Source: Lentisphaera araneosa HTCC2155
Lineage (GTDB): Bacteria; Verrucomicrobiota; Lentisphaeria; Lentisphaerales; Lentisphaeraceae
Direction: 5' to 3'
Assembly: GCF_000170755.1 (NCBI RefSeq)
Contig: NZ_ABCK01000002.1
Location: 1 to 64,000 of the forward strand
DNA length: 64,000 nt
The notes below the pieces were generated by a model. That model was not told the DNA's origin. It ran no database searches and saw only the letters and a list, made by a program, of their open reading frames with translations. The position numbers were made by a program, and so were the translations under genes. Below are positions 1-64,000 of the stretch, piece after piece. Each line of letters starts with the position of its first letter. The stretch's first letter is position 1.

Positions 1-53
1 TAAGTGATTTAGGCTCTTAATAGCCCATACATTCTTTTTTATCACAAAAAGAA

Positions 54-90
54 CTTTTCCATTCTTTTTTATAATAAAAGAATGGAAAAG
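54..90 (+). promoter_or_regulatory. Palindromic operator over the fic start, with internal TATAAT
   Basis: A perfect 15-bp inverted repeat (CTTTTCCATTCTTTT at 54-68, its exact complement at 76-90) surrounds the start codon at 82-84. The 7-base spacer region carries TATAAT at 70-75. If this is the -10 box, transcription would start at about the ATG, giving a leaderless or very short leader. A near-copy of one half-site (AAAAGAATGGAAAAA) recurs inside the gene at 128-142, and a looser AT-rich dyad lies at 32-52. The arrangement suits an autorepressor site. The function is inferred. Confidence 0.6.
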
Positions 91-1188
91 GACTCTAGTA
101 TCTCGTATATTGACGTAGATCAAGTTAAAAAGAATGGAAAAAGAATGAAGCGTTATTCACTCAAAGTTAGTGAAAGCATGTATGAAGCCATCAAAGAATT
201 GGGTTCACAGCAAAAGTTTATCGACTTAGTTATCCGTAAATTTCTTGAAGGTAAATTAGTTCCTAAAACCCTAGAGAAATCGACTGCTTTGAGTCATCAG
301 TTGAGCTTCAAACTTGAGGATGATCAAATATCAAGCTTACTAACACGAGCAGACAAAGCTGAGAGTCGCTGGATGCTCAAGCTCTTACGTCAGCTTCTCA
401 ATTCTGAGCTCAAAGTTCCTCAGCTCAATTTTCTTGAAGACTTGGATCATGACCTCGCAGCTATTCTTAAAAATAGAATTCGTGATGAATGGACCCACGA
501 CTCCACTTCAATAGAAGGCAATACTCTGAGTCTTGGTGAAACCTCGTTTATTCTCAATGAGGGTTTAACTGTCTCCGGAAAATCCTTACGAGAGCACGAC
601 GAGATTGCCGGTCACGCTCGAGCGATAGAACTTGTTTATTCAATATACAGAGACGAGAAACTTAGCGAGGACAAAATCTTTGACCTTCATCGGGCTATGA
701 TGATCAACCCCGATTTTGACGTACAAAAACCTGTAGGAGCATGGAAACGCGAAGAAAATGGCGCTTACTGGGGACGCGAATACATGCTTTATCCTTCTCC
801 ACTTGCAACTCCAAACTTGATGGAAATCTGGCTCAAGGAATTTAACGCCCTCCCCCGTAAACTTGATTTGCAGCAGGCTATCCTCGCCTATAGTCGACTC
901 CATATACTCTTTGCCTGTGTCCACCCCTTCTATGATGGCAACGGACGCATGGCACGTTTATTGGCGAACATCCCTGTCCTACGTTCTGGCTACCCGCCCA
1001 TAACTATTGATAGCGCTCATCGTTATGATTACCTGCAAATGATGCGTCAATATAAATTGATTGATGAGGGTTCACTGGAGTTTACTGGAGATCTCAATGA
1101 CTTTCAGGATTTTGTCTACCAACAATGGAAAAAGACCATTGATATCGTTGAGGAAGTGCGTGCCCTGCAACAAGAGCGTAATAAGTGA
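82..1188 (+). CDS. Fic-family protein with N-terminal RHH-like segment
   Basis: Predicted Fic-domain enzyme that transfers AMP, or another phosphate-containing group, to a target protein. Visible: the Fic motif HPFYDGNGRMAR at residues 281-292 with catalytic His281, and an inhibitory-helix motif STSIEGN at 141-147, which matches (S/T)xxxE(G/N) and places the self-inhibiting helix N-terminal to the Fic core. Residues about 24-60 (KRYSLKVSESMYEAIKEL and following) resemble a ribbon-helix-helix DNA-binding segment, so the protein may bind DNA and repress itself through the palindrome over its start. No separate antitoxin gene is visible. The ATG at 82 is preferred because it lies at the end of the AT-rich promoter-like region. 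Target and physiological role are unknown. Confidence 0.85.
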   Translation: MEKDSSISYIDVDQVKKNGKRMKRYSLKVSESMYEAIKELGSQQKFIDLVIRKFLEGKLVPKTLEKSTALSHQLSFKLEDDQISSLLTRADKAESRWMLKLLRQLLNSELKVPQLNFLEDLDHDLAAILKNRIRDEWTHDSTSIEGNTLSLGETSFILNEGLTVSGKSLREHDEIAGHARAIELVYSIYRDEKLSEDKIFDLHRAMMINPDFDVQKPVGAWKREENGAYWGREYMLYPSPLATPNLMEIWLKEFNALPRKLDLQQAILAYSRLHILFACVHPFYDGNGRMARLLANIPVLRSGYPPITIDSAHRYDYLQMMRQYKLIDEGSLEFTGDLNDFQDFVYQQWKKTIDIVEEVRALQQERNK

Positions 1189-1307
1189 GCTTGGAATATT
1201 ATCAAGGATAATTAAAATCTTAAGTTATTTCAGTATAAAGCCATAAAAGCCTTATTCATTGCTCTTTTACTCAGCCAGATCATTTATTAGCACAGGGTAA
1301 ATAATAA

Positions 1308-2078
1308 TTATTTTGCACTATCCCACATTGTTTCTTGAACTTGCCCAGGTGTACCCGATCCACCACTATCCATGGCTAAAGTCGCCCAAAAATTCATTGT
1401 TCGAACACTCCCGTCGGCCATGAGGTAATTATCCTTGCCATAATCCTCATGAGGAGTTTGTGAATTAGCATAATCCCCAGCCGTTCTAAACGAATGTTGA
1501 CCATGACCAACTATTCTTTTTTCATGTGACAACTCAACTAATGTTAAAGTTGTAGATGGTGATGATAAATTCGTACTTTTTTGAGTCCGCTCTGGGTTCT
1601 TACTCGTCACTCCCCGTGCCCAATCAGTTAAACTCCAAGCAGCACCAAAATAACGAACTGTTAATACATAACTTGCAGGCATAATCTTATTATTACCTAT
1701 CCAATGAGTTCTTTGCAAAGTATCTGAAGGACATGAATAAACATCTGAATTATATCCCAAACTTTTTAATAAAACGGCATTCTTTAAAGCATTGCCATCG
1801 CTTATATTTCTACCATCATAAGAGGATAATAAATCATCCCATGAACGTTGACCAAGGGTAGCATTATTATTATGGTCTATAGAATAAGGGTATTTTGCAT
1901 TATTATCATCTTGGTACATCACAAGAGCATAATTAATCTGCTTAATATTACTTTTACATACTGCCATTCTCGACTTTTCTCTGGCAATCTTCAATCCAGG
2001 TAAAAGTAAACTACTCAGAATCGCAATGATTGCGATAACAACTAAAAGTTCTACGAGTGTGAATCTTTTTCTGCTCAT
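1308..2078 (-). CDS. Prepilin-type N-terminal methylation domain protein (pseudopilin)
   Basis: Type II secretion/type IV pilin-like protein of 256 aa. Residues 1-32 are a class III leader: basic MSRKR, then [16 protein letters not shown] with the invariant Glu at +5 of the mature protein, followed by the long amphipathic helix. Near the C-terminus a YLMADGSVR stretch matches the DG motif of the H-X9-DG-C pseudopilins that are expanded in Planctomycetota and Lentisphaerota. It is a single gene with no secretion-machinery genes nearby. A GTAACG-N17-GTAAAT promoter-like element lies about 35 bases upstream. Substrate or partner is unknown; other family members sit beside sulfatase genes, as this one does. 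Confidence 0.88.
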
Positions 2079-2460
2079 ATCTAATATCCCTATATTTGTC
2101 TAAATTTAGAATTATTTACAACTACAGCTGAATCATCGTTACAAAAAAAACACAATATATATAACTATTATTACATATATACATATAAATAACACAATAT
2201 ATAAACAGATAGAAGTCCATGTTTCGTGCTTATATTGGCGACAAAAGTACCGAGAACTTCTAAAAAAAATCATTACCGTTTATTAAGTAATAAACAAAAA
2301 AAACATACCTAGATAATCTACCTTAGATCAATTTCATTATTCGATATATAAAATTACTCTCCTTATTGGAATCATAAATTTTCTTATTTTAAGTAGCACC
2401 ACTAACTTAATTTGGTTAATAAGTGTAAAGCTAAATACAATTAAGACAGGACCAAAGCCC
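2079..2460. other. Intergenic AT-rich region between divergent genes
   Basis: About 380 bases without a credible gene. It holds the minus-strand promoter-like motif at 2114-2150 and an AT-rich tract rich in TATATA around 2150-2210. For the plus-strand gene an AGGA (2449-2452) precedes the ATG at 2461. No RNA gene or repeat was recognised. Confidence 0.5.
2114..2150 (-). promoter_or_regulatory. ECF-like promoter motif upstream of the pseudopilin
   Basis: Read on the minus strand: a T8 run, then GTAACG (2142-2137), 17 bases, then GTAAAT (2119-2114), ending 35 bases before the ATG at 2078. It is one of nine copies of the same two-block motif in this window. It resembles the -35/-10 layout of ECF sigma promoters. 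Confidence 0.5.
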
Positions 2461-3531
2461 ATGATCAATACTCTAAGAAACAAATCTCTATGCTTAATCA
2501 CCTTTATCTCGCTGATTTTTACTGGCTTCGGAGAAGAAAAAGGTTCTGAGCAAGTTCTCCAAAAAATTGCCTTTGGCGCCTGTGCTTCACAAAATAGGCC
2601 ACAGCCCATTTGGGATACTATTGTGGCTCAGAATCCCGACCTCTTTCTCTTCATTGGCGACAATATTTATGGTGATACTGAAGACATGGCGGTCATGCGA
2701 AGAAAGTATGCCCAGCTCAAAGCCAAGCCGGGCTATCAAAAACTGCTTGAGACCTGCCCTGTTTTAGCGACCTGGGATGATCACGACTACGGCAAAAATG
2801 ATGGCGGAGAAGAGTATAAAATGAAAAAGGAATCGGCCGAAGAATTCCTCAACTTCTTCGATGTGCCTCAAGATTCCCCAAGAAGGAAACGCGAGGGCAT
2901 TTATGGAAGCCAAATCTTTGGCTCTGAGGGCAAACGCGTCCAAGTTATCCTTTTGGATACGCGTTATTTTCGCTCCACTCCCTTACTGAAAAATAAGATG
3001 TCTAAACAAGAAAAAAGAAAGAAAAATCTCGTCGGTTGGTATAGTCCCCTCAATGATAAGAGCACTACTATGCTCGGTCAAGATCAATGGACCTGGCTCG
3101 AAAAACAACTTCTCAAAAAAGCTGATGTGCGCATCATTGCTTCCAGTATTCAGTTTGTCTCACACGAAAAAGGCATGGAGTGCTGGGGTAACCTGCCACA
3201 CGAGCGCCAGAAACTCTTTGACCTCATTGGCAAAACAAAAGCCAATGGCGTGGTTTTCATCAGTGGCGACGTTCACTTCTCGGAAATGTCTCTGGATAAA
3301 TCAGGTCCCTACCCGCTCTACGATTTCACCTCAAGTGGCATCACCAACGTCAGCTCTAAATGGTCTCAAGCAATCAATAATTATCGCGTTGGACCTGCTT
3401 ATGCCAAGCTCAACTTCGGCCTCATCACCATTGATTGGAACGCCAATAAAATCTCATTAGAGACGAAGTCTATTAAAGGAAAGACCACTATCCAACAAGA
3501 TATCGATCTTGATCAGCTAAGAGTCAAATAA
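2461..3531 (+). CDS. PhoD-like (alkaline phosphatase D family) phosphatase
   Basis: Exported metallophosphoesterase of 356 aa. An N-terminal hydrophobic signal (residues about 8-23) precedes the catalytic domain. Metal-site motifs of the PhoD-like family are visible: GDNIYGDT at 66-73, WDDHDYGKNDGG at 105-116, and ISGDVHFSE near 267-275. The family hydrolyses phosphomonoesters or phosphodiesters with a Fe/Ca centre, usually in the periplasm. The Tat-type twin-arginine leader of classical PhoD is absent, so Sec export is more likely. The gene stands alone, divergent from the pseudopilin and convergent with the isomerase-like gene; a hairpin lies in the convergent gap. The true substrate is not predictable. 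Confidence 0.88.
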   Translation: MINTLRNKSLCLITFISLIFTGFGEEKGSEQVLQKIAFGACASQNRPQPIWDTIVAQNPDLFLFIGDNIYGDTEDMAVMRRKYAQLKAKPGYQKLLETCPVLATWDDHDYGKNDGGEEYKMKKESAEEFLNFFDVPQDSPRRKREGIYGSQIFGSEGKRVQVILLDTRYFRSTPLLKNKMSKQEKRKKNLVGWYSPLNDKSTTMLGQDQWTWLEKQLLKKADVRIIASSIQFVSHEKGMECWGNLPHERQKLFDLIGKTKANGVVFISGDVHFSEMSLDKSGPYPLYDFTSSGITNVSSKWSQAINNYRVGPAYAKLNFGLITIDWNANKISLETKSIKGKTTIQQDIDLDQLRVK

Positions 3532-3578
3532 TATCTTGCCCATTTAGACCGCAATAATTTTAGTGATTTTTCGATTTA

Positions 3579-3632
3579 ATCTATGGATGTATTCTCGGCG
3601 GTAGATGCCAAGCTGCTGCTTGGCGTACCCAG
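3579..3632. repeat. Dispersed hairpin repeat, copy A
   Basis: A 54-base unit that aligns without gaps to 20915-20968 (43 of 54 positions identical by eye). Its core is a perfect 7-bp hairpin, GCCAAGC-TGCT-GCTTGGC, at 3607-3624, followed by a CCCAG block. It sits between convergent genes and could also act as a bidirectional stop signal. Confidence 0.7.
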
Positions 3633-3640
3633 AAATAGCT

Positions 3641-4729
3641 TTATAAATCCTTGATCATCTCGCAGGCGTAGTGGAGCTGGTTGATCAGCACGCCAATGGG
3701 ATGCTTGAATTTTTCACGATTAACTTTTGCGACTTCCACAACGGGTTGAGTGGCATCAAAAGTCTCGATGGCAATTTCGCCCTCAAAACCCTGCTCAAAA
3801 AGTGGCCCAAAGAATTCATTAAAGAATTGTTGATTAAACCAGGATTCATAAATCTTACCACGGTGCAGAGCTGAGATATGGGCTCCATTGAGTTTTCCCG
3901 CGACCGCTAATTGCTTGACATAAATCCTAAAGGCCTCTGGCCCCGCGCCATCGGCAAACTCATGGCAGGTATCGATCATTACAGAGAACTGCTCCATTCC
4001 CTCGCGAAGGGCGAGCTCAGTACATTCTTTTAAATGCGCGGGCATGCGCTCAAAGCGTTGCAGGGGTTCTTCGCACATAATCACGCCAAGGGATTTTAGG
4101 TAAGGACCAATTTCCTTTTTAAAAGTTTGGTGAAAATTATTGTGTTGCTGCTTGAGCCATTTTACGGCAGCTTCGCCGTAACAATTTTCCGGAAAGAGCA
4201 AAAATGGCGTTGAAAAAGGGCCATACAGAAATTTGGAGCCCATGAGTTTCGCTGCTTGTGCTTGGGGCTTGATACACTGCGTCCAATCAGCATCCCAAGA
4301 GCCTCCCACAGTGGAAATTGCGAGTCCCGCATTTTTAATAATTTTGACTTGCTGCTTTACTAAGGCTACTGCCTCTTCCGTGAGCTCACCCTCTTGATCA
4401 AAGGCTATTCCACCTGCCGGCACTTGTACACCATAATAACCCGCCTTGGCGTGAACGTCCATGAGCAAGGGAAATACCTCACTGCGATATTGAGCGGCTG
4501 ATTCAGGCATGCTGATTTCGTAGCCATAGAATTTCAGATCTTGAATTGTCTCAGGTAAATTGCAATGCTCGAAATCATTTTTGTGGAGTTCGCAAAAAGC
4601 TTCTTCTGAAATATAAAAGTCTAAAAAATTCAGAAGTAGGTTAGATATTTTTCTTCTCTGAGCGACTTGCTTTAGCTCATTGGGCAATTGATTTAAATCA
4701 GGTAAATCGGGGTACATAAGCTTTTCCAT
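3641..4729 (-). CDS. Sugar phosphate isomerase/epimerase-like TIM barrel
   Basis: Cytoplasmic protein of 362 aa (no signal peptide) of the xylose-isomerase-like TIM-barrel superfamily. Candidate metal ligands appear in the expected order: Glu in IMCEEPL, Asp/His in MIDTCHEF, His in GAHISALH and Glu in IAIETFDA. The family isomerises or epimerises sugars and keto-sugars, or acts on inositol-type substrates; the specific reaction cannot be assigned. A second in-frame ATG lies four codons downstream (MYPDL), so the start could be 4717 instead of 4729. It is a single gene convergent with the PhoD-like gene. Confidence 0.75.
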   Translation of the reverse strand: MEKLMYPDLPDLNQLPNELKQVAQRRKISNLLLNFLDFYISEEAFCELHKNDFEHCNLPETIQDLKFYGYEISMPESAAQYRSEVFPLLMDVHAKAGYYGVQVPAGGIAFDQEGELTEEAVALVKQQVKIIKNAGLAISTVGGSWDADWTQCIKPQAQAAKLMGSKFLYGPFSTPFLLFPENCYGEAAVKWLKQQHNNFHQTFKKEIGPYLKSLGVIMCEEPLQRFERMPAHLKECTELALREGMEQFSVMIDTCHEFADGAGPEAFRIYVKQLAVAGKLNGAHISALHRGKIYESWFNQQFFNEFFGPLFEQGFEGEIAIETFDATQPVVEVAKVNREKFKHPIGVLINQLHYACEMIKDL

Positions 4730-4945
4730 GTTAATTTATTCTATGGATAGCCCCTTCCTGAGCTATTTTATAGAACAATAAAGGCATATTATTGAATCTT
4801 AAGTCATCACGATAAATGCTCATACATGATTGTGAGGACTCAAATAAAAAACTTATCTTTCCAAAAAATGGAGATATTATTCAATAAATTGAGTATGAGG
4901 CCCTTAAGTTTAAAGAATTATAAATCAAAACCCGAGGTCTCCGCC

Positions 4946-6007
4946 GTGCCATTAAAATTTCTTTTACTATTCTTATCATGTTTCACTCTATTTGCTGATG
5001 ACAAGATTTTAAAATTCGAAGGTAAAGCCGGGGCAAAAACAATTGTTCTCGTTGCCGGCGATGAAGAGTATCGTACGGAAGAAAGCATGCCCATGCTCGG
5101 CAAGATTTTGGCAAAACATCATGGCTTTAATTGCATAGTGCTTTTTTCTTGGGATCACCAAGGCAAATATATTGATCCCAATGGTCAGACTAATGTCAAA
5201 GGGTGGAACTACCTCAACGACGCCGATCTGATGATCATTGGCACTCGTTTTAGACGGCCTAATGAAGCTGACCGTCGACACATTGCACAATTTCTCAAAG
5301 CTGGCAAACCCATCATAGGTATTCGCACTTCGACACATGGTTTTAAAGGCAAAGAAGAAATTACTAAAGGACTGACTTTAGATCAATTTGGTCCCAAAAT
5401 CATTGGCGAGGGTTGGGTTAGCCACCACGGCAGACATAAAGGCCAAGGCGCCCGTGGCGTTATAGAAGCAGCAAATGCCAATCACCCCATCCTCAACAGT
5501 GTTAAAGATGTCTTTGGTCCCAGCGATGTCTATGGCGTACGCAACCTGACTGATAAAGATACTATCCTCATGCGTGGTGCTGTAACACAAACTCTCGCTC
5601 CCGACTCAAAAAATGTTCCTGGCAAACAAAACAATCCCATGCAGCCCCTTGCTTGGCTCCACCCTTACCAAGTTGAAGGCGGAAAAGCTGGTCTTACTTT
5701 TACTACGACCATGGGAGCTTCTGTTGATCTCGTAAGCGAAGACCTCAGACGCATGCTCATCAATGCTAATTACTTTCTTTTGAAAAAAGACGTTCCTCAG
5801 AAAGCCAAAGTCGATTACATCGACCCCTTCTACCCAGGTTTCTATGGCTTCGATCGTAAAGTTTGGAAACAAAGAAAACTAAATACTGCAACTTTTTCTT
5901 TGGGTCAATCACCTTATTACCCTGATGTTCCAAAGTCGCCAAAATGGCCCTTTCGCACTACTCCTTCAGAAAAAGTCGTGGAAATCCCGGCTCAAAAAAA
6001 AAAGTAA
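4946..6007 (+). CDS. ThuA-like domain protein (first part of a probable slippage fusion)
   Basis: Exported protein with a ThuA-like (trehalose-utilisation, class I glutamine amidotransferase-like) fold: VLVAGDEEYRTEE near the start, DLMIIGTRFRRP, and GKPIIGIRTSTHGFKG. The open frame extends back to 4826, but a GTG at 4946 is the better start: GAGG at 4934-4937 is 8 bases upstream, and translation from GTG gives a clean signal peptide (M)PLKFLLLFLSCFTLFA. The frame closes at 6007 directly after ten adenines (5995-6004). The following long frame has no start or ribosome site of its own, so the real product probably continues into it. In Planctomycetota/Lentisphaerota, ThuA-like domains are commonly joined or linked to 3-keto-disaccharide hydrolase, cytochrome c and propeller modules. 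Confidence 0.8.
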   Translation: MPLKFLLLFLSCFTLFADDKILKFEGKAGAKTIVLVAGDEEYRTEESMPMLGKILAKHHGFNCIVLFSWDHQGKYIDPNGQTNVKGWNYLNDADLMIIGTRFRRPNEADRRHIAQFLKAGKPIIGIRTSTHGFKGKEEITKGLTLDQFGPKIIGEGWVSHHGRHKGQGARGVIEAANANHPILNSVKDVFGPSDVYGVRNLTDKDTILMRGAVTQTLAPDSKNVPGKQNNPMQPLAWLHPYQVEGGKAGLTFTTTMGASVDLVSEDLRRMLINANYFLLKKDVPQKAKVDYIDPFYPGFYGFDRKVWKQRKLNTATFSLGQSPYYPDVPKSPKWPFRTTPSEKVVEIPAQKKK

Positions 6008-9000
6008 TTCCGGGGTCAACTAACCTATCTGATAAAACATTTTCGAATGAAAAACAGATCTCTTTTGAAAACAAATTTAAAGACTATGAGCTCAACTTCG
6101 ATTATGCTTCTGAAAAAGCTCATGACCCAAGCTCAGTTATTGTTAAGCTAAACTCAAAAGTCAGCGTAGAATTGCCCGACTTGAAACAAGCGGGCAAGTG
6201 GTCGTCAATCACACTTAATCTCCAAAACCCGACTGCTAGCTCAACTAAAATTGAACTTTGGATTGATGGCAAAGTAAGCAAAGATTTTCAACTAAAACAA
6301 GTTCAAAACATCCCTCGCGTTTTCCCCAAACAACAGAGTAAGAGAATTGACCTAAGCGGCGATAATGATTTTACTTTTTTCACTCGCTTTAAAACGACAA
6401 AAAATGGAACTCTCTTCTCTAAATGTAATAACACAGGCCGCTGGATCCCAAAAGGAAAAACGCTGTATATTGAAGATGGAGCGCTAGTTTACGATATTGG
6501 CTGGCTAGGCGAAATAAGAGCTGGCAAAAATTTTAATGATGGCAAATGGCATAGCGCTGTAGTCACTAATCAAAACGGAACTGTAACACTTTACGCTGAT
6601 GGCCAAAAATTGGCTGAACGAAAAAACTTTTCAGCTCCCGACCAAGAAAGTTTCGTATTCAAAATTGGAGAGGCGGCAGATAATTTTGGAGGAGCTTTCT
6701 CGGGAACTATTCAACAAGTGGCCTTCTCTCAAAAACTCTTGCAAAATCCCAAAAATTTGAGTTTCCAGACCTTTGTCAATCAAAGTGATTTTTCATGGAA
6801 AAACCAAGCTCCTAAAGACGAAAAAATTAGTATTAGTACAGAAAGTCCAAACCTTCATTTCACCAACATACAAATTCGTCCCCTGCCAACAAGTGACCTC
6901 AAAAAGGAAATTTCCTCCTGGAGTGAGCTAAGTATGAAACGAGGTCAGAAAGTCTATAATGGCTTGTGTATCACCTGTCATGGCGACACTTCAAAAGAAG
7001 GTGCCCTCCCGACAGCTATCAAATTCCATGAAGGTCAATTTAAAAATGGCTCTGATCCCTTGAGTATTTACAATACTTTAACTCACGGTTACGGACAAAT
7101 GCTGCCTCAAGCCTGGATGACTGATCAACAAAAAATGGATGTCATCAACTATATTCGCGAAACTCAAATTTTTGGCAGAAATGATTCTCAGTACTTCAAA
7201 ATCACACCCCAATACCTCGATCAACTTCCAAAAGCGCTCATAACAAAAAATAAACCAGTGAAAAAAGTTAAACCAAAACCCTATCTTGATATGAATTTTG
7301 GGGATAGCTTAACCATGACTCTTGAACTCCAGAAAAATAATATCGTAAAAAAGGGCATTATCAGTCGCCTAGACCAAGGAGACGGCGGAGTCTCCAAAGG
7401 TAATACATGGGCCATTTTTGACCAAGATACACTGCAACTAGCCGGTTTGTGGCAAGGAAAAGACTTTATCGATTGGCGGAGTATAGCCTTCGATGGCTCC
7501 CATGGAACACACCCAGCGATAAAAGGCGAGCTTCTTTACGCTAATCCTCAGGCACCCGGATGGGCAAATCCTGATAATGGATCCTGGGAGGATCTACGCT
7601 TCATCGCTAAAGATAAACGCAGGTATGGGCCTTTACCTAAAACTTGGGCACATTACAAAGGACTTTACCACTATGGTGACAAACGTATTCATCACTATTC
7701 TGTTGGTGAATCAAAAGTCCTTGATTGTCCAACATGGAATCAAAACAATCAGACCCTTCAGCGCATCTTGAACATTAGTAATATCCAAAAAGAGCTCATT
7801 CATCGCGTAGCGCCTACTTCAATAAAATGTAATGTCATTTCTTCTGATCAATTCCAACTCTATCAAGAAGCAGGTTTCCATTATCTAAAAATAAATGCCG
7901 GTCAAAAGGAGTTTAATGGCACGATACTACTAAGTAATAACGACATTAAAATTGCAGACTTCGCAAAGGAAAACTTAAACCTTAAAAAATACACTAATGG
8001 TGGCCCTAATCCTTGGACAGATAAATTATCTGCTGAACTAAAACCCGCTGACGATAACTTTGCCTATGTTAAAGATGAATTCCTGCTTCCTCAAAATAAC
8101 TCTTGGAAAAGCTGGATGCGCCTCACGGGTATTGACTTTATCAATGGAGGTAAATCCGCACTCATCTGTACTTGGGAAGGAGAAGTTTGGCAGCTCGATG
8201 GCATCACACAAAACGAGGGACAAGTTACTTGGACACGCATTGCCACGGGCCTTTATCAGCCCCTAGGTCTAAAAGTATTCAAAGGAAAAATTTATGTCGG
8301 TTGCCGTGATCAAATTGCTATCCTGAATGACCTAAATAATGACGGTGCAATTGACTACTACGAGAATTTCAATAACGATCATCAGGTTACTGAACACTAC
8401 CACGAATTCGCAATGGGACTGCAAACTGATAAAGAGGGCAATTTTTACTACGCTAAATCTGCGAGACACGCAAAAGAGGGACTAGTTCCCCATCATGGCA
8501 CCCTACTAAAAGTTTCTGCGGATGGCGCAAAAACCGAAATTATTGCAAATGGATTTAGAGCTGCCAATGGTGTTTGTGTCAATGATGACGGTAGCTTCTT
8601 TGTAACTGACCAAGAAGGTCACTGGACACCTAAGAACCGCATTAACTGGGTACAAAAAGGCGGTTTTTACGGTAATTACTTGGGCTACCACAATGCCAAA
8701 AGTTCCAGCGACACCGATATGCAAGAGCCAATGATCTGGCTCACCAACAAATTCAACCGCTCTCCAGGCGAACTGATGTGGGCAAAGAGTGATCGCTGGG
8801 GGCCATTAGCAGGTCAACTTCTCGAGCTCTCCTACGGTATGGGCCAAATTTTTCTTAATCTCATTGAAGACAAAGATGGCATCAAGCAAGGCGGACAAAT
8901 CAAAATCCCCAATATGGACTTCAATACCGGGATCATGCGTGGTCGATTTAATCCACGCGATGGTCAACTCTATGCTTTAGGCATGTTTTCCTGGGCAGCC

Positions 9001-9369
9001 AACAAGCGTCAATTTGGCGGTTTCTATCGCGTCCGATATACGAATCAAAAACTACTGATGCCCACTGAGCTCAAAACTACTGACAAGAAAATCACCTTAA
9101 GCTTCCCAGAGTCCCTAGGCCAAGTTGCACAATCCGATCTTGAGATTAAATCATGGCATATCGAACGAACTAAAAGTTATGGATCTCCACATCAAAATGA
9201 GAGGACTATTCCGATCACTTCAATCACCCAAAGTCAGGACAATAAAACTCTTACACTGCATTGCCCTGATCTAAAACCCACTCGATGCATGTCCATAAAA
9301 GGCAAGCTCAAAACGACTGACGGCAAAGTCTTTGATTTTGAGATCAACAACACCATTCATCACTTATAA
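5944..9369 (+). CDS. Multidomain LamG / cytochrome c / beta-propeller protein (second part of fusion)
   Basis: Long frame of 1,141 codons. Its first about 20 codons are only the shadow of the ThuA frame: the ATG at 5944 has no ribosome site, and no good start follows the A10 tract, so it is probably translated by frameshifting. In order: half of a 3-keto-disaccharide-hydrolase-like fold (FKDYELNFDY), an inserted LamG/concanavalin-like domain (about 115-270; KWHSAVVTNQNG), the closing strand LHFTNIQIRPL, a class I cytochrome c with haem motif CITCH at about 342-346, a DUF6797-like region (about 440-610), and a PQQ/sorbosone-dehydrogenase-like beta-propeller (about 715-1050). It is probably periplasmic, combining carbohydrate binding with electron transfer during sugar oxidation. 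The operon at 22627-26375 carries the same modules as separate genes. Confidence 0.75.
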   Translation: MALSHYSFRKSRGNPGSKKKVIPGSTNLSDKTFSNEKQISFENKFKDYELNFDYASEKAHDPSSVIVKLNSKVSVELPDLKQAGKWSSITLNLQNPTASSTKIELWIDGKVSKDFQLKQVQNIPRVFPKQQSKRIDLSGDNDFTFFTRFKTTKNGTLFSKCNNTGRWIPKGKTLYIEDGALVYDIGWLGEIRAGKNFNDGKWHSAVVTNQNGTVTLYADGQKLAERKNFSAPDQESFVFKIGEAADNFGGAFSGTIQQVAFSQKLLQNPKNLSFQTFVNQSDFSWKNQAPKDEKISISTESPNLHFTNIQIRPLPTSDLKKEISSWSELSMKRGQKVYNGLCITCHGDTSKEGALPTAIKFHEGQFKNGSDPLSIYNTLTHGYGQMLPQAWMTDQQKMDVINYIRETQIFGRNDSQYFKITPQYLDQLPKALITKNKPVKKVKPKPYLDMNFGDSLTMTLELQKNNIVKKGIISRLDQGDGGVSKGNTWAIFDQDTLQLAGLWQGKDFIDWRSIAFDGSHGTHPAIKGELLYANPQAPGWANPDNGSWEDLRFIAKDKRRYGPLPKTWAHYKGLYHYGDKRIHHYSVGESKVLDCPTWNQNNQTLQRILNISNIQKELIHRVAPTSIKCNVISSDQFQLYQEAGFHYLKINAGQKEFNGTILLSNNDIKIADFAKENLNLKKYTNGGPNPWTDKLSAELKPADDNFAYVKDEFLLPQNNSWKSWMRLTGIDFINGGKSALICTWEGEVWQLDGITQNEGQVTWTRIATGLYQPLGLKVFKGKIYVGCRDQIAILNDLNNDGAIDYYENFNNDHQVTEHYHEFAMGLQTDKEGNFYYAKSARHAKEGLVPHHGTLLKVSADGAKTEIIANGFRAANGVCVNDDGSFFVTDQEGHWTPKNRINWVQKGGFYGNYLGYHNAKSSSDTDMQEPMIWLTNKFNRSPGELMWAKSDRWGPLAGQLLELSYGMGQIFLNLIEDKDGIKQGGQIKIPNMDFNTGIMRGRFNPRDGQLYALGMFSWAANKRQFGGFYRVRYTNQKLLMPTELKTTDKKITLSFPESLGQVAQSDLEIKSWHIERTKSYGSPHQNERTIPITSITQSQDNKTLTLHCPDLKPTRCMSIKGKLKTTDGKVFDFEINNTIHHL
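5995..6004 (+). other. A10 slippery tract joining two frames
   Basis: Ten consecutive adenines lie at the junction of the ThuA frame (CAA AAA AAA AAG TAA) and the -1 frame (AAA AAA AAA GTA ATT). A -1 ribosomal slip, or transcripts carrying one extra A, would read the two frames as a single protein of about 1,470 residues. A sequencing homopolymer error would look the same. Confidence 0.6.
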
Positions 9370-9797
9370 AATTTAGGGCAAATGTACCATACCAAAAGGC
9401 ATGGCAAATTTCATTTCAAAAAGCTCATGGGATTCACATCCCATGCTAAAATATTCCATGGTTTCACCATGACTTTTAAACCGAATGATGATTAACATTT
9501 ATTATCCTGAAGGGATAAAAAACATATCACAATCACTCATAAAATGAGGCAAAACCTCAGTCGCCGGGTCAAGGGCCGGCAGGTCCTTGCGGGGAGCTCG
9601 AGGGGCGGAGCTCCCTCGTGTGCAAAGCACCCTGCCCTTTACCCTGAAGGGATAAAATATATTAGCTCCCATGTGGATGTGGGAAGCACGCAAACCAAAC
9701 GTCAGCCCAAGCTTAAAGCAAATTAATTCCTTGAGCAAAACGATTGTCTGAATCTAGATTAGATGTATATTTTTTTAATTATAAAAAGGTAGCCAAA
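9370..9797. other. Intergenic region with hairpin array
   Basis: No gene apart from repeat sequence. It contains the first copy of the hairpin-rich repeat and, at the right end, the leader of the second fic gene. The GC-rich patch at 9559-9640 stands out from the AT-rich surroundings. Confidence 0.55.
9387..9640. repeat. Hairpin-rich REP-like repeat, copy 1
   Basis: A string of small perfect stems: CCATACC/GGCATGG (9387-9404, one G-T pair), CATGGGA-TTCACA-TCCCATG (9426-9445), CATGGT-TTC-ACCATG (9457-9471), TTATCC-TGAAG-GGATAA (9502-9518) and GGGAGCTC/GAGCTCCC (9592-9615). From 9425 to 9557 it is identical over 133 bases to the copy starting at 10660. It resembles the palindromic intergenic elements linked to IS200/IS605-type (RAYT) transposases; no such transposase lies in the window. 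That family link is from memory of similar sequences. Confidence 0.7.
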
Positions 9798-10520
9798 ATG
9801 TTCAATGAAGTAGATCAATTAAAATCACGATTAGATGCTCTACGTCCGATACCCGCAGGGACTTTAAAGAGCCTACATGATCAACTTGTTTTAGAATGGA
9901 CTTACAACTCAAATGCCATTGAGGGAAACACTCTAACTATCAAAGAAACCAAAGTTGTTTTAGAGGGGATAACCATTGGTGGCAAATTAATGAGAGAACA
10001 TTTTGAGGCTATTAATCACAAAGAAGCGATTATGTATGTAGAGGATTTACTATCGTCGAAGACTCCTTTCTCGGATTCTTGTATTAAATCTATTCATCAA
10101 CTCGTTCTCAAAAATATTGATAATGAGAATGCAGGTAAATACAGAAGTGAGAATGTTATTATTTCAGGTGCGGAACATCGTCCCCCTGAGCATTTTGATG
10201 TTCCCTCTCAAATGACTGATCTACTAGAATCATATAATCAATCAAATCATCACCCGCTTGAAAAGGCAGCTAGACTACATACGGATTTTGTCAAAGTTCA
10301 CCCCTTTATAGATGGTAATGGTCGAACCGCACGTTTACTCATGAACTTTGAGCTTATAAAGTCTTCTTATTTACCTGTGATTATTAAAGCAGAAAATAGA
10401 TTGCAATATTACGAGGCTTTAGATAAAGCACATACAAAAGGTGATTACACCGATTTCATTCAAATGACCATAGCAGCTGAGATAGAAGCTATCGAAAAGG
10501 TTTTATCTCTCATCGCTTAA
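9798..10520 (+). CDS. Fic/DOC-family protein
   Basis: Second Fic-domain protein, about 240 aa. Fic motif HPFIDGNGRTAR at residues 168-179 and inhibitory motif SNAIEGN at 38-44, again N-terminal to the core. Both catalytic and autoinhibitory residues look intact. The frame is open from a TTG at 9744, but the ATG at 9798 has AAAAAGG 8-14 bases upstream and begins directly before the first helix, so it is preferred. Unlike the gene at 82, it has no DNA-binding extension. It lies between two near-identical hairpin repeats and is followed by the tail of an unrelated lost gene, which suggests arrival by insertion or recombination. Its target is unknown. Confidence 0.85.
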   Translation: MFNEVDQLKSRLDALRPIPAGTLKSLHDQLVLEWTYNSNAIEGNTLTIKETKVVLEGITIGGKLMREHFEAINHKEAIMYVEDLLSSKTPFSDSCIKSIHQLVLKNIDNENAGKYRSENVIISGAEHRPPEHFDVPSQMTDLLESYNQSNHHPLEKAARLHTDFVKVHPFIDGNGRTARLLMNFELIKSSYLPVIIKAENRLQYYEALDKAHTKGDYTDFIQMTIAAEIEAIEKVLSLIA

Positions 10521-10533
10521 AACTCATCTTTAA

Positions 10534-10605
10534 AAGGCTCAGCTAAAAACTAATAAAGGCCAAGCCTTTAATTTTGAGATTAATAATACGCTTCATAAAC
10601 TGTAG
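10534..10605 (+). pseudogene. 3'-terminal remnant of a propeller-type gene paralogous to the one ending at 9369
   Basis: In one frame, 10534-10605 reads KAQLKTNKGQAFNFEINN and then TLHKL-stop. This matches the last residues of the upstream gene (GKLKTTDGKVFDFEINN, then TIHHL-stop). A stop codon lies directly upstream, so only about 23 codons remain. The hairpin repeat follows both tails at about the same distance. This is therefore the end of a second, mostly deleted copy of the 5944-9369 type of gene. Confidence 0.8.
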
Positions 10606-10621
10606 TTTAAGGTGATTTGTT

Positions 10622-10860
10622 CCATACCTAAAGGCATGGGAGATCCCATTTGAATAGATTCATGGGATTCACATCCCATGCTAAAATATTCCATGGTTTC
10701 ACCATGACTTTTAAACCGAATGATGATTAACATTTATTATCCTGAAGGGATAAAAAACATATCACAATCACTCATAAAATGAGGCAAAACCTGAGTCGCC
10801 GGGTCAAGGGTCGGCAGGTCCTTGCGGGGAGCTCCCTCGTGTGCGAAGTAACATGCCCTT
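10622..10860. repeat. Hairpin-rich REP-like repeat, copy 2
   Basis: Direct repeat of the element at 9387-9640: identical for 133 bases from 10660, one mismatch at 10793 and another about 25 bases later. The GAGCTC-flanked segment that forms the 8-bp stem in copy 1 is missing here (14 bases shorter). The two copies bracket the fic gene and the gene remnant. Confidence 0.7.
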
Positions 10861-11045
10861 TATTCAGGTCAATCATAGAATGTATTGGGCTTGTTCCAAA
10901 ACATATAATTATAAGAATAACCGCAAGACCTGACTAAATCACACCAAACAATGACTAGATTGTTCAATTTATTGAATATAATAGTCAATAAAATTACAAA
11001 ATAATGATCAAATTATTCTAAACAAAAAAGCATTTAGGATTATTT
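10861..11045 (+). promoter_or_regulatory. araB upstream region with TTCAAT-TT-ATTGAA palindrome
   Basis: AT-rich leader of the araBD genes. A perfect 6-bp inverted repeat with a 2-base centre lies at 10963-10976, and related half-sites (TCAATAAAA, TCAAATTATT) follow before the gene. AGGA at 11037-11040 is a good ribosome site for the ATG at 11046. The palindrome could be an operator for the nearby AraC-type regulator; this is inference. Confidence 0.35.
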
Positions 11046-12713
11046 ATGCAAGAGTATGCAATTGGCTTAGATTACGGCACAAACTCCTGCCGTTCAGTTC
11101 TTATGGAAATCAATTCGAGCGATGAGCTCTTTTCAGAAATCTATAATTATCCCAGTGGATCACAGGGCGTGCTGATCAGCGATGCCGACCCTAATATCGC
11201 TCGCCAAAGCCCGGCTGATTATCTCAATGGCATGGAGCACATTATTAAATCTGTAATTAATCAGGCCAAAGAAAGCATTGCTGATTTTTCACCTGCTCAA
11301 ATTATTGGGCTGACCTGTGCAACGACAGGCAGCACCGTTATCCCCGTGGATGCTCAGCTTACTGCCCTTGGCCTTAAAGACAGCAGTAACCTCGATGCTC
11401 AAACTTGGCTCTGGAAAGATCATAGCTCCTACAAAGAAGCCGAGCTCATCACTCAAAAAGCCAAAGAACTGCGACCGCAATACCTTGAACGCTGTGGCGG
11501 AACTTATTCCAGCGAATGGTTTTGGTCCAAAATTCTCCACCTCAAAAACGTCGCTCCGGAAACTTTTGAAAAGGCCTATAGTTTTATTGAGCTTTGTGAT
11601 TATCTGCCAGCCATTTTAGCAGGCAAAGAAAAACCGGAAGAAATCAAGGCCAGCATCTGTGCCGCGGGCCACAAAGCCATGTACGCCGATCAATGGGGTG
11701 GCTTACCGGACGAAGAGTTCTTAGCTGCAGTGGATCCCGCTTTAGTAAAAGTACGTCAAAAACTCTATAAAAAAGCCCATGCTTCCGATCAATTAGCTGG
11801 ACGTGTTGGCGCCGAATGGGCTCAACGCACTGGATTAGCCGAGGGAACTGCCATTGCCGTGGGAGCCTTCGATGCTCACATGGGTGCCGTCGGTTCCGGC
11901 ATCAAAGATGGCAGCCTTGTGAAAATCGTCGGCACGAGCACCTGCGACCTGATGATTAGCCCAAAGGATCAAAGTATTGCGGGCGTCTGTGGCGTGGCTA
12001 AAGACTCGGTACTTCCCGGCTACATGGGAATTGAGGCAGGACAATCGGCCGTTGGTGACCTCTTCCTATGGCTAGTTAACAATTTTGTCACCAGTGAATA
12101 TGGCTCAAATCGAGATGAAATTTTTGCGAACATCACAAAAAGAGCCGCGGCATTAAACGTAGGTCAAAGTGGCTTGCTTTCACTCGACTGGAATAATGGC
12201 AATCGTACCGTTCTCATCGACTCACAGCTCAGTGGCTTACTCATCGGGCAAACACTGCATACCAAGGCCCACGAAATCTACCGCTCACTCATTGAAGCCA
12301 CCGGCTTTGGAGCTCTCAAAATTATTGAACGCTTAGAGGACTCAGGTGTTGAAGTCAAAGAAGTTGTCTGCTGCGGGGGCTTAGCGCAAAAGAATGAACT
12401 CATGATGCAAATCTACGCCAATATTTTTAACCGCCCCGTCCGCATTGCAGGGACCGAGCAAACCTGTGCGGTTGGCGCTGCCATTTTTGCGGCTTCCGCC
12501 GCAGGTAAAGACCTCAACGAATTACAAAAATCCATGTTGAAACCTTGTCGTAAAGAATACCTTCCACAAAAAGATGATGTGCGTATTTACTCAAAGCTTT
12601 ACGGACTTTACTCGCAAGTTCACGATGGCTTTGGCGTCGAAGGAAATCCTTGTGATTTCTACTCGCTTATGAAAGAACTCATCGACATCCAAAAGGCGAG
12701 TAAAAATGCTTGA
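11046..12713 (+). CDS. araB: Ribulokinase
   Basis: FGGY-family carbohydrate kinase of 555 aa, close to the length of characterised ribulokinases. It phosphorylates L-ribulose to L-ribulose 5-phosphate with ATP in the cytoplasm. N-terminal phosphate-binding loop GLDYGTNSCRSVLMEI; central GTAIAVGAFDAHMGAVGSGI with the catalytic-base Asp; IVGTSTCD; and a C-terminal VVCCGGLAQKNELMMQIYANI ATP-site region. It overlaps araD by 8 bases, so the two are translationally coupled. L-arabinose isomerase (araA) is not in the window. The kinase may therefore depend on an isomerase encoded elsewhere, or act on ribulose from another route. Confidence 0.9.
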   Translation: MQEYAIGLDYGTNSCRSVLMEINSSDELFSEIYNYPSGSQGVLISDADPNIARQSPADYLNGMEHIIKSVINQAKESIADFSPAQIIGLTCATTGSTVIPVDAQLTALGLKDSSNLDAQTWLWKDHSSYKEAELITQKAKELRPQYLERCGGTYSSEWFWSKILHLKNVAPETFEKAYSFIELCDYLPAILAGKEKPEEIKASICAAGHKAMYADQWGGLPDEEFLAAVDPALVKVRQKLYKKAHASDQLAGRVGAEWAQRTGLAEGTAIAVGAFDAHMGAVGSGIKDGSLVKIVGTSTCDLMISPKDQSIAGVCGVAKDSVLPGYMGIEAGQSAVGDLFLWLVNNFVTSEYGSNRDEIFANITKRAAALNVGQSGLLSLDWNNGNRTVLIDSQLSGLLIGQTLHTKAHEIYRSLIEATGFGALKIIERLEDSGVEVKEVVCCGGLAQKNELMMQIYANIFNRPVRIAGTEQTCAVGAAIFAASAAGKDLNELQKSMLKPCRKEYLPQKDDVRIYSKLYGLYSQVHDGFGVEGNPCDFYSLMKELIDIQKASKNA

Positions 12714-13395
12714 TCAAATCAAAGAAGAAGTCCTGAAAGCGAACAAGCTCTTACAATCAAGTGGCTTGGTCAAACTCACTTGGGGAAACGTCAGTGCGAA
12801 GGATCCTGAAACTGGTCTCATAGTCATTAAGCCCAGCGGCGTGAAGTACGAAGACATGCAAGTTAGTGACTTAGTCACTTTGAGTTTGGATGGCAAAATT
12901 ATTGAGGGGCACTTAAAGCCTTCTTCAGATACGGCAACCCACCTTTACCTCTATAATGCCTTTCCTGAACTCGGTGGCATAACTCACACTCATAGTCTTT
13001 TTGCCACGACTCTTTGTCAGCATGGCCGTGAGCTTCCCTGTTCAGGAACAACTCATGCAGACCACTTCTGGGGTAGCGTCCCTTTGATTCGCGCTCTCAA
13101 TGAAGAGGAAGTCGAAGAAGACTATGAAAAAAATACCGGCAAAGTCATTGTCGAGCATTTTCAAAATCACAAAATTAAGCCCTTGGAAATCCCCGCAGCC
13201 CTGCTGCATTTCCACGCACCCTTCACCTGGGGACGAACGGCCATGGAATCATATAAAAATGCTGTTGCCTTAGAGGCCTGTGCAGAAATGGCGGTTCGCA
13301 CCATCAATGTTGAGCAACTCCCCGTCATCCCCCCTCACATCTTACAAAAGCATTATCAGCGCAAACATGGCGCCAATGCCTATTACGGCCAGTAA
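12706..13395 (+). CDS. araD: L-ribulose-5-phosphate 4-epimerase
   Basis: Class II aldolase/adducin-fold enzyme of 229 aa, standard length. It converts L-ribulose 5-phosphate to D-xylulose 5-phosphate. Zinc ligands are visible as His94 and His96 in ITHTHS and His170 in LLHFHAPF; the GNVSAKDP and KPSGVKY substrate-phosphate loops are near the N-terminus. The start overlaps the end of araB, with GGCGAG as ribosome site. The product enters the pentose phosphate pathway. Confidence 0.93.
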   Translation: MLDQIKEEVLKANKLLQSSGLVKLTWGNVSAKDPETGLIVIKPSGVKYEDMQVSDLVTLSLDGKIIEGHLKPSSDTATHLYLYNAFPELGGITHTHSLFATTLCQHGRELPCSGTTHADHFWGSVPLIRALNEEEVEEDYEKNTGKVIVEHFQNHKIKPLEIPAALLHFHAPFTWGRTAMESYKNAVALEACAEMAVRTINVEQLPVIPPHILQKHYQRKHGANAYYGQ

Positions 13396-13446
13396 AATCG
13401 GCGAAAATTTATCATATCTAAAAACTTTGGAGTTTAATTTCATCAA

Positions 13447-14220
13447 ATGAGTCAGCACATTGTACACATGGATATGAGCGACTCAGAAAAAATAAGCCTA
13501 GCCCAAGATTTTTTATCTCAGGCCGAGCCTTTCTGTGTCTCCCAACTCTTTGAGTACATGGATGATACTTACTTCTTCGTCAAAAACACCAAGGGTCAAT
13601 TCATCAAAGCCAACAAAGCCTTTCTCAAACTCTTTGGCTACAAAAAGCTCGAAGATGTGATTGGCCTAACTGACTACGATATGGTGAGCCGTGAACTCGC
13701 TGTAAGATATGAAATGGATGATCAAAAAGTTCTCGCAGGTGAAAAAATATGTGAGCTCACCGAACCGGTGAGTTCCAGTAACGGCATCATCAGCCTCCAC
13801 GTCTCGACAAAACTTCCCGTGCGCAATCGCGAAGGCGAAATCATTGGCCTCATCGGAATTACTCGCGATACACAAAAAACGCTCAATGCGCTCACCCCTC
13901 TACAGAAATTTCAGCCCGCTCTCGACATTATTGAACGCGAATATGGCAAAAACATCAAGCTCGATGACTTAGCTGAGGCTGTCTGCATGTCCACCAGCAC
14001 TTTTCTGCGTAACTTTAAGAAACAATTTGGCATGACCCCAGGGAATTATATCAAACAAGTGCGTTACAAGGCAGCCTGCCGCTTGCTCAGTGAATCCGCA
14101 CTATCCATTACCGAAGTCGCCTACGACACAGGTTTCTCTGACCAAAGCCATTTCACCCGCGAGTTCAAAAAAATCTCTGGTGTCACACCCAAGTCCTACA
14201 GACAAAAGTTCTCGTCCTAA
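13447..14220 (+). CDS. PAS-domain AraC-family transcriptional regulator
   Basis: Regulator of 257 aa. Residues about 40-145 form a PAS sensor domain (YFFVKNTKGQFIKANKAF ... EIIGLIGITRDT); residues about 155-255 form the two helix-turn-helix motifs of an AraC/XylS DNA-binding domain (DDLAEAVCMSTSTFLRNFKK and ITEVAYDTGFSDQSHFTREF). It lies 51 bases after araD in the same direction and is the likely local regulator of araBD. The PAS ligand could be a sugar or other small molecule; none can be named. Confidence 0.88.
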   Translation: MSQHIVHMDMSDSEKISLAQDFLSQAEPFCVSQLFEYMDDTYFFVKNTKGQFIKANKAFLKLFGYKKLEDVIGLTDYDMVSRELAVRYEMDDQKVLAGEKICELTEPVSSSNGIISLHVSTKLPVRNREGEIIGLIGITRDTQKTLNALTPLQKFQPALDIIEREYGKNIKLDDLAEAVCMSTSTFLRNFKKQFGMTPGNYIKQVRYKAACRLLSESALSITEVAYDTGFSDQSHFTREFKKISGVTPKSYRQKFSS

Positions 14221-14319
14221 ATGAACCCACCATGGGTCTTCAAATCCCTTAAGAATTAGGACTCACTACTTTCTTATCCACTAATAGATCAATCCATTTT
14301 TATAGAATGATCATTAAAG

Positions 14320-15780
14320 TTATTTGTCCTTAAAGTATTTCTCTTGAATCCACTGGGGTTGCCATTTATCGAGGCGTTGCTCGAGCTTAGAATAATCCAC
14401 TTCTTTGGGCTCCGGATTGGCGACCACCAAGGGCGCCTGACTTCCCGTTTTAGCTTGCCAAGCCTTCATAAGCTTTAGCATTTCAGCTTTCTTATTTGGG
14501 GCTTCAAGGGAATGAATTTCATCGGGATCATTCTCTAAGTCAAACAAAAGATAATGATCGATTTGCGGGTAAATATGTAACTTCCAGCGTCCATCATTGA
14601 TCGCAAATTGCACATCTTGAAATGGCAAAAACATCGCTTCATGAATTTGTTTTATTTCCCCTTCGATCAAAGGCCTTAAACTTTTTGCATCCACTGCTTC
14701 AGGCTTTGCGATCCTCGCATAATCACAGAGCGTTGCATAGAGGTCGTGGATATAGTTAAATGCAGCGCTCTCACCATTAGGCACTGTTTTGCCTGAAATA
14801 ATTAAAGGGGCTTTCATACTGTGTTCATAAACGTTTTGCTTACCGAGTAAGCCGTGACTCCCCATGGCTAAGCCGTGATCCGCGGTATAAATGATGATTG
14901 TATTATCTGCGTGCTTACTCTGATCAATCGCATCGATAATTCTTCCCACCTGCTCATCGAGATGCGTCACGAGGCCATAGTACTCACAGAGTTGATCACT
15001 AATGACCGACTTCTCCCGCGGCCAAGATGCTAAGCCCTCATCGCGGCCTTGCGTGGTGAACTTCACATTCCGAAAGGGATGCAGGGCCTTATAGTTTTTT
15101 GCTAAAGGTGGACGATTCTTGTAGTAGCGCTGACGATATTCATCGGGAGGATTCCTTGGATCGTGGGGCGCCATAAAAGCCACATAGAGAAAAAAGGGTT
15201 TGTCACTTGGAGCTTCTTCAATGTACTTGATTGCAGAGTTCGCAAACTCAGTAGAAGAGAATTCCTTGGCACGACGCTTGGCCTGCAATTGTCCCGCAAC
15301 AAAGTCTTGCACTTCAAAATCTGTGTGATCCGCCATGCCTCCCATATAGACTGAGGCACCGTTTTGAAACGCCGCTCTCAAGGTATGCAAACCATTGTGC
15401 CATTTACCGATGATATAAGTCTCGTAACCCGCTTTCTCTTTTAAATACGTCGGGAGTAAATCCAGCGATGCCCAGCCATTTTTTTTAACATTCGGGATAT
15501 TATTCCAATACCGTCCCGTCATCAACATTGCTCGGCTCGCTACGCACACGGCTCCACTATAAGAACCAGCACAATAGTTATTTTTAAAAGAAAAACCCGA
15601 TTCAGCCAAGCGGTCTAAATTCGGCGTATGAATAAAATCATTGCCATGCGCCCTAATTGTGTCCGCTCGCTGATCATCCGCAAATAAAAAAACGAAATTG
15701 GGCTTCTGCGAAGAAGCTGCAAACAAGCCCCCTGTATTCAAAACAAACATACACACAATCAAACGATAAACTTGTATCAC
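14320..15780 (-). CDS. Sulfatase, choline/iduronate-sulfatase-like
   Basis: Exported S1-type (formylglycine) sulfatase of 486 aa with signal peptide ending near GGLFAASS. Metal-site FLFADDQRADT; active-site motif CVASR with the modified Cys at 79, where Ala replaces the usual Pro of CxPSR (the formylglycine-generating enzyme accepts Ala). IYTADHGLAMGSHGLLGK is the second metal-site region. Last gene of a five-gene minus-strand cluster, 17 bases after the preceding sulfatase. It would cleave sulfate esters from a polysaccharide or oligosaccharide; the exact linkage is unknown. Confidence 0.92.
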   Translation of the reverse strand: MIQVYRLIVCMFVLNTGGLFAASSQKPNFVFLFADDQRADTIRAHGNDFIHTPNLDRLAESGFSFKNNYCAGSYSGAVCVASRAMLMTGRYWNNIPNVKKNGWASLDLLPTYLKEKAGYETYIIGKWHNGLHTLRAAFQNGASVYMGGMADHTDFEVQDFVAGQLQAKRRAKEFSSTEFANSAIKYIEEAPSDKPFFLYVAFMAPHDPRNPPDEYRQRYYKNRPPLAKNYKALHPFRNVKFTTQGRDEGLASWPREKSVISDQLCEYYGLVTHLDEQVGRIIDAIDQSKHADNTIIIYTADHGLAMGSHGLLGKQNVYEHSMKAPLIISGKTVPNGESAAFNYIHDLYATLCDYARIAKPEAVDAKSLRPLIEGEIKQIHEAMFLPFQDVQFAINDGRWKLHIYPQIDHYLLFDLENDPDEIHSLEAPNKKAEMLKLMKAWQAKTGSQAPLVVANPEPKEVDYSKLEQRLDKWQPQWIQEKYFKDK

Positions 15781-15797
15781 AGCTACTCTCCTTATCT

Positions 15798-17273
15798 CTA
15801 TAATTGAGGTCTTGCTAAAAGTGGTATTCCAACAGAATCTAATTGTTCTTTGTACTTTACGTGAAAGGGATTGAGCGTCATCTTCTGATGCCCCTCATTA
15901 ACCATCTGCGGTCTCATTTCATGCCACCAAGCATCATAAGATTTTTGCATTTCTTGAAGCACTTCGGGATATTGTTTAGCCACATTATTTTCCTCCCCAG
16001 GATCATTCTCAATATCATAGAGCTCTTCATGATTCACTAAGCGAAATCTTGTATTACGTACAGCAAAACCAGCTCTACCAGGCCTTTTATCGTACTGTGA
16101 CCCATCTGGACCTACATTATTGCCCCAGCGCCCAATATGAAAAAATAAATTGCGATCATTCCACTTAGTTTGCGGATTTTGCAAAAGTGGCAATAAGCTT
16201 CGACCATCTCTCTTTTCCTGGATCTCTCCTCCGGCCAATTCCACTAAAGTGGGAAATAGATCAATATGCGCACTCAAGCCGCTGATTTTATTTCCTGCTT
16301 TGAATTTCCCTTTCCAACGAAAAAAGGCTGGCACTAAAGTCCCCCCTTCATAAGGTGTTTTTTTATATCCGCGTAGGCCCGCTTGGTAAGAATAAAGATC
16401 TTCCCCATTCCTTTGCCCAAGTTTTTTCTCGTTTATCACTAGACTAGCAAAACCATTGTCCGACATAAAAATCACCAAAGTATTTTCATCCAGATCCCAT
16501 TGCTTAAGCTTGGTCATTAAACGCCCAACGTTATCGTCAATATTTTCGATCATCCCATAAAAACCCGCATCCCCTGATTTAAAGCCAAGTTTTTTAAACT
16601 TCTCACGTTTATCTTTTGGAGCGATATAAGGGCCGTGGGGAGCATTCGTAGAGATGTAGGCAAAAAAGGGTTTATCCTTAGATTTTTTTATCCATGCCAA
16701 AGCTTGATCAAAAAACACATCCGTACAAAAACCCTCTGTTTTAACAAAAGTCTCATTGTGTCTAATAATCGGATTCTCGTACTTATTATTGGGAACATCC
16801 ATCGGCTGACCTATGCCCCCATAACCATGAATAAAAACCTCATCAAAGCCACGTGAGTGAGGCTGATAGGCCTCTTCGTAACCCAAATGCCATTTCCCAA
16901 ATATTCCTGTTGTATAGCCCAATGATTTCAAGGCTTCGGGTAAAGTTTCGATCTTTAAAGTCATGCGTGCCCGAGCTCCCCCCGTATGAGTAACGCCATT
17001 TCTAAAGGGATAATTCCCCGTCATCAAAGCGGCGCGACTCGGTGTGCAGGTAGGGCTCATATGAAAATCAGAAAAATATGAACTCTCACTGAAGAGCTTA
17101 TCAATATAAGGTGTCTCTAGCCAAGGGTGACCTTCACATCCCAACTGGCCCTTACCCTGATCATCTGTCAAAATGAAGATAATATTGGGTTTCGTCCCTT
17201 TTAATTCCTCGCAGTAGACAAAACTCATAAAGCTCAAAAATAAAAAACTCAGTACGCGCATTTTCAACATCAT
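15798..17273 (-). CDS. Sulfatase, arylsulfatase A-like
   Basis: Exported sulfatase of 491 aa with signal peptide MLKMRVLSFLFLSFMSFVYC. Active site CTPSR with Cys76, metal-site FILTDDQGKGQLGC and IFMSDNGFASL. GKWHLGYEE carries the conserved catalytic-pocket Lys/His. It lies 7 bases downstream of the SGNH hydrolase gene in the same transcription unit, so desulfation and deacylation are probably co-expressed. Confidence 0.93.
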   Translation of the reverse strand: MMLKMRVLSFLFLSFMSFVYCEELKGTKPNIIFILTDDQGKGQLGCEGHPWLETPYIDKLFSESSYFSDFHMSPTCTPSRAALMTGNYPFRNGVTHTGGARARMTLKIETLPEALKSLGYTTGIFGKWHLGYEEAYQPHSRGFDEVFIHGYGGIGQPMDVPNNKYENPIIRHNETFVKTEGFCTDVFFDQALAWIKKSKDKPFFAYISTNAPHGPYIAPKDKREKFKKLGFKSGDAGFYGMIENIDDNVGRLMTKLKQWDLDENTLVIFMSDNGFASLVINEKKLGQRNGEDLYSYQAGLRGYKKTPYEGGTLVPAFFRWKGKFKAGNKISGLSAHIDLFPTLVELAGGEIQEKRDGRSLLPLLQNPQTKWNDRNLFFHIGRWGNNVGPDGSQYDKRPGRAGFAVRNTRFRLVNHEELYDIENDPGEENNVAKQYPEVLQEMQKSYDAWWHEMRPQMVNEGHQKMTLNPFHVKYKEQLDSVGIPLLARPQL

Positions 17274-17280
17274 TCAGAAC

Positions 17281-18270
17281 CTAGTAGTTATACTGTAATT
17301 TTTTTAGATCTAAGATCCCCGATTTATCCTTATCAAACTTTTCAAAATGGTAAGAATAAACTTTTTGGTACTCATCCAATGAAACAAGCTTATCACCATT
17401 GATATCAAAGTGATTGAAGATGCCCTGCTCCGGGTATTCTTTGGGCTGAATTATACCATCCTTATTGGCGTCCTGCATCTTAAAGTGATTCGCCCAGAAA
17501 AGCTCATACTCGTCACGGCTTACTTTGCGATCTTTTTTGATCTTATCCATAGAATTAAACATATACTTCCAGCAGGGTGCCAATTCACTCATACTTGCAT
17601 CACCGACTTTTAAGCCAAGTTCTTTAACTAAATGTGGTGTAATAACTTTGAGAGCTCCCTCATAAACTGGGTGAATGGCATCCGGCATGTACTGAATATA
17701 GAGTGCTGGATCTTTTTCAAGCAAATCCTTCCATACCGCATTGTGATCGATAAGCTTAAAGCCGTTCCTCTTGGCTTCATCCCTGTACATCTGATAATAA
17801 TCATCAATTTTAGGACGCTGCACTCCCGTATGACCAACTGGAACATTCATGGTCGCAAGGATAATCTCACATTCGGGGTTCTGGGCAAAAATGCGTTCAA
17901 TGAGATTATTTAAATTATTCTTGGCATCTTCAACACTCGTTTTTCTTCTCTCCACCGCATCATTGATGGCAAACTCGATAAACACTGTATCGGGCTTGTG
18001 CTTCAAAACCTTTTGATCCAGTGACTTCACTCCCCAAGCTGAGTTAGCTCCTCCCTGCGCGCCATTGATGACTTTGGCTTTACCTGGGAATTGTTGATCC
18101 AAAATGGTGGCTAATTGCCCTCCCCAAGCGCCGACTTTTGTCAAACTCGTCCCAAAAATCACAATGCTTTGCTCTTTACCAGCCTTTAAATTCTCAACAA
18201 ATTTAACCTTGGGCGCGGCCATGAGTCCCGACATTAAGCCACAAATCAATAAAATAAGTAATTTTTTCAT
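17281..18270 (-). CDS. SGNH/GDSL-type esterase with C-terminal EF-hands
   Basis: Exported hydrolase. The frame is open from 18369, but the ATG at 18270 is the likely start: it gives signal peptide MKKLLILLICGLMSGLMA and begins 1 base after the stop of the preceding gene. SGNH blocks: IFGTSLTKVG (nucleophile Ser), NGAQGGANS, IEFAINDA (Asn) and MPDAIHPVYEG (Asp, His). Three EF-hand-like loops follow in the last about 90 residues (DANKDGIIQPKEY, DINGDKLVSLDEY, DKDKSGILDLKKL), suggesting calcium-dependent stability or docking. The family deacylates carbohydrates; a role in removing acetyl groups before the sulfatases act is inference. Confidence 0.87.
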   Translation of the reverse strand: MKKLLILLICGLMSGLMAAPKVKFVENLKAGKEQSIVIFGTSLTKVGAWGGQLATILDQQFPGKAKVINGAQGGANSAWGVKSLDQKVLKHKPDTVFIEFAINDAVERRKTSVEDAKNNLNNLIERIFAQNPECEIILATMNVPVGHTGVQRPKIDDYYQMYRDEAKRNGFKLIDHNAVWKDLLEKDPALYIQYMPDAIHPVYEGALKVITPHLVKELGLKVGDASMSELAPCWKYMFNSMDKIKKDRKVSRDEYELFWANHFKMQDANKDGIIQPKEYPEQGIFNHFDINGDKLVSLDEYQKVYSYHFEKFDKDKSGILDLKKLQYNY

Positions 18271-18271
18271 C

Positions 18272-19189
18272 TTATTTCCCCAAGAGAATTTCATAAACGA
18301 AGTCATCGCGATTGGGATATTGCTTCGGTCTATCTTTACCGATCGATAGGTACAGTTTATTGTGACCAACTTTCTCTGATTTTTCTTTCATTTTGACTCC
18401 AAACATGCCGTGATGAATACCATGTCCAAGACTCTTAGATGGCAGGCTCATGTCAGCGCCATAAGATAAGAGCATGGGTGGATCATCTTTTGTCAGGTGA
18501 TTATAAGCTGAATACTCCTTATACATCGCCTCATGCTGATCATAGTTTTTTAGAGCATCCGCAATGCTTTTTTCACCCACCGCTTTATAAATCATCTCGT
18601 GGTAAACATTGGGACCAATCCATGGCTCAATAAGTTTAGGATCAATTGCACTCTGACCTCCAGCCACTGAGATTCCTTGTACACGCGTTGATTCTCGCTC
18701 GACGGGATCCTCTGAATTAGGTTTTGCCAAATCATCATGGCAGGCAATCCACATGGATGTACATGCCCCCGCACTTCCCCCACTAAGTACAAACTTGCTC
18801 TTATCTATGTTCCATTCTCTGGCTTTATAGCGCAAAAATTGCACCGCTCGTGCGGCATCGAGTACCGGCGCGGGCAAGGGATCTGTCGCCGTTAAACGAT
18901 AATTAATTGCTGCCACAGAGATTCCTTTATCCAAAAACTTTTGAACTCCTTTAAATCCCTTCTTATCCCCTACTACCCAACCACCACCATGAATATGGAT
19001 GTAAACCGGTCGAGGTCCCTCACCTTTTGCTTGCCAAAAATCAAGCTTGTTGCGATCGAACTTTCCGTAGCTGACATCAGCGTGTGTGGCGGTGGGTTCT
19101 TTAACTTTTTTGCGTTTCTTCTTTTTTTCTGCGGAAGCCGCAAAAGTTAAGCCCATAATTAACAGGAGTAAAAATACTTTTTTTATCAT
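18272..19189 (-). CDS. Alpha/beta hydrolase (esterase/lipase family)
   Basis: Exported alpha/beta-hydrolase of 305 aa (signal peptide, then a lysine-rich linker at 21-30). Oxyanion-hole motif HGGGW at 67-71 and nucleophile elbow GGSAG at 137-141 are typical of the hormone-sensitive-lipase/BD-FAE group, which acts on acetylated or feruloylated sugars and other esters. Its stop is 1 base before the start of the SGNH gene, so the two esterases are tightly coupled. Confidence 0.87.
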   Translation of the reverse strand: MIKKVFLLLLIMGLTFAASAEKKKKRKKVKEPTATHADVSYGKFDRNKLDFWQAKGEGPRPVYIHIHGGGWVVGDKKGFKGVQKFLDKGISVAAINYRLTATDPLPAPVLDAARAVQFLRYKAREWNIDKSKFVLSGGSAGACTSMWIACHDDLAKPNSEDPVERESTRVQGISVAGGQSAIDPKLIEPWIGPNVYHEMIYKAVGEKSIADALKNYDQHEAMYKEYSAYNHLTKDDPPMLLSYGADMSLPSKSLGHGIHHGMFGVKMKEKSEKVGHNKLYLSIGKDRPKQYPNRDDFVYEILLGK

Positions 19190-19201
19190 TTTGAATCTCT
19201 C

Positions 19202-20698
19202 TTATTTCATTTTAAATAGTTGTGGTACATTACCCGACTTATCATCATATTTGATAGTCAGTTCGCGTAATTGATTTTTTAAATCCTGTGCCAAATCCCG
19301 ATATTCGGGATTGTAATGGAGGTTATTCATCTCTTGGGAATCATTTTTTAAATCAAAGAGCTCCCAGCGGTAATGGCCCTTCATCCCCGGATAAAAAATC
19401 AACTTATAGCGATCGGTACGAATGCCGATCATCTCTGGTAGACGAACTCCATGGTCGTAAAAGTGGTAGTAAGAAGCATCGCGAACTTTCTCTTTCTTGC
19501 CCAATAAAATCGGCTTTAAAGAAAAACCCTGCATACCCTCTGGAATTGTGACCCCCGCAAAATCTAAAATGGTGGGAGCTATATCAACATGGCTAGTCAT
19601 GGAATTATGAACCTGACCTGCTTTTACTGTTCCTGGGAATTTCACCAGAAATGGCGCATGTAAGGGCTCTTCATACATCCATTGCTTATTATAGAAGCCG
19701 TGTTCTCCAAGTGAAAACCCTTGATCAGAAGTGTAAATAACGATGGTATTTTTCTCCAGGCCACTCTCCTTCAAATAATCTAATACACGCCCCACATTAT
19801 CATCGACAGATTTAACTAAGCGGTAATATCCCTTGATGTATTCCTGGTACATTTTACTGGTTAATTCACGTTCGCTTATATTCGGGTTTTCTTTTTCAAT
19901 CCTCGCTCGCATGGACTTAAAGGCAGGATTCAAAATAATGCGGTTTGCAGTCATTTTTCCCGCAATCGCATGGGGAGTCCGTCCCTTATAATCGTCATGT
20001 AAATTCGCTGGCTCGGGAATTGTTACATCCTTTAAATAATCTTCGTCCCTTGTAGCTGGTGTATAAGGCGCATGCGGTGGCTTGGGATGAAGTAGTAGAC
20101 AGAAAGGTTTATTTTTATTTTCTCTATTCTTGATCCAATTAATCGCCTCTGTCGTTATCACATCATTATTATAACCTTTGATAACGCGCCCTCCCTTCAT
20201 GTAGGATTTACGATCCTGGGGGCTCCAAGGCACCCACCCATGCTGAGGTTCAAAAACCCGTGGGTTAAAAGGCATGCCCTGCATTTTTTGAACACAGTAA
20301 TAATCAAAACCCGTGGGTTGCGATAAGAGGTGCCACTTACCAAACAAAGATGTTTCGTATCCCGCTTTTTGGAGCAACTTTGGAAAAGTCTGCTGCGACC
20401 CATCAAAAGACTGATTGAGCCTCGTCACTCCATTTTTATGAGAATATTTCCCCGTCAAAGCCGTCGCCCGCGATGGCGTACAAAAAGAATTAGTCACTAG
20501 CGCATGATTAAAACGCATACCGCCATCGGCTAAACGATCCAAGGCGGGCGTTTTAATACCTGTATTGCCGTAACAACTCAGCGCTTTCTTGGCATGATCA
20601 TCTGAAAAAATCAAAATAATATTGGGCCTTTGTTCAACTGCTGTTAAACTAGCTATGACGCCGAATAAAATACAGCTCACTTTATAATAAATTGTCAT
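19202..20698 (-). CDS. Sulfatase
   Basis: Exported sulfatase of 498 aa, first gene of the minus-strand cluster that runs to 14320 (gaps of 12, 1, 10 and 17 bases). Signal peptide to about residue 21; active-site CTPSR with Cys73; metal-site ILIFSDDHAKKALSCYG and IYTSDQGFSLGEHGFYNKQ; LFGKWHL pocket motif. The EPLHAPFLVKFPG and DVAPTILDFAG blocks match the large sulfatase group that includes choline- and heparan-like sulfatases. A TGTAACA-type promoter motif lies 70 bases upstream. Confidence 0.93.
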   Translation of the reverse strand: MTIYYKVSCILFGVIASLTAVEQRPNIILIFSDDHAKKALSCYGNTGIKTPALDRLADGGMRFNHALVTNSFCTPSRATALTGKYSHKNGVTRLNQSFDGSQQTFPKLLQKAGYETSLFGKWHLLSQPTGFDYYCVQKMQGMPFNPRVFEPQHGWVPWSPQDRKSYMKGGRVIKGYNNDVITTEAINWIKNRENKNKPFCLLLHPKPPHAPYTPATRDEDYLKDVTIPEPANLHDDYKGRTPHAIAGKMTANRIILNPAFKSMRARIEKENPNISERELTSKMYQEYIKGYYRLVKSVDDNVGRVLDYLKESGLEKNTIVIYTSDQGFSLGEHGFYNKQWMYEEPLHAPFLVKFPGTVKAGQVHNSMTSHVDIAPTILDFAGVTIPEGMQGFSLKPILLGKKEKVRDASYYHFYDHGVRLPEMIGIRTDRYKLIFYPGMKGHYRWELFDLKNDSQEMNNLHYNPEYRDLAQDLKNQLRELTIKYDDKSGNVPQLFKMK

Positions 20699-20768
20699 GA
20701 ATGGGGGATCCTTAGTAAAATTTTTGAACTCACGGAGTTAAATAATCAACTCACTCGGTCTTCACATA

Positions 20769-20804
20769 TTTTACAAGGCTCACACTCTTTTGTTACAAAA
20801 AAAA
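20769..20804 (-). promoter_or_regulatory. ECF-like promoter motif upstream of the sulfatase/esterase cluster
   Basis: On the minus strand: T8, GTAACA (20796-20791), 16 bases, GTAAAA (20774-20769). It is one of the nine matching motifs and the only candidate promoter seen for the five-gene cluster ending at 14320. Confidence 0.5.
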
Positions 20805-20882
20805 GAGCAAGAACAGTATCCAAATACAAATTAAATGATTAAAATAACTTCCCCTGCCACGTCAATTATCATACACAAGACA

Positions 20883-20903
20883 AGGGGCGGGGAATTAGCC
20901 CCT
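20883..20903 (-). terminator. Possible terminator after the 21008-22429 sulfatase
   Basis: Minus-strand stem AGGGGC/GCCCCT with a 9-base loop, followed by TTGTCTTGTG. The stem is short and the U-tract imperfect, so support is modest. Confidence 0.35.
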
Positions 20904-20914
20904 CTTAAGAATAC

Positions 20915-20968
20915 ATCCATGGATGCATTATTGACCGCAAATGCCAAGCTGGTGCTTGGCGATCCCAG
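20915..20968. repeat. Dispersed hairpin repeat, copy B
   Basis: Second copy of the 54-base element at 3579-3632. The core hairpin GCCAAGC-TGGT-GCTTGGC is at 20943-20960, and the palindrome ATCCATGGAT opens the unit. Stem bases are conserved while flanks vary, as expected for a structured repeat. Confidence 0.7.
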
Positions 20969-21007
20969 GCTTTCTCTAGGCCGAACTTAATGTGAATGAA
21001 ATGAGCT

Positions 21008-22429
21008 CTATTGATTTTCCTTGAGTTTTCTTTGATCCATAAACTTTTTGAATTCCTTGTACATCTCCTGAGCTCGCTCTGGATGAGAGGGTGCAAGGTC
21101 ATTTTTCTCTGCTAGATCGGAACTCAGATTATAGAGTTTAAATTGACTCATTTTGAGTGAGTCAAATTCTTTCTTCCCGCCTGACGAAATGAGTTTCCAG
21201 TCACCCATGCGAATACTTTCGCGCACCACCATTGAGGGTCGACTCTGCTTTTGATTTAAGTTAATTAGATTCTTATAAAAACTAAAGCTATCGGGCGCGA
21301 CTTGGGGATACTTTTCTTTGAGATCAACCTTGAGCAATTCTGCGATTGTCGCAAAGATATCGGTAGCATTGATGACAGCCTTACTTTGTGAATTCACGGG
21401 GATTATCCCCGGCCACTTAGCAATAAAAGGCATGCGATGTCCCCCTTCATAGCTACTTGCTTTTGCCCCACGCATCGGCCCCGATGAGTGATGCCCCTGC
21501 TCAGCCATGAGATAATGGGCTCCAGGGCCCGTACCATTATCACTCGTAAAGATTACAATTGTATTTTTCTCGAGTCCTGTATCTTTTAGGGCTTGATTAA
21601 TTTGCCCCAGTTCATCATCCATTTGCATGACAAAATCCGCGTACACGCCGAGCCCACTCTTTCCCTTAAAATTCTCACTTGGCACCCAGGGTTGGTGAGG
21701 TGCTATTGAAGCGAAATAAAGTAGGAAGGGCTGTTCTTTTGCGGACTTCGCATATTCTTGAATGAGGCCCACAGCGTTTTCGCTCAAGCGGGGGCTCACA
21801 TCTTCGAGCTTTAAATCTTTAGGGACGGCAATTTTATACTTGGATTTTTGACCTGAACCTCGAATTTTATCTACCTCAACAAACTCTGAGGAAACTTCTT
21901 GAATTTTGCGATTTTTGATGAAACAAAGAGGTGATGAACTGGCTGAGGAAGCCAAGCCAAAAAAGTAATCAAAGCCACAATCTAGTGGACCTCCACGCAA
22001 ATCTTGACTTAAATCCAAGCTCTTACTTTTATTCTCGAAACCCAAATGCCATTTGCCCACCATCCAAGTCTCATAGTCCTCGACCTTCAGTAAATCTGCT
22101 AGCGTCATTTCATCTTTGTGAATGATGGGACGCCCCGTTTTCAAAAGAGTATTAAACACCCCCGTACGAACAGGATTTATCCCCGTCAGCAAGCCATAGC
22201 GTGAGGGCGTGCAAGTTGCTGAAGCGGAGTGTGCATCAGTGAAACGCATGCCCTCTTCTGCAAGACGGTCGATATGAGGCATTTTTATTTTAGATTGGGA
22301 ATTGAAAGCCCCACAATCACCATAGCCCAAGTCATCGGCTAAAAAGATAACTATATTTGGCTTCTCCCTTCCAAATAATGGTAGCGCAAGTAATAGAAGG
22401 CTTGTAAGTAATTTAAAAAAACGATTCAT
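21008..22429 (-). CDS. Sulfatase, arylsulfatase-like
   Basis: Exported sulfatase of 473 aa. Signal peptide MNRFFKLLTSLLLLALPLFG, active-site CTPSR with Cys73, metal-site IFLADDLGYGDCGAF, IFTSDNGTGPGAHYL and KWHLGFEN. The insertion RGGPLDCGFDYFFGLASSAS is shared with the sulfatase at 36794 (EGGPAGCGFDYYFGDDV), so the two are probably the same subfamily. A single gene, divergent from the 22627 operon; both directions have a TGTAACA-type promoter motif in the 197-base gap. Confidence 0.93.
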   Translation of the reverse strand: MNRFFKLLTSLLLLALPLFGREKPNIVIFLADDLGYGDCGAFNSQSKIKMPHIDRLAEEGMRFTDAHSASATCTPSRYGLLTGINPVRTGVFNTLLKTGRPIIHKDEMTLADLLKVEDYETWMVGKWHLGFENKSKSLDLSQDLRGGPLDCGFDYFFGLASSASSSPLCFIKNRKIQEVSSEFVEVDKIRGSGQKSKYKIAVPKDLKLEDVSPRLSENAVGLIQEYAKSAKEQPFLLYFASIAPHQPWVPSENFKGKSGLGVYADFVMQMDDELGQINQALKDTGLEKNTIVIFTSDNGTGPGAHYLMAEQGHHSSGPMRGAKASSYEGGHRMPFIAKWPGIIPVNSQSKAVINATDIFATIAELLKVDLKEKYPQVAPDSFSFYKNLINLNQKQSRPSMVVRESIRMGDWKLISSGGKKEFDSLKMSQFKLYNLSSDLAEKNDLAPSHPERAQEMYKEFKKFMDQRKLKENQ

Positions 22430-22455
22430 ATATATCCTATTTATTAATTGAAATA

Positions 22456-22483
22456 ACTTACAGATTCATTTTCCATTTGTTAC
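22456..22483 (-). promoter_or_regulatory. ECF-like promoter motif for the 21008-22429 sulfatase
   Basis: Minus strand TGTAACA, 16 bases, GTAAGT, ending 26 bases before the ATG. It is back to back with the plus-strand motif at 22562-22591. Confidence 0.5.
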
Positions 22484-22561
22484 ATAAAAGGTAAAAGCTG
22501 ATGCCACAGAGGCGGATAAAAACTATCACAATTAGGAAATGATCTTTTTTTTACTTTTTCA

Positions 22562-22591
22562 TGTAACAAGACCCTTTACCCTTTTGTCTGA
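22562..22591 (+). promoter_or_regulatory. ECF-like promoter motif for the 22627 operon
   Basis: TGTAACA (22562-22568), 17 bases, GTCTGA (22586-22591), preceded by a T-rich tract and located 35 bases before the ATG at 22627. Confidence 0.5.
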
Positions 22592-22626
22592 TATCGTCAA
22601 GATAATCAATTAACAGGAAGAAATAA

Positions 22627-23655
22627 ATGAAATATTTAGGCATTTTACTATTTTTATTGAGTACATACTCAATCGCTCAAGACAAAGGCATTTGGACTGA
22701 TCCAGCACTAGTTCAAGAACTGACAGACTATCAAATACAAGGCGATTACAGAGCTGCTTCGTATGGCGCCCAAGTCATTGCTTTAGGTGATAATTACTAT
22801 TCAGCTGTCGTTTACAAAGGTGGCCTTCCGGGTGATGGTTGGGATGAAAAAAATAAAACAATTTTAGATGGCAAACAAGAAGGTGACAGCGTCGAATTCA
22901 AATCTTCCAAGGCACCCAAAAAGTATTATGCACCCAAAGCAGAGCAGTTCTCGCCAGTCAAAAAGTTCCCTCCTAAGGGGCAACAACAGGCTAGCGGCTC
23001 AATTGTCAAAAATGTCTTTGAAATAACTCTCAAAGGCGAAAAATTTGAACTCAAGAAAATTAATCGTACCAGTCCTACCATGGGCGCTAAAGCACCCGAG
23101 GGCGCCGTTGTTTTATTTGATGGCAGCAATATCGAAGCCTTTACAAAAGGTCGGATTGATGCAAAAACAAAAACTCTGCACACCGATGCTAGGGACCTTT
23201 ACACAAAAGAAAAGTTCAATAATTACACTCTACATATAGAATTCATGACCCCCTACATGCCTTCTTATCGCGGGGCTAAACGCGGCAATAGTGGAATTTA
23301 TCATGTCTGGGATTACGAATTACAAATTCTCGACTCCTATGGCCTCGACGGAGTTCATAGTGAATGTGGTGGGATTTACAAAACGCAGGCTCCTCGTATC
23401 AACATGTGCTTTCCTCCTCTTACCTGGCAAACTTATGATGTGGAATTCACTAATTCAGTCTTTAAAAATGGCAAAAAAATTAAAAGCGCATTTATTACTG
23501 TGAAACACAATGGAGTGCTCATTCACGATAATACCGAAATTCCTGCAAAAACTGGCGGCTCACGCAAAACTCCAGAGGGCCAACCTGGTCCCTTCCGTTT
23601 ACAGGGTCATGGCAACAAAATTCAATATCGCAATATCTGGCTCATTAAAAAGTAG
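22627..23655 (+). CDS. 3-keto-disaccharide hydrolase domain protein (DUF1080)
   Basis: Exported protein of 342 aa (signal peptide MKYLGILLFLLSTYSIAQ). The C-terminal half, about 155-342, is a 3-keto-disaccharide hydrolase/DUF1080 jelly-roll: VVLFDGSNIEAF, YTLHIEFMTPY, RGNSGIYHVWDYELQILDS, WQTYDVEF and the closing IQYRNIWLI. The family cleaves 3-keto-glycosides or binds sugars. AGGAAG 6-11 bases upstream supports the ATG. First gene of an operon with a cytochrome c protein and a propeller protein; together they suggest a periplasmic route that oxidises a sugar at C3 and then cleaves it. Confidence 0.88.
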   Translation: MKYLGILLFLLSTYSIAQDKGIWTDPALVQELTDYQIQGDYRAASYGAQVIALGDNYYSAVVYKGGLPGDGWDEKNKTILDGKQEGDSVEFKSSKAPKKYYAPKAEQFSPVKKFPPKGQQQASGSIVKNVFEITLKGEKFELKKINRTSPTMGAKAPEGAVVLFDGSNIEAFTKGRIDAKTKTLHTDARDLYTKEKFNNYTLHIEFMTPYMPSYRGAKRGNSGIYHVWDYELQILDSYGLDGVHSECGGIYKTQAPRINMCFPPLTWQTYDVEFTNSVFKNGKKIKSAFITVKHNGVLIHDNTEIPAKTGGSRKTPEGQPGPFRLQGHGNKIQYRNIWLIKK

Positions 23656-23664
23656 GTTCTCACC

Positions 23665-24951
23665 ATGATTAAAACATTATTTTCAGTACTCAGTTTATCT
23701 CTCTTCTCCTTATCAGCGCAAGATGCTCAATCAGTTGAGCGAGGCAAAGCTCTATACGATAATATCTGCTTTTCTTGTCACGGAAAAAACCTTGAAGGCG
23801 GCGTCGGCTTTAACCTCAAGGATCACGAATGGATTCACGGCAATAGTCCCCAAAAAATTAGTGAAACAATCAAAAAGGGTTTCCCTGACAAAGGTATGAT
23901 TGCTTTTGGAGCCCTCTACAATGATGCGCAAATTCAGGATATCACTAATTTCATTTTATCACGCCAGGAAGGACTACGTGACCTGAAATATAAAATCTAT
24001 CACGATGTGACAATTGAATCCGGCATTGATTGGGACAAACAAACGCCGAGTAAAACTGGTCAGAGCAAATTACCTTACCCTAATTTCCAGCTTCCTGAAG
24101 TGGACCAATTTGCCATGGCCTATAAAGGTAAACTCATTATCCCCAGCCATGCAGCGGGCTCCTTTAAGCTCGTTGGTATGTTTCGCCAAACAGAGGGTTT
24201 TGAACTCTATATTGATGGAGAAAAAATCAATCTTAACTTAGATAAGCGTAAGCGCTTTAAGGAAAGTATACAACTCAGTGCTGGCGCCCATGACTTTGAC
24301 TTACGTTTTATCAAAGTTTTTCGCTTTGCGAGCTTCAACATGGATCTCATTGGAAAAGTCAGGCTTCCACTTGCGATTGATTCCTACCGTCGCTCCATCA
24401 ATAAAGCCCACGTTGTTGAAGCAGGGGAGTCATTTAAAATCATTCGCAAACGCATAAAAAATTATGCCGCTGAGAGCATTGCGGTTAATCATGCCGATCG
24501 CAGCACCTATATCATTGATCCCAATAGCGCGGGCATCACTGCTTTTTGGGAAGGCAAGTCACTCGACATTGGGCCCAACATTAATGAACGAGGCCAACAC
24601 GACTCTCTCCCCCTCGGCAAAACGCAAATTAAACTTGGCGATGCCATAAAAGCTCAAATAAATAATGCGCCCACTCAATTAGCCTACCGTGGTTATTCGT
24701 CCCACCCTCAACCCAAATTCATCTTCTCTGATGGTAAGTCCCAACTTGAAATCACGAGTCAACTCGCTGGTCCATCTTTGCTATTGACTTATGCCTTAAA
24801 AAACTCGAAGCAAGCTAAATTGAGTTTAAGCCTTCCGACAGGATTAAAAGTCAGCTCAAAAGACGGCAAAATAAATGGAAGCGCTTTTATTCCAAACCCC
24901 GATAAACAAAACCAATTCACAATCGCAATCCCCGTAAAGGAGAAAAAATAA
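23665..24951 (+). CDS. Cytochrome c with PA14-like carbohydrate module
   Basis: Exported protein of 428 aa (signal peptide to SLSAQ). An N-terminal class I cytochrome c domain carries the haem motif CFSCHG at about residues 35-40, with a GAL(Y) region and a candidate distal Met in DKGMIAFGAL. Residues about 150-240 resemble a PA14-type module (FRQTEGFELYIDGEKI), and the C-terminus is beta-rich. It is 9 bases after the hydrolase gene, and its stop shares a base with the next ATG. It likely passes electrons from the propeller dehydrogenase partner to the respiratory chain. Confidence 0.83.
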   Translation: MIKTLFSVLSLSLFSLSAQDAQSVERGKALYDNICFSCHGKNLEGGVGFNLKDHEWIHGNSPQKISETIKKGFPDKGMIAFGALYNDAQIQDITNFILSRQEGLRDLKYKIYHDVTIESGIDWDKQTPSKTGQSKLPYPNFQLPEVDQFAMAYKGKLIIPSHAAGSFKLVGMFRQTEGFELYIDGEKINLNLDKRKRFKESIQLSAGAHDFDLRFIKVFRFASFNMDLIGKVRLPLAIDSYRRSINKAHVVEAGESFKIIRKRIKNYAAESIAVNHADRSTYIIDPNSAGITAFWEGKSLDIGPNINERGQHDSLPLGKTQIKLGDAIKAQINNAPTQLAYRGYSSHPQPKFIFSDGKSQLEITSQLAGPSLLLTYALKNSKQAKLSLSLPTGLKVSSKDGKINGSAFIPNPDKQNQFTIAIPVKEKK

Positions 24952-26375
24952 TGAAATACTTCATCTCCTCACTCCTATTACTCACTATGGCTATGAGCTC
25001 TATGGCCAATCCCAAGGGCTATAGTATTCAAACTATTGAAACACCCCCGAATGTTCTCTTTCACATTACCGGCCTGGATACCGATAAAGATGGCAATATG
25101 TACTGTGCCACACGCTATGGTGATGTGTGGGTCTACAAAGTCCAAAATAAAACCTGGCACAAATTTGCCGAAGGGCTGCATGAACCCTGCGGACTTTTGA
25201 TCGAAAACGATGGCTCCTTAGTCGTAACTCAAAAACCAGAAATGACGCGCCTCATTGACTCCAATAAAGATGGCAAAGCCGACCTCTACATCCCACTCAC
25301 GAGAGAGTTCAAGTTTCACAATAACTACCACGAATTTAACTTTGGTGGCGTAAAAGATAATGACGGAAATTACATTGGCACTCTCGGCACTGCTGCTGGT
25401 CCAACTGCCAAAGGCCTCAAACTCAGTGCCATGGCAAGTTTAGGTGATTGGCGTGGATGGGCCTACAAAGTCTCGCCCGAAGGGAAATTCACACCCATTG
25501 CCTCCGGTCTACGCTCTCCTGCGGGCTTGGGCAGAAACCCTGCCGGCGAAATCTTTTACACCGATAATCAGGGTGACTACGTTGCCACCTCTACCATGCA
25601 TCAAATCCTGCCTAATAAATTTTATGGACACCCGGTTTCTCTACAGGATCGTGATGATTTTACTGTTGATCAACTCAAAAAAATGACGGATGAAGAATTT
25701 GATGCGATTCGTACCTTACCCGTCGTTTTTATTCCTCAGGAAGAAGTCGCCAATTCTCCTGGCAACCCCGAATGGATTGATAATTCGGGTAAATTCGGCC
25801 CCTTTAAAGATCAGTTCTTTGTCGGTGACCAAACTCGCTCTAACATTTTTCGCGTCACGCTTCAGGAAGTCAAAGGTCGCTACCAAGGCTGTGTGATTGA
25901 CTTCATCTCTGGCCTCCAATGCGGTAATATCCGCCTCAAATTTGACAAAGACGGGGCCCTCTGGAGTGGTCAAACAAGTCGCGGCTGGACCTCACGTGGT
26001 TCAAAAACTTTTGGCCTGCAAAAAGTCGTCTGGGATAAAAAGACCATGCCCTTCGAGATCCTCGATGTAAAGCTCACCAATTCCGGCTTCACTGTTCAGT
26101 TCACTGAAAAAATTAATGAAAAATCAATTGATCAGACCAAGATCTCCCGCTGGTGGTATGAGTACTCCAGAAAATATGGCGCCCCAAAAAGTGACTTGGA
26201 AGACATTAATGCGAGCTCTGTAAAACTAGCCGCCGATGGTAAAACTTTGACTATCGACTGCCCCCTCGTCAAAGAAAAAGTTTACTGCTTGGACTTTAGT
26301 GAAATCAATAACTCCAAAGGTGAAAAACTCGGCAACACCAAAGCCTATTACACCATCGTAAATCTCTTAGATTAA
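24951..26375 (+). CDS. PQQ/sorbosone dehydrogenase-like beta-propeller protein
   Basis: Exported protein of 474 aa (signal peptide MKYFISSLLLLTMAMSSMA). Repeated propeller blades: ITGLDTDKDGNMYCATRYGDVW, GLRSPAGLGRNPAGEIFYTDNQGDYV and QTSRGWTSRGSKTFGLQKV. This matches the soluble glucose/sorbosone dehydrogenase-like family that accompanies cytochrome c in Planctomycetota. It is very similar in design to the propeller region of the protein ending at 9369. The start overlaps the preceding stop (TAATG). Substrate unknown. Confidence 0.83.
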   Translation: MKYFISSLLLLTMAMSSMANPKGYSIQTIETPPNVLFHITGLDTDKDGNMYCATRYGDVWVYKVQNKTWHKFAEGLHEPCGLLIENDGSLVVTQKPEMTRLIDSNKDGKADLYIPLTREFKFHNNYHEFNFGGVKDNDGNYIGTLGTAAGPTAKGLKLSAMASLGDWRGWAYKVSPEGKFTPIASGLRSPAGLGRNPAGEIFYTDNQGDYVATSTMHQILPNKFYGHPVSLQDRDDFTVDQLKKMTDEEFDAIRTLPVVFIPQEEVANSPGNPEWIDNSGKFGPFKDQFFVGDQTRSNIFRVTLQEVKGRYQGCVIDFISGLQCGNIRLKFDKDGALWSGQTSRGWTSRGSKTFGLQKVVWDKKTMPFEILDVKLTNSGFTVQFTEKINEKSIDQTKISRWWYEYSRKYGAPKSDLEDINASSVKLAADGKTLTIDCPLVKEKVYCLDFSEINNSKGEKLGNTKAYYTIVNLLD

Positions 26376-26404
26376 GCAAATCAATCAAATAATTTCACTT
26401 TTGC

Positions 26405-26433
26405 TGTAACAGCGCATTTGAATCCTTGTCAGT
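26405..26433 (+). promoter_or_regulatory. ECF-like promoter motif for the second pseudopilin
   Basis: TGTAACA (26405-26411), 16 bases, GTCAGT (26428-26433), 27 bases before the ATG at 26461, directly behind the preceding operon. Confidence 0.5.
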
Positions 26434-26454
26434 TAGTAAAAACTAACAAGGATT
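26421..26454 (+). promoter_or_regulatory. Dyad covering the -10 region and ribosome site of the pseudopilin
   Basis: AATCCTTGT and TAGT pair with ACTA and ACAAGGATT across an AAAA centre, with a 4-base bulge in the left arm. The right arm contains the AAGGA ribosome site (26448-26452) for the ATG at 26461, and the left arm overlaps the putative -10 block. It could be an operator, or a structure that hides the ribosome site if transcription starts further upstream. Confidence 0.45.
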
Positions 26455-26460
26455 AAGAAG

Positions 26461-27183
26461 ATGAAGACAAAGTTTACACTCATTGAACTGCTGGTTGTCG
26501 TCGCTATAATCGGCATCTTAGCCAGCTTACTCTTGCCATCTTTGGGTAAGGCAAGAAAAAATGCAAAGAAAGCCTCATGCATTAATAACATGAAGCAATT
26601 AGGTATAATTAATTATTTATACTCTGATGATAATAATGATTACTTTCCCGCTAGAGACAGAAACAATCATATTTCTTACGACGATTTTTTAGCGGGATAC
26701 GACACGAGAGAAAGCCTAACTACAGCAGAAATGCAAGCCACTTCAGCACCAGGAGCTGAAATGTATGAATGCCCTTCGAGTATTTTTACAGTAGAGAATA
26801 AAAGGTCCTACGCCATCAATGGCAAAGGCAATGGCGCCCAATTAAAATTCCTAGGTATTTCAGGGAATGCTCCCTCCCCGAATAGTAAAAAGATTAGTGC
26901 AATTAATCAAAGTTCATCGACCATTGCCTATGGAGAAACAGGGGGAAGCAGCAGTATCATGGGCAGTCGAAATAATGACATTACCATTGCTCATTTTATG
27001 AACAACTCTCTTTTCGTTAGCTTAACTCATGGAGGTAAAGAATACCACGACTCTAAGAGCAATTACCTAATGGTTGATAGTCATGTTGAAAGCAAAGCAT
27101 TCAATTCGACACTAGTGAATTTAGGGGGTGGCATGGCTACTACAGATGACGTCACTGGCTCATACTGGGATGCAGAAAAGTAA
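26461..27183 (+). CDS. Prepilin-type N-terminal methylation domain protein (pseudopilin)
   Basis: Protein of 240 aa. Class III leader MKTK then [21 protein letters not shown] with Glu at mature +5, followed by [23 protein letters not shown]. The C-terminal [11 protein letters not shown] corresponds to the DG motif of the H-X9-DG family, with Asp-Ser in place of Asp-Gly. It shares the C-terminal WD ending (SYWDAEK) with the 1308-2078 protein (MWDSAK). It lies just upstream of the sigma factor gene and carries the same promoter-like motif, so it is a likely member of that regulon. Confidence 0.88.
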
Positions 27184-27237
27184 GTATAAAGCAGGAATAT
27201 GAATCACCAATTGATTAATTTTTTCCACTAACCTTTT

Positions 27238-27267
27238 TGTAACAAAGTTATTAAAAACCTTGTATGT
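27238..27267 (+). promoter_or_regulatory. ECF-like promoter motif upstream of the sigma factor gene
   Basis: A T5 run leads into TGTAACA (27238-27244), then 17 bases and GTATGT (27262-27267), 112 bases before the TTG start at 27380. Presence in front of the only sigma gene of the window suggests autoregulation. Confidence 0.5.
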
Positions 27268-27379
27268 AAAGTAAACGCTCGAAAACAACAATAATAGTAC
27301 GATGTTCTTGGACTTAAACTTGCTTTGAACTTTGTCGACAACATATAGTTAGTCATTTACAAAAAACAGAGACCACATT

Positions 27380-27985
27380 TTGAAGCATACTGATAATACG
27401 CGCCATACACTCCTGCAAAAAATTAAAGACCCCAACAATGAAAATTCTTGGGAGGAGTTTGTGGAATACTACTCAGGCTACATCTACGTCATTATCAGGA
27501 ATTTCCGAGTCGACATTGAAGATTCAGAGGACCTCATGCAAGACGTTTTGATAAAAGTTTGGAAAGGCATACGCACTTATGATCCAGCGGCTCAAAGAAG
27601 TAAATTCCGGACTTGGCTTTGCAGTGTGATTCGCAACACCGTCTTTAACTTCCTCAAATCAAAATCAGTCCGCAATTCCAAACAAAATATTTCCTACAAC
27701 GATGCACTCGAACAAATGAATTTGGTCAACGAGGCCGAAGTGGATAAGATAGCCGAAAAAGAATGGCAAAACTATATTGCTAACCTCGCATGGAAAAATA
27801 TAAAAAATGACCTTAGCGAGATGAATCGCAATATCTTTGAGGACTCATTAACAGAAACTTTCAGCAATGCCGACTTAGCTGAGAAATACAGCATTGCCGA
27901 AGCGAGTGTTCGCGTTTACAAAATGCGCGTTAAGAAAGCCTTATCCAAAGAAATTGTCCGTCTCAATACTGAACTTAGCTGGTAA
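27380..27985 (+). CDS. RNA polymerase sigma factor, ECF/sigma-70 family
   Basis: Sigma factor of 201 aa with region 2 (about 20-95: WEEFVEYYSGYIYVII, DLMQDVLIKVWKGI, FRTWLCSVIRNTVFNFLKS) and region 4 (about 140-195: NADLAEKYSIAEASVRVYKMRVKKAL). The start is TTG at 27380; the conserved N-terminal MKHTDNTRHTLLQKIKDP of this planctomycete/lentisphaera group depends on it. It lies 6 bases before a Ser/Thr kinase gene, the pairing known for several kinase-linked ECF groups in which the kinase is thought to control sigma activity. It probably recognises the TGTAACA-N16/17-GT motif; that link is inference. Confidence 0.88.
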   Translation: MKHTDNTRHTLLQKIKDPNNENSWEEFVEYYSGYIYVIIRNFRVDIEDSEDLMQDVLIKVWKGIRTYDPAAQRSKFRTWLCSVIRNTVFNFLKSKSVRNSKQNISYNDALEQMNLVNEAEVDKIAEKEWQNYIANLAWKNIKNDLSEMNRNIFEDSLTETFSNADLAEKYSIAEASVRVYKMRVKKALSKEIVRLNTELSW

Positions 27986-27991
27986 ACACGC

Positions 27992-30052
27992 ATGCGTGAA
28001 GAAGAGAACTTCTTTGAGAATATTAACGATCTATTTATTCAAGCTTTTGAAACAGATCAAGGCTCCTTAATCAACTCCCTACAATTTGAAGGAGACAATT
28101 TTGTAGAATACGAAACCTATAGTGAGGGCGGGATAAAGGAGATTTCTCTTTGTACGGATCGTCGCACGGGTAGACGCGTAGCAATGGCTTTTCTCAAGGA
28201 TAATACTGACCCTCAAAAAACTGAAGCTTTCCTAAGAGAAGCGAAAATAAATGCTGCACTTCAGCATCCCAATATTGTTCCCATTTATGAAATGGGTATT
28301 GATGGAGACAAACCCTGGTTTGCCATGAAATTTATTGCGGGCAAATCTCTAGCAGACATAATTTTGAAAACTAAAAGTCTTGAAGAACCTGATTTAGATT
28401 TCACCCTTAATCAAAGACTCGATATCTTCATGAAAGTTTGCGATGCCATTGCCTACTCACATTCTCTTGGAGTACTTCATCTGGATATAAAACCCGATAA
28501 CATACGCATCAGTAACTTTGGTGATGTCGTCGTATGTGATTGGGGTCTGGCCGATATCGAGGCAACTATTTGCGACGAAAAACTTCTTGAGTTTTGTACC
28601 ATTCTTGAACACGACATTAATAATCAAACCTTAGATGGCTCAGTTAAAGGTACTCCTGGATATATGGCTCCGGAACAAACGTCTTTAGTCAAATACCGCA
28701 AAGCTTGCCACACTGACATTTTTTCACTGGGCACATTACTCTACTCATTACTTACTCTGGAAAAGCCTTTCAAAGGTTTTGATATTAATGACATCATCAA
28801 AAAAACAGCTAAATGTGACTTCATAGAGCCCTCCAAACTTGATGTAAATATCCCTGAGTCCCTTGAAGCCGTATGCCTCAAGGCCATGCAACTTAAACCC
28901 GAAGATCGCTACCAAAGTGTGGAAGATCTTCAAAAAGACATCGAAGCCTACCGCAATGGTTTTGCGACCTACGCAGAAAATGCCTCTTTATTTAAACTTA
29001 TAAAACTCATGATTTATCGCAATAAATTAAGGAGTTGCTTGCTGTTTAGTCTAATGTCCTTAATCGTCATTCTTGGTTTTGTATTTGTACGTAATTTGGA
29101 CCTATCAAAACAATTCATTCAAAAAGAAAATGAAAAACTCCTTTTAGAACAGGAATTATACCGTCAAAGAGGAAAAGACTCGGCTCCACTTTTTTTAGAA
29201 CAGGCGGAGCAGAGCCTGAAAATCTTTGCTCTCGATAGCGCCATGCATTTCTGCAAGGAAGCTCTCGAGCGTGATGATCAATTAAAGAAAGCTTGGAAAC
29301 TGAAAGCCTTGCTCCATTTTGCCAATGAAGAATATCAACTTTGCATTAAAGCATTTGAGAGTGCCAATATCAGGGAAGGCCGTCTCTATAAACTGGCGAA
29401 AACTGCAAGAAACTTAGAACTCGAAAATTCTGATAAAAATAAATTAAATGTACGCAAAGACATTCTCCAACGCCTACATAAAGTCAAAGACATGCCGACT
29501 TTTTCACTTCTTCTCCACAGTATAGTTCACAAAGAAATGCCAATTGAAGATCGGCTAGACTTATGCCGCTTTGTCATTGATTTAAGACACAATCGCCCCA
29601 AAAATGAGCCCTTTAATTTTTCTTACGACCCAAAAAATCAAACCTTGGATATATCTAATAATCCCTGGATCAAAATTGCTCACTGTCTGCAAAATTTCCC
29701 TGCAAAAACTATTAATGCCTCAAACACTTCTATAAGTCGTGGTAGTAATTTTAATAATTCCCCAGTGGAGTCTCTAGATATTAGCAATACTCAAATACTT
29801 GAACTTAAAAGCCTTAAATGCAAAAACTTAAAAGAACTCTACGTGTCCGGCAACATAATTCACGATATATCTCCTTTAGAAAATTTGGAACTAGTTACTC
29901 TAGATATAAGCCACACTCCCATTCGCTACCTAAACTTCATTCCCAAATTCACTCATCTCAAGAATCTTATAATTCACAAAGGCCAGTTCAATAAAACTCA
30001 ATTTAGATGGAAAAGACCTGACTTGGAAATCATTACTAAACCACGCAATTAA
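27992..30052 (+). CDS. Membrane Ser/Thr protein kinase-like protein with TPR-like and LRR C-terminus
   Basis: Protein of 686 aa. Kinase fold about 35-315: LREAKINAALQHPNIVPIYEMG, then HLDIKPDN at 163-170 (HRD changed to HLD; catalytic Asp, Lys and Asn kept), DWG at 183-185 in place of DFG, and KGTPGYMAPEQ activation segment. The beta-3 strand reads VAMAFLK, so the usual VAxK lysine position is Ala and a later Lys may substitute. A transmembrane helix lies at about 348-367 (LLFSLMSLIVILGFVFV). A TPR-like helical stretch (about 400-460) and leucine-rich repeats (about 570-680; LDISNTQILELKSLKCKNL) follow outside the membrane. Probably senses an envelope signal and controls the adjacent sigma factor. 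Confidence 0.86.
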   Translation: MREEENFFENINDLFIQAFETDQGSLINSLQFEGDNFVEYETYSEGGIKEISLCTDRRTGRRVAMAFLKDNTDPQKTEAFLREAKINAALQHPNIVPIYEMGIDGDKPWFAMKFIAGKSLADIILKTKSLEEPDLDFTLNQRLDIFMKVCDAIAYSHSLGVLHLDIKPDNIRISNFGDVVVCDWGLADIEATICDEKLLEFCTILEHDINNQTLDGSVKGTPGYMAPEQTSLVKYRKACHTDIFSLGTLLYSLLTLEKPFKGFDINDIIKKTAKCDFIEPSKLDVNIPESLEAVCLKAMQLKPEDRYQSVEDLQKDIEAYRNGFATYAENASLFKLIKLMIYRNKLRSCLLFSLMSLIVILGFVFVRNLDLSKQFIQKENEKLLLEQELYRQRGKDSAPLFLEQAEQSLKIFALDSAMHFCKEALERDDQLKKAWKLKALLHFANEEYQLCIKAFESANIREGRLYKLAKTARNLELENSDKNKLNVRKDILQRLHKVKDMPTFSLLLHSIVHKEMPIEDRLDLCRFVIDLRHNRPKNEPFNFSYDPKNQTLDISNNPWIKIAHCLQNFPAKTINASNTSISRGSNFNNSPVESLDISNTQILELKSLKCKNLKELYVSGNIIHDISPLENLELVTLDISHTPIRYLNFIPKFTHLKNLIIHKGQFNKTQFRWKRPDLEIITKPRN

Positions 30053-30251
30053 AAACCTACTTCTTGAAAATTTTAAACTTTTTTCAAAAAAAACGCCAGT
30101 AAGAGCTAGAGTTTAAAGATATTACTCTGAACAGGGCATAGGATTTTATGAGTAAATCAATCAAATTTATAGAAAGAAAAATTGGTCAAAGTTTAAGAAT
30201 TAGACTGCTGATTTTGTAACATAATTTATCAACAACAAGGAAACACTTACT

Positions 30252-31709
30252 ATGTCCTACATTAAACTGATCCTCTTTTTAAGCTTTTCTTTATTGGCTT
30301 GTGCAAATAAAAAACCCAATTTCATATTTTTTATTTCAGATGATATCTCCCAAAGTGATTTTGGCTGTTATGGGCATCCAATTATCAAGACTCCGTCAAT
30401 CGATGAACTAGCTCAAAAAGGCATGCGTTTTCACAATGCCTACCTTACAACAAGTAGCTGCAGTCCCAGCCGTTGCAGTATAATCAGCGGCCGCTATCCT
30501 CATAATACCGGTGCGCCAGAACTTCATATGAAATTGCCAGATGACCAAATTCGCTTTCCCGAACTACTTAGAAAAGCAGGTTATTACACCCTTCTTTGTG
30601 GCAAAAACCACATGTTTGGAGACCAAGACCGAGCTTTTGACAAGATAACGAGAGGCGAGGGCCCTGGGAATGAAAAAAATTGGGTTCCCAACCTTAAAGA
30701 GCGCCCAAAAGACAAGCCCTTTTTCTTTTGGTATGCTTCTTCAGATGCCCACCGGAGCTGGCAATTGAGTGACCATGCTCCCAAATATGATGAGAATAAA
30801 GTCATCGTTCCGCCCTACATGTATGATGGCCCTGAGACACGCAAAGATCTTGCCCAATATTATCATGAAGTTAGTCGTTTTGATCATTTTATCGGCTTGG
30901 TTGTGGAAGAACTTAAATCACAAGGAATTCTCGAAAATACAATGCTGATTGTCGCTTCTGATAATGGTCGCCCCTTCCCAAGAGATAAATCGCGACTTTA
31001 TGATAGCGGTATAAAAACTCCCTGGGTGGTTCATTTCCCTCGAATAATTAAAGAAAAAAAGGTCACTCAAAGCTTGATAAGTTCAATCGACCTAAGCGCC
31101 ACGTGTTTGGAATTAGCTGGGGTCGAAATCCCCGAAAACATACAGGGCAAAAGCTTTCTACCCATTCTAAAAAATCCAGAGACAAAAGTCCGCCAAGTCA
31201 TTTTTGCTGAACATAATTGGCACGTTTATAAAAACCACGAACGCATGGTTCGCATTGGGGATTTTGTCTACATTAAAAACAACTACCCCAATCAAATGAA
31301 TCTATCTTACGAATCAGACACGAAATACCCTGCTGGAAAAGAATTATGGCTTGCCCATGCAGCGGGAAAAACCTCCAAAGTTCAGCAGCAAATTTTTGCT
31401 AATCCATGCCCAGAAGAAGAACTCTACAAAGTTAGTCAGGATCCCGACCAACTCAATAATCTGGCTTCAAATCCAGAATACAAAACACAGTTAATCCAAG
31501 CACGAGAAATGATTCAATTATGGACTGAACAGACGGGAGACAGCATTCCCAAAAAAACTACGCCTCATCGACATGCTCCACCAAAAATTAAAAATGGTAA
31601 AATAATCCCGTCACCAAAATATAAACTGAAATCACCCCACGCCGAATGGCCTGGCCAATCAAAGCAGGCTGATAAAATTAATCATCCCGGACCAATAGTT
31701 TTGCCCTAA
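30252..31709 (+). CDS. Sulfatase, possible lipoprotein
   Basis: Sulfatase of 485 aa. The N-terminus ILFLSFSLLAC resembles a lipoprotein signal with Cys17, so membrane anchoring is possible. Active-site CSPSR with Cys70, metal-site FIFFISDDISQSDFGCYG, LLCGKNHMFG and IVASDNGRPFPRDKS. The heparan N-sulfatase-like layout (short C-terminal domain, KTPWVVHFP) suggests the SGSH-like group. TTTTGTAACA lies 31 bases upstream, but without the downstream GT block. A GH29 remnant follows directly after the stop. Confidence 0.92.
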   Translation: MSYIKLILFLSFSLLACANKKPNFIFFISDDISQSDFGCYGHPIIKTPSIDELAQKGMRFHNAYLTTSSCSPSRCSIISGRYPHNTGAPELHMKLPDDQIRFPELLRKAGYYTLLCGKNHMFGDQDRAFDKITRGEGPGNEKNWVPNLKERPKDKPFFFWYASSDAHRSWQLSDHAPKYDENKVIVPPYMYDGPETRKDLAQYYHEVSRFDHFIGLVVEELKSQGILENTMLIVASDNGRPFPRDKSRLYDSGIKTPWVVHFPRIIKEKKVTQSLISSIDLSATCLELAGVEIPENIQGKSFLPILKNPETKVRQVIFAEHNWHVYKNHERMVRIGDFVYIKNNYPNQMNLSYESDTKYPAGKELWLAHAAGKTSKVQQQIFANPCPEEELYKVSQDPDQLNNLASNPEYKTQLIQAREMIQLWTEQTGDSIPKKTTPHRHAPPKIKNGKIIPSPKYKLKSPHAEWPGQSKQADKINHPGPIVLP

Positions 31710-31985
31710 TTTCCACCTTTTTATAACAATTGGAAAGATGCATCACAAGTCTATGAAAAACTTAAAGATGTTAATACTAAGGGAGGGAATCTGCTCCTAA
31801 ATGTAGGTCCCGATGGTAACGGTGTAGTTCAAGATGAAGCAATCTCCATCCTTTTGGAAGCTGGCAAACTACTAGAAGCGAATCCAATCAAAAAAAACAA
31901 GCCGACTATGGTTACAGCACCAAGATTTGCAAAAAATTACAAAGCTAAAGCCAAAAAAGCAGTGGATGCTACTCCGGGACTTTAA
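31710..31985 (+). pseudogene. C-terminal remnant of a GH29-like alpha-L-fucosidase
   Basis: Directly after the sulfatase stop and in the same frame, 92 codons read FYNNWKDASQVYEKLKDV, then NTKGGNLLLNVGPDGNGVV and onward to a stop at 31983-31985. The KGGN-LLLNVGPDGxG block is the hallmark of the end of the GH29 catalytic domain. No start codon with ribosome site and no catalytic nucleophile region are present, so this is a 5'-deleted gene. An IS3-family element begins 26 bases downstream. Confidence 0.85.
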
Positions 31986-32083
31986 ATTTCATAGGTGAAA
32001 TAAATGTGCTTTGTATTGGTTCAGCGGAAACCTATAAATCGAAAAATCGTTTTTAATTGATTAGGCTAATCATTTCTAGCACT

Positions 32084-33124
32084 TCAATGTTCGTGTTCAA
32101 GTTCTTTACGGCATAACGTCGCTTCGCTCCGACCTTCGGCACTTATACGTAAATTTCTTGAGCACTCCATATTCGTACTTGTTAAGGATTGTTCGCAAAA
32201 CAAAGAGTTTTGCAAGATTTGATTTTTTTCGGCTCTTTCTTTTCTCCTATTTTCTAACTTCTGATATCGCTTTAGATGTATTTCTTTTTGACGACCGTTA
32301 AGCATGTCATCAGGAGTGACATAGCCAATTGCACTGTGTAAACGTTCTCTATTGTAGTACTCGATATAATTTGAGATGATCCGCTTAGCATCATCGTAGT
32401 TGAAAGGAACTTTTCGTCGAATACAATCTTCTTTAATCGTTTTATGAAACCGTTCCAATTTACCGTTGCTCTGAGGGTAATACGGTGATGTAGTAACATG
32501 AGATAGTCCATTGTCAGATACAAAAGTTTTGAATTCTTTACCTACAAACTGCTTCCCGTTATCTGTAATGAAACGTGTTTGTTTATCTGGATATTTTTCT
32601 ATCGCAGCCTGCTGTACAATTCCTACATCGGTGTCTTTCATACTCTCTCGTAAATCCCAATAAATAATTGAACGGCTGTAGCCATCTAAAACGCAAATCA
32701 AGAAATAGAAGACTCCTTCGATTTTGATGTTTGCAATATCCATATGCCAATGTGCATGTGCTTTTGTAGGCGGATCAAAGCCTGAGCCTTTTTTGCTTGA
32801 TTTAGTGTTCCATGAGCGAATACAGTCAGCTTTCTTAAGAACTCTATAAACACTGGATGAACTTGTGTATACAATATCTTGATCGATCATCATATAGGTA
32901 CATCGACGGTAACCATCGGTTTCATGTTCACGATAAAATTGAATAATCTTTTCTCGTTCCCATTCTTCTAACCAATGACCACGTGGAATTGCCCCGTTAT
33001 GATTATTTTGTTTACCATACCGCATACGCCAATTATTCAGTCTACCAGAACTTAAACCAAGACCTCCCAAGAAAAATTGATCAGGCAGGTTGGTATGTCT
33101 TTTTTTATCATTTATGAAATCCAC
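32084..33124 (-). CDS. IS3-family transposase OrfB (DDE integrase core)
   Basis: Catalytic part of the transposase. DDE residues are visible in HMDIANI, FITDNGKQF and SNGKLERFHK, within an rve integrase core. The frame starts with a GTG at 33124 but is open further upstream to the slippery run at 33178-33186, reading KKTWGNLRNRWVEPNLRDE. The functional product is therefore the OrfAB fusion made by -1 frameshifting. The last about 35 residues are an extra tail beyond the usual end. Confidence 0.92.
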   Translation of the reverse strand: MDFINDKKRHTNLPDQFFLGGLGLSSGRLNNWRMRYGKQNNHNGAIPRGHWLEEWEREKIIQFYREHETDGYRRCTYMMIDQDIVYTSSSSVYRVLKKADCIRSWNTKSSKKGSGFDPPTKAHAHWHMDIANIKIEGVFYFLICVLDGYSRSIIYWDLRESMKDTDVGIVQQAAIEKYPDKQTRFITDNGKQFVGKEFKTFVSDNGLSHVTTSPYYPQSNGKLERFHKTIKEDCIRRKVPFNYDDAKRIISNYIEYYNRERLHSAIGYVTPDDMLNGRQKEIHLKRYQKLENRRKERAEKNQILQNSLFCEQSLTSTNMECSRNLRISAEGRSEATLCRKELEHEH

Positions 33125-33162
33125 AATTTCATCTCGCAGATTAGGCTCAACCCAACGATTTC

Positions 33163-33474
33163 TCAGGTTTCCCCAAGTTTTTTTTTGAAGTCAACATATT
33201 CACTCATGATCTCAGATATCACTTGATCTTTTTTAATTAGTTGATCCTGGAGCTTATTAATCTTCTTCTCTGATTCTCGTTGCTCTATGGCTTTATCGCG
33301 TTTGAATGCAGAGGCGCCATTTTCAAAGAATACCTTTCTCCATTCTGCAAACACATTCGGATGAATTTGTAATTCTTCACATATTTCGGATGATGGGATA
33401 TCTTCCAGGAAATGGCGTTTGACAGCTAAAGCTTTTTGCTCAGCACTAAATGTTCTTCTCGTTTTTTTACTCAT
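33163..33474 (-). CDS. IS3-family transposase OrfA (HTH and leucine-zipper part)
   Basis: Small 103-aa protein: helix-turn-helix (RRTFSAEQKALAVKRHF ... SSEICEELQIHPNVFAEWRK) followed by a coiled coil (ESEKKINKLQDQLIKKDQ). Its frame ends shortly after an A9 run (plus-strand T run 33178-33186), where a -1 slip enters the OrfB frame. Alone it would act as the IS3 regulator; fused, it supplies terminal-repeat binding. Confidence 0.92.
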   Translation of the reverse strand: MSKKTRRTFSAEQKALAVKRHFLEDIPSSEICEELQIHPNVFAEWRKVFFENGASAFKRDKAIEQRESEKKINKLQDQLIKKDQVISEIMSEYVDFKKKLGET

Positions 33475-33700
33475 TGATCTCTCCGTTTGGGATTAATATA
33501 GATCAATTAAAAACTTTCTCTTGTTTTATCGATTCCAACTGAAGCGTGACAGCTTCAAAGGCAAGCATTAACTTTGAGCGTTTAAATTTAAGCTTAGTCA
33601 TAAATTTGTTTACAGAAGCCATTAAAACCTAAGTAAGCTTTAAAAAATAGATTGAAACTTAATGAATGACTTAATTTACTAAGTTTTATATTTAATAAAG

Positions 33701-33729
33701 TGTAACAGCAGTCAATTAACTTGGTCTAT
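33701..33729 (+). promoter_or_regulatory. ECF-like promoter motif for the sialate O-acetylesterase-like gene
   Basis: TGTAACA (33701-33707), 16 bases, GTCTAT (33724-33729), 51 bases before the ATG at 33781. It lies about 150 bases outside the IS element, so it was not brought by it. Confidence 0.5.
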
Positions 33730-33780
33730 AATAATTAAAAGCTTCTCTAGGCCAAGAAAATTATCATTCGGAAAATACTA

Positions 33781-35346
33781 ATGAAATTACTGACTTTTAA
33801 AATAACCCTGATTATAAGTATGGTATCCACAATAGTCATGGCAGATATTAAACCTGCTCAGCTCTTTGTGAATCATATGGTTATTCAAAGAGATGTAAAA
33901 GCACCAATATGGGGGACTGCTGAACCAGGGGAACAAATAAAGCTAACAGCTAGTTGGGGAGCAACTGCCGAAACGATTGCCGACAAAGAAGGTAATTGGT
34001 TAGTTAAACTACAAACTCCTGAAGCGGGTGGTCCCCATTCCATAAGCTTCTTAGGTAAAAATCAGATTATTCTCAAAGACGTTTTAAGTGGAGATGTATG
34101 GTTATGTTCAGGTCAATCCAACATGGGCTGGCCCATTGCTAAATCTAAAAATGCAAAATTAGAGATTGCTCAGGCCAATTTCCCTCTCATAAGAAGTTTT
34201 AAAGTCGAAAGAAATCCTTCCCTGCAAAAAACTAAAGTCGTACAAGGTGAATGGCAGGTTTGTTCGCCAGCAAGTGCTGCGGAGTTTTCAGCCACCGCTT
34301 ACTTCACAGGACGCAAACTCCACAAAGAACTCAACATTCCAATTGGCCTACTAACTACTTGCTGGGGGGGCACATGCGTTGAGGCCTGGACTCCATGGTC
34401 CGATCAATCAGATGATTCATTTGCTCAAAATAGAAAAAACCTCTTGGATGAAAAAGCCGAGTCTTACACTCCCGAAAGTGCAAAAGCCAAGTACGAAAAA
34501 AAGTTGGCTGAATGGAATAAAAAAGTTAGTCAAGAGACAAATAACAAAAAGCGTAAACCACGTAAACCTCAACTCCAAACAGATCCACAATTAGACCAAA
34601 ACTACCCCGGGAATCTATACAATGGTATGTTGTATTCACTCATCCCATATGCAATAAAGGGTGCAATTTGGTATCAAGGAGAAAACAACTCTAAAAGTAT
34701 TGCTTCTGCAAAACATTATCGCTATCAATTAACTCAAATGATCAAAAGTTGGCAAAAATCTTGGGAGTGGGAGTTCCCATTCTACTGTGTTCAACTACCA
34801 AATTACAAAAGCCCTCAATCACAACCAGTGGAAAAAAATAATATTTGGCCCTTTATCAGAGAAAGTTTTATTTTTACTACCAAAAATGCACCAAATACCT
34901 TCACAATTTGTACTATTGATTTGGGAGAAGCTAAGGACATTCACCCCAAGAATAAACAAGATGTGGGCAAGCGCATGGCATCCACGATTCTCAATAAAAC
35001 TTTCGGTAAAAACACTCCTACTACACCAATTATGAAATCTTATGAAATCACAGATGATAGGGTTATCATAAATTTTGATTACTCAGGATCCGGATTGCTA
35101 GCCAAGGGCGATAAACTCAAGGCCTTTGCGATTGCCGGAGAAGATAAACAGTTTGTTTGGGCTGATGCGGTCATTGTTAATAAAAATGGCATCGAATCTG
35201 TGGTAGTTAGTTCCTCAGCAGTTAAGAAGCCCGTTGCAGTACGCTACGGTTGGGCTGACAACCCCGTGAATTGTAACTTATATTCCAAAGAAGGTTTTCC
35301 CGCTTCGCCATTTCGCACAGATAATTGGGAATTGAACTCTAAGTAA
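33781..35346 (+). CDS. Sialate O-acetylesterase-like (SASA domain) protein
   Basis: Exported SGNH-type esterase of 521 aa (signal peptide to VMA). An N-terminal beta-sandwich (LFVNHMVIQRDVKAPIWGTAEPGE) precedes the catalytic SASA domain: nucleophile in GQSNM at 111-115, WYQGENN, and the Asp/His pair in KDIHPKN. The C-terminal VRYGWADNPVNCNLYSKEG block is typical of the family. It removes acetyl groups from sugars such as sialic acids or acetylated xylans. First of a plus-strand run with sulfatases; a degraded relative is at 42993-43130. Confidence 0.9.
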   Translation: MKLLTFKITLIISMVSTIVMADIKPAQLFVNHMVIQRDVKAPIWGTAEPGEQIKLTASWGATAETIADKEGNWLVKLQTPEAGGPHSISFLGKNQIILKDVLSGDVWLCSGQSNMGWPIAKSKNAKLEIAQANFPLIRSFKVERNPSLQKTKVVQGEWQVCSPASAAEFSATAYFTGRKLHKELNIPIGLLTTCWGGTCVEAWTPWSDQSDDSFAQNRKNLLDEKAESYTPESAKAKYEKKLAEWNKKVSQETNNKKRKPRKPQLQTDPQLDQNYPGNLYNGMLYSLIPYAIKGAIWYQGENNSKSIASAKHYRYQLTQMIKSWQKSWEWEFPFYCVQLPNYKSPQSQPVEKNNIWPFIRESFIFTTKNAPNTFTICTIDLGEAKDIHPKNKQDVGKRMASTILNKTFGKNTPTTPIMKSYEITDDRVIINFDYSGSGLLAKGDKLKAFAIAGEDKQFVWADAVIVNKNGIESVVVSSSAVKKPVAVRYGWADNPVNCNLYSKEGFPASPFRTDNWELNSK

Positions 35347-35399
35347 AAATCCGACATATATCCAAATTACACAAATTAAAATTCTATTGAAAGGTAAAA

Positions 35400-36713
35400 A
35401 TGATTAACCATATAAGCTCATCCATCAGATGGATCGCAGTTGTCGCATTATCCATGACAATTAACTTTGCGACTCTCGATGCTCAAGCAAGCAAACCGAA
35501 TATTATTCTCATTATGGCAGATGATATCGCCTACGATAATATCGCTTGTTATGGAAGTAATTATTTCAAAACTCCGCGCTTAAATCAACTGGCTCAAACC
35601 GGGGTGAAGTTTAATCATTGCTACTCTGAGCCCGTATGTACACCAAGCCGAGTGAAAATCATGACCGGTCGAGATGGCATCCGTAACTACGTTGGCTTCG
35701 GCATCCTGGATAAGAAGGAAACTACTTTTGGTACCATGATGAAAGAGGCTGGCTATGCAACTGCTGTGGCAGGTAAATGGCAGCTCTACACTGGTCGAAA
35801 AGGTTCTCTCGCGCCCGACTGCGGTTTTGACACCTACTGTTTATGGAGCTACCCAGGAACAGAAAGGAGTCGTTTTTGGAATCCAAGTCTGATTCGCGAT
35901 GGCAAGAAAGTTCCTGTCACACCCAATTCCTACGGTCCAGATATTTGTACGGACTTCATAATCGATTTTATTAAAAAGAATAAAAGCCAACCTTTCTTCG
36001 CCTACTATCCGATGCTCTTAGTTCACAGTCCCTTTGTGCCAACCCCAGATAGTAAGGACAAAAACAGCACTAATAAACTCGAAAACTATCGCGATATGGT
36101 TAGTTATATGGACAAGTGCATCGGAAGAATAATCGATACTTTGGAAGAAACAAATTTACGCAAAAACACCATCGTTCTCTTTACCACCGACAACGGAACC
36201 GGTAGACCACTCACTTACCCCTACAAAGGAGAAAAACGCGTTGGAGAAAAAGCTTATCCAACAGACGGTGGCTCACATGTTCCGCTCATCGTAAACGGCC
36301 CAGGAATTGTGTCTCAAGGATTAGTAAGCGATGACATTGTGGACTTCTCCGACTTTCTCCCAACTCTAGCAGATATAAGTGGTGCTAACCTGCCTAATGT
36401 CACATTAGATGGACGCTCTTTTTGGCCACAGTGTCTCGGTAAGAAAGGTTCTCCACGGGAATGGATATTCCAGTATTATCATCCAAAATTAAAAAACGCC
36501 GCCAAAGAGTATGGTAATGGCAAACCCTATATTATCTGGGCACAAGATCAAAGCTATAAACTCTACTCTCACGGCAAGTTTATTGAGACTAAAGATCGCC
36601 ACGAAAAAATAAATATCTTACCAGGCACAGGCACTCCGGAAGCTGAGTCGGCTCGAAAGAAACTCCAAGCGGCCATCGACAGTATGCCCAAAAGCAACGC
36701 TAACATGAAATAA
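35400..36713 (+). CDS. Sulfatase
   Basis: Exported sulfatase of 437 aa. Signal peptide to LDAQA, active-site CTPSR with Cys80, metal-site ILIMADDIAYDNIACYG and LFTTDNGTGR; VAGKWQLY has Gln where most relatives have His. The short length and GFDTYCLWSYPG segment match the group of compact sulfatases common in Lentisphaera. It is 53 bases behind the acetylesterase gene, and its stop is 3 bases before an attC-like site in the same orientation, as in an integron gene cassette. Confidence 0.92.
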   Translation: MINHISSSIRWIAVVALSMTINFATLDAQASKPNIILIMADDIAYDNIACYGSNYFKTPRLNQLAQTGVKFNHCYSEPVCTPSRVKIMTGRDGIRNYVGFGILDKKETTFGTMMKEAGYATAVAGKWQLYTGRKGSLAPDCGFDTYCLWSYPGTERSRFWNPSLIRDGKKVPVTPNSYGPDICTDFIIDFIKKNKSQPFFAYYPMLLVHSPFVPTPDSKDKNSTNKLENYRDMVSYMDKCIGRIIDTLEETNLRKNTIVLFTTDNGTGRPLTYPYKGEKRVGEKAYPTDGGSHVPLIVNGPGIVSQGLVSDDIVDFSDFLPTLADISGANLPNVTLDGRSFWPQCLGKKGSPREWIFQYYHPKLKNAAKEYGNGKPYIIWAQDQSYKLYSHGKFIETKDRHEKINILPGTGTPEAESARKKLQAAIDSMPKSNANMK

Positions 36714-36715
36714 AT

Positions 36716-36773
36716 ACCGAACAAGACGGATGCAGACGACGCTTGACAGCGCGCCTGATCCGAGCCGTTCGGT
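36716..36773 (+). other. attC-like recombination site
   Basis: Imperfect palindrome with the full attC plan. Outer arms CCGAAC (36717-36722) and GTTCGG (36767-36772); unpaired AAGA/AGCC; inner arms CGGAT/ATCCG, CAG/CTG, CG/CG and CGCT/AGCG with single extra bases G36732 and A39 (36739) all on one strand; loop TGAC. The R' box GTTCGGT fits GTTRRRY except position 4, and R'' ACCGAAC is the matching complement. It is GC-rich against an AT-rich background. No integrase gene is in the window. Confidence 0.6.
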
Positions 36774-36793
36774 GCATTGATAAAGAGAAAAAT

Positions 36794-38341
36794 ATGAACA
36801 CAAAACAAAGCTTATTTAATGCGGTAGGTATTGCCGTCCTTGCTGCAATGATGACTCACCTCGCCTTTGGGGCCGCCAAGACAGAGACGCCCAACATCAT
36901 CCTAATACTGGCCGATGATATGGGCATAGACTCCATACAAGCCCTCAATGGAAAGAGCGGTATCCCAACCCCCCATCTCGATAGGTTGCTTACGCAGGGG
37001 ATACATTTTACGGATGCGCATTCTGGGTCGGCCGTTTGCACGCCGACGCGCTACGGCGTGCTGACAGGTAGGTATGCATGGCGAAGCCGGTTAAAGAAAA
37101 GTATTGTTCGCCAATGGGAACGTCCCCTCATTGAGAAAGACAGGCTCACATTGCCGGGCATGCTCAAGAAGAAGGGCTACAATACAGCCTGTATCGGCAA
37201 GTGGCATTTGGGATGGGATTGGCCAAAGAAAGGCGGTGGATTCACCGAGAAAATGAAGGAAATTGATTTCAGCGAGAAGATTGAAGGTGGCCCCGCCGGG
37301 TGCGGTTTTGATTATTACTTCGGTGATGATGTTCCGAACTGGCAGCCCTTCGTCTGGATTGAAAATGGCAGGATGTTGGGAGTGCCAAACAAACAACTCT
37401 CTTTTGCCTCTCACTATCACTCTGGAAAAGGTATCGGCGTGGAGGGATGGGACCTCGAGGCCGTATTGCCAAAAATAACCGAGAAAAGTGTCGAATACAT
37501 CAACCAGCAAGCAGAAACAAAGCAACCTTTCTTTCTATATTTTTCAATGACTTCTCCTCACACACCCATTGCTCCCTCAAAACCTTTTCAGGGGAAAAGC
37601 GGCATTAGTAGATATGCGGACTTTCTGATGGAAACCGACTGGTGTGTTGGACAAATAATGAAAGCTCTGAAAGACAGGGGTATTGCCGACAATACCCTGC
37701 TGATCTTCACTGCGGATAACGGGACAAGTCCAAAATGTAACTTCACAGAATTAAGAGAGAAGAGGACTGATTTGCAGAATCACTGGCGAGGCATGAAGGC
37801 CGATGCATTTGAAGGCGGCCATCGCGTCCCGTTTATCGTTAGCTGGCCTGGACATATCAAGCCCGGCAGCAAATCGGACCAAACCATCTCTCTTGTAGAC
37901 ATTATGGCAACCTGCGCGGATGCCGTTGCCTTGACCCTTTCCGATAGTGCTGCTGAGGACAGCGTTAGCCTAATGCCGGTGCTAAAAGGCGAGGACATAG
38001 CAACCCCTCTACATGAAGCCGTTATTTGCCATTCGATATCCGGTGTGTTTGTTGTGCGCAAAGGGAAGTGGAAACTCCAGTATTCAGCGGGTTCCGGCGG
38101 ATTGAGTTTGCCGAAAGATAAAAATGCCAAAAAGAAGGGTCTGCCAACATGGCAACTCTACGACCTATCCAGCGATCCCAAGGAAACAAACAACTTGATC
38201 AACGGACACCAGGAAATAGTGAAAGATCTTACCGCTATATTGCGCCGTTATATTGAAAATGGTCGCTCGACTCCCGGCACACCGCAGAAGAATCATAATG
38301 AAGCTATATGGTGGCCAGGTCTACCTTGGACCAAGAATTAG
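36794..38341 (+). CDS. Sulfatase, arylsulfatase-like
   Basis: Exported sulfatase of 515 aa when started at ATG 36794. The frame is open from 36743, but that start lies in the attC-like site; 36794 gives signal peptide MNTKQSLFNAVGIAVLAA and follows AAAGAG. Active-site CTPTR with Cys82 (Thr at the fourth position), metal-site ILILADDMGIDS, FTADNGTSP and IGKWHLGWDW. It shares the GGPAGCGFDYYFGDD insertion with the 21008 gene. Codon choice is visibly more GC-rich than in most neighbours, suggesting transfer from another lineage. Confidence 0.92.
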   Translation: MNTKQSLFNAVGIAVLAAMMTHLAFGAAKTETPNIILILADDMGIDSIQALNGKSGIPTPHLDRLLTQGIHFTDAHSGSAVCTPTRYGVLTGRYAWRSRLKKSIVRQWERPLIEKDRLTLPGMLKKKGYNTACIGKWHLGWDWPKKGGGFTEKMKEIDFSEKIEGGPAGCGFDYYFGDDVPNWQPFVWIENGRMLGVPNKQLSFASHYHSGKGIGVEGWDLEAVLPKITEKSVEYINQQAETKQPFFLYFSMTSPHTPIAPSKPFQGKSGISRYADFLMETDWCVGQIMKALKDRGIADNTLLIFTADNGTSPKCNFTELREKRTDLQNHWRGMKADAFEGGHRVPFIVSWPGHIKPGSKSDQTISLVDIMATCADAVALTLSDSAAEDSVSLMPVLKGEDIATPLHEAVICHSISGVFVVRKGKWKLQYSAGSGGLSLPKDKNAKKKGLPTWQLYDLSSDPKETNNLINGHQEIVKDLTAILRRYIENGRSTPGTPQKNHNEAIWWPGLPWTKN

Positions 38342-38460
38342 CGTACATCGTTAAGAATAGAGCACCAAAAATACCGTTAAAAGGCTAAGTCTTACAAGCG
38401 TGTGAGAACGGAGCCATGCGATAGAATAGAAAATGAATATCACTAGAATAAGGAAAAAAA

Positions 38461-39870
38461 ATGGTTAAGATAACAAAACAATTAAGTCTATTGATAACGC
38501 TTATTTTTATAGGGCTTTACATCCAAGTGCAAGCCGCTCCACCCAATGTGGTGGTCATCTATTTCGACGACACGGGCTGGAAGGACTTTGGGTGTTTCGG
38601 CGGAGCAGTTGATACGACTCATATCGATAATCTTGCAAAAAACGGAATGCGCTTCACGGAATACTATGCTCCAGCGCCAAACTGCTCACCTTCACGCGCC
38701 GGGCTACTGACCGGCCGATTCCCTTTTAGGTTGGGCATGTATAGCTATCGGAGCAAAAATACACCAATGCACCTACCGGATTCCGAAATCACCATTGCAG
38801 AGGCCTTGAAGACCAAAGGCTACGCCACCGGTATGTTCGGTAAATGGCATTTGGGTAACCTTGATGGTAAATCGCATCCGACTCCAAGTGAGCAAGGCTT
38901 CGACTACTGGCTTGCCTGCGACAATAATCTGATTAAACACAACCCGAAAAGCCTTATCCGTAACGGCAAGCCAGTCGGTAAAATCGCGGGGTGGGCGGCA
39001 CAAGTAGTAGCAGATGAAGCCAATGAATGGATGAAAAAACAGACCTCTCCCTTTTTTGCCTACATTGCCTTTAGCGAAACGCACTCACCACTCGATGCCC
39101 CCGAAGAGTTAATAACAAAATATATCGAGCGGGGAGAGAATAAAAAACGAGCGACCTACCGGGGAATGACTGAGTATAGCGATGCGGCCGTCGGCAGCAT
39201 CCTAAAAACCTTGGATGACATGGGCGTGAGCGATAACACGCTCGTTTTCCTCGCCTCCGACAACGGTCCCACCTCTGAAGATTCCTGCGAAGGGCTGCGC
39301 GGCAAAAAGAGCTATACCTGGGAGGGAGGCATTCGCGTCCCCGCCATCATTCGCTGGCCAGGTAAAGTAAAGCCTGGTTCGGAATACAATGACCCCGTGG
39401 GAGGCATCGACCTATTACCAACACTCTGCGATATTGTCGGGGCAGAACTCCCAAAAAGACATATTGATGGTGTAAGCATACGTTCAGTCCTTGAAGGGAA
39501 GCCCTTTAAACGTAACACCCCCATCCTAAGCTTTTTTTATAGAACTAGCCCTGCAGCCTCAATGAGAATGGGCGACTATGTACTTATCGGACACTCCGAT
39601 GACGAAGATCGCAAAAAATCACACAGCATGAGTGCGGAAGATATGCCCATAGTCAAGAGTAGCAAATTGGTTTCCTTCGAGCTTTACAACATCAAAAACG
39701 ATCTCGGACAGGAGAAAAATATTGCCGCTACCTACCCCGAAAAACTGGCGGAGCTTCGCAAGATCATGCTTGCACTTCATCACGACGCCATAAGCGAAGG
39801 CCCCTTCTGGGAATTCCCGGAAGCCAAGACCAAGAAGACGAAACGCAAATTGAAGAAGCAAAATAATTAA
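38461..39870 (+). CDS. Sulfatase, arylsulfatase/GALNS-like
   Basis: Exported sulfatase of 469 aa. Signal peptide to VQA, active-site CSPSR with Cys75, metal-site VVIYFDDTGWKDFGCFGG, FLASDNGPTSED and MFGKWHLGN. Lysine-rich C-terminus (TKKTKRKLKKQNN). Like the previous gene it has higher GC and different codon choice from the surrounding AT-rich genes; both may have arrived together. Gap to the next sulfatase is 19 bases. Confidence 0.92.
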   Translation: MVKITKQLSLLITLIFIGLYIQVQAAPPNVVVIYFDDTGWKDFGCFGGAVDTTHIDNLAKNGMRFTEYYAPAPNCSPSRAGLLTGRFPFRLGMYSYRSKNTPMHLPDSEITIAEALKTKGYATGMFGKWHLGNLDGKSHPTPSEQGFDYWLACDNNLIKHNPKSLIRNGKPVGKIAGWAAQVVADEANEWMKKQTSPFFAYIAFSETHSPLDAPEELITKYIERGENKKRATYRGMTEYSDAAVGSILKTLDDMGVSDNTLVFLASDNGPTSEDSCEGLRGKKSYTWEGGIRVPAIIRWPGKVKPGSEYNDPVGGIDLLPTLCDIVGAELPKRHIDGVSIRSVLEGKPFKRNTPILSFFYRTSPAASMRMGDYVLIGHSDDEDRKKSHSMSAEDMPIVKSSKLVSFELYNIKNDLGQEKNIAATYPEKLAELRKIMLALHHDAISEGPFWEFPEAKTKKTKRKLKKQNN

Positions 39871-39889
39871 CTCAATGGGGACACTATAA

Positions 39890-41419
39890 ATGAAAGCTTG
39901 GAAATATTTAAGATTTACTACGGTAACAATTGGATTAATACTGACGGCATCAGCAGATCAACGTCCCAATATTATTGTAATTATGTGCGATGATATGGGC
40001 TATTCAGATTTAGGTTGCTACGGTAGTGAGATTCAAACTCCAAACCTAGACAAACTAGCTGCAAACGGTCTGCGTTATTCACAGATGTACAATACATCTA
40101 AGTGCAACACAAGTCGCTCTAGCCTATTGACCGGACGCTATGTAATAGGTAAAACTTCTGATACTAATTATGATGCTGGACCATTGATCAGTGAAATCCT
40201 CCAAAATGCCGGCTATCGAACACTTTGGAGTGGCAAAAACCATAGTCGAGTTCGACCTCCCGAAAGAGGATTTGATCGTTTTTACGGTTTTCAGGGTGGT
40301 GCATGTAATTTCTGGAACCCAGGAGAAAAACTACAGGATGGAGGAAAGTTACCTCACATTAAAGCTTATGAATGGATGGTTAATGATAAATGGCATAAAA
40401 CTTTTATTCCTGAAGATCCAAATTATTTTATGACTGATGCCATTACAGACAATGCCATTTCCTGGCTTAATGAATATGAGAAAGAAGATAAACCTTTCTT
40501 TCTCTATTTGGCTTACAATGCTCCTCATTGGCCTTTACATGCTCCGGAAAAAGACATCGCTAAATACAAAGGCGTTTACGATGCTGGTTATCAAAAAATT
40601 CGTACCGCAAGGTATAAACGCATGATTGAAAAAGGTATTATAGAAACGGAAACAGCTACGCTATTTCCAGAACAGATTAAAAGCTGGGAAAGGCTTTCTG
40701 AAAAAGAACGTAAGCTGGAAGCACAACGCATGGAAATTCATGCTGCCATGGTCGACAATATGGACCAGAACATTGGCAGAGTTATTAATACATTGCAAAA
40801 ACAAGGAGAACTCGAGAATACTTTGATTCTATTCTTCTCAGATAATGGTGCTAGTCATGAGCGTGATAAAAGAGCTTTCAAAAATTATCAGCCTACTGGT
40901 AATGAAAAAATGGGCAGTGTGTTGAGCTATGAATGTATCGGCCGTGATTGGGCCCGCGTTGTAAATACTCCTCTAGCAAAGCATAAAGCCACCAGCCATG
41001 AAGGTGGGATCTGTACACCCATGGTGGCTTATTGGCCGAAAGGAATGACTAATACCGGGGGCTGGAATCATGAACCTGTCCATCTAGTTGATATAATGAG
41101 TACAGTGCTCGATTTATCTCATCAAAAGTATCCAATTAAATTTAATGGTAAGCAAACAAAGCCACTTCAAGGAACTAGTCTAGTACCAACGTTTTCACAG
41201 AAAGCACTCGCCCAGAGAAAATTCACAATGGGATTCGATTTTGCAAATAGCAAAGCTGTTCGCAAAGGAAAGTGGAAATTGGTCTCGTACAAAAAAGGTC
41301 CTTGGGAGCTTTACGATATGTCTAAAGACAGGACTGAAACGCTTAATCTTGCGAAACAAAATCCCGAGCTAGTCGAAACTCTCAAAAAAGAATTTTATCA
41401 ATGGATAGCGAATTTATGA
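39890..41419 (+). CDS. Sulfatase with non-canonical CNTSR active site
   Basis: Exported sulfatase of 509 aa. Signal peptide to ASA, metal-site IVIMCDDMGYSDLGCYG, FFSDNGASHERDKRAF and SGKNHSR. The active-site motif is C-N-T-S-R with Cys72: codon ACA (Thr) stands where Pro (CCN) or Ala is expected. Formylglycine-generating enzyme normally needs CxPxR or CxAxR, so maturation may be altered. Very similar in layout to the sulfatase at 47411 (RFYGFQGGACNFWNPG against RYFGLRDGVCNYFNPG), which keeps CYPSR. Confidence 0.9.
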   Translation: MKAWKYLRFTTVTIGLILTASADQRPNIIVIMCDDMGYSDLGCYGSEIQTPNLDKLAANGLRYSQMYNTSKCNTSRSSLLTGRYVIGKTSDTNYDAGPLISEILQNAGYRTLWSGKNHSRVRPPERGFDRFYGFQGGACNFWNPGEKLQDGGKLPHIKAYEWMVNDKWHKTFIPEDPNYFMTDAITDNAISWLNEYEKEDKPFFLYLAYNAPHWPLHAPEKDIAKYKGVYDAGYQKIRTARYKRMIEKGIIETETATLFPEQIKSWERLSEKERKLEAQRMEIHAAMVDNMDQNIGRVINTLQKQGELENTLILFFSDNGASHERDKRAFKNYQPTGNEKMGSVLSYECIGRDWARVVNTPLAKHKATSHEGGICTPMVAYWPKGMTNTGGWNHEPVHLVDIMSTVLDLSHQKYPIKFNGKQTKPLQGTSLVPTFSQKALAQRKFTMGFDFANSKAVRKGKWKLVSYKKGPWELYDMSKDRTETLNLAKQNPELVETLKKEFYQWIANL

Positions 41420-41478
41420 CTGTTAATAAACCGCCGTCAAATTTTAGAGAATTATTAAATATCAATAGGAAAACTTAA

Positions 41479-42990
41479 ATGTATAAACTTATTCAATCAT
41501 TCAGCATACTTTTTTTTATAACTAGCCTCTCATTATTTGGGAAAAATAATCAAGTAAATATCCTTTGGATTTTTTCAGATGACCATGCCTACCAAGCTAT
41601 AGGAACTTATGGTGGTCGCTTTGAAAGCTTAAACCTTACACCAAATCTTGACTCAATTGCCAATGAAGGGATGCGTTTTGACAAATGTTATGTTGCCAAC
41701 TCCATCTGTGCACCCAGCCGCGCAACTCTGCTTACCGGTAAGCATAGCCACAAAAACGGAAAAATTGAGAACCGAGGCGAGTTTAATCATGATCAAATGC
41801 AATTCCAAAAGCTCTTACGTAGCAATGGCTATCAAACCGCTATGATTGGTAAGATTCACCTCAACGGTAGCATGCAAGGTTTTGATTACTGGGAGGTACT
41901 ACCGGGTCAGGGCAAATACCTTAACCCCGATTTTATCAGCGAGAAAGGAAAGACCAAATATCAGGGTCATTCTACCGATATTATTACTGATCGTGCACTG
42001 AACTGGCTTTCTAACGGCCGTGATAAAACCAAGCCATTCATGGCTATGGTTCACTATAAAGCACCGCATCGTAATTGGATGCCTGCTGAACGCTTTCGCA
42101 AACAATTCGCAAAAATGGAATTTCCTGAACCAGAAACACTTTTTGATGATTATTCGACAAGGGGAGTCGCTGCCCATCAACAGAATATGTCGATCGAAAC
42201 AACGATGAATAATAGTAAGGACTTAAAATCAAATACCTGGAAGTTTCGCGATGAATTACTTAATAAATCTGGTCTTAAGGGCAAAGAATTGGTCCGTGCA
42301 AAATATCAAGAATACATGCGTGACTACCTGGCATGTGTTGCCGGTGTAGATGAAAATATCGGTCGCTTATTAAAGTATCTAAAGGATAATGATTTGGAAG
42401 AAAATACCGTAGTCATGTACTCAGCTGATCAGGGCTTTTACTTGGGTGAGCATGGCTGGTTTGATAAGCGCTTTATGTATGAGGAATCGTTCCGTACTCC
42501 CCTACTGGCGAAATGGCCGAGCGTGATTAAAGCAGGTAGTGTAAATAAGGATCTGGTACAAAATATTGATTTTGCCGAAACCTTTCTCGACATAGCAAAA
42601 ACTGATATCCCATCGGATATGCAGGGTAAAAGCCTTGTTCCACTAATGAAGGGGGATACCCCAAGCGACTGGCGCGAAAGCCTTTATTATCATTATTACG
42701 AATACCCAACTGGGCATCGTGTAAGACGTCACGAAGGGGTGACTACTGGGCGCTACAAGCTTATTCGGTTTTATGGATTAGATGTTCCCAATGGTGAAGA
42801 ATGGGAACTCTATGATTTAAAAAATGATAAACATGAAATCAACAATAAATATAAAAATCCTGAATACGCTGCGATCATCGCAAATTTAAAACAAGAATTA
42901 CAAAAGCTTCGTCAGCAATATGATGTTCAAGATATTCCTCAAACTGCGAAGAAGAAAAAGCAGATAAACAAATCTAAGTCCAATAAATAA
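41479..42990 (+). CDS. Sulfatase
   Basis: Exported sulfatase of 503 aa. Signal peptide to SLFG, active-site CAPSR with Cys77, metal-site ILWIFSDDHAYQAIGTYGG, MYSADQGFYLGEHGWFDKR and IGKIHLNG. The GEHGWFDKRFMYEESFRTPLL block places it with the choline-sulfatase/heparan-like group, near the sulfatase at 19202. The C-terminus is Lys/Gln-rich. Last of five consecutive plus-strand sulfatase or esterase genes, followed by an acetylesterase remnant. Confidence 0.92.
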   Translation: MYKLIQSFSILFFITSLSLFGKNNQVNILWIFSDDHAYQAIGTYGGRFESLNLTPNLDSIANEGMRFDKCYVANSICAPSRATLLTGKHSHKNGKIENRGEFNHDQMQFQKLLRSNGYQTAMIGKIHLNGSMQGFDYWEVLPGQGKYLNPDFISEKGKTKYQGHSTDIITDRALNWLSNGRDKTKPFMAMVHYKAPHRNWMPAERFRKQFAKMEFPEPETLFDDYSTRGVAAHQQNMSIETTMNNSKDLKSNTWKFRDELLNKSGLKGKELVRAKYQEYMRDYLACVAGVDENIGRLLKYLKDNDLEENTVVMYSADQGFYLGEHGWFDKRFMYEESFRTPLLAKWPSVIKAGSVNKDLVQNIDFAETFLDIAKTDIPSDMQGKSLVPLMKGDTPSDWRESLYYHYYEYPTGHRVRRHEGVTTGRYKLIRFYGLDVPNGEEWELYDLKNDKHEINNKYKNPEYAAIIANLKQELQKLRQQYDVQDIPQTAKKKKQINKSKSNK

Positions 42991-42992
42991 AT

Positions 42993-43130
42993 GCTCTAGT
43001 AACTAACTTGGTGGAATCCACGAGTATAGGGTCCATTGCAGCACGCTATACATGGGCAGAGAACCCAAGACTTGGTAAAGTCTGCTCAGAAGCCAACTAC
43101 CTCGCCTCTTCTTTTAGAGCTAACAGTTAA
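42993..43130 (+). pseudogene. C-terminal remnant of a sialate O-acetylesterase-like gene
   Basis: Reading to the stop at 43128-43130, the frame gives LVESTSIGSIAARYTWAEN, then PRLGKVCSEANYLASSFRAN. This matches the family end seen intact at 33781-35346 (VAVRYGWADNP, then NLYSKEGFPASPFRT). Only about 45 codons survive and there is no start. It lies in a different frame from the sulfatase stop just upstream. Confidence 0.8.
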
Positions 43131-43243
43131 AGTAATTCATCAATTCTCATTTGAATGTACAGGAAATTTCCCCTGTATTAGTATTGGTTCTACAAAGCTT
43201 AGATCATAGAAATTATCATTTTCGTAAAAATAATTTACTCTTT

Positions 43244-43272
43244 TGTAGCACAGTAAATTTGGCTCTGTCTAA
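43244..43272 (+). promoter_or_regulatory. ECF-like promoter motif (TGTAGCA variant) for the membrane AraC gene
   Basis: TTTTGTAGCA, 16 bases, GTCTAA (43267-43272), 35 bases before the ATG at 43308. It carries the same A-to-G change as the copy at 63705. Confidence 0.45.
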
Positions 43273-43307
43273 ATGTTTATACATAGACAAAAGGAAAGCT
43301 GAGACAA

Positions 43308-45143
43308 ATGTTAATTTATTTTCAAATCATCACCAATCTTTTAATGCCAATTGCAGCTGGAGCCCTGTACTTGGCGTGCTTCTTCTTTTCAAGAATGCAA
43401 GGAAGCAAGCGATTAAAGTATTTTAACCTATTCTTATTATCTTTTACAATTTACCTAATTCTACGACCAATACAGCTTGGTCTAGGCGCTCACCCTTACC
43501 CCCTTTGGGTATGTCTTTTTAGGCATTTCCTCTTGGATGCTGTTTGTGCGCCTTTGGCTTTTTTAGCTCTATGTGCGTTTTCAGAGAGTGTCTCAAAACA
43601 AAAAATCACCAAAGCCTTTGTTGCGGGTTCAGTGCTGGGGGGTTTTTACTGTGTTATGAATTTTCTTGGTACAGACTCAAGCTATGTATTGTTGGATCTG
43701 GGGCCATTGCAATTCCACGACAACTACACGCCCTCCAATCATGCTCCTTACTATGGGCGAGAACTTACGACGCTCACACAATGTTTGGTAGCTACCATTT
43801 TTTTCATTGTACCATCAATTAATTGTCTAAAAAAATCGGAATTAAAGCAAACGAGTCAGTTACTTTTTGCAAAAGGCTTACTCCTTTTTGGGCTCGCCTA
43901 CTTAATGGGTACTTTTTACCATCTCTGGGGACTCTATTATTTAGCTGCAGCTGTTAGTGCAATTTTGTTGAGTAAAGCAAATTATGATGATATTCAACAA
44001 ATTAAAAACAATGCTAAACAAGCGGCTGATCTTATCAGAAATGAATTAGTAAACTCACTACTGAGATCACAGGGTAATGAAAATAAACTAAAAGAGCTAT
44101 TTAAATTTATCGGCTTAGAAAAAAGCCCTAAACATTTCGTGATTTTGGAATGTAGTACCGACTCGAACAAAGGTGATTTTCAAAGAGAGTGTCTTAACCA
44201 CATCGACAAAGATGAACGATCTAAGTTGTATCAAGTTTTCTCCATGACCGATGACTCTTTCGGCCTTGCCTGTGGCGATTTCTCGAAAAAAGAACTTGCT
44301 GACTTCGCAGAATCATTGCGACAAAAATTAAGAACTCATAAAGTATCAATAGGAGTGAGTACTAGGTTACACAGCCTATGCGAGGCTTATCGTGAATCTC
44401 TGGTCGCTCTCAACAGAGCTAAAGAACTTGGAGGCGATATTGTCGTTATATTTACCCCGCTCAGAGATCTATCTGAATTTGGCACGAGTCTTATCGATCA
44501 GCAAAACAAATTAATTCAATTGATTTTTGAATCGCGTCGCGAGGAGATTGACCAACAAGTAAATGACTATATCAAAAATTTGACGCGCAATTGTAAAATG
44601 AATTTATTCAAAATGAAATTAAATCTACAAGGGATACCAGTTTTAATCACTAAATCTTGCATCGATAAAAATATTAGTCCCGAAGATATTTTAAAATGTG
44701 AAGAGCAACAAACAATTGCATTACTGGAAGTCAAAGAAATTGATGAATTAACTCTCTGGCTAAGTAAAACTATTAAATTTTATCTAAATATAATCCGTGA
44801 CTCCATGCAAAAGCCGGAACATTCGCAAATCAAGCGTGTTAAAGAATACGTTCAAGAAAAATTTAGAGAACCCATTTCTTTGGAAGACGCCGCTTCAATT
44901 GCATGTTTAAGTGCCTCACACTTTCGCCGGGTATTCAAAAAGGAATGTGGTGAGAGCTTTAATCAATTTCTCACCACATATAGAATTGATGCTAGTAAAG
45001 ATTTTCTCAAAAACCCGAAGTACAGTATAAGTGACATCGCCTATGAAGTAGGATTCAAGGATTCAAATTACTTCAGTACTGTTTTCCGTAAAAGCCAAAA
45101 CATTTCTCCACGTGATTACCGCAATAATGTATTAAAATCATAA
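43308..45143 (+). CDS. Membrane-anchored AraC-family transcriptional regulator
   Basis: Protein of 611 aa. Residues 1-225 contain about seven hydrophobic helices (ITNLLMPIAAGALYLACFFF, FLLSFTIYLILRPI, ... GLYYLAAAVSAILLS), forming a membrane sensor. Residues about 230-480 are a cytoplasmic linker similar to the middle domain of YesN-type regulators. Residues about 510-608 are an AraC DNA-binding domain (SLEDAASIACLSASHFRRVF; ISDIAYEVGFKDSNYFSTVF). It precedes the first alpha-glucuronidase gene by 155 bases and is the obvious local activator. The shared palindromes upstream of both GH67 genes are candidate binding sites. Confidence 0.86.
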   Translation: MLIYFQIITNLLMPIAAGALYLACFFFSRMQGSKRLKYFNLFLLSFTIYLILRPIQLGLGAHPYPLWVCLFRHFLLDAVCAPLAFLALCAFSESVSKQKITKAFVAGSVLGGFYCVMNFLGTDSSYVLLDLGPLQFHDNYTPSNHAPYYGRELTTLTQCLVATIFFIVPSINCLKKSELKQTSQLLFAKGLLLFGLAYLMGTFYHLWGLYYLAAAVSAILLSKANYDDIQQIKNNAKQAADLIRNELVNSLLRSQGNENKLKELFKFIGLEKSPKHFVILECSTDSNKGDFQRECLNHIDKDERSKLYQVFSMTDDSFGLACGDFSKKELADFAESLRQKLRTHKVSIGVSTRLHSLCEAYRESLVALNRAKELGGDIVVIFTPLRDLSEFGTSLIDQQNKLIQLIFESRREEIDQQVNDYIKNLTRNCKMNLFKMKLNLQGIPVLITKSCIDKNISPEDILKCEEQQTIALLEVKEIDELTLWLSKTIKFYLNIIRDSMQKPEHSQIKRVKEYVQEKFREPISLEDAASIACLSASHFRRVFKKECGESFNQFLTTYRIDASKDFLKNPKYSISDIAYEVGFKDSNYFSTVFRKSQNISPRDYRNNVLKS

Positions 45144-45200
45144 GCTCGTAAATACTATAACACTTAACTCTTTAGTTGACTTAACGCAACTGTGAAATTT

Positions 45201-45237
45201 GATCAGATCTTAAAGTTCTTTAAGCACTTTCTTAAGG
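45201..45237 (+). promoter_or_regulatory. Shared cis element upstream of GH67 gene 1
   Basis: A 37-base block matching 53259-53295 at 31 positions. It contains CTTAAAG-TT-CTTTAAG, a perfect 7-bp inverted repeat, followed by CACTTTCTTAAGG. Changes between the two copies fall in matched pairs inside the dyad. It lies 61 bases before the ATG. Confidence 0.55.
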
Positions 45238-45298
45238 ATTAATCATATTCAGATTTTATAAGTGCTTATAATTTAATTCACCTTACAAGGAAAATTCC

Positions 45299-47410
45299 AT
45301 GACTAAAAAAGCAAAGATGATTTATTCACTTACATGCCTATTTTCACTCATTTGTACAGCTCATTCTTCTAATGCACCTAGTAGTTATAGAGCATGGTTG
45401 AGTTATCAAAAAATCGACAAGCAGAAAATTCTCAACACCTATCAAAACTTGTTCCAAGAATTGTCAGTGGCTGGAAAAAGTCCAATTATCCAATCCTCCA
45501 TAAATGAGTTGCAGATCGGCCTAAAAGCTATACTTCAAACTGATTTAAAAATTTCAAACTCCTTTTCTAAAGGCTTAATAATTGGCACCGCCAAAGAATT
45601 AAGTATGAAAGGGATCGATTTGGACGTCAGCAATTTATCGAGCGAGGGCTTCCTCCTTCAAAGTGATAATCAAAAACTTATCCTTAGTGCTAAATCAGAC
45701 CTAGGTTTACTATACGGTGCATTTCATATTCTTCGACTGATCCAAACACAGCAAGCCTTAAACACTCTTGACCTCAAAGAAAACCCTAAAATTCAACACC
45801 GCCTACTAAATCATTGGGATAATCCAGGTACAGTACCCGAAGGCAGGTCATATGTTGAGCGAGGCTATGCTGGAGATAGTATCTTTAAATGGGACGAGCT
45901 CAGCAAACATGAACAACGCTATATTGATTATTGTAGAATGTTAGCCTCCACTGGCATAAATGGCAGTGTAATGAATAATGTAAACACTGCGAAAAAAGGT
46001 CTTGAAGGCTGGAAACTCTTAACACCAGAATACTTGCCTAAGCTCAAGTACTTAGCAGGAATCTTTAGACAGTATGGCATTAAAATGTATATCTCCGTCA
46101 ATTTCTTTAGCCCCGTAATTGTGGGGGGCTTACCTGAAGCTAACCCCAATGATCCAAAAGTTCAAAAATGGTGGAATGATAAGGCTAATGAGATATATAA
46201 AGAAATACCCGATTTTGGCGGTTATTTAGTTAAAGCTGACTCAGAAGGTGAGCCAGGCCCAATGAAGTACGGATTAACTCATGCGGATGGTGCCAACTTA
46301 CTTGCACGCTCTCTAAAACCACACGGTGGCATAGTTATGTGGAGAGCATTTGTTTACGGTCACAAAAAATCTAATCCAGACAGAGCTGCTCAACCCTATG
46401 ATCTATTTAAGCCAATTGATGGAAAGTTTGATGACAATGCCATCGTTCAAATCAAAAACGGCCCACATGACTTTCAAGTTAGGGAGCCCGTATCTACGCT
46501 TTTTTCTGCAATGCCAAAGACAAATCAAATGCTCGAGCTTCAAATAACTCAGGAATATACTGGTCATGAACGCCACGTCTGTTACCTAGTACCTCAATGG
46601 AAAACTATTTTTGATTTCGATACCCATGCAAAAGGGAAAGGAACTGAGATCAAAAAAATCCTAAGCGGCCAAGTTTACAAATACAAACACGCGGGGATCG
46701 CTGGTGTTTCAAATATAGGCGATGACACAAATTGGACTGGGCATTTATTAGCTCAGGCAAATTTTTATGGTTTTGGAAGACTATCTTGGAACCCCGACTT
46801 ATCCACAGAGGAAATAACTGCAGAATGGATAAAGCAAACATTTGGTCACAATAAAAAAATAATGAAAGTTGTCAGCAAAATACTAAATACTTCATGGCGT
46901 ACTTACGAAGATTACACTATGCCACTTGGAATTGGTTTTATGTCCAATGGTTGCCCCGATAACGATGAAAGTCACTTCCGTCCCGATCCTGCAAAAAGAA
47001 AAAAATACCATAAAGCAGACAAAAAGGGCTTAGGCTACGATAGAACTAAAAATAGCAAAGGTCATAGTCACTACGCAGGTCAGTACCATAAGCCTGTGTA
47101 CGATATGTATAAAAACGTAGAGACCTGTCCCGAAGAATTATTACTATTTTTTCATCACCTGCCCTACACTCATAAGCTCAAGTCTGGTAAGACGATCATC
47201 CAACATATTTATGATGCACACAATGATGGTGTGAAGCAGGTAGAAAATTATTACAAAGAATGGCAAAGCCTTAATGGCTTAATGGATGCAGAACGCTTCG
47301 AAGAAGTTTCTCTTAAATTAAAAGAGCAAATCAAATATGCTGCCGAGTGGCGTGATTCTATTAATTCTTATTTCTATAAATTGTCGAAAATCAAAGAAAT
47401 AAACAAGTAA
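45299..47410 (+). CDS. Alpha-glucuronidase, GH67
   Basis: Exported GH67 enzyme of 703 aa, typical length plus a signal peptide (to TAHSS). It releases (4-O-methyl-)glucuronic acid from the non-reducing end of glucuronoxylan-type oligosaccharides. Catalytic residues fit the family spacing: acid Glu316 in KADSEGEPGP, and the pair Asp391 (KNGPHDFQ) and Glu419 (QITQEYTG), 28 residues apart as in characterised GH67 enzymes. Most known members are cytoplasmic or cell-associated; here export is clear. The next gene, a sulfatase, starts at the base after its stop, so acid-sugar release and desulfation are co-translated. Confidence 0.92.
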   Translation: MTKKAKMIYSLTCLFSLICTAHSSNAPSSYRAWLSYQKIDKQKILNTYQNLFQELSVAGKSPIIQSSINELQIGLKAILQTDLKISNSFSKGLIIGTAKELSMKGIDLDVSNLSSEGFLLQSDNQKLILSAKSDLGLLYGAFHILRLIQTQQALNTLDLKENPKIQHRLLNHWDNPGTVPEGRSYVERGYAGDSIFKWDELSKHEQRYIDYCRMLASTGINGSVMNNVNTAKKGLEGWKLLTPEYLPKLKYLAGIFRQYGIKMYISVNFFSPVIVGGLPEANPNDPKVQKWWNDKANEIYKEIPDFGGYLVKADSEGEPGPMKYGLTHADGANLLARSLKPHGGIVMWRAFVYGHKKSNPDRAAQPYDLFKPIDGKFDDNAIVQIKNGPHDFQVREPVSTLFSAMPKTNQMLELQITQEYTGHERHVCYLVPQWKTIFDFDTHAKGKGTEIKKILSGQVYKYKHAGIAGVSNIGDDTNWTGHLLAQANFYGFGRLSWNPDLSTEEITAEWIKQTFGHNKKIMKVVSKILNTSWRTYEDYTMPLGIGFMSNGCPDNDESHFRPDPAKRKKYHKADKKGLGYDRTKNSKGHSHYAGQYHKPVYDMYKNVETCPEELLLFFHHLPYTHKLKSGKTIIQHIYDAHNDGVKQVENYYKEWQSLNGLMDAERFEEVSLKLKEQIKYAAEWRDSINSYFYKLSKIKEINK

Positions 47411-49021
47411 ATGACAATAAAAATGCGCGCCAAAATATTCGCTCAACTAAGTTTTTTCCTTTGCTTGTTACTAGCATTTAATGCGTCTAGCAATGATAAA
47501 CAACCTAATATACTCCTCATCCTTGCAGATGATTTGGGTTGGTCAGACTTGGGATGCTACGGTAGTATTATTAAAACGCCAAATCTCGACAAGCTCGCTA
47601 AAGACGGTATTCGTTTTACTCAATTCCATAATACCGCGAAATGTTATCCATCGCGAGCATGTCTTTTAACAGGTGTATACGCTCAGCAAAATAACATGGC
47701 CCGTGGGGCCGGTAAAATTAAAAATGCTGTGACCCTAGCTGAAGTCCTACGAGAAGCCGGTTACAGAACTCTTGCTTCTGGAAAACACCACGGCGAAGAC
47801 AACCTATATGATCGTGGTTTTGATCGTTACTTTGGCTTACGAGATGGTGTATGTAACTACTTTAACCCAGGTTATCAACGCCCAGGCGAAGTTGTTCCCG
47901 CTCACAAAAAAGGTAAATTCCCAAGGAAATGGTGTATCGATGGTCAAACTTTTTCACCCTACACTCCTAAAGAAAAAGACTTTTATACCACAGACTACTT
48001 CACCAATTATGCACTTGAATATTTAGAGGAATATAAAGATGAAGACAAGCCCTTTTTCCTATACCTCGCTTACACGGCTCCCCATGACCCTCTGCAAGCA
48101 TGGCCAAAAGACATAAAAAAATACACTGGTAAATTCATGCAGGGCTACCAAGCCTATCGTCAAGCGCGCTATGAACGCATGCTTAAAATGAAATTAATAG
48201 ATAAAGCCTCCTTTCCTTTATCGGAACCCAGTTACCGTGACTGGGATTCACTCAGCTCTGAAGAAAAAGTCCAAGAAGATCGACGCATGGCGGTTTATGC
48301 TGCGATGATTGACTGCATGGACCAGAACATTGGCAAAGTCATTGATAAATTAGATAAACTTGGCCAACTTGAAAATACATTAATTCTCTTTGCATCGGAT
48401 AATGGTTGCTCCCCAGGTAGTGATTTTGGTGGATTTAAAGATTATAATCCAGATGCTAAAAATGGTGAAATTGGCTCAATGCAGCGCTACACCAAGCTAG
48501 GAATTGATTGGGCTAATGTAAGCAATACCCCTTTTAAGCTTTTCAAAACTAACGCCCACAAGGGCGGGACATGTACTCCCTTGATAGCTTACTGGCCTAA
48601 AGGAATTATTGGAAATAATCGAATTTCTCACAAACCTGGCCACTTCATCGATATAATGCCAACCATAATTGATATCGCTAAGGCCAAGTACCCTCAAGAA
48701 TTTAAAGGAGAAAAAGTCGTCCCAATGCAAGGAGAAAGTCTGGTCTCAGTTTTCAAAAATAAAAATACTGCGAGAACCAACCCAATTTACTGGTACTACG
48801 GCAAGGGGAAAGCTATTCAATATGACAACTGGAGATTGGTCAGCGATGCTGAATCTCCTTGGGTTCTTTACAACATGGACACAGACCGTTCGGAAACTAC
48901 AGATGTAAGTAATAAGTACCCAGAAGTTGTCAGTAAATTAAATGATTTACATAAAAAATGGATGAAAGAAAACCCGGTTAGTAAAAAGAGGAAAAAAAGC
49001 CGAAAGCTAGCCGCTAAATAG
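47411..49021 (+). CDS. Sulfatase
   Basis: Exported sulfatase of 536 aa. Signal peptide about 5-26 (an alternative start at ATG 47423), active-site CYPSR with Cys78, metal-site ILLILADDLGWSDLGCYG, LFASDNGCSPGSDFGG and LASGKHHGE. Closest relative in the window is the CNTSR sulfatase at 39890. Lysine-rich C-terminus. It starts with no gap after the GH67 gene and belongs to that operon. Confidence 0.92.
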   Translation: MTIKMRAKIFAQLSFFLCLLLAFNASSNDKQPNILLILADDLGWSDLGCYGSIIKTPNLDKLAKDGIRFTQFHNTAKCYPSRACLLTGVYAQQNNMARGAGKIKNAVTLAEVLREAGYRTLASGKHHGEDNLYDRGFDRYFGLRDGVCNYFNPGYQRPGEVVPAHKKGKFPRKWCIDGQTFSPYTPKEKDFYTTDYFTNYALEYLEEYKDEDKPFFLYLAYTAPHDPLQAWPKDIKKYTGKFMQGYQAYRQARYERMLKMKLIDKASFPLSEPSYRDWDSLSSEEKVQEDRRMAVYAAMIDCMDQNIGKVIDKLDKLGQLENTLILFASDNGCSPGSDFGGFKDYNPDAKNGEIGSMQRYTKLGIDWANVSNTPFKLFKTNAHKGGTCTPLIAYWPKGIIGNNRISHKPGHFIDIMPTIIDIAKAKYPQEFKGEKVVPMQGESLVSVFKNKNTARTNPIYWYYGKGKAIQYDNWRLVSDAESPWVLYNMDTDRSETTDVSNKYPEVVSKLNDLHKKWMKENPVSKKRKKSRKLAAK

Positions 49022-49112
49022 ACCTTTAACAATGTAAATGCACCCAACTATTAATTGATTATTACAACACTCACAAACTATTTACAGACCCTAAAAAACT
49101 CAAGGAATACAT

Positions 49113-50135
49113 ATGTCTAAACAGAGAAAATCAGGCTTTTTTGCAGGTGTTCTAGTTGGGGTGCTTGCAGCCACAATCATTTTTTCTTTTGTAACACGAT
49201 ACAATAAATCGAATGGCTCCCAGCAAAAGAATATCACTACAATTAAGTTAGCTCATACCTTAGATACCAAACACCCTGTTCATTTGGGTATGGTGTACAT
49301 GAAAAAAAGATTAGAAGAAATATCTAATAATCAAGCAACTCTAGAAATATTCCCAAGCGGTGTCTTAGGTAGTGAAACAAAATGTATAGAGATGCTACAA
49401 AATGGCGTCTTGGCCATGACCAAAACATCCACTTCTCCAATGGAGGGTTTTGTCCCTGAAATGGGAGTTTTTAGCTTGCCTTATGTGTTTAGAAGTCGAG
49501 AACACTTTTGGAATGTTCTCGACTCAAAGATAGGTAAAGATCTTTTGTTAAAAGGCGAATCAAGAAACCTGAGAGGCATCTGCTATTTTGATGCGGGCAG
49601 TCGGAATTTTTACACTACCAAAAAACCTGTTTTGACTCCTGAAGATTTAAACAAACAAAAAATCAGGGTTATGAACAGTAAAACTGCTATCGATATGATT
49701 AAAGCCTTGGGTGGGTCACCCACACCAATTGCTTGGGGCGAGTTATATTCAGCCTTAAATCAGGGCGTAGTAGACGGCGCAGAAAATAATCCTCCAAGTT
49801 ACTACAATAACGGCCACCATAAAGTGAGTAAACACTTTTCACTCGATGGACATACACGTGTCCCAGACATGCTCGTTATTAGTAGTAAAATCTGGAAGAG
49901 TTATTCTCCCGAATTACAAACCTGGCTTCAACAAGCCGCAGATGAAGCATCTCAATACCAAAGAGAATTATGGGCACAAAAGTCAAAGGAAGCACTAGCT
50001 GCTGCCGAAAAAGAAGGCGCAAAAATATATTACCCAGATATTCAACCATTTATCGATAAAACAAAAAGTATGATCGATGGTTTAAAAGATACAGCTGTCG
50101 GAGATATCTACCGAAGAATACAAGAGACGAAATAA
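49113..50135 (+). CDS. dctP: TRAP transporter substrate-binding protein, DctP type
   Basis: Periplasmic binding protein of 340 aa with an N-terminal hydrophobic signal or anchor (FAGVLVGVLAATIIFSFV). DctP-family blocks: IKLAHTLDTKHPVHLGM, FPSGVLGSETKCIEMLQNGVLAM, the RVMNS motif with the ligand-carboxylate-binding Arg, and WGELYSALNQGVVDGAENNPP. Such proteins bind sugar acids or carboxylates. With the adjacent alpha-glucuronidases, uronic acid or a uronate oligosaccharide is the likely ligand. Its stop overlaps the start of dctQ by one base. Confidence 0.92.
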   Translation: MSKQRKSGFFAGVLVGVLAATIIFSFVTRYNKSNGSQQKNITTIKLAHTLDTKHPVHLGMVYMKKRLEEISNNQATLEIFPSGVLGSETKCIEMLQNGVLAMTKTSTSPMEGFVPEMGVFSLPYVFRSREHFWNVLDSKIGKDLLLKGESRNLRGICYFDAGSRNFYTTKKPVLTPEDLNKQKIRVMNSKTAIDMIKALGGSPTPIAWGELYSALNQGVVDGAENNPPSYYNNGHHKVSKHFSLDGHTRVPDMLVISSKIWKSYSPELQTWLQQAADEASQYQRELWAQKSKEALAAAEKEGAKIYYPDIQPFIDKTKSMIDGLKDTAVGDIYRRIQETK

Positions 50136-50626
50136 TGACTTCTACACTTTTAAAACTTAAAAGCCAATTAGTAAAATTATTAAACGCCTTAGTAATCATT
50201 ACTATGGGACTTTTAGTTCTAGATGTTCTATGGGGCGTACTATCCCGTTATCTTCTCGGTGGACAAAGTAGTTGGACCGATGAACTTGCTCAAGTTCTTT
50301 TAACCTGTCTGGTTCTTTTTGCCAGTGGCGTAGCCTACGGCAAAAATGAACACTTAGGTTTAGATTATTTCGTTGGAAAAATGGATTCTTCAACTCAAAT
50401 AAAAATTAAATGCTTAGGAAACCTAATTGTCTTAATTTTCTCTATTTTTGTCCTCATTATTGGTGGTATAAATTTAGTAATTAACACTTACGAAATGCAA
50501 CAAGTTATGCAGGCGCTGCAAATTCAAAAAGCCTATGTTTATAGTGTTATTCCTATCAGTGGTTTCTTTTTTCTGATTTTTAGTATCGAATCGTTTTTTG
50601 AAAAAGAGTGCGTTAAAAATGATTGA
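50135..50626 (+). CDS. dctQ: TRAP transporter small permease, DctQ type
   Basis: Four-helix membrane protein of 163 aa: helices around 15-35, 50-68 (ELAQVLLTCLVLFASGVAYG), 88-112 and 130-153. Conserved WTDELAQ motif between helices 1 and 2. It pairs with the large permease; start and stop overlap its neighbours, as usual in TRAP operons. Confidence 0.92.
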   Translation: MTSTLLKLKSQLVKLLNALVIITMGLLVLDVLWGVLSRYLLGGQSSWTDELAQVLLTCLVLFASGVAYGKNEHLGLDYFVGKMDSSTQIKIKCLGNLIVLIFSIFVLIIGGINLVINTYEMQQVMQALQIQKAYVYSVIPISGFFFLIFSIESFFEKECVKND

Positions 50627-51917
50627 AATTTTACTCATTCTAATTGTCAGCTTTGTGGCAATGCTCTTACTAAATGTTCCCATTGCTATCACAATTGCCA
50701 TGTCATCTTTCCTTGCTATTTTGGCCGCAGGTCTAGACCCCAATTATCAGGTTGCTTTTGATATGGCCGATGGTGTTGGTCGAATTGGCTTACTACCTAT
50801 CCCGTTTTTTATTTTATCAGGCATACTTATGGGAAGGGGCGGAATAGCTTCACGCCTAATCGATTTGGCAAAGTCAATTATTGCTTGGTTCCCTGGTGGC
50901 CTTGCTTTAGTCAACACCGTTACTTGCATGATTTTTGGTGCACTATCTGGCTCTGCTGTTGCGGCAGTTTCTTCAATCGGTGGCTTTATGGTCCCTGAAA
51001 TGGAGAAAGAAGGCTACGATAAAGATTTCAGTGTTGCAGTAACTTCCACTGCAGCGACTACAGGCTTACTCATCCCTCCAAGTAATATTATGATTATCTA
51101 TGCAGTAGCTAGTGGTGTAACTGTAGAGGCCATGTTTATGGCAGGTATTATTCCAGGCTTACTTGTTGGTCTGTGTATAATGACTGTTTGTATTATTACG
51201 GCTTTAAAAAAAGGCTATAAAGCTGGAGAGTTTGTTGGATTTAAAACGATCGCTCAATCTTTTCGCAAAGCTTTTATGAGTTTATTGCTCATCGTCATTG
51301 TAATCGGTGGGATTTTAGGAGGTATCTTTACCGCTACAGAGGCTTCAGCAGTAGCAGTAGCCTACTCATTTTTTCTTGCGGTAATCTTTTATAAAAATGT
51401 TAAATTAAAAGATTTACCAGAGATATTTCTTCAGGCAGGAAAAACGACTTCAATAGTCATGCTCATGATCGGCGCTAGCTCGGCTATGTCCACAATTTTG
51501 ACCTTGGAAAACATACCTCAAATGATCAGTCAATTCCTGATGCAAGTTTCAGATAATCCGATTATCATTTTATTAATCATTAATATCACCCTCCTTTTAG
51601 TGGGAACTTTTATGGACATGACTCCTGCATTACTAATTTTCACCCCAATTTTCCTTCCCGTAGTTAGTTCGGACTTAATTGGTATGCACCCAGTTCATTT
51701 TGGAATAATGATGATCGCCAACCTCTGTATTGGACTTTGTACACCTCCAGTTGGATCCTGTCTGTTTGTGGGATGCGGCGTGGGAAAAACAAGTATAAGT
51801 AAAGTTTCCAAACCCATGTTGCCTTTCTTTTTGGCCATGGTATTTGCCTTATTACTTACTACATACATACCAGCATTTTCTATGTGGCTCCCGGAAATAC
51901 TTGGCTTAACTAATTAG
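50619..51917 (+). CDS. dctM: TRAP transporter large permease, DctM type
   Basis: Membrane protein of about 432 aa with roughly twelve helices. Family motifs: VPIAITIAMSSFLAIL, IPFFILSGILMGRGGIASRLIDLAKSI, GALSGSAVAAVSSIGG and GLCTPPVGSCLFVGCGVG. The frame is open from a TTG at 50598, but ATG 50619, overlapping the end of dctQ by 8 bases, matches the usual N-terminus. It uses the ion gradient to import the ligand delivered by DctP. Confidence 0.92.
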   Translation: MIEILLILIVSFVAMLLLNVPIAITIAMSSFLAILAAGLDPNYQVAFDMADGVGRIGLLPIPFFILSGILMGRGGIASRLIDLAKSIIAWFPGGLALVNTVTCMIFGALSGSAVAAVSSIGGFMVPEMEKEGYDKDFSVAVTSTAATTGLLIPPSNIMIIYAVASGVTVEAMFMAGIIPGLLVGLCIMTVCIITALKKGYKAGEFVGFKTIAQSFRKAFMSLLLIVIVIGGILGGIFTATEASAVAVAYSFFLAVIFYKNVKLKDLPEIFLQAGKTTSIVMLMIGASSAMSTILTLENIPQMISQFLMQVSDNPIIILLIINITLLLVGTFMDMTPALLIFTPIFLPVVSSDLIGMHPVHFGIMMIANLCIGLCTPPVGSCLFVGCGVGKTSISKVSKPMLPFFLAMVFALLLTTYIPAFSMWLPEILGLTN

Positions 51918-52077
51918 TACTTAACGGAGATAATCTAGTAAATCTATCACATCAAAATATTTTAATTTGAATATCTCCTAAATTCACTCGATATATTGAA
52001 AAAACATATATATGATAAGTGTCTTACAAACTTAGCTAAATCTTGAAATAATTTATGCTTTAAACAAAGAACTCTGT

Positions 52078-52956
52078 ATGAAAGTAATATTAGCTTTATC
52101 CTTACTACTTTTTCAGCAAATAATATCAGCTATTGAAATGACTGTTGAAAACATCGAGATAGTTGATTCTCACATTCATTTCTTTGATACATCGAGACCT
52201 GATGGAGTCATGTGGCCTCCTAAAAGAAACAAGGTCCTTCATGTACCGACTTTACCTGAGCATTACAAAGAAATAGTTAAGGAAAATAATGTTAAGAAAG
52301 CAGTAGTCGTTCAAGCCAGTAACTGGGTCAGTGATGCCAATTGGAACTTAAAAGTGACTGAAAATGAAGCTGACCTATACGCCGGTGTAGTTTGTAATCT
52401 TTCTACATTGGGAACAAAACAATTTAGAAAAGACATTGATAAACTGATACAAAATCCGCGTGCGGTTGGCATTAGAATAACGCATCCCCCAAAGGATAGA
52501 AAATTTTACTCTGCACAACTTATCAAAGACCTTAAATATATCGCCGAACACAATATGAGCCTAGACATTTTACATGCTCGATTTGAGTCAGATACCTTAA
52601 TTGAAATCGCTAAGCAACTGCCTGAACTTAATATAATGATTGGACTTTCAGGTAAAAAAACTGATTTAATCCTAGAACTTGAAAGACTGCCAAATGTCTT
52701 CTGCAAATTCACTAATGACCTGAGTAAGTCTGAGACCAGAAAAAACTTTGAAATTATCTGGCAAAAATTTGGCCCCGATAGGATAGTCTTCGGCAGTAAT
52801 TGGCCGGCGACTAAACTTACTCCCAATGGCTATGCTCAAACTAAGAAAGCACTTTTCGATATTTTAAAAGAGAAAGGCGATGATGCAGTAAAAAAGGTTT
52901 TCTATGACAATGCCTTAAAGTTCTACCAATTAGAAAATGGTCGAAAATTAAAGTAA
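52078..52956 (+). CDS. Amidohydrolase-2 family (fuconolactonase-like) metal-dependent hydrolase
   Basis: TIM-barrel hydrolase of 292 aa with a signal-peptide-like N-terminus (MKVILALSLLLFQQIISA). Motifs: VDSHIHFFD near residues 29-37, VGIRITHPP, LDILHARF and RIVFGSNWPATKL with the active-site Asp replaced by Asn-Trp in the usual SDxP position. The family hydrolyses sugar lactones and related compounds. Between a TRAP system and a GH67 gene, a role on a uronic acid-derived lactone is plausible. Export would be unusual for a lactonase. Confidence 0.8.
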   Translation: MKVILALSLLLFQQIISAIEMTVENIEIVDSHIHFFDTSRPDGVMWPPKRNKVLHVPTLPEHYKEIVKENNVKKAVVVQASNWVSDANWNLKVTENEADLYAGVVCNLSTLGTKQFRKDIDKLIQNPRAVGIRITHPPKDRKFYSAQLIKDLKYIAEHNMSLDILHARFESDTLIEIAKQLPELNIMIGLSGKKTDLILELERLPNVFCKFTNDLSKSETRKNFEIIWQKFGPDRIVFGSNWPATKLTPNGYAQTKKALFDILKEKGDDAVKKVFYDNALKFYQLENGRKLK

Positions 52957-53369
52957 CACTGTTTCATAATTAAATTTTAAAGCTTTGAGTTAATTAGTAA
53001 ATTCACTACAAGCCATAGATTAAATTCATTACCATATACGCTAAAAAATATAGCATCCAGTGGCAGGTACTTTTGATCAAGATTGTATATGAAAATCTTT
53101 TTCTCGTCGGGAGAAGGTTTTAGCAATTGTCATTATGACCTGTTATAAGCTTGGTCTACAATTAATCATCACACATTAAGGCGTCTTCTTGATATTCTCA
53201 TTAACGCTGAGAATCAGCACTCTTTCTTATAAATAAAAGCATGCTTTTTATGCTTAAGGATCATATCTCAAAGCTATTTGAGCACTTTTTTAAGGTCCTA
53301 CCCATCTTTTGATTTTAGCTTTTATCATTTGAATGAGACCTAAAGCTCAATAAACAAGGATTGATTTAT
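52957..53369. other. Intergenic leader of the second GH67 gene
   Basis: About 410 bases without a gene. Several small stems (ATTCTC/GAGAAT at about 53198-53218, AAAGCATGCTTT at about 53236-53247), then the cis element shared with the first GH67 gene at 53259-53295. AAGGA at 53356-53360 is the ribosome site for ATG 53370. No known riboswitch was recognised. Confidence 0.5.
53259..53295 (+). promoter_or_regulatory. Shared cis element upstream of GH67 gene 2
   Basis: Counterpart of 45201-45237: GATCATATCTCAAAG-CTA-TTTGAGCAC, then TTTTTTAAGG. The dyad is CTCAAA-GCTA-TTTGAG. Against CTTAAA...TTTAAG in the other copy, the T-to-C change is matched by A-to-G in the opposite arm. It lies 74 bases before the ATG at 53370. 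Confidence 0.55.
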
Positions 53370-56300
53370 ATGAAATTATTAACGACACTTATTAGTCTAT
53401 GCATAATTACCGCAGGTATGACTAATCGCTCCTATGCCCAAGCGTCGCCCAGTGACACCATCTTATGGAGCATCGCCGGCAATGGATCTGGTGATGTTAC
53501 AGACAGTAGCACTACTGTTACAATAGCCGAAGGTGTATCAGGACCTGATGGTAGTGATTTTAATGATGGCGCAAATGGCTTAGATTCCTTCGTTGTTGGT
53601 GGTCAGTACACAGCAGGTGATCATTTTAAACTTAAAACATCTGGCGATACATATACATCTTTTGATTACAATAAAGACTACGTTGAATTCACGATCACAG
53701 CTGAATCCGGTTATGCTCTAAATCTTTCTAGCTTGGATTTCGATTCCGCAAGAGGAGGCGACTCTGGCACTCGAGGCTTTAAGATCTATGGTAAGACTCA
53801 AGGATCTCCTACAATAACAGATTTATTACTCAATATTGATAATGAATCAGGCACCAGAACAACACCTTCTAATCGCAGTGTCGATTTGTCAGCCTCCCAA
53901 TATGACGAAGTTTATTCCATAACATTCAGATACTATCCATCAGTCACCAATGGTTCCGTTGAGTTTAACAATCTGAAGTTAATCGGCAGCGTTTTTCCAT
54001 CTGATACCCCCGTCGAAACAGGCTATGACCTGTGGTTGCGTTATCCCGCCATAGATGATGCCGATTTACTCGCTACCTACCGTTCATTTGCTTCAGAAAT
54101 CGTAGTTGATGGGAACTCAGAAACCTTTACGGCAATCAGAACGGAGTTAAATAATGGACTGGACGGACTTTTAGATAAAGACGTAACAGACTCAGCATCA
54201 ATCACTCAAGATGGTGCTGTGCTTGTAGGAACACCAACATCTTCGGAGATTGTGGCTACTTTGGGTTGGGGGACAGAACTAGATGCAGTTGGTGAAGAGG
54301 GATTCTTAATAAAATCTACTACTATCAATGGAAAGGCTGTTACTGTAATCGCATCAAATGGTGAAATTGGCACACTTTATGGTACCTTTAACTTCTTGCG
54401 TTTAATGCAAACTAACCAAGCTTTAAATAGTTTAAATATTTCTGATAGCCCCAAAATTAAGCATCGCATGCTCAATCATTGGGATTGGGACAAAGACAAC
54501 AATCAAAATCTCGTAGAACGTGGATATGCTGGTGAATCTATTTGGAAATGGGATGACCTTCCAACAGTTGTAGACCCTCGTTACACAGATTATGCTCGTG
54601 CAAATGCCTCAATTGGTATTAACGGCGTGGTTGTCAATAATGTAAATGCCCAACCACTCATTTTGTCCGCGGAATATTTAGAGAAGGTCGCAGTCTTAGC
54701 TGATGTTTTTCGTCCATATGGAATAAAAGTCTATCTAACGGCCCGATATGATGCGCCAATGCATCAGGATTCGGATGTAATCATTAGTAGCGCAAATACT
54801 ACTTTACCTGAGGTTCAAACTTGGTGGAATAATAAAGTGGCAGAAATCTACAACACTTACATCCCTGATTTTGGTGGATTCCTAATGAAAGTTGACTCAG
54901 AGGGACAACCCGGGCCAAGCACAAATTATGGACTAAATCATGCCGAGGGTGCAAACCCCATTGCGGATGCTCTCGATGTTTATGGTGGCTTACTTATTTG
55001 GCGTACATTTGTTCATGATAAATCTCTAGATGATGACCGAGTAAAACGCCCTTACATACAATTCACACCCCTAGATAGTGAATTCAGAGATAATGTCATT
55101 TTACAAGCTAAAAATGGTCCCTTTGATTTTCAACCACGCGAACCAATCCATCCCTTATTTGGTTCTATGCCAAATACAACTATGGGAATGGAGTTCCAAA
55201 TTACTCAAGAGTACTTAGGGCACTCCACACATTTGGTTTACAATGCACCAATGTGGAAAGAAGTACTCGACTTCGATACGTATGCCAATGGAGCAAATTC
55301 CACAGTCGCCAAGATTGTCGATGGCACCTTAGATTCCCGCGAACTTAGTATGATTGCAGGCGTAGCTAATATAGGCTCCGACACAAACTGGTGTGGACAT
55401 CATTTCGCACAGGCTAACTGGTATGCCTATGGTCGTTTAGCATGGGATCACCAACTGAGCTCTGAAGGCATTGCTGATGAATGGATTCGTATGACCTGGA
55501 GTAACGACTCGGATGTTCGTACCGACTTATCATCCATGATGCTACCCTCTTGGGAAGCTGCTGTGAATTATATGACTCCATTGGGACTGGCTTTTACTGT
55601 GAGTGGAAGTGATTTCACACCTTCACATTATTATCCACAACCAAGCAAGAGAGATGGAAAATACTGGTTTTCTGACAGCTCTGGCTTAGGTTATGATCGC
55701 ACGACCTCCGGATCAAATGCTGTGGGCCAATATTCAACAGAAGTAGAAGTCCTTTTTAACTCGCTGAATGATTGTCCAGAAAAATACCTACTTTGGTTTC
55801 ATAAAGTTTCTTGGGATCACACAATGGATTCAGGTAGATCAATGTGGGAGGAACTTTGCTATAAATTTAACCATGGCGTCCAGCATATCAACAACATGCA
55901 AACAACATGGGACTCCCTAAGCGAAAAAATTGACTTCCGCCGCTTCGGGGATGTTCAAACAAAGCTCAGCAAGCACCTTATTGATGCTACTGATTTCAAA
56001 GATACATATATTGAATACTTTCAAAATGATAACGGCTTAGATATTCCTCCATACTCTGAATCTAATCAAGCACCAAGTTTTGGTTCTGAAACAATTACTG
56101 AAGCAAATGCCATAGTAAATTCAGCTTACAGCGGCAACGTGGCAAATGCTACAGACCCTGACAATGATATACTCACATATTCGAAAGTAAGTGGTCCGAA
56201 CTGGTTAACTATCTATGCGAATGGTTCCCTATCTGGTACTCCGGGACAGTCGAACCTCGGTCCTAACTCCTTTAATATTAAGGTAGATGATGGAAATGGT

Positions 56301-58193
56301 GGCACTGACACGGCCATTCTTAACATAACAGTTAGCGAATCTCAAGTAAACACTTACATTTTGTGGGGAATCGCAGGTAATAGCAGTGCTGGTAACAACA
56401 TTGGAGATGCAAATACAACTGTCACTTTAACCAACGGTGTAAGTGGACCGGATGGCAGCGATTTAAATGATGCGACTAATGGCTTAAATTCATTTGTTGT
56501 CGGTGGTTCTTACACGGCAGGCAATCATTTCAAAACCAAATTGGCTGCAAGTAAGACATCCATCGACTATGGCTCAGATTATATTGAATTCCAAATCTCA
56601 GCAGATCCTGGCTATGTCTTAAATCTTAACAACCTCAATTTTGATTCCGCCAGAGGTGGTTCATCTGGAACACGTGGTTTTGAAATCTATGCTGCGGTTG
56701 GATCTACTCCTACAATAACAGATCTCTTGCTCGATATCGACAATGAATCAGGAACACGCGACATCCCAGTTAGTCGCAGCATTGATTTGACCACAGCCCA
56801 GTACCAGGAAATTAGTTCCATCACCTTTAGGTACTACCCTTTGATGACTAACGGGTCCATGGAGTTTAATAATTTGAACTTGATCGGTAGCGTGGTAGCT
56901 GAAAATCCTGATGGCAATACAGCGCCTATTACGATAGCACAAAGCTTAACTACAGAAGAAAATATCCCTCTGAATATCACACTGGCTGGAACAGATGCTG
57001 ATGAGGATGATCTTACCTTTGTTGAAGTTGGAACACCATCAAACGGTACTATATCCGGAACAGCTCCAAATCTACTTTACACTCCTAATCCTGATTTCAG
57101 TGGCAACGATAGTTTCACTTTCAAAGTTAATGATGGGACAGTTGACAGTGAACCCGCAACGATTTCGATCAGCGTTACTCCTGTAGGCGTCGAAACGTAC
57201 ACAGTCACCTTTATAACGGGAGACGGATCAGAAGTTCTTGTAAACAACATTGTATCAGGTTCTGATATAAGCTCTCAAATTCCAGAACCGATGGTAATAG
57301 AAGGTAAAACATTTACCGGATGGGATCAACCTGTCACAAATGTAAGTTCCGACCTCACTGTCACAGCTCTCTACGAATCAAAGCAATTACAGCTTTCATC
57401 TTTAACGATGTCGAATCCGAGTTCTCATACCCTGAGCTGGACTGCTCTGGACAATACGGCCTACTACTATTTAGCCGTTGGTACATCTGTAGGCATGGAT
57501 GATCTCTATGGCATGTACCTTGATTCCGATGTTACGACTGTAGATCTTAATCTCAGTGGCTATGAAAATGTCTATGTGCGCCTGTGGACTTATGCCAATG
57601 GCGAATGGCATATCGAGGACTCGGTAATTACCGATCCTAATTTTACTCCGGCAAATGCCTCGTTCACTTCCTATAGTGGCGATGCCTCTGAGCTACGTAT
57701 CGAATGGAACAGAAGTACCTATGATGGCTGGTACTACATTCAGCTAGTGAATAAATTTACTCAGGATGTTGAATGGAGTGATTATTTTGCTCGAACAAGT
57801 GCTGAAGCACTCGTGGGTGCAGTGAGTCAGCCGCTGGATTACTATGAAGTTCACATTTGGTCCTATGATATGAATCTTGGGCAATGGAATCAGGATATTA
57901 AGGACCTGGCCACAAGTGAAAATCAGGCCGCGACTTATGCTTCCCATGGTCTTGACGGTACGAGTTTAACTCTCAACTGGAATCAAAGTAACTACTTGGG
58001 TTGGTACTACATTGAGCTAGAAAGGATCTCAGACGGAGCCTTTATCGATGGCTCCTATTTCGACTGGAATGTGGATTCAGGTGTTTTTGATATCACCGGT
58101 ACGCTAGTTAATGATATTCGAGTTAGAATTTGGACTTACAATGCGGACTTAGGTGAGTGGAACTCATCACAAAGTGACCTAAACACCCCCTAA
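53370..58193 (+). CDS. Multidomain secreted alpha-glucuronidase (GH67)
   Basis: Giant exported protein of about 1,607 aa; ATG 53370 is preferred over the upstream TTG because AAGGA lies 9 bases before it. Order: signal peptide; beta-rich module 1 (about 29-209); full GH67 domain (about 213-890) with catalytic Glu near 510 ([10 protein letters not shown]), Asp near 585 (NGPFDFQ) and Glu near 613 (QITQEYLG); a cadherin-like Ig domain (about 900-990); module 2, a copy of module 1 (about 994-1175); a second Ig-like domain ([12 protein letters not shown]); an InlB-like repeat ([10 protein letters not shown] ... FTGWDQP); and three related C-terminal domains of about 85 residues. The modules probably bind polysaccharide or anchor the enzyme at the surface. 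Such a tail is rare for GH67. Confidence 0.88.
53454..53998 (+). repeat. Internal duplicated beta-rich module, copy 1 (coding)
   Basis: Encodes residues about 29-209 of the multidomain GH67. Shared strings with copy 2 include [46 protein letters not shown] and the closing LIGSV. An extracellular carbohydrate-binding role is likely but not assigned to a known family. Confidence 0.75.
56350..56896 (+). repeat. Internal duplicated beta-rich module, copy 2 (coding)
   Basis: Second copy of the module, residues about 994-1175, between two Ig-like domains. Protein similarity is strong while the DNA has diverged, so the duplication is old and under selection. Confidence 0.75.
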
Positions 58194-58219
58194 GTATTAA
58201 AAACTGTAAACTTACGGGA

Positions 58220-58243
58220 CTGTCGAGAATGAATTCTCGACAG
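58220..58243 (+). terminator. Strong hairpin after the multidomain GH67 gene
   Basis: CTGTCGAGAA-TGAA-TTCTCGACAG is a perfect 10-bp stem with a 4-base loop, 26 bases after the stop at 58193. No U-run follows immediately (CTTTTTA only at 58261-58267), so it is either an imperfect terminator or an mRNA 3'-end stabiliser. Confidence 0.55.
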
Positions 58244-58321
58244 CCTAGGATCCCCCTGCGCTTTTTACTGCAATTTGAGGATCAAGCATCTGTTTACACA
58301 AGATGGAAACAAGGAGATAAA

Positions 58322-59476
58322 ATGAGAAAAATATTACTGGTATTCGGGACTCGTCCTGAAGCAATAAAAATGGCTCCCTTGGCACTGGAACTAAAAAAAT
58401 CTGCGCACCTGAAAGTAAAAATCTGTGTCACGGCTCAGCATCGTGAAATGCTCGATCAAGTAATGACTTCCTTCGGTTTAAAAGCAGATTATGATTTAGA
58501 CCTCATGCGTGCGGGTCAAAATTTAAATAGCATTACTTCTGATGTTGTGATGGAACTCAAGCCAGTTCTTCATGACTTCAAACCTGATTTAGTTTTAGTC
58601 CATGGTGATACTACAACCACAATGGCGGCATCTTTAGCTGCGTATTACGAGCAAATCCCCGTTGGTCATGTTGAGGCTGGCTTGCGGACTCATAATATCT
58701 ACAGCCCCTGGCCTGAAGAAATTAACCGCCAATTAACGGGTAGAATTGCCAGCTATCATTTCGCTCCCACCGAAGAAGCTGCCATGAACTTGATGAAAGA
58801 AGGTGTGGATCGTGAAAAGATTTATGTCACGGGTAACACGGTTATCGATGCCCTACTATTCAAAGTAGAGAAAATACGCAATGACCTCGAACTGAACCAG
58901 GGCTGTCATCAAGCTATTTACAAATCTGGGTATGACCTTGATACAGCTAGGAAATTCATTTTAGTTACAGGTCATAGGAGAGAGAATTTTGGTCAGGGTT
59001 TTGAAAATATATGTCTGGCACTTAAAGATCTTGCCAAGCGCAATCCCAATATTGATTTTGTCTACCCAGTACATCTCAATCCCAATGTAAAAAAACCAGT
59101 AGAACAGCTGCTCACGGGCGTATCCAATATACATCTGATTGCACCTCAGGATTACGAACCCTTTATCTACCTCATGGATAATTGTTTGCTAATCATGAGC
59201 GACTCAGGTGGGATTCAGGAGGAGGCTCCAAGTCTAGGTAAGCCCGTTCTAGTGATGCGCGATACAACCGAGAGACCTGAGGCTGTAAAGGCCGGAACGG
59301 TTAAACTTGTGGGTACTGAAGTCGACGCTTTAGTTAAGGAAACTCAGCAGCTGATTGATGACTCCAAACTCTATGAAAAAATGAGCCGAGCTCACAATCC
59401 CTATGGCGATGGAACTGCCAGCAAACGAATTTTAGATATAATTTTAGCCAAAAGAAAAGAGGTAGCAAATGTTTAG
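58322..59476 (+). CDS. wecB: UDP-N-acetylglucosamine 2-epimerase (non-hydrolysing)
   Basis: Cytoplasmic enzyme of 384 aa from ATG 58322 (AAGGAG 8-13 bases upstream); the frame's earlier start at 58229 overlaps the terminator hairpin and is unlikely. It interconverts UDP-GlcNAc and UDP-ManNAc. Motifs: [91 protein letters not shown]. First gene of a tight five-gene operon; it would supply ManNAc-type precursors for the polymerase at 60313. Confidence 0.94.
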
Positions 59477-60311
59477 CAAGAAATTATTAATTGGGCTGAC
59501 CCTTATGAGTATGGCAACAGCCCTCAATGCCCAGCAAAACGGTAAAAAATTTAAGTATGATGGGGAACGTTATTACTCAATAGAAAAAGGCCCTGAACTA
59601 AGCCTAGAATCAATTCGGTTAGGCTATAACTATGTTGACTTAAGTGACGGCTTGGATGATGTCAATAATTACAGTGTTTTAGCTCGAATGAGTCTTGGCG
59701 AGCAGTGGAAACTGGGAGCTGAAGTATTTTACACAGATTTCTATGATCAGGCCATTGGCGGTGGAGCTTTTGCGGAATACAAAATTGATGGTCATTGGAG
59801 CCTCTATGGTGATTTATTTTTAGGAAGTGAAGGTAATGACATCCCCAAGCATAACTGGGCGACTGGAATCGTTTATGACGATAAAGTAAGTCGTGTCTAC
59901 AGGGCCACATACCGCAATAAACGTTTTCGTAATAATCAGTCCATCTCGCTTTTGAGTATGGATCTTGTCCAGTATTTCACTGCTCAGCACGAATACTTCT
60001 CTGTGGGGCAAATTAATATCACACCCGAATACCTTGATCAAGACAGTAAAACTGGCTACAGCGCAAGTGCGCATTATAGCTATGGCAAGATACATGATTG
60101 GCGTTTAGGTGGTGAATTTCTTATTGGCAAATCAAATTACATCTCTGTAGTGGATAAAATCACCGAGGTGAAGCAAGATATCTGGGGCTTTAGTTTAGAA
60201 GCAGGAAAGTTCCTTAAAAAAGACCTGGAGCTTGGCGTTGAGTATGCATATACAGATGTGGAGTCCTATCACTCCCATTCAATCTTGATAAGCGCTACAT
60301 GGTTGTTTTGA
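59469..60311 (+). CDS. YaiO-like outer-membrane beta-barrel protein
   Basis: Exported 280-aa protein with signal peptide (to LNAQ) and alternating beta-strand pattern ([46 protein letters not shown]), ending in aromatic Phe (SATWLF) as outer-membrane barrels do. Layout resembles the YaiO family found beside exopolysaccharide polymerases. The start overlaps the epimerase end by 8 bases. Likely involved in export or sensing of the polymer; assignment is moderate. Confidence 0.65.
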
Positions 60312-60312
60312 A

Positions 60313-61560
60313 ATGATATTCTTTTTTATCTATATTCTAGTGGGGCTCATTTTACTTAGGTCCTTATTCATGACTTTTTATACTCTCTCAAATAATGAAA
60401 AAAACATTGATGAGGGATTGGAAATTGATGAGGAGTACAACCCAAAGGTTTCCGTTCTTGTTCCGGCACATAATGAAGAGGCTGTTATCGAAGGTTGCCT
60501 AGAATGTATGAATAAACTAGATTATAAAAAAGACCAATTGGAGGTAATTATTCTCAATGATCGCTCCAGTGATGGTACCAAAGATTTAATCGATAATTTC
60601 TTACGCAAAAACCCCAAAAGTCATATTCGAGCTCACCACCGCCCCATGAGCGCCGAGCCGGGTAAAGCTGCAGCCATGAAAGAGATTATTGCGACCCTGA
60701 AGTCAGAAATCATTGTGATCTTTGATGCTGATTACCTTCCTCAAGCAGATTTGATTAAACGCCTCATAAATCCTTTCAAAGATCCTGAGGTTGGCGCCAC
60801 GATGGGGCGAGTTGTTACCTACAACGCCAATGCCAATATTATGACGAAACTCATTGATTTGGAAAGACGCTCAGGTTATGCAATCGACCAAAATGTAAGA
60901 AATCATTTTGATCTGCTACCGCAATTTGGTGGTACTACTGGAGGTATTCGATTGAGTGCATTAGAAGACGTAGGGGGATGGGACACTCGAACCCTCACAG
61001 AAGATACTGACTTGACCTACAAGCTTTATCTCAATGGCTACAAAATCAAATATCTCAATGCCGCCGCCTGTTATGAAGAAACACCAGAAACCTGGCAGGC
61101 TAGGTACAAGCAAGTGCGTCGCTGGGCTTATGGTCACAATGACTGTATGATTAAACACTTTATTCCAACACTCATGCATACGGATAAAAATCTGTTGAGA
61201 AAACTGGACGCGCTCCTGTTGCTGACTATTTATGCAGCTCCAGCGGCATTACTGGTTTTATCCATTGTAGCTTTTTTATTTGGTAATATAAGCGTGAATA
61301 TGTCAGCTTCCCTCATTACTTTATTTTTATTGTTTTGTGGATTTGGCAATTTCAGTCCTTTCTTTCAAATGTTTGCCGCTTGCATCAAAGATCGGCAACC
61401 TCATTGTATTCGCTACATTCCCTATATTTTTGTATCGTCTACAATTAGTATGCTAGCTTCCACTCATGCCCTTCTTTTGTTGCCTATTGAAAAGCTGGGA
61501 CTTAAAAAATCTTTGAGCTGGGATAAAACACTTAGGTATAGGAAAAAGGCTATCTCATGA
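60313..61560 (+). CDS. Processive glycosyltransferase, GT2 (PgaC/IcaA-like)
   Basis: Membrane polysaccharide synthase of 415 aa. An N-terminal helix precedes the GT2 domain: VSVLVPAHNEE, Asp83 in NDRSSDG, FDADY (138-140 DAD), catalytic TED at 229-231 and QVRRW at 267-271. The D,D,D,QxxRW set marks processive synthases such as PgaC. C-terminal helices (about 295-395) form the channel. One base separates it from the barrel gene, and it overlaps the next gene by 4 bases (ATGA). With the epimerase, a HexNAc-containing exopolysaccharide is predicted. Confidence 0.88.
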   Translation: MIFFFIYILVGLILLRSLFMTFYTLSNNEKNIDEGLEIDEEYNPKVSVLVPAHNEEAVIEGCLECMNKLDYKKDQLEVIILNDRSSDGTKDLIDNFLRKNPKSHIRAHHRPMSAEPGKAAAMKEIIATLKSEIIVIFDADYLPQADLIKRLINPFKDPEVGATMGRVVTYNANANIMTKLIDLERRSGYAIDQNVRNHFDLLPQFGGTTGGIRLSALEDVGGWDTRTLTEDTDLTYKLYLNGYKIKYLNAAACYEETPETWQARYKQVRRWAYGHNDCMIKHFIPTLMHTDKNLLRKLDALLLLTIYAAPAALLVLSIVAFLFGNISVNMSASLITLFLLFCGFGNFSPFFQMFAACIKDRQPHCIRYIPYIFVSSTISMLASTHALLLLPIEKLGLKKSLSWDKTLRYRKKAIS

Positions 61561-62288
61561 TTGTTTTTATCTTAATTGCTTGTCTGTATCTCATGATTCA
61601 GTTTTCTCAGCATAGCCTTTTGAAAAAATTTAATCATTGCAGTCGGCTCAACTTAGACGAAAAACAAAAACTTATTTGCATAAAAAAAATTACCTTTACA
61701 CATGGCTTAGTCCTTTTGTTTGGCTCAATAATTTTTTATTTTAGCTTACAATTCAGCCCCAAAAATCATATGTCTAATCTTCTTGTTGACCCACAAACAA
61801 AAACCTGGGTCACGGGACTTGTTATGATGGCTTTTTTGCTAACTTTAAGGTGGCTCACATTGAATAAAAAAGACTCATTATTTTACCCAGTTTTGAGCTT
61901 TGTCATGATTATTATTTTACTTGCGGGCCTAAAAGACATGATTCAACCCGAACTTGTAAAGCAATTTGGCTATTATTATTTCTTTAGTCAAACTATTATT
62001 TTTATTGCTTTTGTTATAGCCATGATTTTTTCGTCTATTTATTTTTTCAAACGACAAGTAATAATTCACCTATTAAGATTGTATCTTTTTGCTAGCTTGA
62101 GTAATATTTTGGCCTTTGTAATTTCACAGTACCTGGCTCATTATTTGTACTCTAGTTTATATTTTATTACTTGTATTGCACTTTCAATTTATCTGCCCAT
62201 GTGGCTCTCCTTGGTCAACCTTTGTCACATCTTTAATGACTACGATAACTTGGATGATGATTCAAGTGTGCAGGAAATTCAAGCATGA
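61557..62288 (+). CDS. Seven-helix membrane protein of the exopolysaccharide operon
   Basis: Protein of 243 aa, not recognised. Hydrophobic helices around 1-17, 45-66, 83-96, 105-125, 138-163, 170-190 and 194-217, with a short acidic C-terminal tail (DDDSSVQEIQA). Both ends overlap neighbours by 4 bases, so it is made with the synthase. It may be a helper of polymer synthesis; no catalytic motif is visible. Confidence 0.7.
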   Translation: MIVFILIACLYLMIQFSQHSLLKKFNHCSRLNLDEKQKLICIKKITFTHGLVLLFGSIIFYFSLQFSPKNHMSNLLVDPQTKTWVTGLVMMAFLLTLRWLTLNKKDSLFYPVLSFVMIIILLAGLKDMIQPELVKQFGYYYFFSQTIIFIAFVIAMIFSSIYFFKRQVIIHLLRLYLFASLSNILAFVISQYLAHYLYSSLYFITCIALSIYLPMWLSLVNLCHIFNDYDNLDDDSSVQEIQA

Positions 62289-62857
62289 CCAAGTCTATTG
62301 GTATCGCCTTATGTGTAATTGCTGCATTAGCTGCTTTTTTTATTTCAAATCACAATAATCAACACGAAGAAATTGAGCCTCAAATAAAAGAAATTAAAAC
62401 GAACAAAAAAGACTTGAAAGAAAAAGAAAAACCAGCTTTAAGAATGAGCAAAGCACTTAAAGAAACACCTTCAATCATAGAAGCTGAAGCTCGTCTTGAA
62501 GAAAAAAAGCCAAGAGTAAAAATAAGAGGTGAAATCAGCACTCCAAGAATAGAGGCTGTTGACATTAGTGAACAAACTAAAGTTCACAATGAAAATATTG
62601 ACGAGTTGAGAAAAGTCAGTCAATCTATTGAAAAAAATGTTTTGAAGAAATACACACCATTTCTCATGGGCCTTGATGATGAAAAATCATTAGAAGTCTA
62701 TGAGGTTTTATTTGATCACCACATGAATATATTCGATAAAGTTGCAGCTCAGGAGAACATCGACATGAACGCAGAAAAAACTGCCCGAGATAATAAAATC
62801 AAAGAGCTTCTAAATGATAGCGAATTTAAAAAGTATCAGCTCTTCCTCCCCAAGTAA
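62285..62857 (+). CDS. Single-helix coiled-coil protein of the exopolysaccharide operon
   Basis: Protein of 190 aa, not recognised. One N-terminal hydrophobic helix (residues 4-20), then a highly charged Lys/Glu-rich coiled-coil region (about 30-90) and a helical C-terminus rich in Asp/Glu/Lys. It looks like a membrane-anchored, periplasm-facing protein. It overlaps the preceding gene by 4 bases and closes the operon. A truncated gene follows in the same frame after its stop. Confidence 0.65.
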   Translation: MTKSIGIALCVIAALAAFFISNHNNQHEEIEPQIKEIKTNKKDLKEKEKPALRMSKALKETPSIIEAEARLEEKKPRVKIRGEISTPRIEAVDISEQTKVHNENIDELRKVSQSIEKNVLKKYTPFLMGLDDEKSLEVYEVLFDHHMNIFDKVAAQENIDMNAEKTARDNKIKELLNDSEFKKYQLFLPK

Positions 62858-63526
62858 ATCCAGCAGACTTCTACAGGGACACACTACATATGGGTCAGAA
62901 TGTACGGTGCAAATGGCAAGGATGACTCATTACATGCCGGACTGGAGTCTCCAACGACATACGGAGGGGCCGGATTTACAAACAAATCGGCAACATGGAC
63001 CTGGGTCGGTGAAGCCGCCGCTGCCAGAGTCACTGTTGAAGTTCCAAGTTCAGGAATTCACACCATTCGTATTTGGCAGCGAGAAGATGGCACCAGACTT
63101 GATAAAATCATTGTTTCTAACATTAGTTCATATACACCAGATGGCATCGGCCCGCCTGAAAGCCCTATGAATATAATAAGTACAGAATCATCTGTTGACG
63201 AAAACTCTATCGTTTCAAATGAAAACAGCAGTGATGATTCAAGCTCTCAAAGCTATGGCTCATCAAGTATTCTTACTGGTACTAATTCTATTTACGAGGA
63301 TCTTAATTCAACACTTCTTGTATTGAATGGTTCTAATTTCATCCTTGAAATAGTGACTGCTGAAGGTTCTTACCTATTCGGCTGTACTTACGGGGATAGT
63401 TTTGAATCCACAATTATAGATGATTTCACATTTGATATTATTTATAGCGATTCAAGTGAAATTGAAGAATTCATACATAGCCTTTTTGATGAAAATGAAA
63501 TTATAGATATTCTTCTTGTAGAGTAA
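62858..63526 (+). pseudogene. 5'-truncated gene with carbohydrate-binding-like domain and Ser-rich tail
   Basis: The frame is open directly after the 62855-62857 stop. STGTHYIWVRMYGANGKDDS begins in the middle of a beta-sandwich module whose first half is missing; it continues with WTWVGEAAAARVTVEVP and GIHTIRIWQREDGTRLDK, which is typical of extracellular carbohydrate-binding modules. An ATG at 62900 exists but lies within the domain and lacks a good ribosome site. Residues after about 105 are Ser/Asp-rich and then acidic, unlike the first part. The GC content of the first 280 bases is higher than that of the rest. Either a remnant or a re-purposed short protein. Confidence 0.6.
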
Positions 63527-63566
63527 CAAACAATTGAAATCATGATCTTAACCTGATCATAAATAT

Positions 63567-63599
63567 GAGGCGATTCGAGTGAATCGCCTCTAACTTTTT
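63567..63599 (+). terminator. Intrinsic terminator
   Basis: GAGGCGATTC-GAGT-GAATCGCCTC forms a perfect 10-bp stem with a 4-base loop, followed by TAACTTTTT. It is the clearest rho-independent terminator of the window, closing the exopolysaccharide operon and truncated gene. Confidence 0.85.
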
Positions 63600-63704
63600 C
63601 ATCATCAACTCAAGTGGGCCTTAATAGTTGCTACAACTAAACTCAAAAAAACCTAAGCTGAAATATAACCATTCAATACAGTTATTGAAAAATTAGTACT
63701 TTCA

Positions 63705-63733
63705 TGTAGCAGCATAGTTTTCAAGTTGTCTAG
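63705..63733 (+). promoter_or_regulatory. ECF-like promoter motif (TGTAGCA variant) for the last sulfatase
   Basis: TGTAGCA (63705-63711), 16 bases, GTCTAG (63728-63733), 72 bases before the ATG at 63806 and behind a strong terminator, so a promoter is needed here. Confidence 0.5.
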
Positions 63734-63805
63734 CATTTACAGAGTTTAAAAAACCAATGCTAACCATCAACAACCAAATCAAACGAAAACACAGCTTCGA
63801 TAACG

Positions 63806-64000
63806 ATGAAAACACTAATCCCATTTTTATATTTATGCTTTTACTTGTCTTACTCAGGTACTGCTGAATCTCAACCATCTGGTAATTCTAAGCCAAATAT
63901 TCTTTTTATCATGGCGGATGATCACACCAAACAGGCAATTGGCTGTTACGGGAGTCGCCTCAGTAAACTTAACCCTACCCCCACAATTGATAGGCTAGCC
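63806..64000 (+). CDS. Sulfatase, N-terminal part (cut by window end)
   Basis: Only 65 codons are inside the window. Signal peptide [20 protein letters not shown], then [20 protein letters not shown] with the metal-binding Asp pair, and TPTIDRLA. This matches the start of the other sulfatases, closest to those at 19202 and 41479. The active-site Cys motif would lie just beyond the edge. Confidence 0.85.

Follow-up and report, generated by a model that had tools for sequence, protein, structure and literature searches.

The window analysed here is the 64,000-nucleotide stretch at positions 1 to 64,000 (forward strand) of contig NZ_ABCK01000002.1 of Lentisphaera araneosa HTCC2155, whose genome assembly comprises 6.0 Mb in 81 contigs. 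An ECF sigma factor gene (27,380–27,985, plus strand; 201 aa, TTG start), assigned by Pfam and NCBIfam profile matches and a paralogue alignment, is followed on the same strand by the gene of a no-lysine (WNK-type) Hanks kinase (27,992–30,052; 686 aa, with one transmembrane helix and a TPR/LRR-like tail). The gap between the sigma stop codon and the kinase ATG is 6 bp, as an earlier sequence-only reading had stated. The sigma factor matches Sigma70_r2 (E 2.9e-14) and the ECF superfamily profile TIGR02937 (E 2.7e-21); the latter score, 75.9 bits against a cut-off of 42.9, assigns it to the ECF group, with a region 4 match that is sub-threshold. Its acidic region-2.2 motif is retained as DSED, and position 51 is Asp or Glu in all 52 paralogues aligned. 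The kinase carries a Pkinase domain (E 1.5e-35, 123 bits against a curated cut-off of 31.7) together with the alpha-C Glu, catalytic Asp, Asn and DFG Asp, and is a Hanks-type Ser/Thr protein kinase. The proposal that an ECF sigma factor is coupled here to an atypical membrane kinase is supported.

An AlphaFold2 model of the kinase, built with 58 paralogues, had a mean pLDDT of 89.7 and showed a kinase domain, a long helix (residues 345–410), a block of helical repeats and a ladder of LRR-like strands, with PknB as the closest solved fold. The single transmembrane helix that had been proposed was recovered at residues 348–366 (29,033–29,089, plus strand; hydropathy peak 2.66), inside the long model helix. 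The TPR/LRR-like repeats of the tail were also found: the helical-repeat, TPR-like part spans residues 414–533 (29,231–29,590, plus strand) in the model, with a weak TPR_1 match (E 0.019), and the LRR-like part spans residues 541–686 (29,612–30,049, plus strand), with an LRR_4 match (E 4.4e-7). Their extracytoplasmic placement is a prediction from the positive residues preceding the helix, which would put the kinase domain inside and the tail outside. LRR_4 matches occurred in 13 of 58 family members, and single members matched CBM6/CBM35 or EF-hand profiles. The latter matches fit carbohydrate or ion sensing, although they are only a hint.

The kinase had been described as lacking the usual VAxK lysine while keeping the catalytic Asp, Lys and Asn, with HLD in place of HRD and DWG in place of DFG. 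All of these residues are as described: alanine 66 (28,187–28,189, plus strand) replaces the beta-3 VAIK lysine in the sequence VAMA; Asp165 (28,484–28,486, plus strand) is the catalytic base of HLD, with Lys167 and Asn170; and Asp183 (28,538–28,540, plus strand) is the metal-binding Asp of DWG. What changed is the reading of the missing lysine. A search for a substitute in the beta-3 region had been suggested, and alignments to PknB and WNK1 place it in the glycine loop, where Lys49 (28,136–28,138, plus strand), at the third position of the loop (SEGGIK), is the proposed catalytic lysine and the equivalent of WNK1 K233. In the alignment with WNK1, whose sequence was verified against PDB entry 5w7t, GRGSFK pairs with SEGGIK and VAWC with VAMA. 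By residue placement the kinase is thus of WNK type, with Lys at glycine-loop position 55 and a residue other than Lys in beta-3.

The exchange of loop Lys for beta-3 Lys was found family-wide. We aligned every usable kinase from the genome with PknB, applying no selection on motif; loop Lys together with beta-3 Ala was present in 58 of the 68 kinases, the ordinary pattern in 10, and a mixed pattern in none. The 58 share the glycine loop x-x-G-[G/A/S/M]-x-K-x-[I/V] and the beta-3 sequence [V/I/L]-A-x-A, with Ala in every family member, whereas the 10 ordinary kinases have Gly or Ser at the loop position and keep the beta-3 Lys. Among 137 kinases from loci of the genome collections, 46 had the Lys/Ala pair, 91 were ordinary and again none was mixed; since one of the 46 (L201) comes from the window's own genome, 45 belong to relatives. 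A66, D165, K167, N170, D183 and the alpha-C glutamate, Glu83 (28,238–28,240, plus strand), were invariant across the 58 paralogues. Two later alignments, A1 and A2, were chosen by the loop-Lys pattern, so K49 is invariant in them because of how they were selected; this does not apply to the six other residues.

Lys69, three residues past A66 in VAMAFLKD, could in principle replace the beta-3 lysine instead of the loop residue, and a lysine does occur there in the window's kinase and in many paralogues. This candidate was rejected, and we consider it very improbable: K69 is not conserved (paralogues read VAYAQLLP, VAMAELLP, VALARLQN or IALAEL), and the loop lysine is conserved instead. These alignments suggest that the catalytic lysine has been moved, not lost, with K49 in the loop standing in for the beta-3 Lys, and they predict an active enzyme.

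The kinase also falls under the standard sequence definition of a pseudokinase, a missing beta-3 Lys, as given in the available text of PMC12599244, and its HRD Arg and DFG Phe are changed as well. It could accordingly be a scaffold, with or without bound nucleotide, that has no phosphorylating activity and controls the sigma factor by binding to it, like a membrane anti-sigma or co-sigma factor. We regard this as unlikely, because the other catalytic and metal-binding residues, including both Asp, are invariant in the 58 paralogues and a loop Lys is present wherever the beta-3 Lys is lost, whereas the known bacterial pseudokinase families described in the available parts of the literature lose several motifs. 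In several of the families ActPs1-3, GLW, CP1, DYD and DLHK the beta-3 Lys is absent or replaced, as in the window's family, but they have Arg or a hydrophobic residue at beta-3 and have mostly lost further motifs; the portions of PMC12599244 available to us describe none of them as combining a loop Lys with a site that is complete in other respects, nor any in Lentisphaerota.

The closest parallel to the predicted active enzyme is WNK1, which likewise has Lys at the third glycine-loop position, none in beta-3, and the other catalytic residues kept. According to the available text of PMC1821047, catalysis by WNKs depends on the loop lysine (position 55 in PKA numbering), and no other functional protein kinase family is without a beta-3 lysine. 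The same text covers the CAK-chloro kinases, in which a shift of the positive charge from position 72 to 55 is proposed as well; unlike the window's family, these are small-molecule kinases with Met at 72, Arg at 55 and the alpha-C Glu lost. The bacterial family differs from WNK1 in having Ala in beta-3 (Cys in WNK1), HLD and DWG where WNK1 has HRD and DLG, and a single-pass membrane architecture with a TPR/LRR tail and a sigma partner; it is also phylogenetically separate. From the PknB-type Hanks kinases (PknB, PknD), which are nearest by sequence and fold, the window's kinase differs in the lysine position, HLD, DWG and the sensor tail. Because the HRD Arg is changed to Leu and the first loop Gly is variable, the mechanism of kinase activation may differ from those of both WNK and PknB.

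We then asked how the bacterial and eukaryotic arrangements are related by descent. On a tree of 106 rows, built after the columns of the trait had been taken out, two changes were needed to explain the Lys/Ala state, one bacterial and one in WNK1. As the sole eukaryote, WNK1 sat on a very long branch, and the AU test did not reject its grouping with the bacterial clade (p 0.73). PAK4, OSR1 and PKA, each verified against PDB, were added; in the expanded tree WNK1 grouped with these three (SH-aLRT 97), the bacterial no-lysine kinases formed one group (SH-aLRT 92), and common descent of WNK1 with the bacterial no-lysine clade was rejected (p-AU 0.00024). Most branches within the bacterial part had moderate support only. 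With one bacterial origin and the WNK1 grouping rejected, the no-lysine arrangement of these kinases looks convergent with that of WNK. The closest relatives with an ordinary lysine (L179, L180 and L182) already carry HLD and DWG, so HLD probably preceded the lysine swap. Bearers among the matches listed are Lentisphaera marina, other Lentisphaeria, Pontiellaceae (Kiritimatiellota), Verrucomicrobiota JB023 and several further families of the same phylum as JB023.

Within the window's genome the family is expanded and paired. The kinase matched 107 stretches, about 60 of which are family members of 610–800 aa, and there are 60 close sigma paralogues. A sigma paralogue lay within 5 kb of 54 of the 71 best kinase matches; in 36 of these 54 the sigma gene was upstream on the same strand, in 13 the two were convergent, and the remainder had other arrangements. 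The window's pair is one of about 50 sigma-kinase pairs in the genome, and about a third of the paired kinases differ in direction from their sigma gene. In the window's genus the HLD signature was counted 58, 52 and 50 times, and in a sister genus 29 and 52 times. Distances among kinases followed those among the neighbouring sigma factors (Mantel r 0.75, 50 pairs; maximum 0.16 in 5,000 permutations, p 0.0002). The correlation was 0.85 for the 34 same-strand pairs (p 0.0002) and 0.69 for the 16 opposite-strand pairs (permutation maximum 0.58, p 0.0002). Because the opposite-strand pairs also co-vary, sigma factor and kinase evolve as partners even where a common transcript is not possible.

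The sigma-linked, expanded branch comprises the window's own family (f1), families f4, f29 and f18, Pontiellaceae and JB023. In its sister branch (families f5, f9 and f17), no sigma neighbour was found within the DNA stretches examined. The f5 protein is a short membrane kinase encoded directly downstream of clpX in 13 of the 14 f5 loci searched, and loci L252 and L253 likewise have the kinase directly downstream of clpX, with tig, clpP and clpX in line.

That kinase-linked ECF groups are known, as had been noted, is borne out by ECF43: the available text of the review PMC8999054 presents kinase-coupled activation as established for this group, in which a phosphate supplies the missing charge in region 2.2, and states that kinase-linked ECF groups beyond ECF43 retain the acidic motif, their mechanism being unsolved. 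As in the window, ECF43 (EcfP-PknT, EcfK-PknS) and the Planctomycetes groups ECF59/61/62/217 have an ECF gene beside a Ser/Thr kinase gene and no adjacent anti-sigma gene. The window's system differs from these kinase-coupled ECFs in its no-lysine kinase, in its roughly 50 pairs in one genome, and in the opposite orientation of many of them. Replacement of a charge by phosphate was rejected for the window's sigma factor: it keeps DSED, whereas ECF43 is without the acidic DAED and has a phosphorylatable Thr instead, so the ECF43 mechanism is not available in the same form. In the sigma paralogue alignment only T7, T10 and S176 are widely conserved among Ser/Thr residues, and no conserved Ser/Thr stands out as an obvious phosphorylation target. 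This would agree with a kinase that acts on a third protein, the sigma factor being activated indirectly, as would the single-copy relatives that have no sigma neighbour. The strong pair-wise co-variation, seen even between opposite strands, favours direct contact or specificity instead, and we consider action through a third protein conceivable but not probable.

The sigma gene had also been said to carry the motif that it may read. TGTAACA indeed lies upstream of it at 27,238 and is shared with sulfatase genes; the ECF promoter predicted for the sigma-kinase operon, TGTAACA N16 TGTA (27,238–27,264, plus strand), is bipartite with fixed spacing. On the plus strand, further TGTAACA copies lie at 30,215–30,221, 37 bp upstream of a sulfatase gene (30,252–31,709, plus strand; PF00884 E 6.9e-46) that is a predicted target, with no matching −10 element at the fixed spacing; at 33,701–33,707, upstream of an operon (33,781–42,990) encoding a SASA-type esterase and several sulfatases; at 26,405–26,411, upstream of a pilin-like gene (26,461–27,183); and at 22,562–22,568, upstream of 22,627–26,375 (3-keto-disaccharide hydrolase, cytochrome c, SGL-like). 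On the minus strand, TGTAACA precedes a sulfatase gene (21,008–22,429) at 22,478–22,484 and another (19,202–20,698), the first in a minus-strand gene run, at 20,791–20,797, and TGTAACG at 2,137–2,143 precedes a DUF1559 pilin-like gene (1,308–2,078). TGTAAC[A/G] has 16 sites in the window, and 8 are within 160 bp upstream of a same-strand start, a space that makes up 2.6% of positions (binomial p about 2e-9); all 8 intergenic copies lie 37–142 bp from such a start.

Across 1.2 Mb of locus DNA the motif was enriched 25- to 29-fold in upstream intergenic DNA, TTGTAACA reaching 29-fold, and at distances up to 10 kb from the window's sigma subclade the enrichment of TTGTAACA was 6.65-fold (p 1e-5). 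The element [GT][GT]TA occurred exactly 16 bases past TGTAACn at 8 of 26 intergenic sites near this subclade and at 4 of 278 elsewhere, with a p of 4e-7 that is somewhat optimistic because the element was noticed in the same sequences before testing. Among the nearest sigma relatives, the −35 part was found upstream in three genomes (G002, G004 and G005) and the whole bipartite motif in two (G002 and G005); the motif was not found upstream of the related sigma gene in G001. Genome-wide, neither TTGTAAC-N15..18-GTTA nor TGTAACR-N16-KKTA showed an excess over the reversed control, and the signal stood out only in the intergenic subset near the window's sigma subclade. TGTAAC was rejected as the motif of all sigma paralogues, since it lies upstream of just 4 of 55; it belongs to the window's subclade, and the remaining subclades must recognise different sequences.

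Control of a sulfatase regulon, as previously suggested, held in part: motif evidence supports it for the window's sigma factor and its subclade, whereas the family of about 60 copies lies only marginally nearer to sulfatases than random. The genome has at least 151 sulfatase matches (340 candidates). With the best 151 matches, 16 of 61 family kinases had a listed sulfatase no more than 2 kb away, where 10.2 would be expected (p 0.035), and the proximity of the 61 kinases to these sulfatases was not significant at 1, 3 or 5 kb. Given this marginal enrichment among the best 151 matches, we rejected a sulfatase neighbourhood as a family-wide rule, and because sulfatases are common genome-wide the link holds only for the window's sigma subclade. 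Even there it might be accidental, sulfatases being everywhere in this genome, as the marginal whole-family enrichment and the equality of genome-wide motif counts with the control would allow. We find an accident possible though rather doubtful: in the window the motif immediately precedes three sulfatase genes as well as a sulfatase operon, and the partner element keeps its fixed spacing at several sites. A sulfatase regulon of the window's pair, predicted from the motif and not from a family rule, is a fair reading.

On balance we favour, as somewhat probable, a signalling unit made of one gene pair, in which an active no-lysine receptor kinase switches on its partner ECF sigma factor and thereby motif-bearing promoters. 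The TPR/LRR tail, outside the inner membrane, would sense an extracellular or periplasmic cue. The cytoplasmic kinase domain would hold ATP by the loop lysine, whose placement is as in WNK, and the active kinase would switch on the sigma factor with which it co-varies, most simply by phosphorylating it. The sigma factor is predicted from the motif to direct RNA polymerase to TGTAACA-N14..16-TTGT[A/C] promoters, among them that of its own operon and those serving sulfatase and carbohydrate-utilisation operons nearby. Some 50 units of this kind, diverged in tail and sigma factor, may run in parallel, each probably answering a separate signal and serving a separate set of targets.

A bolder reading, to which we assign a probability of about 0.6, is that the Lentisphaerota-Kiritimatiellota-Verrucomicrobiota group arrived at the WNK solution independently, through an active kinase family whose lysine moved to the loop once, long ago; some lineages would have kept this family as one core gene next to tig-clpP-clpX, and in others it would have multiplied to about 50 sigma-coupled receptors. 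The available text of PMC12599244 (pseudokinases), PMC1821047 (microbial kinome), PMC11032199 (Planctomycetota kinase expansion) and PMC8999054 (non-canonical ECFs) makes no mention of a bacterial no-lysine family, and a keyword literature search, largely confined to journals without subscription, returned no other report of one.

If the enzymes are active, WNKs would no longer be the sole functional protein kinases without a beta-3 lysine, and a textbook catalytic residue would have been relocated twice to the same spot. In WNKs, which act in chloride or osmotic sensing, the DLG pocket is inhibited by chloride, and by analogy the altered ATP site of the bacterial kinases might double as an ion- or metabolite-sensing pocket. 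Active bacterial enzymes would offer a natural replicate for asking what purpose the relocation of the lysine serves, such as the chloride or osmotic sensing of WNKs. Pipelines that call kinases dead on a missing VAIK lysine would then misfile the whole family. The approximately 50 diverged, co-varying sigma-kinase pairs, with a readable promoter motif for one subclade, lend themselves to the study of specificity in one-step signalling from receptor to transcription, and in this organism such signalling may be linked to the breakdown of sulfated polysaccharides.

In relatives belonging to f5, one of the sister-branch families that have no sigma neighbor in the fetched stretch, the no-lysine kinase is single-copy, carries its transmembrane helix at the C-terminal end and lies directly 3' of clpX, as at locus L253 (4317–5603, + strand). 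The same placement was found at L252, L175, L177, L178, L181, L183 and L213 and also at L215, L218, L219, L223, L224, L226 and L227, and the gene order tig-clpP-clpX precedes the kinase at loci where the stretch was of sufficient length. This clpX adjacency is kept across genera, suggesting that the f5 kinase has a core function linked to protein quality control.

In the window's own genome, tails varied among the kinase paralogues of alignment A1; single members matched CBM6, CBM35 or an EF-hand, replacing or added to TPR/LRR. The sigma-kinase pair at L052 is probably broken: the reading frame of its family kinase (G000:C7:244481–246171) ends at an in-frame TAA after just 126 aa, next to an intact sigma gene.

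Two pilin-like genes of the DUF1559/type II pseudopilin N-terminus kind (window 26461–27183 and 1308–2078) share the upstream motif, and such genes occurred repeatedly close to sigma-kinase pairs. Near-identical TGTAAC[AG]AATTGAA..TAACA repeats in genome G005 (contigs C89, C213, C215, C242, C245, C259 and C264), several at contig ends, probably represent a repetitive element that has no connection with the promoter motif. The AraC-type regulator at window 43308–45143, directly 3' of the esterase-sulfatase operon, is a possible second control layer.

The kinases most closely related to the no-lysine clade, L179, L180 and L182, have HLD and DWG, yet carry the ordinary lysine. They represent an intermediate state that is useful for deducing the sequence of residue changes.
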